A DNA stretch of 64,000 bases from Crossaster papposus. Its lineage: Eukaryota > Echinodermata > Asteroidea > Velatida > Solasteridae. The position numbers and the translations under genes were made by a program. Below, piece after piece: positions 1 to 64,000 of the stretch (position 1 is the first letter of the stretch; the number at the start of each line of letters is the position of its first letter). Below the pieces are notes generated by a model, which saw nothing but the letters and a program-made list of their open reading frames with translations, was not told the origin of the DNA and ran no database searches. The stretch is from assembly GCA_037893245.1 (NCBI GenBank), contig JBAIAA010000251.1:620001-684000 (forward strand). Direction: 5' to 3'.

Positions 1-62
1 ACCGGATGTTCTACAAGCAAGTCGTCGTCGATGAGGATGGACGTCCCGTAAACACCCAGTAA
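1..62 (+). CDS. 3' end of small terminal exon, tandem copy 1 (partial)
   Basis: These bases match the last 20 codons and stop of the exon seen whole at 6488-6766 and 11355-11633. Only the tail is in the window. The product is not recognised. Confidence 0.5.
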   Translation, partial: RMFYKQVVVDEDGRPVNTQ

Positions 63-1100
63 ACGACGCGTTCTAGTTTAGTTAGTTTTTTGTATTCAAC
101 CAAAGTATTTTTCTAAGTTTTCTAAGTGTTCCAAAGTTATATAAGTTTATAAGTTAAGCGTTTTGTCGATAAAGTTAAAATAAATATATATATTTATAAT
201 AATAAAGATCAGTTAATTTACCCGAAGAAATCTCTTTAAAATTCTGCGACGTAAATGTAAAAATTTGGGAAGTTGATGTACACAGAAATTAGTTTGTATA
301 AATAAGAAATTTATTCTAATGAAAACACTTAATTTCTGCAAAATGATTACTCCTAGAAATTATTAAGTGATTATCAGTATAACATTTGATAAGCGAAATT
401 ACTTTTTGAACTTTTTTAGATAATTTGTAGTATAAAGTCTATCCAGAGAAAAAGTGGCATTGAGTAAAGTTCTAGTAAGGAAAAAGAAGAGAAAAACAAA
501 ATTGGCGAATTCTTGGTTTCAAGTGTAAATTATATTTCAATTGAATCATGTAAGATGCCGTGTAGGGAAAATCTGAGCAAATTTTAGCGTTCTTTAAATT
601 CTGTAATAAAATCTTGTGAATATGTAATGAGCAAATTTTAGCGTTCTTTAAATTCTGTAATAAAATCTTGTGAATATATAATGAGCAAAATTTAGCGTTC
701 TTGAAATCAAGCCGAAATCGGTGAATATTTAATGAGTTTAACTTTTTGATTGAATTTGATGAAGTTCAGAAGTATACACTTTCCTTTTAGTTATATGGCT
801 TGAAGAGTATGGGGACATTATCTGCCATACTCGGGCCTGTGTGACGGAAAGTGTGTGGAGCCAATATAGTTGTGACGTCAGACGTATAGCACTAACGCTT
901 AAGCCACAGTCGGACGTGACCGGTAGTTGCGCGCGCTGGCTGGGCGGAGCTTATTGCTTAGTAACTGGCTGTGCGGTGTGCGTGATTGGGTAAAAAAAGG
1001 CCCATAGGCTTAAGTACATGCATGCGTTTTGCATGGGGTGCGTGTTCACGCACGTACCGTACCTGTACCTGGGTGGTACATGTATAATGTTCGTGGTTAG
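63..1100 (+). other. 3'UTR-like and downstream non-coding flank, copy 1
   Basis: A-T-rich sequence follows the exon stop and includes an AATAAA-type signal (aataataaag near 200) consistent with a polyadenylation site. The rest has no convincing gene. It includes a 54-bp short tandem repeat and then a G+C-richer stretch (about 850-1090) with TGACGTCA-like and short palindromic motifs. It recurs in copies 2 and 3 with few changes. Confidence 0.5.
575..736. repeat. 54-bp tandem repeat, about 2.5 units
   Basis: Units start at 575, 629 and 683 with gagcaaa(a/t)tttagcg and contain ctgtaataaaatcttgtg. The same array is present in the other two duplication units near 7278 and 12145, so it predates the large tandem duplication. 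Confidence 0.8.
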
Positions 1101-2935
1101 GTATAGGAGAATACACGAGAAAGTGTGGATTCGTAATTACGAATTCACGAGGCGCGAAGCGCCGAGTGGATTCTTAAATACGAATCCACACTTGCGAGTG
1201 TATTCTCCGACTTAAACCATTGCGTCAAAAGAAGTATTGTTATTAACTACCCAATTGAGTGGAGATGAAAAGGCATGCATGTATCGTGGCCATAGACGTA
1301 ATTTACATAAGGCCAACTAAAAAAAAAATATGTTTAGTGTTACCGCCCGCTTCTTTTTGTAGAGGCCGCCTCTTTTTCTTTTTTTTTCACAAAAATAATA
1401 CATTTTATTATCTTTCAACAAATAAATAATAATAACTAAAACTACGTCTGTTCGAGGAACAGAACATAGGGCCTTTTCGCATTTCCCCCCCCGTAAAAAC
1501 CATTCAAAAGGAATTTTAAACACATTAAAAGTAATCAAAACGAATTTAGGTTATTTAAACAGATTAAAGTGATTAAAACGATAACGTCACACATTTGTAA
1601 ACTTTTGGTGAACTACCTAACCAACCCAATACACAATTATTTTTATTTTAGCATGATCCGTTGCTGAGATATGGCTTCAAGGTCTTACAACGTAATAAAT
1701 CACATTATTGAATGATGGCTTCAAGTCTTTTCATTCTAACTTCCGGTCTGGTGACGTCATATTTGTTTTCTCCCGGTCAAATTGTTTATAACATGAATCT
1801 ATTATATACATCAATTATAAAGTGATTTCAGCAAACTTCGCCACACACTTCAACTGAATATTAATTTTGAACCTGCCGCCAGAGGGTGCTATAACATGTT
1901 ATGACGTCGCCGGTAATTCTTTTGAAAAGTACATCTAGCCAAACACTAACATCGTTTAAAGTAAGTTCATATCATTTTTCACTTTCAAATTATAAGGCAC
2001 TTTCGGTTTGGACCGAAAGGAAGGGTCACGTGATTTCTCACACACGAGATAAAATGAAGATCCTGGATTATCCTATCAATTGCCACAAACCTAAAGTCCC
2101 GGTCTTTTGCGCGTTATTTGTTATTGATTTTCAAAGATTAAATAAATTTAATATGACGTCACGTTACCCCCTGATGACGTCACCATGATGTCTGTCTGCT
2201 AGACACGAGCTCACTATAGGGTCTTTACTTGGATAAAGTTTTATTTGGATACGACTTTTTTACAAGTGCTTGTACAAAAGAACGTGTGCAAAGTCTATTG
2301 CATTTTGGTCCCAAAAAGAAAAAGAAAAAAGAAGTAAAACAACAATCAGACCAAAACCAAAGTTTTTTTCGCAAAATTGCGAAAAAGCCAATTAAAAAAG
2401 ATAATACAATTTTAAGACCGTAATTTGGACTTGAGCATCACTGTGTACATGCTGTGAAAATATATTTGTTTCTAATGGGAAGGCTAGGGTGTGACGTGTA
2501 TGGTGCATACATGATCGACCCACATGAATTTTGATTTTTATTCGTGGGTGAGACATGTTTTAATTTCAAATAGAAAGATGGGGCGTGACATGTTCACTAC
2601 ATGACCCATATTAAAATGTGTCGAGCGGCTATTAAAAAAGAAAGAAAAAAAGGCCTCCTCCTTCCTTCTAAAAAAAAGACAAACATGTTTTTTTTATTAT
2701 TTGGCCTAAAGGGAGGTTCTCGAGGCTCTTACGTAATCGAGTTGGATTAGGGTTGAGGAATTGAATAACCGTGGATTCGTAATTGTTACAAATGTAGGCA
2801 AGATAAAAACCGTTCCGAATCCACACTTTACTAAAGATTCGTAGATACGAATCCACTGTTATTGTCCAAAGCGTTGATTCTTAGATACGAATCCACACTT
2901 TTAACAATAGCGTGACGTCATAGCAATGGTTTAAT
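1101..2935. mobile_element. 1.83-kb segment present only in tandem copy 1
   Basis: Copies 2 and 3 run directly from gtggttag to the LTR edge tgttggag, while copy 1 has about 1,835 extra bases there. The right edge of the extra segment coincides with the terminus of the 806-bp LTR (2936). Its ends carry repeats of a tacgaatccacactt-like motif in both orientations (near 1180, 2815, 2850 and 2890), and TTAAACCATTGC near 1212 faces GCAATGGTTTAA near 2923. No transposase is visible. It is either a non-autonomous insertion or an original flank that was deleted from copies 2 and 3. ORFs inside (for example 1901-2188) show no recognisable domain. Confidence 0.5.
1106..1208. repeat. Perfect-to-near-perfect palindrome, 30-bp arms
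   Basis: The arm 1106-1135 pairs with 1179-1208 with a few mismatches, around a G+C-rich core that contains a smaller hairpin (ggcgc gaa gcgcc). Transcribed or single-stranded, this would form a long hairpin. It lies at the left end of the copy-1-specific segment. Confidence 0.8.
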
Positions 2936-3741
2936 TGTTGGAGAGCTACTCAACAGATAAGACGTAGGTAACTCGTTTTATGCGACGCGTATGGATCGGT
3001 ACATTATTTACGCTAGCTTGCATGGTTGATGCGCAGCGGGTACAATGCTGTACGATTTGTACAAAGTCTGATTAGCTGTGCTGGGGTTACGCTGACATGT
3101 GTGGCTGATATGTCGTAAGTACAAAGCTTCTACGGCTGTACGTTGCGAATACTGGCTTGTACATGGCGTAGCGAGTACCTTGCTATATGGACTGTACATT
3201 GCTAAGCTGCTGAATATTGTGCTCATGTATGCTGCGTTATTGCTCAATCACCGAAGCATTCATGGCGCTTGCGCATTGCTGCCTTCGCGGTTTAGTGCAT
3301 TGTGGCTTAGGCGAGCAGTAGTTTATCTCTGATAAGGACCCGACCCTTTCCAATAAAACCACTCACCCAATTCCTAGTTAATGTACATGATTGTTGTGAA
3401 TAAATTATCTTTATTGTACAGTGTACCTACAATACAGTTGTCAAGGTGTCTTTGTTAAGGTTTATTGTGTAAGTAACAGAGAGTAATCGCAATCATCATA
3501 ATCGGCGGTATATTTCCTCCAAAACGGACCTGCACCCTTAGCCTTTTAGGTCGCTCTGATTGATCTCTCGTCTAGGAAAGAGCCTTGGGTTGGGAAGATT
3601 GTCGTCGCTTTAATAGGTGTCCGACTTATCCTAACAGCCTTAGGTTGGCGCGGGGAGTTCCCGCCACAGTTATAACAACGTACTAGTTTACATATCATTA
3701 GTGGATATTGATGCGCATAGTAAATAGTCCATATCATTACA
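2936..3741 (-). mobile_element. 3' LTR of Mag/SURL-like gypsy, copy 1 (806 bp)
   Basis: On the minus strand the LTR begins TGTAATGATATGG and ends CTCTCCAACA, giving the usual TG...CA termini. It is preceded by a purine-rich tract (3742-3757, minus-strand AGAAGAAGAGGGA) that would serve as the polypurine tract. A region of 253 bp separates it from the pol stop. It contains AATAAA signals. The outer flank in copy 1 differs from copies 2 and 3. Confidence 0.75.
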
Positions 3742-3994
3742 TCCCTCTTCTTCTGAAGAAAAGCTCTTAGGTTACAATATGCTTGTAATAAACATTCTCT
3801 TCTCTGGTCACCTATTGTTTAGTTGGCTGCAATTCTTTAAAACAGTTAAGCTTCAATACTAAACTATTAAGCAATAACAACAATAAAAGTCACTAATATC
3901 AACTCATGCAAATAACGCTAACGCTAAATAAAAATACGCATAGCACTGCTTTACGCATAATTTCGCATAATTATTATGCATGCTTGGGTTAAGT

Positions 3995-6268
3995 TTACAG
4001 GTCCAATTTAGTTGGTTTATTGACTGCACGACCAGATCGCGTAATGTATGGTTGTGTTGTGACATTTGGTTCTTTGGTTGTTTGTTTGATCAGTGGGCTG
4101 TTTTGTTCTTTTCCGGGGTTTCCTGTGGAATCTTCGAGTTCAAATGTAACTCTTTTCTTCATCCCTTCTTTCAACTGACGACGGTTTCGTCTCAATGTTT
4201 GACCATTCTCTGTTTGGACTATGTATGAGCGAGGTTCTGTGCTCTTACTTTGTACTGTGCCAGGAACCCATTGTGTCTTCGTGCTTGATTGTTTCTGGAT
4301 GTATATGGGTTGTCCACTGTATAGAGGAGCCAGTTTGTGGGTGTTCTTGTCATAGTGTTGGCTTTGTTGTTCTTGTCTAGCTTCGAATCTTTGACGTATC
4401 TCATCCCTGTCTGTTGCGTTGTTGTGTATTTTGGTTGGCAATGTTGTTCGTATTTTTCTGCCATACAACAACTCAGCTGGTGATGGTAGGTGGTGATCAA
4501 TAGGGGTTGCCCTAAGAATCATCAAGGCCTTCTGTATGTCAGTGTTTGACTGCTTTGCCTTTTTGATAGTGCGTTTGACTGTCTGAATGTTCCTTTCTAT
4601 GAACCCATTGGATTGAGGATATCTGGGGGATGATGTGGTATGTGTGAAATTCCAGTTGTTGGAGAAGTTGCGGAAAGTTTCACTATTGAAGTGTGGTCCA
4701 TTGTCACTTATCAGTGTTTCAGGAATTCCTTGTTCTGCAAATATGTTTTTAAGCAGGCAGACAATGGTGTTGCTGTTAGAGTGACCTTTCGGTATTTTTC
4801 GCAAGATTGTGTACTTGGAATAGTAGTCAGCGATGAGTAAGTATTCCTCATCACCTAGGAAGAAGATGTCGGCAGCTGTTGTCTGCCATGGTCGGTTTGG
4901 TATGACATGTGGTTTCATAGGTTCTGATGGTTGTGATTTGCTATGGGATTGACATATGTCACACGACCTTGTCATCTCTTCAATGTCATCATTGATGTTG
5001 TGCCAAAAGACACATGTCTTTGCTCTGAGCTGGGATTTGATTATGCCTTGGTGGGCTTCGTGTATGGTGTTGAGGATGTTTTGTCTTTCCACTTTGGGGA
5101 TGACGATCCTCTGGCCTTTCATTATGAGCCCATTCTCAATAGACAGCTTGTCCCGATATGCCCAGTATTTCCGCAGCGGTTTGGGAATCATCTGTCGGTT
5201 GTCTGGCCATCCATCCTGTATGATCTCGCGAAGGGCTGCGAGTTCTGTATCAGCATTTGTTGCTTCTTGCAGTTTGGACACCTTTTGATCAGAGAATTGA
5301 ACATGGTGTACGCGTATTTCTTCTGTCTCTACCGGTGCTCCCGGTAGTGGATGGAGACGTGACAATGCATCTGCCAGTAGCATTTCTTTGCCTGGCTTGT
5401 ATTTGATCTTCACATCGTACCCTTGGATTCGTAGTAGAAGTCTTTGCAGTCTTGGTGGTGCTGCACTGAGGTTTTTGATGTGGATCATTTCTAGGGGTTT
5501 GTGATCTGATTGGACAGTGAATGGTTTGCCATATACGTATGTGTGGAATTTTTCGCAAGCATATACTATGGCTAGCATCTCACGTTCAATGTTGGCATAT
5601 CTTTGCTCTGTATCGGTCAGCGCTTTGGATGCGAAGCAGATTGGTTTAGAGTCTTGCATTAGTGCTGCGCCGAGGCCTTTCAGTGAGGCATCAACTTGTA
5701 GGACGGTTTCTTTCTTCGGGTCGAAGTATTCCAGAGTAACTTCTTCACAAATGGCCTTCTTGATGTTGTCAATTGACATTTGATGTATTGGTAGCCATTC
5801 GTACTCACGATCTTGCTTCATCAGCTCTCTTAAAGGAGAAGAAAGTGTCGACAAGTTGGGTATGAATGGTGCCATGTATGTGGCAATGCCAAGGAACTGT
5901 TGTAATTCCTTTGTATTCTTCGGCGGTGTGATAGACTCGATGGACTTCACTTTTTCTGGGTCCGGGTGTGCTCCTTTAGCACTGTAGACAATGCCGAAGA
6001 ATTTGATCTGTGGTTTCTTGATCTCGCACTTGTCTATGTTGAAGACAAGGCCATGTTCTCGTGCAACCTTCATTAGGTTGTGTAGGTGTTCATCATGCTC
6101 CGACTCAGTCTTGCCAAAGACTCCAACATCGTCTGCTATACCGACTGTGCCTGGACACTTCTCTAGGATTTGGTCCATCTTTTGTTGAAATATGTCTTGA
6201 CTGACACATAGCCCAAAGGGAAGCCTAGTGAAGCGAAATCTTCCAAAGTCAGAATAAGTCAGACACAT
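3995..6268 (-). pseudogene. pol: 5'-truncated gypsy pol (RT-RNaseH-IN), tandem copy 1
   Basis: A 757-codon open frame matches the C-terminal 750 residues of the full Gag-Pol at 13729-17751. It starts inside the RT fingers/palm: FGRFRFTRLPFG, the polymerase motif IADD, RNase H (DASLKGLG, SDHKPLE), the integrase HHCC finger (HEAHQG...CDICQ) and the integrase D,D,E core (AADIF, ISDNGPHF, NGFIERN) are all present. Gag, protease and the start of RT are missing. The first seven codons (MCLTYSD) come from non-retroviral sequence joined by the duplication, so the ATG is accidental. It differs from copy 2 at single residues, for example Glu versus Ala in VTL(E/A)YFDPKK. A retrotransposition-competent product is not expected. 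Confidence 0.9.
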
Positions 6269-6487
6269 TTTTATGTTGTGCCACTAGCTTGATTTCTGCA
6301 TTAATTTAATTTTTCAAAAGCAACTAAATCTACCTTCATTTTTCAATACAATCTAGCTAGCTAGCTACCTTCATTCAGTTCTTGCTGCCTCCTCTCTACC
6401 TCCTGCAAAGCACACTCCCAGGAACTGTACACTGTAAATAAAAAAAAAATTCTAAAGGTGAATTAATCTTAACTTGACTCATTTTAG

Positions 6488-6766
6488 AATAATATTGAAT
6501 TACCCCTGCTGATGATGGTGAAGGCTCAAACCTCCCCTAGTTCGTCTTCCACATCCTCTATGCCTCCACTAGATGAAGAGGCGAGTCTATCCCATTCCAG
6601 AGAGACATCCCCACCCCCAAAAAAGATGAGGGTGGCAACCGTCCGGGTCCACACTTCGACGCAGACTTGGCTGGATGGCAAAGTCGTCGCCTCCGAAGAG
6701 AACAACCGGATGTTCTACAAGCAAGTCGTCGTCGATGAGGATGGACGTCCCGTAAACACCCAGTAA
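6488..6766 (+). CDS. Small terminal exon, unknown protein (copy 2 unit)
   Basis: The frame is open from a possible splice acceptor (ttttag, 6482-6487) through an ATG at 6512 to TAA at 6764-6766, encoding 84 aa from that ATG. The product is Ser/Pro-rich first (SSSSTSSMPPLDEE), then has a basic PPPKKMR patch and an acidic-polar tail (VVVDEDGRPVNTQ). No known domain is recognised. The upstream sequence is pyrimidine-poor but has branch-point-like cttaac and ttgac. Because the flank also has a poly(A)-type signal, this looks like the last exon of a host or element gene carried along by the tandem duplication. It could instead be a standalone small ORF. The reading frame is preserved in all visible copies, which is weak support for coding. 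Confidence 0.45.
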   Translation, partial: NNIELPLLMMVKAQTSPSSSSTSSMPPLDEEASLSHSRETSPPPKKMRVATVRVHTSTQTWLDGKVVASEENNRMFYKQVVVDEDGRPVNTQ

Positions 6767-7802
6767 ACGACGCGTTCTAGTTTAGTTAGTTTTTGTATTC
6801 AACCAAAGTATTTTTCTAAGTTTTCTAAGTGTTCCAAAGTTATATAAGTTTATAAGTTAAGCGTTTTGTCGATAAAGTTAAAATAAATATATATATTTAT
6901 AATAATAAAGATCAGTTAATTTACCCGAAGAAATCTCTTTAAAATTCTGCGACGTAAATGTAAAAATTTGGGAAGTTGATGTACACAGAAATTAGTTTGT
7001 ATAAATAAGAAATTTATTCTAATGAAAACACTTAATTTCTGCAAAATGATTACTCCTAGAAATTATTAAGTGATTATCAGTATAACATTTGATAAGCGAA
7101 ATTACTTTTTGAACTTTTTTAGATAATTTGTAGTATAAAGTCTATCCAGAGAAAAAGTGGCATTGAGTAAAGTTCTAGTAAGGAAAAAGAAGAGAAAAAC
7201 AAAATTGGCGAATTCTTGGTTTCAAGTGTAAATTATATTTCAATTGAATCATGTAAGATGCCGTGTAGGGAAAATCTGAGCAAATTTTAGCGTTCTTTAA
7301 ATTCTGTAATAAAATCTTGTGAATATGTAATGAGCAAATTTTAGCGTTCTTTAAATTCTGTAATAAAATCTTGTGAATATATAATGAGCAAAATTTAGCG
7401 TTCTTGAAATCAAGCCGAAATCGGTGAATATTTAATGAGTTTAACTTTTTGATTGAATTTGATGAAGTTCAGAAGTATACACTTTCCTTTTAGTTATGGC
7501 TTGAAGAGTATGGGGACATTCTCTGCCATACTCGGGCCTGTGTGACGGAAAGTGTGTGGAGCCAATATAGTTGTGACGTCAGACGTATAGCACTAACGCT
7601 TAAGCCACAGTCGGACGTGACCGGTAGTTGCGCGCGCTGGCTGGGCGGAGCTTATTGCTTAGTAACTGGCTGTGCGGTGTGCGTGATTGGGTAAAAAAAG
7701 GCCCATAGGCTTAAGTACATGCATGCGTTTTGCATGGGGTGCGTGTTCACGCACGTACCGTACCTGTACCTGGGTGGTACATGTATAATGTTCGTGGTTA
7801 GT

Positions 7803-8608
7803 TGTTGGAGAGCTACTCAACAGATAAGACGTAGGTAACTCGTTTTATGCGACGCGTATGGATCGGTACATTGTTTACGCTAGCTTGCATGGTTGATGCG
7901 CAGCGGGTACAATGCTGTACGATTTGTACAAAGTCTGATTAGCTGTGCTGGGGTTACGCTGACATGTGTGGCTGATATGTCGTAAGTACAAAGCTTCTAC
8001 GGCTGTACGTTGCGAATACTGGCTTGTACATGGCGTAGCGAGTACCTTGCTATATGGACTGTACATTGCTAAGCTGCTGAATATTGTGCTCATGTATGCT
8101 GCGTTATTGCTCAATCACCGAAGCATTCATGGCGCTTGCGCATTGCTGCCTTCGCGGTTTAGTGCATTGTGGCTTAGGCGAGCAGTAGTTTATCTCTGAT
8201 AAGGACCCGACCCTTTCCAATAAAACCACTCACCCAATTCCTAGTTAATGTACATGATTGTTGTGAATAAATTATCTTCATTGTACAGTGTACCTACAAT
8301 ACAGTTGTCAAGGTGTCTTTGTTAAGGTTTATTGTGTAAGTAACAGAGAGTAATCGCAATCATCATAATCGGCGGTATATTTCCTCCAAAACGGACCTGC
8401 ACCCTTAGCCTTTTAGGTCGCTCTGATTGATCTCTCGTCTAGGGAAGAGCCTTGGGTTGGGAAGATTGTCGTCGCTTTAATAGGTGTCCGACTTATCCTA
8501 ACAGCCTTAGGTTGGCCCGGGGAGTTCCCGCCACAGTTATAACAACGTACTAGTTTACATATCATTAGTGGATATTGATGCGCATAGTAAATAGTCCATA
8601 TCATTACA
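7803..8608 (-). mobile_element. 3' LTR of Mag/SURL-like gypsy, copy 2 (806 bp)
   Basis: Same length and termini as the copy 1 LTR, with a few substitutions (for example ggaaag/ggggaag and gcgcggg/gcccggg). The outer flank is gtggttag, shared with copy 3. The polypurine tract lies at 8609-8624. Confidence 0.75.
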
Positions 8609-8861
8609 TCCCTCTTCTTCTGAAGAAAAGCTCTTAGGTTACAATATGCTTGTAATAAACATTCTCTTCTCTGGTCACCTATTGTTTAGTTGGCTGCAAT
8701 TCTTTAAAACAGTTAAGCTTCAATACTAAACTATTAAGCAATAACAACAATAAAAGTCACTAATATCAACTCATGCAAATAACGCTAACGCTAAATAAAA
8801 ATACGCATAGCACTGCTTTACGCATAATTTCGCATAATTATTATGCATGCTTGGGTTAAGT

Positions 8862-11135
8862 TTACAGGTCCAATTTAGTTGGTTTATTGACTGCACGACC
8901 AGATCGCGTAATGTATGGTTGTGTTGTGACATTTGGTTCTTTGGTTGTTTGTTTGATCAGTGGGCTGTTTTGTTCTTTTCCGGGGTTTCCTGTGGAATCT
9001 TCGAGTTCAAATGTAACTCTTTTCTTCATCCCTTCTTTCAACTGACGACGGTTTCGTCTCAATGTTTGACCATTCTCTGTTTGGACTATGTATGAGCGAG
9101 GTTCTGTGCTCTTACTTTGTACTGTGCCAGGAACCCATTGTTTCTTCGTGCTTGATTGTTTCTGGATGTATATGGGTTGTCCACTGTATAGAGGAGCCAG
9201 TTTGTGGGTGTTCTTGTCATAGTGTTGGCTTTGTTGTTCTTGTCTAGCTTCGAATCTTTGACGTATCTCATCCCTGTCTGTTGCGTTGTTGTGTATTTTG
9301 GTTGGCAATGTTGTTCGTATTTTTCTGCCATACAACAACTCAGCTGGTGATGGTAGGTGGTGATCAATAGGGGTTGCCCTAAGAATCATCAAGGCCTTCT
9401 GTATGTCAGTGTTTGACTGCTTTGCCTTTTTGATAGTGCGTTTGACTGTCTGAATGTTCCTTTCTATGAACCCATTGGATTGAGGATATCTGGGGGATGA
9501 TGTGGTATGTGTGAAATTCCAGTTGTTGGAGAAGTTGCGGAAAGTTTCACTATTGAAGTGTGGTCCATTGTCACTTATCAGTGTTTCAGGAATTCCTTGT
9601 TCTGCAAATATGTTTTTAAGCAGGCAGACAATGGTGTTGCTGTTAGAGTGACCTTTCGGTATTTTTCGCAAGATTGTGTACTTGGAATAGTAGTCAGCGA
9701 TGAGTAAGTATTCCTCATCACCTAGGAAGAAGATGTCGGCAGCTGTTGTCTGCCATGGTCGGTTTGGTATGACATGTGGTTTCATAGGTTCTGATGGTTG
9801 TGATTTGCTATGGGATTGACATATGTCACACGACCTTGTCATCTCTTCAATGTCATCATTGATGTTGTGCCAAAAGACACATGTCTTTGCTCTGAGCTGG
9901 GATTTGATTATGCCTTGGTGGGCTTCGTGTATGGTGTTGAGGATGTTTTGTCTTTCCACTTTGGGGATGACGATCCTCTGGCCTTTCATTATGAGCCCAT
10001 TCTCAATAGACAGCTTGTCCCGATATGCCCAGTATTTCCGCAGCGGTTTGGGAATCATCTGTCGGTTGTCTGGCCATCCATCCTGTATGATCTCGCGAAG
10101 GGCTGCGAGTTCTGTATCAGCATTTGTTGCTTCTTGCAGTTTGGACACCTTTTGATCAGAGAATTGAACATGGTGTACGCGTATTTCTTCTGTCTCTACC
10201 GGTGCTCCCGGTAGTGGATGGAGACGTGACAATGCATCTGCCAGTAGCATTTCTTTGCCTGGCTTGTATTTGATCTTCACATCGTACCCTTGGATTCGTA
10301 GTAGAAGTCTTTGCAGTCTTGGTGGTGCTGCACTGAGGTTTTTGATGTGGATCATTTCTAGGGGTTTGTGATCTGATTGGACAGTGAATGGTTTGCCATA
10401 TACGTATGTGTGGAATTTTTCGCAAGCATATACTATGGCTAGCATCTCACGTTCAATGTTGGCATATCTTTGCTCTGTATCGGTCAGCGCTTTGGATGCG
10501 AAGCAGATTGGTTTAGAGTCTTGCATTAGTGCTGCGCCGAGGCCTTTCAGTGAGGCATCAACTTGTAGGACGGTTTCTTTCTTCGGGTCGAAGTATGCCA
10601 GAGTAACTTCTTCACAAATGGCCTTCTTGATGTTGTCAATTGACATTTGATGTATTGGTAGCCATTCGTACTCACGATCTTGCTTCATCAGCTCTCTTAA
10701 AGGAGAAGAAAGTGTCGACAAGTTGGGTATGAATGGTGCCATGTATGTGGCAATGCCAAGGAACTGTTGTAATTCCTTTGTATTCTTCGGCGGTGTGATA
10801 GACTCGATGGACTTCACTTTTTCTGGGTCCGGGTGTGCTCCTTTAGCACTGTAGACAATGCCGAAGAATTTGATCTGTGGTTTCTTGATCTCGCACTTGT
10901 CTATGTTGAAGACAAGGCCATGTTCTCGTGCAACCTTCATTAGGTTGTGTAGGTGTTCATCATGCTCCGACTCAGTCTTGCCAAAGACTCCAACATCGTC
11001 TGCTATACCGACTGTGCCTGGACACTTCTCTAGGATTTGGTCCATCTTTTGTTGAAATATGTCTTGACTGACACATAGCCCAAAGGGAAGCCTAGTGAAG
11101 CGAAATCTTCCAAAGTCAGAATAAGTCAGACACAT
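8862..11135 (-). pseudogene. pol: 5'-truncated gypsy pol, tandem copy 2
   Basis: The second duplicate of the 757-codon truncated pol has the same breakpoint and the same accidental MCLTYSD start. All RT palm, RNase H and integrase motifs described for copy 1 are intact, and no stop or frameshift is seen, so the truncation is the only defect. Gag, protease and PBS are absent, so it could be mobilised only in trans, if at all. Confidence 0.9.
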
Positions 11136-11354
11136 TTTTATGTTGTGCCACTAGCTTGATTTCTGCATTAATTTAATTTTTCAAAAGCAACTAAATCTAC
11201 CTTCATTTTTCAATACAATCTAGCTAGCTAGCTACCTTCATTCAGTTCTTGCTGCCTCCTCTCTACCTCCTGCAAAGCACACTCCCAGGAACTGTACACT
11301 GTAAATAAAAAAAAAATTATAAAGGTGAATTAATCTTAACTTGACTCATTTTAG

Positions 11355-11633
11355 AATAATATTGAATCACCCCTGCTGATGATGGTGAAGGCTCAAACCT
11401 CCCCTAGTTCGTCTTCCACATCCTCTATGCCTCCACTAGATGAAGAGGCGAGTCTATCCCATTCCAGAGAGACATCCCCACCCCCAAAAAAGATGAGGGT
11501 GGCAACCGTCCGGGTCCACACTTCGACGCAGACTTGGCTGGATGGCAAAGTCGTCGCCTCCGAAGAGAACAACCGGATGTTCTACAAGCAAGTCGTCGTC
11601 GATGAGGATGGACGTCCCGTAAACACCCAGTAA
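11355..11633 (+). CDS. Small terminal exon, unknown protein (copy 3 unit)
   Basis: The 84-aa product encoded from the ATG at 11379 is identical to that of the exon at 6488-6766. The same acceptor (ttttag) precedes it. Upstream there is one base change (gaatcacc against gaattacc). The function is unknown. Confidence 0.45.
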   Translation, partial: NNIESPLLMMVKAQTSPSSSSTSSMPPLDEEASLSHSRETSPPPKKMRVATVRVHTSTQTWLDGKVVASEENNRMFYKQVVVDEDGRPVNTQ

Positions 11634-12669
11634 ACGACGCGTTCTAGTTTAGTTAGTTTTTGTATTCAACCAAAGTATTTTTCTAAGTTTTCTAAGTGTT
11701 CCAAAGTTATATAAGTTTATAAGTTAAGCGTTTTGTCGATAAAGTTAAAATAAATATATATATTTATAATAATAAAGATCAGTTAATTTACCCGAAGAAA
11801 TCTCTTTAAAATTCTGCGACGTAAATGTAAAAATTTGGGAAGTTGATGTACACAGAAATTAGTTTGTATAAATAAGAAATTTATTCTAATGAAAACACTT
11901 AATTTCTGCAAAATGATTACTCCTAGAAATTATTAAGTGATTATCAGTATAACATTTGATAAGCGAAATTACTTTTTGAACTTTTTTAGATAATTTGTAG
12001 TATAAAGTCTATCCAGAGAAAAAGTGGCATTGAGTAAAGTTCTAGTAAGGAAAAAGAAGAGAAAAACAAAATTGGCGAATTCTTGGTTTCAAGTGTAAAT
12101 TATATTTCAATTGAATCATGTAAGATGCCGTGTATGAAAAATCTGAGCAAATTTTAGCGTTCTTTAAATTCTGTAATAAAATCTTGTGAATATGTAATGA
12201 GCAAATTTTAGCGTTCTTTAAATTCTGTAATAAAATCTTGTGAATATATAATGAGCAAAATTTAGCGTTCTTGAAATCAAGCCGAAATCGGTGAATATTT
12301 AATGAGTTTAACTTTTTGATTGAATTTGATGAAGTTCAGAAGTATACACTTTCCTTTTAGTTATGGCTTGAAGAGTATGGGGACATTCTCTGCCATACTC
12401 GGGCCTGTGTGACGGAAAGTGTGTGGAGCCAATATAGTTGTGACGTCAGACGTATAGCACTAACGCTTAAGCCACAGTCGGACGTGACCGGTAGTTGCGC
12501 GCGCTGGCTGGGCGGAGCTTATTGCTTAGTAACTGGCTGTGCGGTGTGCGTGATTGGGTAAAAAAAGGCCCATAGGCTTAAGTACATGCATGCGTTTTGC
12601 ATGGGGTGCGTGTTCACGCACGTACCGTACCTGTACCTGGGTGGTACATGTATAATGTTCGTGGTTAGT

Positions 12670-13475
12670 TGTTGGAGAGCTACTCAACAGATAAGACGTA
12701 GGTAACTCGTTTTATGCGACGCGTATGGATCGGTACATTGTTTACGCTAGCTTGCATGGTTGATGCGCAGCGGGTACAATGCTGTACGATTTGTACAAAG
12801 TCTGATTAGCTGTGCTGGGGTTACGCTGACATGTGTGGCTGATATGTCGTAAGTACAAAGCTTCTACGGCTGTACGTTGCGAATACTGGCTTGTACATGG
12901 CGTAGCGAGTACCTTGCTATATGGACTGTACATTGCTAAGCTGCTGAATATTGTGCTCATGTATGCTGCGTTATTGCTCAATCACCGAAGCATTCATGGC
13001 GCTTGCGCATTGCTGCCTTCGCGGTTTAGTGCATTGTGGCTTAGGCGAGCAGTAGTTTATCTCTGATAAGGACCCGACCCTTTCCAATAAAACCACTCAC
13101 CCAATTCCTAGTTAATGTACATGATTGTTGTGAATAAATTATCTTCATTGTACAGTGTACCTACAATACAGTTGTCAAGGTGTCTTTGTTAAGGTTTATT
13201 GTGTAAGTAACAGAGAGTAATCGCAATCATCATAATCGGCGGTATATTTCCTCCAAAACGGACCTGCACCCTTAGCCTTTTAGGTCGCTCTGATTGATCT
13301 CTCGTCTAGGGAAGAGCCTTGGGTTGGGAAGATTGTCGTCGCTTTAATAGGTGTCCGACTTATCCTAACAGCCTTAGGTTGGCCCGGGGAGTTCCCGCCA
13401 CAGTTATAACAACGTACTAGTTTACATATCATTAGTGGATATTGATGCGCATAGTAAATAGTCCATATCATTACA
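12670..13475 (-). mobile_element. 3' LTR of the full-length Mag/SURL-like gypsy (806 bp)
   Basis: TG...CA ends on the minus strand, with a polypurine tract immediately upstream (13476-13491). Only its first 73 bp (13403-13475) match the element's 5' LTR at 18855-18927, with two visible mismatches. The remaining 733 bp have no counterpart there. Identical LTRs are expected after normal reverse transcription, so this element looks recombinant. Confidence 0.7.
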
Positions 13476-13728
13476 TCCCTCTTCTTCTGAAGAAAAGCTC
13501 TTAGGTTACAATATGCTTGTAATAAACATTCTCTTCTCTGGTCACCTATTGTTTAGTTGGCTGCAATTCTTTAAAACGGTTAAGCTTCAATACTAAACTA
13601 TTAAGCAATAACAACAATAAAAGTCACTAATATCAACTCATGCAAATAACGCTAACGCTAAATAAAAATACGCATAGCACTGCTTTACGCATAATTTCGC
13701 ATAATTATTATGCATGCTTGGGTTAAGT

Positions 13729-16700
13729 TTACAGGTCCAATTTAGTTGGTTTATTGACTGCACGACCAGATCGCGTAATGTATGGTTGTGTTGTGACATT
13801 TGGTTCTTTGGTTGTTTGTTTGATCAGTGGGCTGTTTTGTTCTTTTCCGGGGTTTCCTGTGGAATCTTCGAGTTCAAATGTAACTCTTTTCTTCATCCCT
13901 TCTTTCAACTGACGACGGTTTCGTCTCAATGTTTGACCATTCTCTGTTTGGACTATGTATGAGCGAGGTTCTGTGCTCTTACTTTGTACTGTGCCAGGAA
14001 CCCATTGTTTCTTCGTGCTTGATTGTTTCTGGATGTATATGGGTTGTCCACTGTATAGAGGAGCCAGTTTGTGGGTGTTCTTGTCATAGTGTTGGCTTTG
14101 TTGTTCTTGTCTAGCTTCGAATCTTTGACGTATCTCATCCCTGTCTGTTGCGTTGTTGTGTATTTTGGTTGGCAATGTTGTTCGTATTTTTCTGCCATAC
14201 AACAACTCAGCTGGTGATGGTAGGTGGTGATCAATAGGGGTTGCCCTAAGAATCATCAAGGCCTTCTGTATGTCAGTGTTTGACTGCTTTGCCTTTTTGA
14301 TAGTGCGTTTGACTGTCTGAATGTTCCTTTCTATGAACCCATTGGATTGAGGATATCTGGGGGATGATGTGGTATGTGTGAAATTCCAGTTGTTGGAGAA
14401 GTTGCGGAAAGTTTCACTATTGAAGTGTGGTCCATTGTCACTTATCAGTGTTTCAGGAATTCCTTGTTCTGCAAATATGTTTTTAAGCAGGCAGACAATG
14501 GTGTTGCTGTTAGAGTGACCTTTCGGTATTTTTCGCAAGATTGTGTACTTGGAATAGTAGTCAGCGATGAGTAAGTATTCCTTATCACCTAGGAAGAAGA
14601 TGTCGGCAGCTGTTGTCTGCCATGGTCGGTTTGGTATGACATGTGGTTTCATAGGTTCTGATGGTTGTGATTTGCTATGGGATTGACATATGTCACACGA
14701 CCTTGTCATCTCTTCAATGTCATCATTGATGTTGTGCCAAAAGACACATGTCTTTGCTCTGAGCTGGGATTTGATTATGCCTTGGTGGGCTTCGTGTATG
14801 GTGTTGAGGATGTTTTGTCTTTCCACTTTGGGGATGACGATCCTCTGGCCTTTCATTATGAGCCCATTCTCAATAGACAGCTTGTCCCGATATGCCCAGT
14901 ATTTCCGCAGCGGTTTGGGAATCATCTGTCGGTTGTCTGGCCATCCATCCTGTATGATCTCGCGAAGGGCTGCGAGTTCTGTATCAGCATTTGTTGCTTC
15001 TTGCAGTTTGGACACCTTTTGATCAGAGAATTGAACATGGTGTACGCGTATTTCTTCTGTCTCTACCGGTGCTCCCGGTAGTGGATGGAGACGTGACAAT
15101 GCATCTGCCAGTAGCATTTCTTTGCCTGGCTTGTATTTGATCTTCACATCGTACCCTTGGATTCGTAGTAGAAGTCTTTGCAGTCTTGGTGGTGCTGCAC
15201 TGAGGTTTTTGATGTGGATCATTTCTAGGGGTTTGTGATCTGATTGGACAGTGAATGGTTTGCCATATACGTATGTGTGGAATTTTTCGCAAGCATATAC
15301 TATGGCTAGCATCTCACGTTCAATGTTGGCATATCTTTGCTCTGTATCGGTCAGCGCTTTGGATGCGAAGCAGATTGGTTTAGAGTCTTGCATTAGTGCT
15401 GCGCCGAGGCCTTTCAGTGAGGCATCAACTTGTAGGACGGTTTCTTTCTTCGGGTCGAAGTATGCCAGAGTAACTTCTTCACAAATGGCCTTCTTGATGT
15501 TGTCAATTGACATTTGATGTATTGGTAGCCATTCGTACTCACGATCTTGCTTCATCAGCTCTCTTAAAGGAGAAGAAAGTGTCGACAAGTTGGGTATGAA
15601 TGGTGCCATGTATGTGGCAATGCCAAGGAACTGTTGTAATTCCTTTGTATTCTTCGGCGGTGTGATAGACTCGATGGACTTCACTTTTTCTGGGTCCGGG
15701 TGTGCTCCTTTAGCACTGTAGACAATGCCGAAGAATTTGATCTGTGGTTTCTTGATCTCGCACTTGTCTATGTTGAAGACAAGGCCATGTTCTCGTGCAA
15801 CCTTCATTAGGTTGTGTAGGTGTTCATCATGCTCCGACTCAGTCTTGCCAAAGACTCCAACATCGTCTGCTATACCGACTGTGCCTGGACACTTCTCTAG
15901 GATTTGGTCCATCTTTTGCTGAAATATGTCTTGACTGACACATAGCCCAAAGGGAAGCCTAGTGAAGCGAAATCTTCCAAAGGGACTGTTGAATGTCGTG
16001 AGCATGCTCGATTCTCGATCAAGGGAAACTGACCAATAACCATGTCTGGCATCAAGTTTGGAGAAGATTGTACTTCCAGCAAACTTGTATGTGACCTCCT
16101 CTAATGTGGGGGTGTGGTGGTGGCTGCGCTTTATAGCTGCGTTTAGGTCTTTTGGGTCTAGACAGACGCGCCATCTTCCGTTTGGTTTCTGTGAATATGC
16201 CAAGCTTGAAACCCAATCTGTAGGTTCAATTACGGGTGTTATTACCCCTAACTTGATCATGTCATCCAATTCTTTCTTTATGTCATCTTTAATTTGGACA
16301 GGGCATCTTCTGGCCGCATGGACAACAGGTGGAACTTCTGGGTTTACCACAATATGGTACTCTCCGTCGAAGTTGCCAATACCTTCAAATCTATCTGGGT
16401 ACAGTCGCTGTAGGTCTTGTTTTGAGTTGACCTTTGTCAATGACTGTGTCTGTGTCTCTTGAATGCTGCAATTTAGTGAAACAACTTTCAGCTCGAGGCA
16501 TGATGGTAGGCCCAGTATGGCAGGACCTTGGACATCTGCAATGTAGAATTCTGTATTCTCATTTTTCTCTTTGTGTCTGCATGGTACTTTTATTGTACCA
16601 TAGTGTGGGATTGTTGTTCCATTGTATGCCGTGAGTACCGTTTTCTGTTTTGTACTTTTGTCTTGTTTTGGAAAACCCGTGCTATCGAGTTTCCTTGGGT

Positions 16701-17751
16701 ACATTCTACGGAATATGCGGAGTGGCAAGATGTTACCTTGGGCACCAGTGTCGACTTTTACTTTGAGTGTAGCAGGATTAGGTTTGTCATCTAGCTTTAT
16801 GTCTAGTACTGCATAAGCTTCATCTTGTTTAATGTTGGTGTGACCAATATGATTTATCTGTATAGACTCAAAACTTAGTTGGTCTAAGGCATCTTGGATC
16901 TGAGGTTCATCACCTTGATTGACTGTACTGACATTTTTGCTTTGTGTGAATTTCTGCCTACCCCTACTCCTACTTCGGAATTTTGGACGCGTACCATATG
17001 TTGGTTTGTCCTGTGTTTGCTTGCGAAATCTGCATACGCTCTGCCAATGGTTGGTTTTGCCGCAGGACCTGCACGTACTGCCGTGTGCAGGGCATTTTGC
17101 TTTCGCATGCTGCAGACCACATTTGCCGCAGTTAGCTGCTTGTGGTCGCGATGGTGCTCTTTTGCTTTTGTATCGCATTGCATCAACATTCAATTTTTCG
17201 CTTTGTTGTAGCTCGTGCATGTGTTGCAGGGTAGCTTCTTTGGTTCGTGCCAAGTCCATCGCTTGGTCAAGAGTGAGTGAATCATCTTTTGCAAGCAAGA
17301 TCTCTTGGATTTTCTTAATCTTAGTGCCAATGACTAATTGCTCGATGAGTCTCTCTTCACACTCAGCAATGCTGAATTTGCAACGCTTAGCTTGTATTTT
17401 GCATCTTGTCATATATTCATCTACCGATTCATTTTCGGTTTGTTTGAACTTTTGCAAATTGAAGCGATTCAGTCGGAAATTTGACTTTGGTTCAAAATGT
17501 TTCTCGAATTTAGTCATTATGGCTTTCGGATCATTTTGTTCATTATCTTCAATTTTCCATGTATTGAAGATGTCAATACCTGCTTGACCCAACCATAACA
17601 GTAGGTAATTGACACGTTCTGTTTCAGACTTTTTGGACAGGGGGCCTTGAAACACAAGCTCACAGTAGGCCTTGAATTGATTAAATGCAGTCGATTGATC
17701 TGCTGCATCCCAGTCCATATGGGGTGGTGTTATACCTGACATTTCCCCCAT
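13729..17751 (-). CDS. gag-pol: Full Gag-Pol polyprotein, Mag/SURL-like Ty3/gypsy
   Basis: This single 1,340-codon frame makes all proteins for retrotransposition of an LTR element. Visible in order: a Gag capsid-like region (about 1-200, including LLLWLGQAGIDIFNTW), two zinc knuckles (CGKCGLQHAKAKC, then CRSCGKTNHWQSVC, about 208-242), an aspartic protease (VKVDTGAQGNILPL, about 335), RT (KLDARHGYW, LPFGLCVS, IADDVG with Ile before the ADD), RNase H (DASLKGLGAAL, SDHKPLE) and integrase (HHCC finger, then AADIF, ISDNGPHF, NGFIERN as D,D,E). No chromodomain or env follows. A fused gag-pol in one frame is typical of the Mag/SURL clade. The frame starts at ATG 17751, about 980 bp after the primer site. 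No stop or frameshift is seen, so it looks coding-competent. It is the parent of the two truncated copies to its left. Confidence 0.95.
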   Translation of the reverse strand: MGEMSGITPPHMDWDAADQSTAFNQFKAYCELVFQGPLSKKSETERVNYLLLWLGQAGIDIFNTWKIEDNEQNDPKAIMTKFEKHFEPKSNFRLNRFNLQKFKQTENESVDEYMTRCKIQAKRCKFSIAECEERLIEQLVIGTKIKKIQEILLAKDDSLTLDQAMDLARTKEATLQHMHELQQSEKLNVDAMRYKSKRAPSRPQAANCGKCGLQHAKAKCPAHGSTCRSCGKTNHWQSVCRFRKQTQDKPTYGTRPKFRSRSRGRQKFTQSKNVSTVNQGDEPQIQDALDQLSFESIQINHIGHTNIKQDEAYAVLDIKLDDKPNPATLKVKVDTGAQGNILPLRIFRRMYPRKLDSTGFPKQDKSTKQKTVLTAYNGTTIPHYGTIKVPCRHKEKNENTEFYIADVQGPAILGLPSCLELKVVSLNCSIQETQTQSLTKVNSKQDLQRLYPDRFEGIGNFDGEYHIVVNPEVPPVVHAARRCPVQIKDDIKKELDDMIKLGVITPVIEPTDWVSSLAYSQKPNGRWRVCLDPKDLNAAIKRSHHHTPTLEEVTYKFAGSTIFSKLDARHGYWSVSLDRESSMLTTFNSPFGRFRFTRLPFGLCVSQDIFQQKMDQILEKCPGTVGIADDVGVFGKTESEHDEHLHNLMKVAREHGLVFNIDKCEIKKPQIKFFGIVYSAKGAHPDPEKVKSIESITPPKNTKELQQFLGIATYMAPFIPNLSTLSSPLRELMKQDREYEWLPIHQMSIDNIKKAICEEVTLAYFDPKKETVLQVDASLKGLGAALMQDSKPICFASKALTDTEQRYANIEREMLAIVYACEKFHTYVYGKPFTVQSDHKPLEMIHIKNLSAAPPRLQRLLLRIQGYDVKIKYKPGKEMLLADALSRLHPLPGAPVETEEIRVHHVQFSDQKVSKLQEATNADTELAALREIIQDGWPDNRQMIPKPLRKYWAYRDKLSIENGLIMKGQRIVIPKVERQNILNTIHEAHQGIIKSQLRAKTCVFWHNINDDIEEMTRSCDICQSHSKSQPSEPMKPHVIPNRPWQTTAADIFFLGDKEYLLIADYYSKYTILRKIPKGHSNSNTIVCLLKNIFAEQGIPETLISDNGPHFNSETFRNFSNNWNFTHTTSSPRYPQSNGFIERNIQTVKRTIKKAKQSNTDIQKALMILRATPIDHHLPSPAELLYGRKIRTTLPTKIHNNATDRDEIRQRFEARQEQQSQHYDKNTHKLAPLYSGQPIYIQKQSSTKKQWVPGTVQSKSTEPRSYIVQTENGQTLRRNRRQLKEGMKKRVTFELEDSTGNPGKEQNSPLIKQTTKEPNVTTQPYITRSGRAVNKPTKLDL

Positions 17752-18732
17752 TTTGACTTAGTTACCCTTCAGGTATCGGTTCAATTTGCATAAAAACTAT
17801 TGTACTCTTTACACAACAGAAATTGTTAACAACAACAGTAAAATATTGTTAAGTATATCAGCTGGTAATTAAATGTACATGTTACATTTCACAGAACAAT
17901 TTGAACAATGATATTCGGCAAGGATATAATATTTCTGCAGAACTGTCAAAATGTTCAACTGTTGTCTGTAGTACCAGTACCGTTCAGCTGTTGAATTGTT
18001 CGCTGTACATGTCTAGTGTAGCGGTGGTGGTCTCCCGTCCCGGTCATCATGTACTTTAACGTGATTTCCAGCGTTTTGATGTACGTGTTGGACGTTCACC
18101 AGTTCCGTTGTTGCGCCGGTTGTCCGTTGTACGTCTTTCTTATTTGCACTTGCGTGGTGCCGTGGTCTCTCCACTTCGTGTTTTCGGTTGAAAGGGACGA
18201 AACTCTCGGTCTCTCCACTCGGCTCGTACGCGGTTTTGTTGGCTCGAACTCGCAAGTTCAGTGCCGGAGTTTCTCGGATAGGTGCTGTGGCGGTCGGCTG
18301 CCCGTCCGGATTCCTGTCACTTTTCATACATGACTGTGTAGAACAGCGGTGTGTCCAGTCTATCAATGTTGCATCTTGGCCTATGTCACATATCGCTGTA
18401 GAGGCGGTCTGGGATCCTTCCTCTTCTGCAGGAACTCAAAGTTCACATGCGGGGACCAGACTCAGAGCACGTCATACGATGCGTCTTGTCAGCTTACCAG
18501 CTTTTCACCAGCATATCAATGCGCCGCAATTTCAATCCCAAACTCTAGTGGCACGGGACGGACGGCCTGTACGGTGCATTCCTTGCGCACAGCGTGTATT
18601 GCAGCATGTGCGTGCTTGGCTAGGCTTGGCGCTCGGTTGGCGAGTGTCAGCTGAAGTTCACATAGTGAAAGTTATGAGGAGTGTTCCGGCGAGGCTGTTC
18701 ATCTTTGCCAAAGCAGTCCAGCAGGGGCTACT
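17752..18732 (-). other. 5' leader of the gypsy element between PBS and gag
   Basis: About 980 bp lie between the primer site and the gag ATG. It contains antisense and sense ORFs (for example a 117-codon minus-strand frame at 18013-18366) without recognisable domains. It is treated as untranslated leader. Confidence 0.55.
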
Positions 18733-18750
18733 TTCGAACCGCTGCCACCA
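18733..18750 (-). promoter_or_regulatory. tRNA primer-binding site
   Basis: The minus strand reads TGGTGGCAGCGGTTCGAA directly after the LTR end. The first 13 bases are complementary to the 3' end (...ACCGCTGCCACCA) of animal tRNA-Leu(UAG) as I remember it. The start with TGG matches a CCA-tailed tRNA. Confidence 0.75.
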
Positions 18751-18927
18751 TGTAATGTTTTAGGTGTGGAAATAAGCACACAAGTGTGAAGACAATCGAA
18801 ATGGTTCAGCCAATTTATTCATGTATCTTCGTGTCAGTCTTCCATGACGAGAGTGTTATAACAACGTACTTGTTTACATATCATTAGTGGATTTTGATGC
18901 GCATAGTAAATAGTCCATATCATTACA
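18751..18927 (-). mobile_element. Short 5' LTR (177 bp)
   Basis: Bounded by TGTAATG and CATTACA, perfect 7-bp inverted ends. It abuts the PBS on one side. It contains AATAAA on the minus strand (about 18815). It is far shorter than the 806-bp 3' LTR and matches it only over the outer 73 bp. Confidence 0.75.
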
Positions 18928-19009
18928 TGTGCAATGCGACTCAAAAAAGAAACTAATTGTACTCTCGTTTTTACCTTGTTGAAAAAGTCAATTTCTCGTC
19001 AATGTATTC

Positions 19010-19370
19010 TATGTGTCCTTATCTATGAGAGCGAGGGGTTAAGAAATTCCATATGTTACGCTGGCCGACGTTTTTTCAGGAAAATAAACTCAAAACAACG
19101 TTAACTTGTAGACTCTCTTCGTCAGTTTCAAACCGAGTTCGTACATGTGTGTATGTACATGCACACGCGCGCCCTCTGCGAATACGCGATCGAAGCTGCA
19201 TGCTGCGCGCATTGATATTGAGCGTGCACGCAGCATACGAACTCGAGTCGGTATGAAACTGAAGAGAGTCTACAAGTTAACGTTGCTTTTGAGTTTATTT
19301 TCATATAAAAGGTCATCCAGCGTAGCATATGGAATTTCTAAACCTCCCGTTCTCTTAGATAAGAACACGA
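19010..19370. mobile_element. Foldback MITE, about 130-bp arms
   Basis: The left arm (about 19012-19140) is the imperfect reverse complement of the right arm (about 19240-19365). The pairs include gtgtccttatct with agataagaacac, and cttgtagactctctt with aagagagtctacaag. The unpaired centre is short. No ORF explains it; the translations there are arms read on both strands. The terminal class is not resolved. Confidence 0.8.
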
Positions 19371-19499
19371 TGATAATATGTGAGGGTGGAATTATTGTCT
19401 ACAATGAGGTACAAATATTGAAAATTTCATCATAATTTGTTTCGCCCGTTTTTAATTTTAACGTAGGGATAGAGGGAGTCCACAGTAGGCTATAACTTA

Positions 19500-20100
19500 G
19501 TATACGTCCATCACTGATCACTCCCAATCAGTGCAAAACACCCGGGATTTTTTTCACTTATTTCATGGAAATCATTCTGTCTCAAACTCGGCATGCAGGT
19601 TCATTTATTATAGCGCATCAATATTTCGCTAAAATTAGGACTTTTCCGTGGTTCTGTCTGGTGTAATTTGTCTCTAAATCTGCGTTAAATATAAAGTTTC
19701 AAAAAAATTCGCGATAAACGCAAAACAATATGGCGGAACAAGTCTGCGCAGGCACGGCGTGCACATCTCGTTGATCGAACAACAGAGGGCACTAGCAGAG
19801 CGCCCTCCGCTGATAAGCTGTGCACGCCTGCGCAGACTTGTTCAGCCATATTGTTTTGCGTTTATCGCGAATCTTTTTGAAACTTTATAACGCAGATTTA
19901 GAGACAAATTACACCAGACGGAACCACGGAAAAGTCCTAATTTTAGCGAAATATCGATGCGCTATAATAAATGAACCTGCATGCCGAGTTTGAGACCGAA
20001 TGATTTCCATGAAATAAGTGAAACAAAATCCGGTTTGTTTGCACTGATAGACGTATCGTCGTATGGCCTACAGCAAATAGTGTACTCTAGTGCGGGGCCA
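19500..20100. mobile_element. Long foldback element, family A, copy 1
   Basis: Two arms of about 260 bp are nearly perfect inverted repeats, including tcggcatgcaggttcattta, taaacgcaaaacaatatgg and cagacttgttc segments, around an 80-bp centre rich in short palindromes. A second copy lies at 31140-31985. There is no coding capacity. It is probably a MITE moved in trans. Confidence 0.85.
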
Positions 20101-21766
20101 TGAACTTGGGCTAGCCTAGGGCCTACCACCAAGAATATAAAAAAAACACTTAAACTTACCCTCAAATACGTCAATCATATGTTGCATCCCCCATTCTGTC
20201 AGATTATTTTTTACGTAATCGTCCATGGTCAAGGATGTCAAGCGATGAAAGATCACGAATCACAAACATCAGAATGCTAGGTCTAGGCCTTCTGACATGC
20301 CTGATTAATGCATACTAATACTAATGTAATGACTTCCGAGCGCGGCGCCACGAATAAAAAAAAGGCGCGCGCGCCAAAAGCAACGCGTCCGAATCTCTTG
20401 TCTATGGCTATTGTCTAGGTGTTCGCCCATTACAATGGACCGATCCGGCCTGTCAATCACTACGCGCGCATTGACCAATAAGATTACGAGTTTTGTTCAG
20501 GTAACTTAGCAACGGTAGCTACAGGCGTGGTCCGCCATTAGCTCGGTCAAACTATCACATGTGGTTAGAAACGTGTACACAAACAAATGGCTTCGGCACG
20601 AAAAAGCACCGTATTTGTCAATCAAAATACGGCTTTATGGAGTTTTAAAAATTGTCATGAAATGGTCATGAAATATGTAAATAACACGCTGGTACTCGGA
20701 TTACGACATCATTTTTTTCCCGTTAAATATCAAAACAAATCTCGAAAATGAGAATTACCGTTGAACTCGTGTGACGTGAACGGCGGGATCTCAAGAAGAT
20801 AAACAAGGTCGAGGACAGTGCAGTCTAAGGTAGGATAGGGGCCTATGTAGAGTTAATAGTAATCCTCTACATGTATAGCAGTCTATTAATTAGGCTATGG
20901 TTTAATCCTGTTGTGACAAAATACGCGATTTATTCCAGTACCGGTACGGTAGTGACTTAGCAACACTTACATGTACACCGTCCATACAAATTAACATGCA
21001 TGCATGCTTCATTTCCCCCAACTGCAACTTAACCATCCTCCATGTACTGTTCATACCGTTCCTTAAAATAATGGTCATCCTTTTAGTTCGCCCGCTAGCT
21101 TACTGATAGTAATTTTGTCCCCGCCTAAAGTTTAAATCAACATTTTCGTTGTACGTGTTCTACGCCTAGCCTACACGTACATGTACATGTACATGTACGC
21201 AACTTGACCGAGGTAATGGCGTCGCCATGCCGTTGCTGAAGTGGGCGGGGCTTATGGTCAAATCCGGCCGTAGCTCTGGAAGGCCGTTTCAGACACGGCC
21301 GGCCTAACATGTGAAATTTCGCGGTTTTTTCTTTTGGAGATCGCGATTGGTCATTCAATTATTCCAGCAAACAATAATGTGCAAGCTTGTTGTGGTTCTT
21401 GTCGCTAAATTTCGTATTATTAATTTTTATTGTGATTATTATTTATTATTATTATTATTCATATTGTTATAATTATTTTACTTATAATTATTTGTAAACT
21501 ATCAAGTAAATATGTATAACTATTAAACTGGCATGTTTCCAAGAATCCCACAATACTTTGCGGGATATAGATTGGCTCCCAGTCCTCTGCCGCCTTATCC
21601 CTTAAGAAACCAGCTGATATAAAAAGGCATAATAATTGAATATTTTTATGACACGTAGTAATGGCAATATATTTCAGTACATGGCTTAACAAAAACAATA
21701 ATTGCTTTCTTTTCTTTTTCTCCTTAACAAAAGAGATTGATTGATTTCTTGGCCGTGTGGTATACG
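20101..21766. other. Non-coding stretch
   Basis: No gene is recognised. It holds a G+C-rich patch (aaaggcgcgcgcgcc near 20363), a short GTACAT run at 21175-21200 and an A-T-rich segment (21410-21720). ORFs on the minus strand at 21137-21358 and 21459-21881 have no domain, and the second overlaps a minisatellite. Confidence 0.4.
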
Positions 21767-22315
21767 GTTGAATGACAACCGAATACGTTGCTTGAATTGA
21801 CCGATATCTTGGTTGAAGGACAACCAACATATTGGTTATGAATGACCAATAGATTGGTTGGTACCTTGGTTGCAAGCTCAACCAATATAACTGGTTGAAG
21901 GATAACCAATATATTGGTTATGAATAACCAATAGATTGGTTAATACAATTGGTTACAAGCTCAACCAATATGACTGGTTGAAGGACAACCAACATATTGG
22001 TTATGAATAACCAATAGATTGGTTAATACCTTGGTTACAAGCTCAACCAATATGACTGGTTGAAGGACAACCAACATATTGGTTATGAATAACCAATACA
22101 TTGGTTAATACCTTGGTTACAACCTCAACCAATATGACTGGTTGAAGGACAACCAATATATTGGTTATAAATGACCAATAGATTGGTTGATACCGTCAAC
22201 CAATATGACTGGTTGGCGGACAACCAACGCATTGGTTACGCTTTAACCAACACATTGGTTAAAAACAACCAATATGGGGTCAACCAATTAGATTGGTTGG
22301 TCTTTTAACCAATCT
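21767..22315. repeat. 82-bp minisatellite of ATTGGTT/AACCAAT palindromes
   Basis: The period is 82-83 bp (tgactggtt marks at 21888, 21971, 22053 and 22135). Each unit contains several attggtt/aaccaat pairs in opposite orientation a few bases apart, so each unit can fold into short hairpins or cruciforms. CCAAT boxes occur dozens of times on both strands. Confidence 0.9.
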
Positions 22316-22328
22316 ATTTTTAGAGTGT

Positions 22329-23372
22329 ATGAATATGTATAATTATAACATTGAGTACAGTTTGACCTTTTTGGTATGAACATGAAGATAGGATGGTGTT
22401 ATAGGGTTTTTAAAAAAAGGTAATACAGTTTGACATTTTGGTGTGGAAATAAATAATAGGATGATAATACTGCTGAATGTTAGTTGACTGCGTGAAGACG
22501 CTGTGCATTTTCGAATAGTCAAATTTGAATGGAAAGGTCACGTCCTGTTGAAAGGGAGGATACACCATTGGTAATTGCTTGAATTATCAGGAATTGGTGG
22601 ATTTGTTTGTTTATATTTTATTTTTATTATTATAATTGTTTTTTCTTTTTGGGGGGGGTGTAAGTTTTACAATCATGGATGCGGGGAAAAGCAAGAAGAA
22701 CGGCGTTCGTTTTCAACCGGTGTCGGGCAGTTATTCTTATGTAGTTCCTGTTTTTTCGCGACCACCGTCCAGCGATCGTATTTGTTTTGTTTTATAACAT
22801 TTAACTTTTTAGAACAAAAACAGGAACAATTATTTATCTGAATGCCTAGAATCATTATTTACTTTCAAATAAGTAAGATATTTTTTAATAATATGGTAGT
22901 AAAAATTGTCGATATCTGCAAATGGTGTATCTTACCTTTAGGCGAGTTTGCAAAGACCAATGTGTGAGTTACAGAGATGGACTAAAACGTCAAATGAGAC
23001 ATCAAACGTCAACATCTGGCAATGTTTGACAGAGTTATTAATAATTGTCCAAGAGTGGTCAAATTATAAATCTTAGTTATACATTCTACGTGTGGTAATC
23101 CGTTATATTTTGCGCTTTCGACTTTCGCTGTTAACGTAATGCACCTTTTAGTAGTGTAGGTAGACTCCTCGGTACACTTTGATATTTGGAAAAATATGAT
23201 AAAGGTCATATGAATATGTATAATTATGATATGAATATGTATAATTGTAACATTGAGTACAGTTTGACCTTTTTGGTATGAACATGAGGATAGGATGGTG
23301 TTATAGGGTTTTAAAAAAAAGGTAATACAGTTTGACATTTTGGTGTGGAAATAAATAATAGGATGATAATAC
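22329..23372. repeat. 142-bp direct repeat pair flanking about 760 bp
   Basis: 22329-22470 and 23230-23372 are almost identical (from atgaatatgtataatt to ggatgataatac). The space between holds no clear gene. Several acagtttgac motifs occur inside and beyond the repeats (22357, 22425, 23259, 23327, 23394 and 23458). They could be LTR-like ends of a small element, but no PBS or polypurine tract was seen. Confidence 0.6.
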
Positions 23373-23820
23373 AGGGTTAAAATAAAATTGAGAACAGTTT
23401 GACCCGTTGTACGGGAAATATTGTGTAATGTAATGAACAACTATAACAATTTCTGGCACAGTTTGACTTTAGTTATACATTTATTGCGAGTAATGGTGCA
23501 ATAATGTGCAATTAATGGGTGTTTAAAAATCCTTAGTGTATACATCTAGAAAGTACATCCGGGGAAGTACATCCGGGAAGTGTTGATGGTGTAGATAGTG
23601 TGGTCGGAGCCGAATGAAGTGTTTGCGTAGGAATTTTATTTTTTGGGATGTTGTCACTTTCTATTTTTAACCTCTGTGTTTCGCAATTGTTGTAAGTGAA
23701 TGGTAGTCCTACGTGAAATCAAACGAACACAATGTTGACCGTCTACACATCATTTTTACGAACTCGTTTAGTGATGCAGCACGTACTGCGTAACACCGAG
23801 CCAGCCGGTTAATATTAAAC

Positions 23821-24847
23821 ATGGATATATACATAGAAATGCAAAATTGTCAAACTTACGAAGAACTCGCTATCATCTTAAATAATATTAAACCCAACTA
23901 TGATCAAACGGCATATGCTCCGAATAGGCTGTATCAACACGGGCACGGCAACGACGACGGCGACTCGGATGATGATGGTGATTCATGGGCAGAATTTGAG
24001 GAAAATTCTCAAGAAGATCGGTTTGGGGATTAAGAGCAACTGGACGAGGAGGACGAGAAGAATCAGCCGCGGAAAAGAGAATTCGAGTGGAGAGACCGCA
24101 AGTCAATGAGAAATTTGTAAAGGAATATCCAGCCAAGATGTGTGATTATAGAGTTTAGTTCAGGAATTTGGTGGACTTATCGTTACGGGAATGTTTACCA
24201 CGCCTTGGTTGTATATTTGGGAGCCTTTTAGAATGATTAACAGATGGTCTCCACGGTGAAGACAGAGTAAGGTATATAAATTAAAACATTGTTGCTTTAT
24301 TGACATCATTAATTTCTCCCCGAAACACCGTGTTTGCATTATTCTTTGTCCGCTTCCCCACTAATATATTTCTTCCAACTTATCATCGGCAACTTAATAT
24401 TTTAAAAATTAGCAACATTCTTTCTGAAACAAGTATTTATTCGTCACTGTCTTCCTCGCTATCCTCATGTTCGCACTTGCTGGAACAGTTCGTCAAAGGT
24501 GGCCGTGTGTGTTTAGGCATTACTCTATTAAGGGCTTTGTTTACCTCCACGCCTTTATTGACCTTTTCTTCGAAATCTTCCAAAATATCTCAATGAGTAT
24601 CACTATCTTGTAGATGTATGTAACTTGGCAACACGTTGTTTAAAAAGATATGCTTGACTTCCTAGAGGGTCTTCATGTCGGCTTTTTCCTTGGCTTGATC
24701 TTCCCTGCCCCGTTTGACATACTTTTCGTATTTTTCATTCCACATCTCTGTAGTGCTTTCTTTAGCCTTTGACAACCAATCTATATAGGCAGCATTGTCA
24801 TCCAACTCAGAACTAGACTCATTTTCATCAGATGATTCGTTAACATA
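23821..24847. other. Short acidic coding-like fragments, unresolved
   Basis: A plus-strand 70-codon frame (23821-24033) has a DDGDSDDDGD run. A minus-strand frame (24662-24847) encodes an acidic then Lys/Glu-rich segment (SSDENESSSELDD, then EKYEKYVKRGRED) and opens right at the edge of the neighbouring MITE. That MITE's terminus reads TTTTCAG/TG on the minus strand and could act as a splice acceptor. Both look like remnants of genes. No family is recognised, and 24034-24660 holds nothing else identified. Confidence 0.3.
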
Positions 24848-25170
24848 CACTGAAAACAAAATCTAGTCAATTTGAGTGAAAAATTAGTCAAGTAGGTAAT
24901 AAAAATTAGTCTTTCAATGTCTGACTAATTGTTCAATCTAAAATACTAATGGAAATATTGTTGACTAATTAAACAAAATGAAGTACTAATTTAAAATATT
25001 CAAAGACTAACACGAATTTTATTAATACCAATTTTGCTGTGTGACTAATTGATCCATCACTGATTTACTAATGCGGTTAGTCTCCTCAATCGGAAATGAC
25101 GAACTAATTTTTAAATTACTAATCGATTGACTAATTTATTGCCCAAATACTAATGATATTTGTTTTCACT
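24848..25170. mobile_element. ACTAATT-rich MITE, copy 1
   Basis: The ends are inverted (cactgaaaacaaa at the left, tttgttttcactc at the right). The interior is a degenerate scatter of actaatt/aattagt words spaced about 15-30 bp apart. A relative lies at 51117-51547. The CACTG start resembles CACTA/EnSpm termini, so this may be a non-autonomous member of that group. Confidence 0.6.
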
Positions 25171-25483
25171 CAGCCAACCCGCCCGAAGAAAACTTGCCAA
25201 AGTCTATAAGTCGGTCAGTGTATTATTGACCCCCCCCCCCCCTCCCTCTGGATCTGAAGCTAAAACAATTACTTGTTTAGCTGTGAATTAAATAAAGATG
25301 CATTATTCCGACTTGACAGCCATATTTCAGTAATGAAACAAAAACATTAACAACAATTCGTGATTTCAATTTGGAAATAATGGGAAATGACTTTGTAAAC
25401 AGGGAGCAATTTAAACTCATTCGAGTGGTGAGTGCAGTTAATAGAACAGCTGCTCGTGACTTTTCGCGCTAAAATCTTATAAT
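25171..25483. other. Non-coding spacer with C tract
   Basis: Contains a run of C (near 25231-25242) and no visible gene. It ends at the AAT target duplication (25481-25483) of the Harbinger element. Confidence 0.5.
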
Positions 25484-25501
25484 AGAGAGTTTCGGCAGAA
25501 G
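25484..25501 (+). repeat. Left TIR of Harbinger element
   Basis: AGAGAGTTTCGGCAGAAG, followed by a CG-rich subterminal region (gcgcgcgcgcc) that is also mirrored at the other end. Confidence 0.92.
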
Positions 25502-25629
25502 TCGCGCGCGCGCCCGTCCCCGTAAAGTGAGACGTACACGTTCACGTATGACTCGCGCCACGGAACAAGTTTCGGCACCCAGTCTTCTTCGCGGTCCGTA
25601 TCGATAGGTGGCGCTGTTAGTCACTCAAC

Positions 25630-26739
25630 ATGGCTGCCCCCCTACCAAAACGGAGACGCTTGTTGCTAGCTGCGTTATCTGACTTTGACGTTGAGGAAAT
25701 TGCGTTCCTGCACTCGTACGGCAAAAGAAAAAGGCAGTCGACCTTCGCAAATTACGAGAAATTTGATTTCGATAGGATTACGGCGTCGCAGTGTAAGGAA
25801 AAGTTCCGTTTTGAAAAGCAGCACGTAAAACTCTTGGCTAATAAACTTGGCATACCTACCGTTGTGCACTGTTCAGACAGAACGGCAGTTGAAGGATATG
25901 AAGCACTGTGTATCGTCCTCAGACGGTTAGCATACCCGAGCAGATTGAGTGATCTAGAACAGGTATTTGGAAGACCTGTGTCGGCTCTTTCAGTGATTAT
26001 AAACACCACAGTGGAGATTATCTGGGAGCAGAAAGGCTTCCTGCTTTCAGACCTTCAGCAGGATTGGCTGAAACATAGACTAGAAGATTATGCCACAGCC
26101 ATTTATTCAAGAGGAGCACCCCTGAACAATGTGTGGGGATTTGTGGATGGTACTGTGAGGCCTATTTGTCGTCCAACAGAAGGTCAGCGGCAATGTTACA
26201 ATGGGCACAAGCGCACCCATGCCCTAAAATTTCAGAGCATCGTAACTCCAGATGGCCTGATTGCAAACATGTACGGTCCAACTGAAGGTAGACGCCACGA
26301 TTCAGGAATCCTCAGGATGAGTGGTATTCAGGATACCATCAAGCACTTCAGAGCATCTGACAATTCTCAGCTGTCTTTGTATGCCGACACAGCTTACCCA
26401 CTAAGGAGAGAATTGATTGTTGGATACAAGGGCGCCCACTTGACCGATGAGGAGCGTGAATTCAATGCTCAGATGTCAAAGGTTCGCGTTTCTGTGGAGT
26501 GGGGATTTGGGAAACTGATAGAAGAATTTAGGTTCTTAGACTTCAAGAAGAACTTGAAGCTGCTTCTTCAGCCTATGGGCATGTATTACTTGGTCGCAGC
26601 AATTCTCATCAACTGCCATACTTGTCTGTATGGATCGCCAACGGCAGACTACTTCGGTGTGCTTCCTCCATCACTGGATGAATATTTGCAGACAGAGGAA
26701 GATGACGAGGACTATCAGCTGTTGCATGAATTTGATTAG
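25630..26739 (+). CDS. Harbinger DDE transposase (369 aa)
   Basis: This gene encodes the nuclease that would cut and rejoin the element's ends. The protein begins with a basic MAAPLPKRRRR-type segment. A helical region (about 50-165) precedes the DDE_Tnp_4-type catalytic core: D173 in WGFVDGT, the conserved GRRHDSG at about 221, D253 in YADTAYP, and E290 in VRVSVEWGFG. Length and motif spacing fit HARBI1-like transposases. It is one exon, 129 bp from the left TIR, with ATG in the context aacATGgct. No stop or frameshift is present. The C-terminus is acidic (TEEDDEDYQ). It would work with the Myb-like protein from the convergent gene, which in this family helps nuclear import and TIR binding. 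Confidence 0.95.
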   Translation: MAAPLPKRRRLLLAALSDFDVEEIAFLHSYGKRKRQSTFANYEKFDFDRITASQCKEKFRFEKQHVKLLANKLGIPTVVHCSDRTAVEGYEALCIVLRRLAYPSRLSDLEQVFGRPVSALSVIINTTVEIIWEQKGFLLSDLQQDWLKHRLEDYATAIYSRGAPLNNVWGFVDGTVRPICRPTEGQRQCYNGHKRTHALKFQSIVTPDGLIANMYGPTEGRRHDSGILRMSGIQDTIKHFRASDNSQLSLYADTAYPLRRELIVGYKGAHLTDEEREFNAQMSKVRVSVEWGFGKLIEEFRFLDFKKNLKLLLQPMGMYYLVAAILINCHTCLYGSPTADYFGVLPPSLDEYLQTEEDDEDYQLLHEFD

Positions 26740-27765
26740 TTCGTTTAGACTTGACCTTGTGTAATCATCGGCTATAACTATGCAAATTGGTCATTACACT
26801 CAATCTATCAAGTCTTTTTCTGGGTAGTTATTATGCAAAGTGTGTTTCGCTTAACCAGTTCGAGGCGGGATTATTTTAACATCACCGAGCCGAGGGCGGG
26901 ATTATTTTTAACGAAACTCGATCCGTAGCGGGTTCAGGCCAATAGTGCCGGGAAGCACACCCACGCATTTCCGGCCTTGCTCGCTGCTGACAGACATATC
27001 ATGTTTTCGAACTTGAACTTTACGTGTTTATGCGCCATCTGTTTTGAATTTGGGGCGAACTGGTTTAACCAGTAAGTTAAGAAGGCAGTACTAATAGTAC
27101 TGCATACTATGTTCCCTTGTCATGTTCCTGATGACCTGACCTCAACATGTGACATTTGAATTTAAATGAGAACGATTTACTCCATTCAAGTACAATTCAA
27201 GTTTATTACAGTGTAATATATGTATAATGTATATATATATGTATAATATATGTATTGCAACAACTTGCCAAAATAGCAAACTAGCAAACTGGGCAAGAAC
27301 AAAGCAACCTGGGGGAAGTGGCAAGCACTAATAAAGACAATAACAATAATTTATAAGCCAGTGTGTGAATTATTATTAAACCAATTATTGTGTGGTCTGC
27401 GGTGACTGATTTGGTATTTGATAATTATTTTAGCTGCATTTTGTGGGGTTTTGTTTGTTTGTTTTTTGGTGTTTTTTTTTGGGGGGGGCTGGACTATTTT
27501 GACGTTGGTGGCGACATATTTTACACCCCTTTTATACTCCTCAAAAATAGGCAACATACATATCACTACAGTCAAATCGTGGTACTAAAAACTAAATTGA
27601 CAACCTCTTCGGGTGGATGAGGAGTGCCTTTGGTGCACCACTGATCCTGTCTTGGTTTTTATGGGATATAACATATACCGTTATCAAGAGCAAAATCGAA
27701 AATGTACACAAAACTGCTTAATACTGTAAACCACATGTGCTGCCATTCAGAACAAACGTGTACTG
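26740..27765. other. Intergenic region between convergent Harbinger genes
   Basis: Holds an imperfect short repeat (ggcgggattattttaac at about 26866 and 26895), A-T-rich runs and a (tat)n stretch near 27220. It must contain the 3' ends of both transcripts. No other gene is seen. Confidence 0.5.
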
Positions 27766-29390
27766 TTAATGTTCAGATTGTTTAGCAGATTGTTTAGCAA
27801 GCATCTGCAACATTTGCAGCTGAATTTCGGACTCTCGTCGGCGCTGTTCTAGTTCCTCTCGGAGTCTTTCTTCTCTCTTTTCTTCAAGCTGCCACTTTTT
27901 TTCCAGAATCACCATAAGAGGATCAACACGGGCCAGGTTCCTCTTCTTTTTCCGACTTTTCTTGGAAATATTTTGCTCCTCTCTTATGGATTAGAAAAGA
28001 GATGATCAGTCAACATTGAGATAAGGACAATACTATACTGGGGGGGGGGGGGGGGGGGGGGTGGCTATTGGATATTCCCTCTTTTTTTTGTAGCAAGAAG
28101 AAATAAGTGGATTTTGAAGTATTTCTAAAAATGGAAAAGCAGAATCTTTGTTTTGGTGCAAGGTAGCTACACACAACTATAACACCATCACCGGCTTTTT
28201 CAAATTTAAGTAGCTGCCCCCCAGTACCCGGCACAGATTAACACCACTTACTCTGTAACAGACGAGTATAAATGGTCAAGTAATATCCATTCAACATCAG
28301 AAGCCAGTCGGCACTTACCTTCTGAGCCACTTTCACTGCCGTCCTTCTGGGGATCATCATCGCTGTCTGTGTCTGAAGGATATTACCAAGTCAATACATT
28401 CACAAACCAGAAACTTAGAAAATCGCCATATTTTCAGTTATTAGCTATATGTCTAGAAGATGGGGGAATCAGTAAATGGAACAAGGTGTACATACACCTA
28501 GGCGCTTCAGTAACCTATGTATGACATGCATGGTACTAAAGCCAAATATTAACTTACTTTCATCTTTTTCCAGCCTTCGTTTCATCGCTCGTTCCCTTAT
28601 CTTTTTCCCCTCCTCTAGATCTTCTAATGCCTTTGCCTCTTTCTTGCTTCTTTTCTCGGTTTTGGCTCGAGCTGTTTCTTGGGTCTGGCTCTGAGCTGTC
28701 GCTTGTGCCTTAGTTGTTGCTTGTGCCTGAAGTACACAGAAATGTTATATACATGTAACAATACATCATGACTGCAGGTAAAGCTTTGGAGAAGAAGCCT
28801 TCCGTAATACTATACTAAACCAGGGTGACAAAACTGGTCATGTCATTACCCTTTATTTTACCTTTATTGCTGCTGCCTCGTACTTTAGTTCACTGGCCTC
28901 AAGTAGAAGGGTCGTCAGTTCAGTCTGAGGCTCATCCACGCCAGACCTGAAAGATAGAGGAGACATATCGGAATTTAAGTGAACTTCCAAGTAGTGTTCA
29001 TTGATCGTTTAGGGGGACAGACATCTACTAATTTTACCTCAACTGCACCAAAACAATTCCATTGGACATTTTGGTAAAAAAAAGTTGTTACAAGAAGTAG
29101 TGAGAAGAGAGTGTCAAATCCAAGAACAATCCTGGGCCTACTTACTTCTTCTTTGACAAAGCCTCATCCTTTTTAAACTTCTCTAGTATCAGCTCTGTCC
29201 GCTCCCTCACCGTGCGGGCAGTTGCAGGTTTTTCTGGCTGTAGTGAGAAGTTCAGGTTTTCTGCTACCCGATTCCATCCCGTCTCGTCCTGAAAGGGGTC
29301 GATGCTGATCACCTCCTTCAGAAGGACCAAATCATTTTTTCGATCCTTTTTCCGAAAGCATATGCTGACTCGTTTTCTTTCTGCAGTCAT
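27766..29390 (-). CDS. Harbinger Myb/SANT-like DNA-binding protein, five exons (255 aa)
   Basis: Exons read from the minus strand: 29146-29390, 28862-28946, 28558-28726, 28319-28372 and 27766-27980. All junctions are GT-AG (donors GTAAGT, GTAAAA, GTAAGT, GTAAGT), phases agree, and the total is 768 nt. Exon 1 holds a Myb/SANT-like (MADF-type) helix set: LLKEVISIDPF, GWNRVAENLN, TARTVRERTELILEKF. Later exons are Gln/Ala/Lys-rich, then acidic (DSDDDPQKDG). The last is a long Glu/Arg coiled coil (ILEKKWQLEEKREERLREEL) after a basic KKSRKKKR stretch that may be a nuclear signal. The ATG at 29390 is preferred; another lies in frame at 29429. In this family such a protein partners the transposase. 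It looks intact. Confidence 0.88.
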
Positions 29391-30622
29391 GATTGTAGGC
29401 AGACAGGAACCTGCAGTGCTAAAAACCATGCAAAATAAATTCAGGGCAACTTTACTCGCTGTTTAGCTGATAAAATTCTCAAACGTTTCATGAGGCTAAA
29501 GAAGAGGTCCTCAGTATTTCACCAGCCAAGTTTGAAGTCTCAAATCAATTTTTGAAGGAGAGTTTTCTTCAAAATTTTGCACCTGAGAGTAAAGCCACAT
29601 GGTTTCATTTTGAAGACTAAGACTAGTGCATGTCCTTCTGTTTGACCAGACTGATCGCTTCAGTGGTCTGCTACTGCTTACTGGTACAACATATACATGT
29701 ACATTGTACATGGTTCTTTTGACACGGTTGACTGACTCAACACTAAAGGCATGTTGGACTGGTTGTTTCATTTGCCAGTCTATTTTCTTGTAATTGCATG
29801 TTTTCAATACTCAGTTTTGAGACCCTCATACACAGGACTCAGAGGGTCACACATTTTAAAGAGTAGATTGAAGAGTAGATTGAAGGGTAGTTTTACCATG
29901 GAGCTATCTCCATGGTTTTAGTCATCAGGCACTGTAATTTTTACTTAATCCCTGAAATTGAATTAAAATCTGTGTGAATAAATAATGCAGCTCATATCAT
30001 AACCCATGTGCGGAAAGAATGTATCACTAAGGGGAGTCTATGGGGAATCACGAAAATTGTATTTCCCAACAAAATTGGGAAATTATCTCAGTCCAAGATT
30101 TGTGTTTTTTACTTCCATTTACTACTAATAATTACTAGTTTCAAAACTGTAAGGTTGTTTACAATACTTACACTTTACAGGTAACTTGCTGTTACAGAAC
30201 ATTGCAGAACATTTTCAATTTGTTTTTAAAAACGTCGAGTTGTCTCATCGGTGTCTCAATGGTCGAGTTGTCTAATGGCCGGCCTTACTACATGTACATG
30301 TACTACTCATGTACACAAGTTGCGCAAAAGTGCGACTTTCTTTTCAGCATTATTTCTGCATTTTTATTAGATTCTTTTCCATTAAAACTAAACACTAACA
30401 AACTACAGTACATGAACTGTCAGTCAAATGTCGGTTTATTGGTGTTTTTGACAGAAATACAAGAGGAAATCTAACACAAAAAGACAAAACAATACGTACG
30501 TGGAACAGGCCCTCTCCACGTCCAAACGTATACGTGACCGTCGCAACACGAAGCTGGTACACATGAATTGATGACGTCATCAGCAAAATCTCGACTTTAC
30601 GTTCACGGAGCGCGCGGCGGGG
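29391..30622. other. Harbinger right interior, non-coding
   Basis: Contains the promoter side of the Myb-like gene. No conserved ORF is found; the frames at 29511-29807, 30202-30474 and 30395-30682 have no domain, and the last crosses the TIR. Short gtacatgtac palindromes occur at 29694 and 30292. Confidence 0.5.
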
Positions 30623-30640
30623 CTTCTGCCGAAACTCTCT
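30623..30640 (-). repeat. Right TIR of Harbinger element
   Basis: CTTCTGCCGAAACTCTCT on the plus strand is the exact reverse complement of the left TIR. Confidence 0.92.
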
Positions 30641-30643
30641 AAT

Positions 30644-31139
30644 ATTCGTCGCGTACGTATACGTGTACGAAAACGCATGCATACGACGATAGATTGTATT
30701 GGTGGTGCGGTGACATCTTGTTTCTTTCGTTTAAGGTAAGGTTTCAGGTAAGAATTTATTGTAATTTTTAAACAGATTGACTTGTGTAATTATGATGAGA
30801 ACAAATTTGAACCAAAGTTTAAAACAGTAGGGAGTCAGTCAAAGCTAGTACTCGATAGTCACAGTCGAGTCTGCTCGTGATGACTCGATAGACCGATGTT
30901 GTACAAGGCCGGGCCTAAGTACATCAAACATGTAATACAATACAAGGCCCACATTACAGTAATATTAAAATATGGCGGTTGCGATCATGACGGCGGAAAC
31001 AGGTCAACTCGGACCCAAACCAACTCGGACCCATACCAAACAAAATCCAGCTCTCACCGGGAGAGGAAAGATTTCCATATCTGGACATATGCCTTGGCTT
31101 TAGCCCTAGTCTATCTGTCTATGCCCAGCAGTAGAGTAC
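30644..31139. other. Non-coding spacer
   Basis: No gene is recognised. The sequence has a short repeat (aactcggaccc twice, near 31005-31030). Confidence 0.4.
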
Positions 31140-31985
31140 AGTGCTATTGTACGTCCATCAGTGCAAAAATACCGGGATTTTTTTCACTTATTTAATGGAA
31201 ATCATTCGGTCTCAAACTCGGCATGCAGGTTCATTTATTATATCGCATCGATATTTCGCTAAAATTTTGACTTTTCCGTGGTTCCGTCTGGTGTAATTTG
31301 TCTCTAAATCTGCGTTAAATATAAAGTTTCAAAAAAATTCGCGATAAACGCAAAACAATATGGCGGAACAAGTCTGCGCAGGCACGGCGTGCACATCTCG
31401 TTGATCGAACAACAGAGGGCACTAGCAGAGCGCCCTCCGCTGATAAGCTGTGCACGCCTGCGCAGACTTGTTCAGCCATATTGTTTTGCGTTTATCGCGA
31501 ATTTTTTTGAAACTTTATATTTAACGCAGATTTAGAGACAAATTACACCAGACGGAACCACGGAAAAGTCCTAATTTTAGCGAAATATCGATGCGCTATA
31601 ATAAATGAACCTGCATGCCGAGTTTGAAAATTTTGAAAAGAATTTGCGATAAAAGTAAAACAATATGGCGGAACAATTCTGCCCAAGCGCAGCGTGCAAA
31701 GCTCGTCGCATCAAACAACAAAGGCGCCTACTGTTGTTCGGTGCGACGATCTTTGCACGCCTGCGCAGACTTGATCCGCCATATTGTTTTGTGTTTATCT
31801 CAATTTTTTTTGAAAATTTATAACGTAGATTTAGCAGTTTTAACAAAATATCGATGCGCTATAATAAATGAACCTGCATGCCGAGTTTGAGACCGAATGA
31901 TTTCCATGAAATAAGTGAAATAAATCCTGTTTTTTTTGCACTGATGGACGTACGGCCTATAGCACAGAGTGTACTCTAGTGTGGG
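31140..31985. mobile_element. Long foldback element, family A, copy 2 with a nested relative
   Basis: The outer arms and centre match the copy at 19500-20100 almost base for base up to about 31620. There a second, diverged hairpin (about 31625-31850; gcgataaaagtaaaacaatatgg with its complement) is inserted before a second right arm. The result is two right arms and one left outer arm. There are no coding ORFs. It probably arose by insertion of one family member into another, or by slippage. Confidence 0.8.
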
Positions 31986-32131
31986 GCCATAGACTAGGGC
32001 TAGCCTTGGCTATACCTCATGCACAAAGTCTTAAGCCATGTTTGATGAAATACTGACGGTGACTGTGACAGCGATCAGCAAACAGATGTTGTATATCGAG
32101 CCCCGAGGCGCGCACAGTGCCGCTGGCCGAT
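31986..32131. other. Short unannotated stretch
   Basis: Nothing recognised. Confidence 0.4.
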
Positions 32132-32262
32132 AATCGATCGGGAAAACATCGATCGGGAAAACATTGATCGGGAAAACATCGATCGGAAAAACATCGATCG
32201 GGGAAAATCATTGATCGGGGAAAATCATCGATCGGGAAAAACATCGATCGGGAAAAACATCG
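32132..32262. repeat. Short tandem repeat with ATCGATCGGG core
   Basis: About eight units of 15-17 bp (atcgatcgggaaaac and variants with gggaaaatc). Each unit contains the palindrome ATCGAT or CGATCG. The minus-strand ORF across it is a repeat translation and not a gene. Confidence 0.88.
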
Positions 32263-32998
32263 GTTTGTTCAAAAATCCGCTCCGTTACTTTGTACAGAGC
32301 TGGTTTGTGCATGCACCGAAGTTGCACAACAAATTGTTTGGGGGGTTTAACTTGAGCATATTCTCATTTTAAGGGGATAACAAGCTGCATGAATTTGCAG
32401 GTAAGGTAGTATTTCCAGCTCTGTCATGTCATGAGCCCAGAGCTGGAATTGTCAAGGTACACACTTCTGTAATTTTTCTCATTCATGCAATTTCATAAAT
32501 TGCTCATATCTTATTCAACTTAAAAACATCCGTGTCTCATTTCACGTATTCCCTGTGTTTTTTTAACTTTCATCCCCCCCCCCCCCCCCCCCCCCACCAC
32601 CAAAATCAGTCAAGAACAGCGAAATCTTGAATAACTAACCCTCCTTGATAACAACTTTCCAAACATGTGGCACAACCCTTGGGCTAATTTTATAACATTT
32701 GCTTAGCATAAAAATGTCTTGCTTTAATAAAAACAGGTTGCCAGCCAAAAATCAATGTAATTTTCATGCTAAGCAAACAACAGCTGAATACCAGTCAAAA
32801 GCAATATTCCACACATATTGTTTTTTGTTTTTCTTAACAGCTTTATGAAATTGGCCCCTGTTATTTCAAGATTTATGTCAGCAAAATCTGGGGAAAAATG
32901 AGGAAGAAATCAACATGTATGTGAACACTTTGAGTGACTGTACATGGTGCCAAGAACTGAAACACACACTTTCTTCCCCTATATTTCACTAAAATGTA
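32263..32998. other. Non-coding stretch with long C tract
   Basis: A run of about 22 C lies at 32574-32595 and is followed by caccaccaaaa. Nothing else is recognised. Confidence 0.4.
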
Positions 32999-33345
32999 TG
33001 GTGGCCCTGGAGGGATTACACAGATCGTGAATATTGACGTCAATATTCACGTCAATTCTGACGTCAAATTTCACGACTTTTCCCAAAAGTCGCAAATATT
33101 GACGTCAAATTTGACGTCAATATTCGCGACAAAATTCACGACTTTCCCCCAAAGTCGTGAATATTGACGACGTCAATATTGACATCAAATTTCACGACTT
33201 TCCCTCAATATTCGCGACTTTTGGGGAAAATTGTGACATTTGACGTCAATATTGACGTCAATTCTCGACTTTGGGGAAAGTCGTACAATTTATCGCGAAT
33301 ATTGATGTCAATATTTACGATATGCGTGTCCCTCTAGGGCCACCA
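32999..33345. mobile_element. TA-flanked MITE built of TGACGTCA palindromes
   Basis: The ends are TGGTGGCCCTGGAGGG at the left and CCCTCTAGGGCCACCA at the right, inverted with one or two mismatches. Each is bordered by TA (32997-32998 and 33346-33347), as expected for a Tc1/mariner-type element. The interior is made almost wholly of inverted words: about ten gacgtcaatattgacgtc-type blocks alternating with cacgactttcccc/ggggaaagtcg. No ORF is present. Confidence 0.8.
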
Positions 33346-33347
33346 TA

Positions 33348-34214
33348 AAAATGTCTCAACAAAATTCTCAAAATTAAAGGTTGTGCCAAGTGTTATATAA
33401 TATATTATGAACACAAATGGGTGTTTTTTGTTCCAGGATGTGCATGCTGTTCCTTACTGGTTTTTTTTTTTGGGGGGGGGGTTATTATAAAGGGAAAATC
33501 TTTCCTAATTTTGTATTAACATGTACTTAGCGACATTGCAAACCAACAGGCATGCCAAAGGGAAGGGTTTTACCGGTAGTTTATCAATATGCTGTGTTTT
33601 GGCTGGCTGTACGTATCATGGGTTTTTGGTGTGTATACTTCCACAGACCTAAATACATGTCTGTGGTACCGTACATAAACATCCTTAAAATACATGTCTT
33701 GCCATGTGATGTTAAGGCGCCCTCGATCTGTTGACAATTTTTGTAATTTCTTTATTTTTGTGTTTCAGAAAACCTCTGAAATATTCCATCCACCATGAAT
33801 TCAAAGTAAGTCGTATTATTGTTGTTTACATTTTCCTTGTAAAAGGGATAAATTAAAGAGGCAGGCTTGTCAAATGCGTGACGAACAAATTCGTGCCACG
33901 AAAAGTCACTGACTCGGAGCCAAAATCGACCCATAGCCGCATATTTACAGATCAAATGACAGATTGAAACACACAAACTGTATGAGAGATGGTGTAAAGT
34001 TTTGATGGGCTGTGATAGTTTGTAAGTATAGGAGGGTTAAGTTTGATTTGATTTATTTTGTTTACTTTTACAGGGTCTTGATTTTGTTTGGCACTCTGAT
34101 TACAGCAAATTTGAAACTTAAATTTGACATGTATGTGTACCAAAATAATTCTGAGATTGGTTTAATACATGTACATGATCAAAATTAACAGAGTATACAT
34201 AAGTTTGTTACAGA
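33348..34214. other. Upstream region of the TNP2-like transposase
   Basis: Contains a T/G homopolymer patch (33461-33481) and a possible untranslated exon. A donor-like gtaagtcg follows the ATG at 33794, and an acceptor (ttgttacag) ends at 34213, just before the transposase ATG at 34215. No other gene is seen. Confidence 0.4.
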
Positions 34215-36650
34215 ATGAGGTTTACATGTAGTATTTGCTTTGCTGAAAAGAATACCTTTTCAGCTCTTATTAAACATTATAGGCATGGACATAGTACCCG
34301 ACAAATACAATGCAATGTTAATGGGTGTCATAAATTGCAGAAAACAGTCCGGACTTATTTAAATCACATCAAATGTAAACATGAGGAGTTCTGGATGGAA
34401 CATATTAGGCGCAATAGAATCCAACACATTAATGACAGAGATAATGAAGATGATGCAGATGATGATGAGGATGATGTTGCAGATGATTTTCATGATTATG
34501 ATGACCAATACCGAGAGCTACCTGTTAATGAAAATCATGAGGTCAGCTCATTCCTACTTGGTTTAAGAGAAGAATTCAAAACCACAACTAATGCATGCAG
34601 CTATGTTGCCAATGGAATATTGGATATCATGAAATCGTATCGTGAACAGTTAAATGACAGAGTAAGGGGAATTTTGCAGAGAGGTGGTGCAGATAATCTC
34701 CATGACCTTGAGCAACTGGGTCTCTTTGCTGCATTAGAGGAATCAAAATATGAGAAAGCATTCAACTATTTCTGTGCAGATAAGCATATCAATACATATG
34801 CAGCAGAACAGTTTGATTATGTGGAGCCAGTGGAGTATATTTTAGGACAGAATGTCAGGGGTGACGATGAGACAATGCAGTATATTCCAGTTCTGTTATC
34901 TATTAAATCATTACTAAACAAGGATGATGTCTTTGCAGAAGTCTACAATGGCCATTTTGCAGACAAAATCCTTGAGGACTATTGTGATGGCTCTCTCTTT
35001 GCAAGCAATAATCTGTTCTGTGGAAACCACATGAATCTCCAAATCCAGCTATATTTTGATGACTTTTGTGTGGCAAATCCATTAGGGAACAAAGTCAAAC
35101 AAATTAAGTTTGGTGCCTTTTACTATGTTCTTGGGAACATATCCCCAAAATATAGATCCAAACTGCAAAGTATACAACTTGTGGCTCTGTGCATATCATC
35201 TCACGTAAAAAAATATGGAATGCATAGAATCCTCCAGCCTCTTATAAGAGATATTACTGCTTTAGAGACTGATGGTCTAACGCTGCACAAGGACGGTGTA
35301 GAGCACAACATTCATGGTACTGTCAGTTTTATAAGTGCTGATAACCAAGGAGCCCACACAATAGGAGGCTTTCAAGAACACTTTCACCATGGTCGTGTTT
35401 GTCGTTTCTGTAACGTGACTTCACGAACACTGAAGAACCATTTCACTAGTCAAAGTCTAGAGATACGATCTGAGGAAGCATATGATCAACAGGTCCAACT
35501 TGTACAGGATAATCCTAATTTGGCATCATTGTATGGAGTAAAACATAACTGTACACTCAATCAGCTACAACACTTTCACATAACCAGTGGTCTCCCTGCA
35601 GATGTAGCACATGATCTTCTTGAAGGAATTGTTCCCGAGGTCATAAGCAATACTATAAAGTACTGTGTAAGGCAGGAATTTTTCTCACTTGAGTATTTTA
35701 ACCACCAAGTTTCTACTTTTTCTTATGATGCCAGTGACAAGAGAAACAAACCAAGTGTAATGTCATCAGAGATGGGAAGCTTCAAGGTCAGGCAAACAGC
35801 TGCGCAAGCATGGTGCTTGTTACGTTTGTTGCCCCTTATGGTTGGTCATACAATTCCATTTGGTAATGCAAAGTGGGCGATATTTTTGCTCCTTCTTGAT
35901 GTCGTAGAGCATTGTGTGATGCCGAAAGTAGACAAAGTGACGACTGAATTCCTTGCTTATCTCATTGAGTTGTTTCTGACAGGATACTACACAGAATACA
36001 CAGAAATCACTATGAAACCGAAGTTTCACTATCTTGTGCACTACCCAAGACTTATCTTAGAGTATGGTCCACTAATACATTGTTGGACACTTCGTTTTGA
36101 AGCGAAGCACTTCTATTTCAAAGAAACAGCATGGAGGACAAAAAATAGAAAAAATATCCTGAAAACTCTTGCAGAGAGACATCAGTATCATCAAGCATGG
36201 TGCATGTCAAAATCACAATCTGATAAGTTCCTCACACAAGAAGTAATTGACCATACATGGGGTGAACTTAAACATACTAATGAACTACCTAGAGATGTGC
36301 AACGGTTGCTTCTCCCACTTGCTGGGCAAGCAGATGTCTACGTGGTGAAGAACGTAGCATGTAGTGGAACATGGTATTATTCAGGTTCTGCTGTTATACT
36401 GGACAAATTGGAGAATGTGTATCATTTTGGAATAATTCAAATGAGCTTCATCATTGCTGGAATTGTTCATATTCTATGCAAAACCGTCCAGACAACTGAT
36501 TATGTACAGCATGTTCATGCCTATGCAATATCTGCTGACCATGGACAACTAAAACTAGTGAAAGTGACAGATTTGGCAGATCACTACCCACTTGGCATTT
36601 ACGAAACAGACTTTTCCAAGTTTATTGTTCTCAAACATCGCCTTCTTTAA
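34215..36650 (+). CDS. CACTA/EnSpm-like (TNP2-like) transposase, 811 aa
   Basis: A long uninterrupted frame encodes a probable element transposase. The N-terminus has two C2H2-like fingers (CSICF...HYRHGH and CNVNGCH...HIKCKH). They are followed by an acidic run (about residues 75-95, DDADDDEDDVADD) and a long helical region. The core contains LYFDDFCVANPLG (about 280), then GLPADVAHDLLEGIVPE (about 460), which resembles the D-x-x-H-D-x-L-E-G signature of TNP2-type transposases, and KFHYLVHYP...WTLRFEAKHFYFK (about 620), where the acidic residue may be the third catalytic one. Similar proteins with an N-terminal zinc finger are common in fish and marine invertebrate genomes. No stop is present. 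The ATG follows an acceptor-like ttacag, so an upstream untranslated exon is likely. A decayed accessory gene follows 240 bp downstream in the same direction. Confidence 0.75.
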   Translation: MRFTCSICFAEKNTFSALIKHYRHGHSTRQIQCNVNGCHKLQKTVRTYLNHIKCKHEEFWMEHIRRNRIQHINDRDNEDDADDDEDDVADDFHDYDDQYRELPVNENHEVSSFLLGLREEFKTTTNACSYVANGILDIMKSYREQLNDRVRGILQRGGADNLHDLEQLGLFAALEESKYEKAFNYFCADKHINTYAAEQFDYVEPVEYILGQNVRGDDETMQYIPVLLSIKSLLNKDDVFAEVYNGHFADKILEDYCDGSLFASNNLFCGNHMNLQIQLYFDDFCVANPLGNKVKQIKFGAFYYVLGNISPKYRSKLQSIQLVALCISSHVKKYGMHRILQPLIRDITALETDGLTLHKDGVEHNIHGTVSFISADNQGAHTIGGFQEHFHHGRVCRFCNVTSRTLKNHFTSQSLEIRSEEAYDQQVQLVQDNPNLASLYGVKHNCTLNQLQHFHITSGLPADVAHDLLEGIVPEVISNTIKYCVRQEFFSLEYFNHQVSTFSYDASDKRNKPSVMSSEMGSFKVRQTAAQAWCLLRLLPLMVGHTIPFGNAKWAIFLLLLDVVEHCVMPKVDKVTTEFLAYLIELFLTGYYTEYTEITMKPKFHYLVHYPRLILEYGPLIHCWTLRFEAKHFYFKETAWRTKNRKNILKTLAERHQYHQAWCMSKSQSDKFLTQEVIDHTWGELKHTNELPRDVQRLLLPLAGQADVYVVKNVACSGTWYYSGSAVILDKLENVYHFGIIQMSFIIAGIVHILCKTVQTTDYVQHVHAYAISADHGQLKLVKVTDLADHYPLGIYETDFSKFIVLKHRLL

Positions 36651-38097
36651 TCAATTGCATACCAGTACCACTTGGGTTCCAAAGTATGTTTGTGCAGTGC
36701 AATTGTAGCAAGAACATGTACATGTATTCAACAATCTCAAACTGTGGGCCAAGAAATACGTCCCACGTCACGTTTTTAGTGTATTTTTAGTATTCAAAAT
36801 TACTTTGGATAATATAAATTGGATTCATAAGTTCCAATAATCTTTCCCATACATGTAGGTATTTGTTGATGTGGAATGACACAAAGAACATGTGAAACCC
36901 CAAGACCTCATACTTATAGTCCACGAGACCTTCCCAGAGCTCGAGGGACAAGATGTGCATCTCCAAGTCTGGAGCACAGACTTTGATGAGTTTGTTGATG
37001 TTGAAGGAGATGATGTAATCCCACCTATGTCCAAAGTAAAGTTAACAAGCATCCTGACAATCCCTGTTACACTTCCTCTGGATACTGTCTCGGCTGGCCA
37101 GGAACACTTGTGAGTATACATGTAGATCTTTATCATGCTGCCGCCATCTTCGTCTGTTATCCTGTTTGATTATTATTATTATGACTCTCAGAAACCAGAC
37201 TGTTTTTTCATCTAAGCAGGGTAATGATTTGATTTAAAGTAAAAGTGAAGTCTGGTCCATGAAACTTTCATTGGTATTTAACACAATTGTTTAATACCAA
37301 ATATTTATTCCCTTATTTAATTTTTTTTTTTCAGAATCGTTCAGCCTTCTAAAGCTGTCACGAAGTCTGGATGGATCAATGCATTTGACTTTCCACAACT
37401 TCCAGACTTGATTATGCATAAAATAGAATTCGGAGAAATACTGTCAACAGCAAATGAAACAGTCATCCTGGACACCATATTTGATGCTGTCCAACAACAT
37501 ACTTTGTAAGTATTTGTTTTTGTATTGCATTTCTTTACCCAGAGGATGCCCAAACAGTTTAAAACTGGTTTTCATAAGGGCCCTACATACAATACAATTA
37601 AAAATGAATACACATGTACAATACATAATAATATACAATACAATAAAATAACAGCATATGGTTAATGAGAGTCAACTGTACTTTGTTTCCATTTGTGACA
37701 GCTGCATCAAAGTAGTTTGGACAATTTTTGTTCAACCTTTATACATAATATGTCTAGGTACCCAACACCAACAGACTATGTGCAACTTGTAGAACAGCTT
37801 CTGCTCAAACACCCGATCAAGGCTGAAATGAAAGTGGCTAACCAAAAGGTATGTTTCTGCATTTTTGAACAACTCTTTCATAGATCACAGCAACCCCGAG
37901 GCCTCACTGTTAATAACTGTACTCAATGGGTTCCTTCATCCGATATAGTTATGGTACATGGATGAGGTAATTGGGCAAATGACTTGCTTCAAAATCTGTC
38001 CCATTTGTGTACTTTTTTTATACCCACGGTTAGAAATACATGTAGTCTTCTAGTTTAAAAATATTGTGAATGTTTTTGTTTATATATTATATGGACC

Positions 38098-39595
38098 AGT
38101 GATGAGGACAGTCTGCTGACTTTCACTAATCACATGAATTCCTTCCACAGGACCATCAAGTTCACATCAGAGTACTCACATCATCAGGCCCACTTCCTGG
38201 ATGTCACCATCCGCAAGGAGGACAACTTAATAACCACTGATCTGTATTCTAAACCCACAGACACACACCAGTATCTCCACTCCTCCAGCTGTCACCCTAG
38301 GCATTGCAAGACTGGTATAGCATTTAGTCAGGCCCTCAGACTCAAAAGGATTTGTTCTAACGACTATGATTTCTCATTTCTCTGAAGAACAACTTGGTTG
38401 CCAGGGGTCACAGTTCCCGCCAAGTTCAACGTGCCATTGCCAGAGCCAAAGCCGTACCCAGAAATTTGGCTCTAAAGGTAAAGGCCCCCCAGGCTAATGC
38501 CAAACCCATGATCCCCCTGGTGACTACCTTTCACCCCAGTCTCCCTTCCCTTCGCAAAATCACCAACAACAGCCATCACATTCTCCACACTTCAGATCGC
38601 CTTGTCCGGGCCATCCCCGTCAGCCCTGTATTGGCCTATAGACGCCCTCAAAATTTACGAGACCTCATTGTTCGAGCCGAAGTTCCCAGCTTGGATGCAT
38701 CTCCCCCCATCCAGCACGGAACTTTCAAGTGCAGTTCTAGATGTGTGGTCTGCCAGATCCACATTCAGGAGTCTGACTCCTTTTCTGGCCTCTCTTCTGG
38801 TACTACTCATAGAATTATTGGTAACATCACTTGTAGCACATCTAATGTCATATATCTCATCTCTTGCAGGTTTTGTGGAGTTCAGTATGTCGGAGAGACC
38901 AAAAATGCCCTAAAAAAGCGTTTCTACGGTCATCGATCGACTGTCAACACCAAGAAACTGGATACCCCTGTAGGACATCACTTTAACCAGCCTAACCATT
39001 GCATTTCTGACATGATTCTTCAGGGCATAGAATCACTTGGCCATCGGAAAGACTCAGTCCGCCTCAGCCGGGAGAAAGTCTGGATGAATCGTCTTCGGAC
39101 TATTCAACCACATGGGCTTAACATCCAACTAGGAAATGATTAACTTTTATTTTTTCTCCATTTGTCATCTGTTTCAGATTCATTCCTTGCCAGAATTTTG
39201 TTTTTGTTTGTTCTCACTTCTCTGGTTTTCCTCAACCCCCCCCCCCCCCCCCCACCTCCTCATTACTCCTATAGTTCTTCCCTTTGATCTCCACCCTGGA
39301 CCCCTTTCCTTGTGGCTTTACCCCTTCTGTTTTTGTTCCTACCCTGCCTTTGATCCTACCCACACTGACCTCGCCCTTTAATCCCTCAGCCTTATCCTCC
39401 TTTTGTTGTTTGTTCCATTGAACTCTGTGCTTTTTTCTTTTGTGTTTTTTCAGCGTCCATGATGTGCATCATGCTGAATATTGCCCTATATATGTTTGTT
39501 TCTTGTACACAGTCATTTAGTCTCTGAAGAAGATCTTGTTAAGATCGAAATATTAGGCCCTCTTAACTTATTTGATTTATATATTATTGTGATTG
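38098..39595 (+). mobile_element. 5'-truncated Penelope-like retroelement with GIY-YIG domain
   Basis: The remnant starts inside the RT C-terminus (FHRTIKFTSEYS, HFLDVTIRKED, YSKPTDTHQYLH) and shifts frame near 38370-38390. It continues in 38394-39143 through CSSRCVVCQ and a GIY-YIG endonuclease (NVIYLISCRFCGVQYVGETK, then LKKRFYGHRS, and KVWMNRLRTIQ) to a stop at 39141-39143. This RT plus GIY-YIG order and the linker cysteines are characteristic of Penelope-like elements. The 3' part holds a C tract (39237-39253), T-rich sequence and a hammerhead-like core. It sits within intron 3 of the decayed partner gene, in the same orientation. The 5' truncation and frameshift make it inactive. Confidence 0.88.
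39524..39550 (+). ncRNA. Hammerhead-ribozyme-like core in Penelope 3' end
   Basis: CTGAAGA (39524-39530), a 6-bp stem GATCTT/AAGATC with a GTT loop, then GAAA (39547-39550) matches the conserved CUGANGA - stem II - GAAA layout. Penelope-like elements are known to carry hammerheads in their terminal repeats. I could not place stem III and the cleavage triplet with certainty, so this may be a half motif. Confidence 0.45.
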
Positions 39596-40019
39596 TTTCA
39601 GCAATTGTGGTTACACAAACTGAAACACAAATTTCAGAATACCCGGAAAAGGGATCCATCTATCAGGGAACTTCTTGTGGTCAAATCCAGAAAACGTAAA
39701 CAGCCGCCAGCATCAAGAGGCAGCACGGAAAAGAAAACAACACAAGTATCCACCGATGTGGGGTTTGCCAAACTACTTACCTGATCGTCTGGCATCAGAA
39801 GATGAGATCACGATTGCTGCTCACAACAAATGGCTTCAGATAGAGATCACCAAAAAGAGGCCAGACTATAAGGAAGTGGGACGGCTGATGGGGCTAACAT
39901 TTGCAGATAGGAGACGAGATATCGTACAGGGGGAACAGAAAACACTTGGCCAGAGAAAGCAGCAGTATCCATGGCTCTTCACTGAACATGAGGTATTTCT
40001 ACTTTTTTGCAACATTTAA

Positions 40020-40791
40020 AAGGTCACCGAAATAGAAAACAAAACTAACAGAAATGGAAAAATGCATTGTGGTAATCAATAACTATTTCATTGATCTTTT
40101 GCATGTTTATTGTAATAGAAACCTTAAAAAAAAATCCCACTTACACTAGTAGCCCGGATGTCAAAACCGTGACGTCATTGACAGAAGGCCGACTGGCCGG
40201 CTAGCCATGCATGCACTCTATATATATAACGCGTGTACGACAACATCGAGAAACATGCAAAATCATCATAAGTTTTCAGAAGATTTGTCCCTCTCTGACC
40301 AAGAGAAGGAACATGTGGGGATGAAGTCGGTGTTGTTCCTTACTCGTATGGGCTAGAAGTCCAGAGAGACGGCAGCAATAACGGAGCAAGTTGTGCGTAC
40401 AGGTTCTTTTGTTTGAAATAAACGGAGCGAGTAACTTGGGACATTTTCGTGCCCCCCCCCCCCCCCCCATAGCATGTTGGGTCTCCAGTAAAGGGGTCTA
40501 GAGGTAGAATTGGGTTAGGGTATACTCTCCAGTAAAGGGGTCTAGAGGTAGAATTGGGTTAGGGTATAATGAAAGGAAATGAAGAAAATCACAAATTAGG
40601 TTGATGTTGACAATTTTAGGTCGAAAGAATTTTCTGAGTTTCAGTTTAGAGAGATTTCCCTTAGCACACAAACCCTATGAATTGTCCCCATAACATAATG
40701 TACGAAAATAACATGAATTTGTGTGGGTAAATTTACAACAAATGTAAGACAAAATTTAAACCACAGTTAATTATAACTGTCTTCACTGCAG
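40020..40791. other. Intron 4 of the decayed partner gene
   Basis: Contains a C tract (near 40452-40467) and a 56-bp direct tandem duplication (ctccagtaaaggggtctaga repeated at about 40483 and 40528). No gene. Confidence 0.5.
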
Positions 40792-41019
40792 CTTCTAGCA
40801 GAGTTTCACAGGATCCATGGGACATCGCAGTTGAAGTCATAATTACTGCAAGATGGACTAGACCAGAATGCATTTAGCATTTTAGAATGCTACAGTGCAA
40901 GGGGAAATGAAGCGAGAGTGGACAATTCCGCTAAACATGATTCTAACCGTGAGTATAAACAATGCAGTGAGCAATCGGAGCTATGACTGGTTTGGAAATG
41001 GTTTTTGTGGAGGAAATTG

Positions 41020-41740
41020 GAGTGAATTCAATATTGGGTTTTACACTGATGCATTTTATAAACACTGTATACTCAGTGTTGTCCCAAGAGATTATTTGGA
41101 AACAAATCACTCAGGTGGGACTCAAATCCTTGAACTTTAATTTAGCTGCTTTGTGCTGAAATGGCAGCATCAAGCTGTATACTCCCAGGGAGCTGAGATG
41201 GTCTTTATAATGTTTGATTGGTTCAATGAGCAGGGTGATAATATCTGCTTAGTAGTGCAGATGTCTTGCCACTAGACCCCCAAGCTAATTGTTCAAGTCT
41301 GTTGGCTGATTCGAATCTGTTAGCAGCGGGTAATGCAACAAAACTCTTCATAAGATGGAATGTTTGCGTCAGGATGATGTAAATTCAGTATTGGGTTTGC
41401 CCTTCACCAACATATTTTATAAACACTGTATACTCGGTAGGTAGTCAAGTGATTTTTGTTTTCAAAATAATATCTCAAGACAGTACCGAGTATATAGTGT
41501 TTATAAAATATGTGGGTGACGGGCAAAATCCAATATTGAATTTACACCACCACGACACAAACATTGCATTACTTGCTGCTAACAGATTCAAACTGACCGA
41601 CTGACCAAGTGGTAAGATATCTGCACCAGAAAGCCCTAGCAGGAGCTCGTGGTTTTGAGTCCCACCTAAATAATTTTTAAAAAATAATTTGGGACAACAC
41701 TACAGTGTTTATTAAATACGTCAGTGAAGGTTAAATTTGT
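41020..41740. mobile_element. 0.7-kb foldback element in partner-gene intron
   Basis: The left half (about 41030-41445) and right half (about 41480-41735) are imperfect inverted repeats. The pairs include tataaacactgtatactcgg with ccgagtatatagtgtttata, and gtgggactcaa with ttgagtcccac. An internal direct echo of aaacactgtatactc occurs at 41059 and 41421. Non-coding. Confidence 0.75.
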
Positions 41741-41989
41741 TTGATAGGGCAAAATCTTTGAAAAGGCTTTCCCGATGTATCTTAAGGCGCAGATCCAGAA
41801 TGGTGTTTTGAATGTGATAATATTTGAAAGGTTTGTCAGTTTCTCTTCATTTTAATGGTATTATTTTGAACACAGATTTGAAGACAACGGCAGCCATCTT
41901 GGCCATACTATCTTTACTAAAAGAAAACAGCAAAAGATATGTTCTGTACCAAGGTAAGTTATATTTGGGAACAAGCAAGTATTAAAGGT

Positions 41990-42760
41990 TTAATGGAAGT
42001 GATACTCATCTGTTGTCTCAGGATAGTCGATGATGTGGACTGCGACGTTTCGACTGCAACTGCTAGTCTTCATAAGGCGATGGTGTAGACACATCAGTGT
42101 TGTCCTTATGTCGGCTTCCCAGGGATCCATTGTGCGCTGATAATGCACAGTCATTGACTGGCCCAGCAGCCCGATCATTTGCTGGTGCGTTGACGCCTAA
42201 CAGCACAGATCCACTACTCTTGTATCTCGATGCCGTTGTCTCTGTTGATGTTGCTGGGGTGGAGGGGGATCTGGGTGGCTTCCTTGACCCGGCGAGTATA
42301 CCAATGCGGGTCATAGTCGACGCACTAGACATCACTCCAGTCTGGCCCGTGTCCCATCTCCCAAGCATGTTCAACGACGGCTGATCTGTCTATCCGCATA
42401 AGTCTGACCTAATCACTTCGGTTTTCCACCATCCTTTCGCCAACCAGTCTGGCGATGTACTGCACACCTTGTCGCACTCCTTGCAAGGAATCATGTAAAT
42501 GACTCCATTGCATCCCTCGGAGGGCACCTAGTCTTTTGGCCGAAAAAGGTGGTTTCTCAGGATTGTGCCAGACTTGAGGACAGTACGCAGTTCTCCAGTC
42601 AGCGCCGCAGTTCTTGCAAGTTGCTAGAAAGCATACATTTATAAGCGTATAACGACAACACCGACAGGTCTATACCATGCACCTTATGAAGACTAGCAGT
42701 TGCAATATAAATGTCGCGGTCCACATAGTGAAAAATCGTTGACAATGGATAAGTATTACT
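41990..42760 (-). pseudogene. Second Penelope-like fragment, minus strand
   Basis: The minus-strand frame near 42470-42560 encodes GVIYMIPCKECDKV, a GIY-YIG motif, then decays. Downstream (minus strand) the 3' end contains ATGAAGA...CAGTCGAAAC (42045-42075), a degenerate hammerhead-like motif. A plus-strand relative of that motif lies at 42684-42712, so the fragment has inverted terminal repeats. Inserted in the last large intron of the partner gene. Confidence 0.6.
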
Positions 42761-43561
42761 TTCATTATTGCTTACCGTGATGGTTTGTTGTCTCAGAAAT
42801 TGCAAGCAAAATATCAATGGCCCGAGTCCCGTGTTGGAAACATATTGGGCAAGTAAACTCATGAAACTCATGGCATTCTAATGTTTTTCTCCAGAAATGT
42901 TCATATTGTACTGCAGAGTTAGTTTCAAAGCCAAAACAATTTTGGCTCTGGTCTTGCAAAACTGTATTTCTGGTCCAGTGAAAGTTACCAGCTATAAGCC
43001 CGGTGGCCTATGGTCAAGTGAATTTGTTTTGAAATTTGTTCATGCATTGTATTCTCAAAGCATTACTGCAGGTTGTGAAATTCTACCGCAAACAGTTTGA
43101 CTCGCAAAAAGGCACTCCTACAAATTTCTCCTCAATGATTATTCCATAATTTGCTACTGAGCTGTGGTGCTGTCTACAAATTCTAAACAAATTGTAGGGA
43201 CAATGGAGAATAATCTTTTTAACACTGTTTTTGTTCATTTTAGGATGCAGAAAATGAACATGCTGTATACATCGAGATGAATGAGAAATCAGCACATGTT
43301 TCATCAGAATTCACAGTGTTTGCAGAAGGGGAGGTACTTTGTACTGTTGACGGCATAATAACTGCAGTTGCATGCTACTTAGCCTCTTTTTATGCATTTC
43401 ACCTTCAGTACATTGTAGGGCTTGACAAGACTATCGCTTTCTATCAATTTGGCTTGCTCAAAATTGATGATCAGTCTGGTGTTCACAAGTCAGTACTAAC
43501 TTTGATGGCACGCCTGAGTAAGAAAAAATCGGCTGCACAGGTACTTCCAAAGAAAAAGTAA

Positions 43562-43787
43562 AACAAATACTCATAATAGCATCCATAACATTCTTGTTCT
43601 TTGAGTACATTTAATTGAAGAGAGTACATTTAATTGAAGAAAGTTCATTTAATTGAAGAAAGTTCATTTAATTAACCTTATACTACATGTATATAAATGA
43701 ATTGAATTGTTTAATGTTTGACTATGTGACTTAACTTGCTCAGTCACGAGTGTTGCCCAAGCAAACTTGATTTTCCAATTTGGCTAT
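43562..43787. other. Short spacer between two elements
   Basis: Contains three copies of agtacatttaattgaaga/agttcatttaattgaag (43599-43670). Ends with TAT (43785-43787), the target duplication of the next element. Confidence 0.6.
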
Positions 43788-43800
43788 TAGGCCGTGTTAC
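43788..43800 (+). repeat. Left TIR of Academ-like element
   Basis: TAGGCCGTGTTAC, perfect complement of the right end, followed by a partly matching ATGACCC. Confidence 0.8.
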
Positions 43801-44911
43801 ATGACCCAAAAAGATGCTCAGAAAATGACATCCGTGGTACCAGTTTGGGAACAAAACAAAAATTGTGCGATTCTACTTAGTTTGATCTACTGAATCCGAA
43901 AATCAATGTTGTCGGAGGCAAGGGAGGGTACATAACCTACTTTTTAAGCCTGTAAGAGACAGACCAAATGAGAGCTTTATCGAAGAAAATGTGACTGCTG
44001 AAACAACAAAGAATGATCTTCTCCACTGTTTATTTAGTTATTATTCGTTTAGACAATGTATTTGGTTTCGTAGAATCGTACAAATACATTTAACTCACTT
44101 TTGCAGTAATTATCTACTCGAAACAAATAAAATTAAATAAAAAAGACTTTGAACTTACATCGTTATCGGAGTCTTGGAAGTGAAATTATGACTTGTTACT
44201 AACTTGTGCTTTGATTCACTTATTCGTACCCACAATTTACTCATTTGCCTAAGATGTACTACATGTACATTGCATTTTTAAAAGTTTTTACCATGTTTCT
44301 TCTTAGGCTTCATAATTGTGTAGTCTATAAATTGCAAACCATTCCTGCTGTTGCTCTGTGCCAAAATTTAAACAAATTAAATTGAAAAGAAATAGAAACT
44401 GTTGTTGGTGGGTTTTTGTGAGTCAATGTAAACATTCACATTGTCACTGTAACAAAAATGGCAAATGTTATTCTGACAAAAATTAAATCAAATAGTATAA
44501 ATTGTAAGACAGGTTTTTGTTGTGAAAATCTACTAATATTATAGTCGACGGAACTCAATTTTATATTTCAGAATTAACCAGTTTGTTAATTATTTAGGAT
44601 TATTGTAGGGGAGACCGAGCCCAGGCGCGGAATTTTTTCAACGCCTTGCTTGTGGCGTATTTATGCATAATATCACGTAGGTGAACTTTTATAAGCATTA
44701 CATATACTATAAACAAATACAAAGTAACAAATTTCCCTCAGCACAATGTTTTTAAAGTGCTAAGAAATCACACTTTACTACAGCTTACTACATCTTACAT
44801 TTAAAAGTTTGATACATTGGTGAGGTAGGGGGTTCAAAAGCAATGTAAGTTTTAAAGTGTACATCTATGTTTAACAGGAATGGCACAACGATCAAAGCGC
44901 AACGACTTGTG
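43801..44911. other. 3' flank of the PIN/CXC gene inside the element
   Basis: Mostly A-T-rich with no gene seen. Includes a short G+C-rich patch (gagaccgagcccaggcgcgg at about 44611) and would hold the gene's polyadenylation region. Confidence 0.5.
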
Positions 44912-47900
44912 CTAATTTGACAAAAAATCATCGTCCTCGGAATCACTTTCACTATCTTCATTAAGAATGGCTGTTTCTTGCTCTGTGTCGATCACATTCT
45001 CACAGCCCACACATGAGCAGACATCAGTGCATGATACCTCTCCTGACCGACAGGAACACCTTTTGGAAGAACATTTTGTCTTCTTGCAACTACATGATGC
45101 ACTCTTCATGAGTTCAGCTGGAGCTTGTTCCTGTGTCATCCATCGTATAGCAATGGTGTTCTCGCTAATAATCCAACCATGATCTGCAGGGGATGGAACA
45201 TCGATATTTCGTTGGAGAGCTCGGCGATCAATTGCCGCCTGGTAGTTAGCCCTCTTTGAATGCTGAAATAAGGCATTTTGTGATGGAGGTAGCCTTTGCT
45301 CGGTAAATTGGTTTAAACAGAAAAGTCTGTAACGGGCCTCATTTACTGAAGATAGACTTTGACCATATAGATCACACACAAAACGTTCCATCACATTAGC
45401 CACCTCCCCTGCCAACTGGAATTCTCTTCCCATCTTCACAAAAGCATCTTGGTAGCTAGAGTCAGCGTTGAGAAGTTCAAAAGCCCTTTTTTTGCCTTTA
45501 CCAAAGAATGCACTGGTGGAGTCTGCACCTGTGAAAACGTGTAAGGCAATCAATGCTTCTGAAATGGTTGGGCCCATCTGTTCAGACATTGATGAAATGT
45601 TAATCAACCTCCGACTGCCACTACCTCCCGTTTCAACTAAAAGAGTTGCTGGTATACTTTGAACATGAGCCAGTGCAATCATTACCACATCAGAATCTGG
45701 ACTGCTAATTAGCACATCTTTATACGCTGAGGCTGCATGATGAGCATGTAGCAATAGTCGTGTATCTGCCTCAATGTGATCGGAATGTAATTCAGGTATC
45801 TCTCTTACGACCGTTTCTTCTGCATCCGATGTTAGTAAGTGGCACTTGTTACCGTGAGCAACCACAAACTCGACCATACCAGGTACTTCCAACAGAACAT
45901 GCACTGCAGATGTCCACTCTTTGAACAGGAATTCAACCAATTCTGCCTTGTTGCGACCACCAGCTAAGAAAGCATTCCAACGGCTTGGCATTTTTTTATC
46001 TGACTTGTATATGTGTTGAACTATCGGTGCATGTCCAGCTGAGCGGCGGTGTTGTTCCACAGTCTTTATGGAGGTCTCTGGATACCTGTCAAATACAATG
46101 TCCACTCTACTGTATTGCCATACCTCAACCAAGTGCATAATTCGATCCAAAAGAGCACTCCCGAATTTACCAAATGTCTCAGGAAGTTTGGAAGCTGGTA
46201 AACTATGAACCAGGGCCATTCCATCAATGATCAGAGCTGCTCCCTTTGGTGTCTTCTCTTGATTGTCGGGCCATTTCTTTTCGATGAGGGTGAGCAACTG
46301 TGCTTTATTAGTCTTAGCTAATGATCCATCAGAGCAGACAAGAGGATATGACACTGGTCCAAGGCAATACGAGAGAATCTTCTTCATGTTGAGCTTGTTC
46401 TGCTGTCCCAACATCAACATCCGTGTAAAGAGTTTACGATCTGATATTTCACCTCCAGCTTTATCTTTTTTCCTTGTTTTTTGCAGATTTGCAAAGGTTC
46501 TCAAATTCAACCGCTTTATCGGTTCATGGAAACTTACAGGTTTGTTGGCGAATCTTTTCTTGAAGTCCTCATATGCCTCATTGCCAACCTTTTGTGCACT
46601 CATCAAATCATCCTCACACCCACTTGTTGCAACAGCCACCGAACAAATGTTTACCAGTTCAGAAGGAGCAGATGAGAAGGGATTGAGGAAATTTCCAATT
46701 GTTTCAACGACCCTTTCAACTTTCTTCTCATCTCGCTTTCTGCGTGAACCATCTAGATCTTTCCTGCCACGACTTTCATCATGAAGTCCCCCAAATATCT
46801 CACACTGATGGGTCATTTCAGCTCTATCTGGTTGAGACAAGAACCACCTCTTGAAAGAATTGGGCCGTAGAGTTATTCCAACGACACCACCAGCGGTTTT
46901 GCAGTCCCGATTGACTGTCTGCTCAATCACCTGGTCCATTGCTGTGGCTGAAAAACTGTAACGGTCTTGTTGCTGGACAACCCATTCTCCTGCCTCTAGG
47001 TGCTCATACGTGAATGGGTGTGTGGTCTGAATGTTTTCCATTTCCTTCAGGTACACTGAAACATACCGGGAGTAGTGAGTTCTATCATAAGCAAAGAACC
47101 ATGGCACCATCTTTTTTAACCAGTACTGGTGGCTGTCCCAATCTCTTGTTCGTGTGCTTCGGATGAATTGAAATAGATTCTCAACCATTTCGATGAAGGA
47201 GGACCAGAATGCGAATGTTTTGGATTCATCACATTGCGTTTTGCAGAAGGCTTGGTAATTGCTGACCAATTCCTGGACGTCGGTGCAAGATACCTTTTCA
47301 TCAAAGGCAAGAGAAGGAAAGATGTGGATCAAACCTTGTAAATGTTGATTTACTATAGCCTGCTTGTTGTCACTGAGAGTTTCAAGGAAAGCTGCAAACC
47401 TCATCCGTTCCATTGCCTCAAATACGATCTTATGTGCCGAAATTGCACGGTTGTAGTGGCGACCCTCCAACACAGCATTCACTGACCCTTGACTAATAAG
47501 TCCAGATTCAATAATAATATCCAGCAAACCTGTATCACGGAATCTTTTGCCAAGAACTGCAAGATAGCTCAAGCATGTGTGGAATTCCCCCAAACGAATT
47601 ACAATACGCTCTTGCAATACCGTGTCAGCCCAACGAATCTCCTGAGCCTTGATATATATGGCCATATCAAATACCACAACAACATTGGGAATCTTTAATT
47701 CATCTGCAATTTCTACACTCTTATGAAGAAGTGTATTTGCTGTGTCAAACTCGGTTGGTGACGCCTCTATTGCAGTTAAATAGCCTATTTTGGCCTTAAG
47801 CAGAATATCATTTCTGTGCAGCAGAGTGTTATATCCAGTCCAACCAGGAATTGTAGCACCTCGATCAACAAATTTGATCATGATGTATATAATGTCAGTT

Positions 47901-48584
47901 ACCATAGCACTGTTAATTTTCTCTTCATTAACTGATGCGATTTCTGCTGAACTTTCTACAATAGGCCCTGTTCGTTTTTTCCGCCGATACGGAACTAAAG
48001 CCACAGTGCTGGTCTTGAGAACATGCTGACGCTTTGGTAGGTTAGGACGATCTCGATCTCTAGCCTCAGAATCCTCTGTATGGGCCATCTGAACAATGAT
48101 TCCATTTGTATGGTGCGTAGTGCCTTTTCCTGTTGTGGTTTCTTCATTGAAATCAATATTATCAAATCCAAGTAGAGCATGCCCTTGTGAAAAACCTTGA
48201 GGTAATAGGGTACCACTTTGATCAGCTTTTAGCTGGGCCAACGCTGTCTCCATTGCCACAATAGTAGGACTTTACACACAGTGTCCCAGACCATTTAGCA
48301 TATTTATAACCTTCTAGAGAAGAAGAAATTGATTCATTTATACAAAAGAGTACAATATATGAGATATGAGAAGGATTAGTTGTGGGGGGAGGGGGGGGTA
48401 ATATTTTGCAGATGTCACTTTGTATTGATGTGTTTTTTTTGGGTTTTTTCAGTACAAGGGTCCACTAAAGAAATCTTAGAAATAATTGGAACCAGAAATG
48501 TTGCCAGTCTAAAATGAAAAATCAAGGAAATTAAACAAAAACATATGATTTACCTATTTACTGCACAGTTAGGACAGAGTGGGT

Positions 48585-48625
<41 letters not shown>

Positions 48626-50181
48626 CTATAAGGATTTGGCCACGTTTGGAAGTAATAGACGCATTACTTCCAAAGAAGACTGGGAATAACATGCAAGTGC
48701 ACCCCCCCCCCCCCCCAAGCATGGTGATACCTTGGCTGTGCCACCACATGCACACATTACAGGAAATTTGTGCCTGCTCGTACATGTAGCTTCTGAAGCA
48801 AAAAGTCTGGTCACTTATGTATAGCTGGAGGCATCCAGTCCCAATGTCCTAGCGAAGTCGGTGAACTTTGTCAGCAGCGATTTCAGTGTAGCCGGCTTCT
48901 TCTTCTTGATGAGAATTGGCTCAATGAGCAAACTGCAGAACTGTTCAAAAACATGTTGAAAAAGTCTATCCGATAGTCCAGGAGATGCTCTAAATAAAAT
49001 TAAACAAAACGGAAAACCTTCACTTGTTAACATGGACAATTTAGTGACCTTCACTTATTCTGTCAATTTTCATGAGAAATGTGATGGTTGGGGAGGGGGA
49101 TTCCTGCTGTCACAGTGTTTGGTCTAATAACTTATTTTACTCAAAAAAGATGGATTTCAATTATTAAGTAAATTATTAAACTCACCGAGGTGCATGCACT
49201 CTGTAGATATCCTTCGTATATTTGTCATAGCAGTTTCTGTGATATCGTACTTCGATAGCCACACAATTTTTATCACGGATTTGACGCAGCACACTTTCAT
49301 CTTGCTTTAATTCAGCAGCCTTCCGAAGCTGTCCTGCACAAAATAAAAAACATGTCAGAGGGCCTCATACAGTAAATCAGTCATATCAAAATAATATGCA
49401 TTTGGATACAACATACATACAGTAAAGTTTAAGGTGTGGAAGTTTTGTTTATCTAACACTGGATATTGGACAAAGCTGGGTCCTATTATGAAATCAACAT
49501 ACACCTATTAAATTACACTTAGATCGAGAGTATATAGTACCGAGTACTGCTACTGAACTTTAGCATCAATAGCAATTTGTTCATTGGCTGGCTTCACAGG
49601 AACAAACATGAAATAAGATAAAACGACAGCATAAATGCTAGCCAAACAAAAAATGTGCCCAAACGTGACAGGAATCAATCTTAGAATAAGCATAATTATG
49701 ACTCACCTCCATCTGTTGTTTGGGCTAGACTCATCTGGTCTCGAACTTTTTTCCTTGATTTCCAAATAAGGCTTTCCTTTTGGTCACAGATGATACACAA
49801 TGGTGGCAAGACATGTGAAGACCTTGCAAGAGAGCTACTCTGCGAAATGACTGACGATGATCTAAGCATTTTTGTACTGGTACTCGTACTCGATTCTCCT
49901 TTCTCCTCCCCTTCCACTTGACCTTGACTTCGTGGCCTCTTTGCTCTTTTTCTAAATATATTGGTCTTATTGGTGAATTGTGAGTAGCATTTGCGATGGT
50001 ATCCAAACCTGCCAGAGATTTCTTCAAAGGGCTTCGACCATTCGGCATCCCAACGTTCAACAACTTCATGTTCTTGGCAATTATCGATATCTTTCCATGA
50101 TTCTGTACATGAAGTTACTTTCTCCCAGCTTTTACCAGCGCCACCGTTTTTTCGAGCGCCACCGCGCGGGCGTGCAGCTGT
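44912..50181 (-). pseudogene. PIN/FEN-like nuclease with CXC domain, decayed multi-exon gene
   Basis: Exons from the minus strand: 49707 to about 50181, 49186-49333, up to 48989 (stop 48815-48817), and a large last exon 44912 to about 48313. Exons 1 and 2 encode repeated zinc-type motifs (FGYHRKCYSQFTNK; LCIICDQKE then RYHRNCYDKYTK). The last exon has GFDNIDFNEETTTGKGTTH and then a FEN/XPG-type PIN series: IIDGMALVH (about 678 of the 1,115-codon frame), HIEADTRLLLHA (830), SSPDSDVVMIAL (857) and FTGADSTSAFFGKGKK (914). A cysteine-rich CSCKKTKC...CSC...CSCVGC follows (about 1050), resembling tesmin/TSO1 CXC. Defects: in-frame TAA at 48272-48274, no clear start, and no good donor after exon 3, where a poly-G tract lies. 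Nearly all of the frame is otherwise open. Close relatives are usually annotated uncharacterised. Confidence 0.75.
48585..48624 (+). repeat. 40-bp G homopolymer
   Basis: An uninterrupted run of about 40 G after gggt, with a 15-bp C run 80 bp later (48703-48717). Run lengths are assembly-dependent. Lies in the gap between exons 3 and 4 of the PIN/CXC gene. Confidence 0.85.
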
Positions 50182-50613
50182 TTATTTATTTGGTATGGAC
50201 CGCCGCGTCGTACATAAATAAAGTGGTGGGTTGACTGATAAAATAATTGCAGACAAGTAAATGTTTGTACATTTGCGCTTTGTTCTTTACAACATATCAT
50301 TTCCAAGAAACAATATGTAGTTTTGTATCAATAAAGTAAAATTTCTGTTTTGTTAACGAATATTTGTTTTATTTATTACATCGATTTTGTTTTGTTCAAA
50401 CGGCTGTCCATACAGTGCCAATTAAATGGTCAACTGTGACGTCAGCATTTAAGGACCAAAAACGGGATTTTCGAGGCCGAGTTTAGGCCCTTTGTACCCT
50501 TCGATTTCTTTGACAAGTTGGATTTTGTTATTCCCAATGGTTTTATCTATGTGTGGGAAAATGTTCATTCTGTTCCCCGTCAGGTACCACCAGGCAACAC
50601 GATAAACGGGCAC

Positions 50614-50626
50614 GTAACACGGCCTA
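50614..50626 (-). repeat. Right TIR of Academ-like element
   Basis: GTAACACGGCCTA on the plus strand is the exact reverse complement of the left TIR and is followed by TAT. The interior just left (50191-50613) holds no convincing exon, although the gene's first exon may lie there. Confidence 0.8.
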
Positions 50627-50629
50627 TAT

Positions 50630-51116
50630 GGGATTTTTCAAAAGAACGGCCATCTAAATAGACCTACTGTATGACTTGTGATTATGGAAGCGATAGCCTA
50701 CGTGTACATGGCTGGTTACATGCAATTCTCCTGAAATCACGTCATACTTTGAAAAAACTCATGGCTCATTTTATAATATAATACACTCATTTTAAGGGGT
50801 GTATATAAACGTGAATATAGATCAATCAAAATGGATATTTTAAGGGGGTGAATGTTGTTCTGGGTTCCTCGTGGAATGTTCGTGGATTTCTTGTGGATTT
50901 AATGGATTGTTCTTGGATTTCGTGGATTTGTGCAATTCTCACGCCAGATGTTAAAGGAAACTTTAAAATGGAGACACTAAAAATTCAATTCAAATGTATT
51001 TCATAACTTCTTTTAGATCATTTTGTAAATTATCGGCCTGTACTGGCTAGTTAGTTGGACATTGAATTGACAATAAATTTACAGTGACGTAAATTCACAA
51101 TTGTGTGCAAGACAAG
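50630..51116. other. Non-coding spacer
   Basis: A-T-rich with short direct repeats of gtggattt/tcttggatttcgtggat (50880-50935). No gene is recognised. Confidence 0.4.
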
Positions 51117-51547
51117 TTATTGATATTGTCAGACTAATTAAAAGATTAATGAATGTTGTTGTTTGACTAATTGAAAGACTAATACATTTTGTTGTTTGAC
51201 TAATTAAAAGACCAATACATTTTGTTGTTTGACTAATTAAAAGACTAATACATTTTGTTGTTTGACTAATTAAAAGACTAATACATTTTGTTGTTTGACT
51301 AATTAAAAGACTAATACATTTTGTTGTTTGACTAATTAATTTTCTTGCATTACTAATTAAATTTCAAGGATGACTAATCTCAAGAAAAGTTAGTAAAACT
51401 AAACCATTTTGAAAGACTAATTATTATTAGTCAATTAAGAAGTGATTTGACTAATCTTTTGATCTGGTGACTAATTAAAGATTGGTAAAACTAAACATAA
51501 AAATGACTAATTGTTTTTAGTCAACTGACTAAGTGAGATTTTCAGTG
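51117..51547. mobile_element. ACTAATT-rich MITE, copy 2
   Basis: Same word pattern as 24848-25170 and a matching right end (ttttcagtg, the complement of CACTGAAAA). The left end is not clear. Contains a 33-bp tandem array. Its tail overlaps a minus-strand acidic coding-like frame. Confidence 0.6.
51162..51326. repeat. 33-bp tandem repeat, five units
   Basis: Units start at 51162, 51195, 51228, 51261 and 51294, with tttgactaattaaaagact then aatacattttgttg. They are nearly identical, so the array expanded recently inside the MITE. Confidence 0.92.
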
Positions 51548-51745
51548 TAGTCTAACTCTGTTTCGGGTTCCGAATCATCTTCCTCGACATCTTCGTCTTC
51601 GTCTTGCGAAGATTCAGTTTCACTGTTTTCTATTTCCCAAACTTTAATTATACGCTTTTTAAAATCGGGTTCGGAATTATCCACGTCAGAATTTTCGGCA
51701 AGATCCTCTTTCTTTCTTTCTTTCTTTCTCGCGGTTAGTCGTGTG
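51529..51745 (-). other. Acidic coding-like fragment
   Basis: An open minus-strand frame encodes SEPDFKKRIIKVWEIENS then SQDEDEDVEEDDSEPETE and stops inside the MITE. Its 5' part runs into a (ttctt/aaaga) microsatellite (51707-51728). Similar acidic fragments also border the other ACTAATT MITE, so the two may derive from one gene family. Not recognised. Confidence 0.3.
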
Positions 51746-51944
51746 TTAGAAGAGCTCCGGAGATTTTAGTTTTTTCCTAGTTTTGCGTTGCATTATGGTG
51801 TCCAGTTTAATGCCATATTGTGTATTATTCTCCATAGAATACCATATAGGCCCCCTTTGTCTCTTTTTTGTTTTTGTTTTTTGGGTGAATGTTAACGATA
51901 TTTCCTTTAGTCTTATTGTTAGTTTTAGTGCATTGGCTGGCCAT

Positions 51945-52440
51945 TATGGCCAGTCAAGCAATTTCAACACAAAAGGCTGGGTCAGGGTCGACTGCACCCG
52001 GCCAAAGTGTAGCTTTTGTCCCTGACTTGAATGCTCCTATTGTCCCTGGCGGGCTGCGCCCTGGCAGGGACAGTGGGGTGACTTTTCAGGCTGATCCTGG
52101 TGTTTCCGTTGGGGCTTATAGTAAACGCGTTGACGGATGCACTGGGTTCGTCCGCCTTACATTCAGCGTCCCGTATTTCCTATGGCCGGGTTGCGGTCTA
52201 TTTCGACTCGAGACAGGTAGCCCTCCGCGCTGTGCAGGAAGGTTTTTCTTACAGAGGCTCATATCTCGAGATGACGCCCCTGGTCCAGCCGACTGTTCGT
52301 CTAACTCTCAGTAATTACGTCTATACCAAAATTCAAGACAACGCTCTCATACATGAAATATCTTCCTTCTGTAAAGTTGTCTTACAGGTAAAGCCCATAC
52401 CCCTTGGTTGTAAGAAAAAGAACATGCCCACATTTTAGCC
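51945..52440 (+). pseudogene. Tx1-like LINE ORF1 fragment
   Basis: Starts MASQAISTQKAG and shifts frame near 52100, after GVSVGAY. The second frame (to TAG at 52436) has YGRVAVYFDSRQVALRAV, TPLVQPTVRLTLSNYVYTK and VKPIPLGCKKK, resembling the RRM-like region and SNVPP/IPLGCK motifs of Tx1-group LINE ORF1 proteins. No ORF2 (endonuclease/RT) follows, so it is a short relic. Confidence 0.55.
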
Positions 52441-52442
52441 AA

Positions 52443-52640
52443 TAGTATTGCATTTGTAAATTTAGTTTTTAGGTCCGCAGTCTTGTTTGTAGCCTCACCG
52501 GGAGTATGGTCTTCGAATGGTTCAGCGCTGGTTGTTGGAGTTGCCGCTGCGTTGACCGATGAACCGCCGCCATCTTGTTTTGAAACATTGGTCGAGCGGG
52601 AGGAGAATCTTAACTTTTTCTTCCCTTTCGAACTATTCAT
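52443..52640 (-). other. Short Ser/Lys-rich frame, unknown
   Basis: An open minus-strand frame from an ATG at 52640 (MNSSKGKKKLRFSSRS) reads into the 3' part of the LINE fragment. It could be a first coding exon. No domain is recognised. Confidence 0.25.
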
Positions 52641-52781
52641 TATCAGGTAATGGCAGGTTATTATGCTTCACCTTTGAATATTGATAGATGTTTCAAGAAG
52701 GAACCTCGGCTACAAGCGGACAAATGTTACTGGATTCCTGGTGCAAAAAACACGGAGCGGTCTACAGACACGTCTTACATG

Positions 52782-53062
52782 TGTAGTGAATACCATTGTA
52801 CCATACCATTGTAACCATTGTAACCATACCATTGTACGCAGCATGTGTGTACAGGCAAATATGCCTGGACGCGTACCTAATGTAGTGAATCAAGGCACTG
52901 AAGCGTGACTCGACTGGGGGTCAGCCCAGCCGACCATGCGGCCGTCTTGTGAACAGCACCCAGCAGTCAACACCTCGTCTTTATTGCGTACGTGTTCTCG
53001 CTGCAACCCCAAGACTCACCGGCCACACATCGGAATCATCGGTAAGACAGATGAATACTACA
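52782..53062 (+). mobile_element. Probable 5' LTR and primer site of a degraded gypsy
   Basis: Begins TGTAGTGAAT and ends GAATACTACA, inverted ends with TG...CA. A second TGTAGTGAAT at 52881 is an alternative start. Immediately after is TTGGCGACGAGG (53063-53074), a common gypsy primer-site sequence. No matching 3' LTR is seen. The stretch 53075-53805 is non-coding leader with a C tract (53763-53785). Confidence 0.5.
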
Positions 53063-53805
53063 TTGGCGACGAGGAAAACTCGTTTTTCTTATGTACAATA
53101 ACAATTGTTGTACAATTACAATTCTCGGCGTTCGCTGAGGAAATTCTCGTTCAGATTTAGGGGCGTAATAATTGACATTTTCCAGACTTTTTGGATAGTC
53201 ATTTTTTCGACTTTGTTAAAAATTGTTGTAAACTGATCGATAATATGTTTCTCCAAATTTACTGAGAAAACTTCTTGGTCTTTAACATTATTTTGAAGAA
53301 CTAAGAACTAGTAAATTTGGGAAACATTTATTTGCAATTTTACAAAACTTTGTCGAGAAATACAAAATTATTTAATGTTTCTCAACATTACTGAGAGACG
53401 TGATTTTATCGAGTTGAACAGTGTGTTATAAATTCATATAATTTTTTGCGTAGTTGTGCATTACCTACATTGATGTAATATTTACTGTTTTGCATTGTAC
53501 ATGTACATATTGTAAATTAGAAGCTGTTATCCATAAACATATATAGCATCTTCATTGCCGGCTTCAATAAAGCGAATACTTTTTGACAACAAAACGAATT
53601 GCACGTAAGAAATCTTAGCCGAAAATTTGCGATACTGTCAATCAGGTCAATCTCTTGGGGCGTCACTCCCAACAGTATTTTACAGTGACTTGCCATACTC
53701 GGCAACCAACAAATAACAGCTTCTTCTAGTCTTATTGGTACTGTTTACATATCTGTAATACCACCCCCCCCCCCCCCCCCCCCCCGCACCACCTTAACCG
53801 CCAAC

Positions 53806-56027
53806 ATGGCTATTAACCTAAACAAAGCCTCGTTGAAAGAGCCCACTACACTCCCAGGAATAGGGGTAAAATTTGCTCAGAACGATCAACGATTTTTATG
53901 ATACCCCACCCCTTCAATCGAAATTAAACGAACTAGCAGAAAAAGAATTGACAACCATCGCCTACGCTGATATCTCCCTCGAGCGCCCGAGTAAGGAAAA
54001 TGGTAAAGATAATCCCAACCCAAGTGAAACCCAGGCTGACCCAATGACTCTGTTGGCATCACAAATGAGTCGGTTAATAGAAGCGGTAGAGATGAACACA
54101 CACCATGTTACTAACACCTTACATGAGCTATGCAAGAGAAGTTAACATTTTGAGACTAAGGTTGAGGTCCTTTTGCAAAAGAAGACGGCTAACATGGCCG
54201 AATAAAAAAAGGAAGCGTTTGCATTCCCTCAAACACAAAATCGAACAGGGGACGCAACAATCGATGCAACTCGAAAAGTCATCGGAGACAAAGCTCCTCC
54301 TTTACCCCCACAAATTCTCAATTCCAGCTAAACCAACACAATTGGAAAAACACACCCAGTACAAGGTGCCTCTAGCTTCTTAAACCCCAATATAGAACAA
54401 AAGCCATTCACTACCCTGGGTACTCATGCTCCACCCACAGAACAAAAGCCATTCATTGCCTCGGGTATGCATACTCCACCCACAGAACAAAAGCCGTTCA
54501 AAAGCCCCAATCCAAACTCAAATGGAACGCACATTCCACAAATGCCAACTCCTGCAGCCACACCGGGCGCACAATCTCAATATGCCGCGCCTGCAATGCC
54601 AACTACCCAACAACATGCGCCACGCCCAAAAAACCTAGCAATTCCAAAATTGACTCAATACGTCGCGACGTGGCAAGCGATTTCCATGCATTTAGTACAA
54701 AATTTGAGATAATTGCTGAATGCTGCCACTGGAATGAGGATACTAAACTGTTACAATTGGTTGGTGCCCTCACCGGTAAGGCTTTAGACAGCTACGCATG
54801 GCAGAAACCTGAGATTAGCAGCTACATTCGCTCAAAAGAGCAACTCCTCAAAATGTTCGGAAAAATGAAAGACCCTATTATGCAGCGAGCAGAACTTGCA
54901 TCGATTCGCGCCAAAATGAAAACGAGTCGCTGGAGGAGTTTGGCCAGCGGGTTAGGCAAACAACCGCTCGCGCCTACACGTCGGCTAACCCTGATATTTT
55001 TGAAACCATAGCAAGAGAGGCATTTCTGAAGGGTTGTAATGATGTAGAAGCCGCCGAACTCGCGCTATATCGTGACCCACAAACACTCAATCAAGCCGTC
55101 CAATATACTCAGACAGCAGCCTATAACCATAAGCTACTGTCAAGAACGGGAAGACAAAGAGTTAGGCATGCTTCATTTAACGAGCAAAATTTATCTGCAG
55201 ATGTCCCAAGTGTCCAAAGAGTTCAGATTAATCAACCGGGAGAAGACAAGGTCAATATTCACCTTGACTGGTCAGAAATAAATCAAAACATGCGAGAGAT
55301 CCTTACTCTATTAAAACAATCAAAAGCTAGCCCCCCCTACGACCCCAAAAATTGGAGGGATCCAAACAAATAGAGAGACAAATAAAACTAACGCACCACC
55401 TACACCCAGTAGTTTCCAGTCGAAACACCGCGGTGTTGGTTCCCCGGTGCGTAGCTCAAGCCCCAATAGATCAAGCTCACCCTTTAGGTATCGTTGTTTT
55501 AAATGTGGCCAGGAAGGACATTTTGCTCGAGATTGCGCGACTGATAGTGTTAGGTCACGATCTTCCTCACCAAGTGGGACCAGATCTTTAAACTACTGAA
55601 AGCCGGCAGTCTGGACCAACGACCGGCTTCAACTAAACACACTGGTCAACAATCCACAATACAGAATCAAACACAAGCCCTTATTAAAAATACTTGCATA
55701 CACGAGACCTCTGCAGGGATTCAGTTGAGAAAGGTGCAATTTCCATCTAGTTATAATGGTATAAGTTTAGTAATACCACTCAAGGTGCAAGGAGTTAGTA
55801 ATACTGCTATAGTAGATACAGCTGCCCAAGTAACTATTATTAGTGAGGACCTAGCTAAACTAATCAGTCTACCCTTAAAATCTGAAGAGAGGGTACTTCT
55901 TAAAGGAGCAGTGAAGTCGAGCAGTATCATTGCTAGAAAGGTTCCCGATGTTCTTTTAGAGATAGGTAGTTGTAGATACTTTTGTGACCTCCTGACAGCC
56001 CCTATTGCAGATAGGTTCATATTATAG
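53806..56027 (+). pseudogene. gag: Degraded gypsy gag and protease, RT lost
   Basis: Gag-like pieces lie in several frames: a start at 53806 (MAINLNKASLKEP), ELTTIAYADISLERPSKEN (53930 region), a capsid-like segment FEIIAECCHWNEDTKLLQLV and LFGKMKD-type region (54690-54930), and EAFLKGCNDVEAAELAL (55015-55070). Then follow a zinc knuckle CFKCGQEGHFARDC (about 55495-55540) and a protease-like IVDTAAQVTII (about 55812), with Ala where Gly is usual in DTGA. Stops and frameshifts separate the pieces (for example near 53900, 54150, 54690, 54950 and 55370). Nothing of RT, RNase H or integrase follows; the element is cut at 56027 by a satellite. Confidence 0.75.
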
Positions 56028-56040
56028 TCCAGGAGATAGC

Positions 56041-56450
56041 AGACTTTTATCGGTATTGTTGCGTACGAAAGGTTTGACACCTGAAATGAGTAGGACTATG
56101 TGTGGGAACCCCAAAATGTGGATTCTTAAGTTTGGCACTCTTGCACTGCCCCCTGGGGGCACTCTCAAAATAACCCCCTTATATTTTTTATCGGTATTGT
56201 GGCGTACGAGGACCAAATTTTTGTCATATGTACTTCAAGGGAGTCTAATTTCAAAAAGCCAATTCTTAAGTTTTCAACTAATGCACTAAGCCACTTAAGA
56301 ATGGCCTAATTAACGCTGATTAGCACTTTTATCGGTATTGTCACGTACGAGGACACATTTTGGCTCAAAATGTACTCCAAGATATCCTGATTCCGAATAT
56401 CTAATTCTTAAGTTTCAACTACATGCACTAATCCACTTAAGAATGGGTCA
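56041..56450 (+). repeat. Diverged tandem repeat, about 145-bp unit, three copies
   Basis: Each unit starts with cttttatcggtattgt and (g/a)cgtacgagg-type sequence (near 56043, 56187 and 56326) and ends with aattcttaagttt...gcacta...ccacttaagaat. CTTAAG and CGTACG palindromes recur in each unit. Confidence 0.75.
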
Positions 56451-56660
56451 AAGATCGATAATTCGGGCGATTCACAATTCGGGGCGCCACCAAGCGGGCA
56501 GCAGGGAGAGGCCAATTAACCCGGTGCATGCTGGGAAAAAGTCGACAAAAATATCGGGCCTGGGAACCAGATATCGATCGTACGCGAGTCGAGTCAGATT
56601 ATGTTGATACGTACGTAAGTTTTTGCAAATTCCAGACGGTTTTCATGCGATTATTTCACT
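56451..56660. other. Upstream region of the THAP+DDE gene
   Basis: Contains gcgccaccaagcgggcagcaggg (56484-56506) and several cgat/tatcgat palindromes. It may hold the left TIR and promoter of the element, but the right end is outside the window, so the TIR cannot be tested. Confidence 0.35.
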
Positions 56661-57058
56661 ATGGTTTACTTCTGTGAAGCTTCCAAATGCCAGGCGCACA
56701 CGTCCAAAACGAAACAAACAGAAAAATATCCGTGGATGATGGGCATAAGCTGGGTGAAATGGCCAAGTGCAAGTCGAAATGACGCTGCGACTAGTGTGAG
56801 TGCAGTAGCGCGATGGAAGAAGCTGATAAAGCGGGAAGGCAAAACTAAGACTACAGCAATGTCGTAGACAAGCTTAACATCACGAAACGATCAAGACTTT
56901 GTAGCAGGCATTTCGACAAAGATGACATTGACATGCATGGGAATGCCAAGTGTGACCCCAAGTACTTTGAGTGGAATAATTGGGGACAGCCAACCCACGC
57001 AAGATCTACATGTGCCTTGCAGAAACTTAACCTGACAAGACAGCCACACAGCCCACAG

Positions 57059-57646
57059 GTAAGTAGGAAGGCTAAAAATCAAAATCAAAGTTTATATAAT
57101 TAGTACATTAATTGTTGATGTTGTTTTGCAGAGAAAGGCCTTATTTAGTCAACTTGGACTTTTTAAAAGATTTAAACATTTTTTGGCGATATGATTATTA
57201 TCAGACGTACATTTTATTATCGCCAACAAATTTTCAAATTTAAAAAGGCAATTTTTGTAGGGTCAAAGTTTCTCGGACTAGGCCTAAATTCAAGTTTAGA
57301 TTCCCATAATCCCATTCATTAAACTCTGCAAACCAAAGAAAAATGGATAACAAAACTAAAGCAGGGATTATTTGAGACTCTAAAACGTGAATTATGTGCA
57401 ATGAATTTAAAATAAAGTGTGACTATTTTACATAAACTTTCGAGTACAGATTATGACAAAATTTGTCTTTATGATCAGTCTTTGTTCGTGTCTTATTTCA
57501 GTAATAAATACAGTTATTCTGCGGTCTGATTTTAAAATTGTTAATAGGCCTATTCCAATTAAAATAAAACAGTCATGATGACAGTGCGCCAAAAAAAACA
57601 TCCAATGAACAGTGCCCTGACACATTTATTATTGTCCCAACCACAG
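57059..57646. other. Intron 1 of the THAP+DDE gene
   Basis: A-T-rich, donor gtaagt (57059), acceptor after ccacag (57646). An alternative acceptor at 57571-57572 would extend exon 2. No other feature. Confidence 0.6.
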
Positions 57647-58034
57647 GGGCTGGACGTGTTGGACAATCATGGCCTGGGACATGTAGAGTCTCATGACGCT
57701 TTTGACACACCACCTGTTGAAATGGCAGAAACGAGCAGACCCGATGTTGGACGTAAGTTTGTCTATTTTTGTTTAAATTATTTTGTTCCCTTAACCTTAT
57801 TTATTATAAATGTGTGTAGATGTGGATGTGGCCGGTTAAGTTTGTTTCTACATTCATTTAACATACTGTTTTCTAAAAATCCAAAATTACGTTAATTATG
57901 TGCCTATCTTCTACTTTTCCTAAAACTGCATAATGTACGGCAAACCTTCAAAAGAATCAAAATGTATTTCGTTATGTCAAGCTGCATACCATCATCAATT
58001 TTAACAATTTTTTATCTCTAAACAGGTTTGAAAC

Positions 58035-58257
58035 TGTGGGGTCTATGTGATAGTGAAACTACACAGGAGACACTTGTTGGTTGAAACTGTTTTATTTGAT
58101 AACGCAAAACACAGCGAGAAAACGAATAGCTTCAGAGCTGTAAAACATGTGATTCGCGACTAGTGAAGAACAAACGTTAACATGGAAAATTACAATCTTA
58201 CGAACTTTGACCTCTCTAATTTTGACTGCCCGATGAGGGCGCACTTTGGCAACTACA
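58035..58257 (-). repeat. 3' LTR of the young gypsy
   Basis: 223 bp, ends TGTAGTTGCC and CCCCACA on the minus strand. Contains cagcgagaaaacgaatag on the plus strand and no ORF of note. Confidence 0.93.
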
Positions 58258-58308
58258 GGAGCCCCTACCAGTGAATTACATCTAACCACCTCAATACAAA
58301 AGGTTAGG

Positions 58309-61300
58309 TTAATGAACGAAATCAGCAAGTTTTCTAGGCCAATGTACGTGGCGACCCGATCGTGTTCTGGTCACCGTAGTTGGAGTCACCACTGGTTTGG
58401 GTGCTTGGGTCAGAATCTGAGTGTCCGAATGATGCTTCTCAACATAAGCGGGCTTAATGCGATCAATACATACAGAATCCGCATGTCCATTAATGTCAAT
58501 GACAAAGTATTTGTCGGCGCGACTGATAACCCTGTACGGTCCTTTGTAGGGCGGCTGAAGGGGCTTGCGTACTCCATCATAACGCACGAAAACATGGGTA
58601 CATGTAGCCAGGTCCTTTGGAATATGGACGGCCCGCTGTTGTTGTTGACGAGGAGGTGTTGGATTAAGCTGACTCATGGATGCCTTTAGCCGGTCAGCAT
58701 AACATGCTGGATCCAACAGAGGTGCAGCACTGTCTGGCTCGAAAAATTGGGCTGGCAGTCTCAGCGTGGTGCCGAAAACGAGTTCAGCTGGACAGTAGCC
58801 CAAGTCTGGTTTGATTGCAGAACGAATCCCTAGTAGAATGAGTGGGAGAGCTTCTGTCCATTTCGTAGTGTCGCCTTGCGCTTTAAGCGAAGCCTTGAGC
58901 TGGCGATGGAAACGCTCGACCATGCCGTTTGCTGCTGGATGATAGGCTGTCGTGTGTATGTGTTTGCAACCAAGGAGCTTAGTGAGAGCACGAAATAGGG
59001 CAGATTCAAACTGACGGCCGCGATCGGTTGTCACCGTAGTCGGGGTACCAAATTGAGAAACCCATCTCTCGACGAAAGTTCTAGCAACAGTCTCGGCCGT
59101 TATGTCAGTTATCGGTATGGCCTCTGGCCATCGCGTGAAGCGATCCACGAAGGTGAGCAGGTAGCGGTACCCGTTGGATATCGGTAGCGGTCCCACTATG
59201 TCGACGTGGACGTGGCTGAACCGAGCGTCAGGTGCAGCGAATGTGCCGAGTGGAGTACGAGTGTGTCGGTGCACTTTGACGCGCTGGCATGCCATGCACT
59301 CACGAGCCCACTGGCGAATGTCACGATTGATACCTGGCCAGACGAATCGCTCGGTGATGAGGCGTTGTGTCGCTCTGATACCAGGATGTGCGAGTGAATG
59401 AAGCGAGTCGAAAACAGTCCTGCGAAGACCACCAGGCACAAACGGGCGTAGTGTGCCCGTAGAAGCGTCACAAACTAGCTGTGTTGTCCCAGTAGTCAGT
59501 GGAATGTCTGTGAGATGAAGTGATGTCGAAGCAGCACGAAGTTTCTGCAATTCATTATCGCGCTGTTGCATGTCAGCCATAGTATTGTAATCGATAGCGG
59601 ATGATATTGTGGCTGCATTCAACTGGATCCGGGACAGTGCATCAGCTGGGGCATTGTCAACACCCTTCACTGCTCGGATGTCCGTAGTGAATTGTGAAAT
59701 GAAGTCCAGTTGGCGGATTTCGCGTGGGGAATGTCGGTCCGGTGACGCTTTGAATGCATACGTGAGTGGTTTGTGATCTGTAAGCACATAGAAGTGACGT
59801 CCCTCTAACATGGGGCGAAAGTGACGTATGGTCAGGTAAATGGCCAACAGTTCCCGGCCAAATGCACTGTAGCGCGTCTCCGGCGGTTTGAGTTTGCGAG
59901 AGAAGAAGGCGATCGGCTGCCAAGCGTCATCGACTTTTTGCTGGAGGACAGCACCAACCGCGAGGTCAGATGCGTCAGTCATGACACATAAGTCTGCATT
60001 GGGCCGAGGATGTGCGAGGATGGCAGCATTAGCGAGAGCTGACTTGATGTTGTCAAAAGCGATTTCAGCTGCTTCAGTCCACTGCAGGCTTTTTGACTTT
60101 CCGCGGGATTTCGTGAGATCGGTGAGCGGTTGAAGAATGGCAGCTGCATGCGGCGTGAACCTCCGGTAGAAGTTCACTAACCCAAGGAACTCCTTGAGCT
60201 TGCGTAGCGTCGGGGGTCGTGGGAAATCGCGAATGGCTCGAGTTTTCTCCTCAAGTGGGCGGACTCCTTGTGAGTCCACACGATGACCGAGGAACTCCAG
60301 CGACTCCACACCGAACTGGCATTTCGCTGGATTGATGATGAGTCCGTGGTCAGACAAACGCTTGAAGAGTTGATGAAGATGAAGTTTGTGCTCTTCTTCG
60401 TTAGCACTAGCAACAAGGAGATCATCGATGTATGCATAGCAGAAGTCAAGTCCGCGGATGACGCTGTCAATGAATCTCTGAAAAGTTTGTGCGGCGTTGC
60501 AAAGCCCAAAGGGCATGCGCACAAACTCGTAGAGTCCGAAAGGCGTAGTGACTGCTGTCTTTGGGATGTCCGAAGGTTCCACGGGGATTTGGTGGTAGGC
60601 GCGCACTAAATCGATTTTGGACAACACCTTGGCACCATGCAGCGATGACGAAAAGTCGTGAATGTGCGGTATGGGGTAGCGATCGGGAACTGTGCGATCA
60701 TTGAGGCCGCGGTAATCCCCACACGGTCTCTAATCCCCAGGGGTTTTCTTTGGGACCATGTGGAGGGGTGAAGCCCAATCGCTGCTTGATGGCCTGATGA
60801 TGCCAAGTTGTAGCATGTGGTCGAACTCATGTCGTGCAATGTTCAGTCTCTCAGGGTGAAGACGACGAGGACGAGCAGAAACCGGTGGGCCTTTTGTGGT
60901 GATGTGGTGCGTTACTTCATGCTTGACCGCATTGTCCTCGTAGCACGGCTTGGTGATGTCCGGAAACTGGGCCAAAAGCGCACTGTATGGTGACTGAGAG
61001 TCAATCGTGGAAAACATAGGGTGAGGTGAGGGTCGACTGCACTTGATGCCATTGACGCTGACATTGGTCGTGGCATCTAATAGCTGGCAATGTTTCATGT
61101 CCACCAACAAATTAAAATGATGCAGGAAATCTGCACCAATGATCGGATGGTGAACATCTGCTATGATAAACACCCACCTACATGTCCGTCGGAGTCCTAA
61201 GTCCAGCGTGAGTGAACGTTCTCCATACGTAGTTATTGGCGAGCTATTAGCGGCCTGCAAATGACCAGCTTGCCGGGGTCGCTGGCGTTCCAGACGCGAT

Positions 61301-61503
61301 GGGGGGACGACGCTCACTTCCGCCCCAATGTCAATGAGGAAGTGTTGTCTCGTAGGGCGATCCATGACGTAGAAGAGGCGACTACGCGTTTGACCAGCAG
61401 CACCCGTCGCCATTAGTTGCTGGAACTCCCGTTTCCCGAATACTGACACGGTTGGCGGCACTTGCGAGCGTGGTCTCCGAACGATGCATGGTACCAACAC
61501 CAC
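58309..61503 (-). pseudogene. pol: Gypsy pol (PR-RT-RNaseH-IN) with one in-frame stop
   Basis: One frame runs 61503-58309 but for a TAG at 60730-60732 inside the RT N-terminal region, just after KKTPGD and before [11 protein letters not shown]. Before it lie the protease (FLIDIGAEVSVVP) and the RT start (MLQLGIIRPSSSDWASPLHMV). After it come [13 protein letters not shown], the active site [10 protein letters not shown], RNase H ([23 protein letters not shown]), the integrase finger ([12 protein letters not shown]...CMACQRVK), D,D,E ([28 protein letters not shown]) and a GPY/F-type tail ([12 protein letters not shown]). It starts in a frame different from gag with 91 bp overlap, so a frameshift would make Gag-Pol. 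The stop should block RT unless it is read through or is a sequencing error. Confidence 0.92.
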
Positions 61504-62282
61504 AACGATGTATCAGCTGTTGTGGAATCTCTGCCGGATGAAGTAGGTGTCTGCGAACGCGAGCGAACACGTGGTCGACTAAGCTGACGTGGGCGACGCG
61601 ACAATGCTTGGACCTGCAGTGAAAGTTGGCCGATTTCCTTTCGGAGGAGGTCAAGCTCGGTTGGCGGTGCCGGTGTTGCCGGTGTACTGATGTAGTCGAC
61701 TTTCGCTGGTTGCTGAAAGGCGACATCAATTATCTTGTCAGCCAGTTCAGCTAATGGCTCCAGTTTTACACTGTCTCCAGTCGAAGCCAGAACCATTTGA
61801 ACATTCGAAGGTAATCGCTGCATAAATAGCTGACGGAGAATTGACTCCTCGATGACGCGGTCCCCCAGCAACTGTCTCATGTGTCGTAACAGCTGACTAG
61901 GCTTCCTATCGCCAAGCACCTCCTCATTTAGGAGTTGCTGCAGACGCTTCTGTTCGGTGGCCGATGTGCGTTTGATCAACTCCTCTCGCAAAATCTTGTA
62001 CGGATTCTCGGCAGGTGGGGAGAGAAGCAGATCCCTCACCTCTTGTGCAATATCAGGAGTAAGTGCCGAAACAATATAGGCGTATTTCGTTTCCTCTGAT
62101 GTGATATGACGGGTGGCAAATTGGGCCTCCACTTGGGCAAACCAAACGTAAGGATCGGCTGGCCAGTACGGCGGTAGTTTGATGCTTACCGCCGCAGTCA
62201 AATGTCCAGTGCCATGCCCATGGCTGTACCCGCTCGAAGTCGCAGCCTCGGGGGCGTGTTTCGTACCATCTTTTGACTCCAT
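61413..62282 (-). CDS. gag: Gypsy Gag, 289 aa
   Basis: Capsid/nucleocapsid protein of the young gypsy. The N-terminal half carries the gag signature of this group (LPPYWPADPYVWFAQVEAQF, then ITSEETKYAYIVSALTP and LLRHMRQLLGD). Near the C-terminus is an Arg/Ser-rich run (RRPRQLSRPRVRSRSQT) and a Cys/His cluster CWYHASFGDHARKC..PC, a variant knuckle found in related elements. The start ATG lies 33 bp after the primer site. The frame is intact and overlaps pol by 91 bp. Confidence 0.9.
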   Translation of the reverse strand: MESKDGTKHAPEAATSSGYSHGHGTGHLTAAVSIKLPPYWPADPYVWFAQVEAQFATRHITSEETKYAYIVSALTPDIAQEVRDLLLSPPAENPYKILREELIKRTSATEQKRLQQLLNEEVLGDRKPSQLLRHMRQLLGDRVIEESILRQLFMQRLPSNVQMVLASTGDSVKLEPLAELADKIIDVAFQQPAKVDYISTPATPAPPTELDLLRKEIGQLSLQVQALSRRPRQLSRPRVRSRSQTPTSSGRDSTTADTSLWCWYHASFGDHARKCRQPCQYSGNGSSSN

Positions 62283-62314
62283 TTCATCTATTTGATCACG
62301 TCTGGGTCACCAAT

Positions 62315-62537
62315 TGTGGGGTCTATGTGATAGTGAAACTACACAGGAGACACTTGTTGGTTGAAACTGTTTTATTTGATAACGCAAAACACAGCGAGAA
62401 AACGAATAGCTTCAGAGCTGTAAAACATGTGATTCGCGACTAGTGAAGAACAAACGTTAACATGGAAAATTACAATCTTACGAACTTTGACCTCTCTAAT
62501 TTTGACTGCCCGATGAGGGCGCACTTTGGCAACTACA
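62315..62537 (-). repeat. 5' LTR of the young gypsy
   Basis: Identical by eye to 58035-58257. Promoter and transcription start should lie here. Followed on the minus strand by the primer site. Confidence 0.93.
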
Positions 62538-62781
62538 AAACCTTTGCGTTGTTTGGAGATTCCACAACCCATGGATCACGACTACCTCTCCACCTCATCG
62601 CCAACTTTGATTGACCAAAGTATGCAGACTGACATGACGATGAATGACATTGATGTGCTGGTACATCAGGCCAAGTCATCACCTCAGCCACTCCCGGGGC
62701 AAGATGTGGTAGACTGGGCAACTGAGACTGATGAGAGGGTCAACTTTTACACAGGATTAACATCCAAGAATGTTCTGCAAG

Positions 62782-63363
62782 GTAAGTTTTATTTTATTAT
62801 TTTGTTGTGTTATAAAACGGTTTGTCTCAGAAACTCATATACCGGTACATGGCTAAATGAAGAAAGATTTCTGCATAGCTCTAAGCAATATTCAGGCCTA
62901 TTCTTTTCACTTCTTTTTAAAACATGGGTGGGGAAGAGGGCTGGGGAAGGGGAACCTGCAAGCAGACAAAACAATTAAAAATAGGTTACAATGCAGTACG
63001 GTTGAAGTTTAAATAGAAACATAACATTTTGATTTGGTGTTCACTATTATTTTAATTTTTTTCTGAGACAATTTTTTTGGGGGCCTTATTGTATTAATTC
63101 AAGCCATTACAATTACATGCGTTGAAAATCAGGGCTGTTAACTTGTTACCATAGTAAGCCAAGATCATCATTGTAGTGAAAGACATGTGAAAGACATGTA
63201 AACCATGTGTGGACCACAGGATTTGAGTCGCAGGCACTCTGCCAAAATTGCCTAATTTAGTGGGGACATGTTTTATTAAAATATAAAGAATTGTCCTTTT
63301 GACTGAAGTTCAATTGTTATGATGTTCTCACAACATTTTTCCTGTTACATTCTCTCATTTTAG
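62782..63363. other. Intron 3 of the THAP+DDE gene
   Basis: Donor gtaagt (62782) and acceptor ttttag (63358-63363). A-T-rich with no other gene; short repeats gaaagacatgt at 63179 and 63189. Confidence 0.7.
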
Positions 63364-64000
63364 GTGTTTATGATTCTATCAGTGATGGTGTTGATCGGTT
63401 ACGACATTGGAGGAGTTCCAGCACAAACAAAATGGAACCAGACCATGACAAAAGTGGGAAACGCCGATCGGGCAGACAGCATCAGCTTCCACCATTTTTC
63501 CAATTTTTCATGACACTCATCAGACTACGGCTTAACCTACCACTACTCCTTCTAGCAGATCTGTTCCATGTAAGTAGCTCAACAGTTACAAGAATCACCA
63601 TCACATGGATTTCCTACATGCACCAAACTCTGGTACCAGCACTTCTTGTATGGCCATCTAAAGCTCAAATCAGAGGATGGATGCCATTGGACTTTAAGGC
63701 AGCATTTCCAAACACCCGTGTCGTAATAGACTGTTCTGAGTTCTTCATAGACCTACCGGGAAATAAAGACGAACAGTATAAAACATACTCCCAGTACAAG
63801 AGTCACAACACATATAAGGTTTTATTTGGAGTATCTCCATATGGTGCATTCACATTTGTGTCAGATCTGTGGTCAGGAAATGTATCAGATAAGTACTTGA
63901 CCGAACAGAGTGGACTAATAGAAAAACTTGATGATGGTGATGCCGTAATGGCCGATCGAGGCTTCCACATTGAGGACTCACTTCTGAAGGTAAACGCAAC

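Follow-up and report, generated by a model that had tools for sequence, protein, structure and literature searches.

The locus studied here raises the question of how a DNA element is mobilised when its only evident gene encodes a nuclease. The window, meaning the whole stretch of 64,000 nucleotides of Crossaster papposus DNA that was analysed, contains on contig C251 an element of 6,839 bp (43788-50626) with its gene on the minus strand. A sequence-only reading had described 13-bp terminal inverted repeats (TIRs), an inverted subterminal block, a TAT target duplication and a single gene for a PIN/FEN-like nuclease plus CXC protein, with no DDE or other standard transposase inside. It left two alternatives, that the N-terminal half of the protein hides the transposase or that the PIN/CXC protein itself moves the element, and named the Academ superfamily as the likely home.

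The borders proved to be as described. The left TIR TAGGCCGTGTTAC (43788-43800, plus strand) is a perfect inverted match over 13 bp to the right TIR GTAACACGGCCTA (50614-50626, minus strand), and the arms run on to 19 nt at 89% match. The left copy of the subterminal block (43834-43853, plus strand) matches the inverted right copy (50571-50590, minus strand) at 16 of 20 positions, the two being set back by 46 and 36 bases from the termini of the element. TAT is present on both flanks (43785-43787 and 50627-50629). A 44-base run in the non-coding part of the element (48581-48624), 95% G, is possibly unstable or misassembled. Elsewhere in the window, three pol-like open frames of retroelement type, closely resembling one another, follow each other along the minus strand (3995-17757), alongside a 54-bp repeat array that recurs at 574, 7277 and 12144; an open frame of 372 aa (25621-26739) resembles, as we judge by eye, a Harbinger-type transposase.

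Evidence that these borders are those of a mobile element comes from the 1.02-Gb assembly containing contig C251, in which the first 613 bases of the element match at least 41 places (36 of them over approximately the first 158 bases only) and the last 327 bases match at least 40. Left and right stretches were taken for 21 copies, namely those with both ends among the matches listed and seven with a guessed right end; four of these seven were dropped because the right end fell outside the stretch taken, and 17 paired-end copies were scored. An exact 3-bp duplication lies flush with the TIRs in 12 of the 17. When, as a control, the left flank of one copy was paired with the right flank of another, a 3-bp duplication was found in 7/272, and when one flank was slid by 1 or 2 bases it was found in 0-1 of 17. 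The five exceptions are the copies on C616, C305, C153, C246 and C890. The empty site of C616 fits either a duplication of 4 bp with one base added or one of 3 bp with two, the computed overlap of 5 being due to an odd base bridged in the comparison, and the flanks of C305 read CAA/CAA once an extra TA is allowed. These two copies apparently carry one or two extra bases beside one TIR, a reading backed for C616 by the empty site. The copies on C1616 and C616 represent the same insertion, with a right flank identical over the 100 bases compared, so that one of them is probably an alternative haplotype or an assembly duplicate.

Empty sites were searched for four of 11 copies prepared for this purpose (window, C616, C343 and C259) and found for three. 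The element in the window is inserted in a repeat: its flanks (43668-43787 and 50627-50749), joined around one TAT, are matched on three further contigs (C605, C117 and C21) over 240/240 bases at 100%, each with a single TAT and no element between the flanks, which corroborates the target duplication claimed. C616 has two empty sites at 91%; those of C343 lie within a high-copy repeat, and the two inspected both have a single AAA. For C259, the genome search with joined flanks returned no empty site. Two copies of ~2.8 kb, on C305 and C363, share 94% identity, match the window element at its two ends only at the sensitivity used, and contain no frame longer than 136 codons. They are members of a non-autonomous family that shares the ends of the element and is presumably moved in trans.

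The coding capacity of the window element is spread over several segments of the minus strand. The main open frame of the last exon (44912-48271) encodes 1,119 aa, in which the open reading frame and the predicted structure place, in order, a DDE transposase core, a FEN/XPG nuclease and a CXC domain. It is preceded by an in-frame stop (48272-48274) in a segment where 10/10 aligned relatives read through, and upstream of the stop the last exon continues with a coding segment bearing the conserved LLNxLGHC (48275-48313), identified by tblastn with the 10 relatives. The window element is a damaged copy. Further upstream, an exon with YHRNCYDKYTK (49186-49333), like the N-termini of relatives, is covered by homology at 49203-49355 at most, its splice signals being chosen by eye; another, containing YHRKCYSQFTNK (49707-50001), is supported by tblastn with a splice signal read by eye, and its 5' limit and start codon are provisional. 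A putative exon at ~48827-48983, drawn by eye, was left out of the model, as tblastn with relatives gave it no homology support. The nearest relatives of the window copy (C343, C616 and C1616) have shortened frames.

A Pfam scan of the window protein names no transposase domain, and Foldseek alone gave no significant match for its N-terminal half. In the predicted model, the closest solved folds are the P-element and Hermes transposases, and among homologues D37/D40, D202 and E450 are invariant or nearly so. From predicted structure, fold comparison and conservation, we infer that residues 1-500 (46772-48271, minus strand) form an RNase H-fold DDE transposase of P/hAT-like type, with D37/D40, D202, H231 and E450 in a catalytic core that a large helical insertion interrupts. 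Neither the statement that the element holds no DDE transposase nor the idea that the nuclease/CXC protein alone moves it finds support in this model. The first alternative, a transposase hidden in the N-terminal half, is the one that agrees with it. Pfam DUF6589 matches 8/36 members of the homologue alignment at E <= 0.01 within the transposase core (P0017, P0052 and others), the window protein not being among the eight. In two members inspected, the match (E near 1e-5) scores below Pfam's own cut-off and falls roughly over the stretch between D202 and E450. DUF6589 is probably a piece of the transposase of this element, and the overlap suggests that the Pfam family covers part of an Academ-type transposase; a literature search turned up no paper using the name.

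The C-terminal half agrees with the earlier description. Residues 655-1028 (45188-46309, minus strand) are predicted, from structure, fold comparison and conservation, to form a FEN1/EXO1/XPG-like 5' nuclease, in which seven acidic positions (D683, D728, E834, D836, D859, D861 and D917), fully or nearly fully conserved, are those we take to correspond to the FEN1 active-site residues. The CXC (Tesmin/TSO1-like) domain follows at residues 1059-1092 (44996-45097, minus strand), with a Pfam TCR match (E 4.9e-5 in the scan of the last-exon frame), similarity to lin-54, and conservation. With FEN1, EXO1 and XPG the nuclease shares fold and acidic active-site positions; it differs in lying within a transposon protein, at ~14% identity, with a CXC domain after it. 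Such conservation of the active site, together with the silence of Pfam on any transposase, is what might be expected if the FEN/XPG nuclease and CXC protein were itself the transposase, a nuclease-type recombinase to which the N-terminal half contributes only structure. We consider this very improbable, given the DDE-like fold of the N-terminal half, its invariant or nearly invariant acidic residues, and the short fixed duplications observed with inverted ends, a combination that usually marks strand transfer by a DDE enzyme.

The distribution of the gene is relevant to whether it belongs to the element at all. It is multicopy, with at least 44 match rows in the genome (some copies give two rows); among the match rows listed, 17 have a frame that stays open for 1,200 codons or more and a match uninterrupted by stops, and other families of the gene in the same genome have long open frames. 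The gene copies on C343 and C616 sit between the same ends as the window element. A sister family, at ~43-45% protein identity, has related ends (TAGGCCGT) and 3- or 4-bp duplications of its own; both ends (TAGGCCGTA) were obtained for two of its copies, one of 8,198 bp at C251:529349-537546 with CGT/CGT and one on C7 with AATG/AATG. The sequence-only reading had named two grounds for its own refutation, gene copies without these ends and an absence of empty sites fitting a 3-bp duplication; it withstood both checks, the other copies having these or related ends and such empty sites being present. Named relatives are filed as uncharacterised or hypothetical animal proteins, a labelling that would suit a domesticated gene, or a gene of the host that had come to lie between transposon ends foreign to it. 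The same or related ends around the other copies, the duplications of the sister family and the copy number argue against a host gene so strongly that we give this explanation next to no credence. When the protein search was repeated with members that diverge further, it yielded at least 53 hits among the 7,992 candidates considered; several carry unrelated names, and the precomputed Pfam domains listed for these hits include no helicase. One relative, P0066, comes from a record assigned to a bacterial metagenome bin (Sedimenticola sp.) and is possibly host contamination. The predicted structural model, in which we are confident, links a set of such "uncharacterised" animal proteins to an Academ-type transposon.

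What the DNA shows directly is a single protein of several domains, inverted ends, target duplications of 3 bp and empty sites that are exact. As to mechanism, predicted structure and conservation suggest that the N-terminal DDE transposase would cut the ends and join them to a staggered target. More tentatively, the fused FEN/XPG nuclease may process an intermediate that is branched or 5'-ended, and DNA could be bound by the Cys/His modules at the N-terminus and the CXC domain at the C-terminus. It can also be hypothesised that the nuclease takes an active part in cleaving the ends: the DDE core would cut the strand to be joined and no other, and the flap nuclease would remove the second strand. 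We regard this proposition as rather unlikely. In Tn7, strand cleavage is divided between TnsB and TnsA; speculatively, the division imagined here would resemble theirs, but in one eukaryotic polypeptide. If true, it would help to explain the 3-4 bp duplications of nuclease-bearing Academ elements as against the 9-10 bp of AcademH, and it might explain the extra end bases in 2/17 copies (C616 and C305). With its many copies, its empty sites and the residues singled out here, the family provides material for asking why a flap nuclease should be part of a transposon.

Comparison with known systems places the element further. The P element and hAT (Hermes) transposases share with the predicted N-terminal half an RNase H core and a large helical insertion between the second D and the E. 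The hAT target duplication is 8 bp, and we know of no P element or hAT transposase with a fused FEN/XPG nuclease. The P element duplication is 7-8 bp (PMC5199201); the duplications of both systems are longer than the 3 bp of this element, and no 7-8-bp duplication of their kind was found at its copies. Zator also has a 3-bp target duplication (PMC10045372), a length shared by the element. The Pfam scan (E <= 10), which may miss remote kinship, returned no ISAzo13-related family, as for the Zator transposase.

The nuclease of AcademX is of the XPG type; no paper naming Academ together with XPG was among the matches listed in our literature search. Repbase counts Academ among the DDD/E superfamilies (PMC9587614), and a transposase of this class is present here on the predicted structure, from model, fold and the residues D37/D40, D202 and E450. 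The Academ target duplication is given as 3 bp (PMC5199201), and that of AcademX as 3-4 bp against 9-10 bp in AcademH, a difference related to nuclease versus helicase (PMC10045372). With AcademH the element shares the superfamily name. It differs in its duplications, 3 bp at most copies and a single TAT at the empty sites of the window insertion, and in the lack of any helicase among the Pfam matches of the last-exon frame, the 161-aa upstream frame and the 36 members of the homologue alignment. Membership of Academ is based on domain plan and duplication length only, and among solved structures P-element and Hermes come nearest in fold, as might be the case for a transposon outside Academ, from a superfamily still without a name and close to P, hAT or Academ, that had acquired its nuclease by convergent fusion. 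We find this improbable, since domain plan and duplication length jointly match AcademX as printed (PMC10045372 and PMC5199201). It is instead very likely that the window holds a damaged DNA transposon of the cut-and-paste type, and that this copy belongs to AcademX, the nuclease-bearing lineage within the superfamily that the sequence-only reading had favoured. With AcademX, it has in common a predicted DDE transposase, a nuclease that is FEN/XPG-like by fold and conserved residues, and target duplications of 3-4 bp, as seen in the flush 3-bp copies and in the CGT and AATG of the sister family; no difference emerged in the features compared, the reference families being taken by description rather than by sequence. 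As every Academ feature that was compared was found, the element is classed, by the description of Academ, as a new family within a known type of transposon and not as a new type of mobile element.
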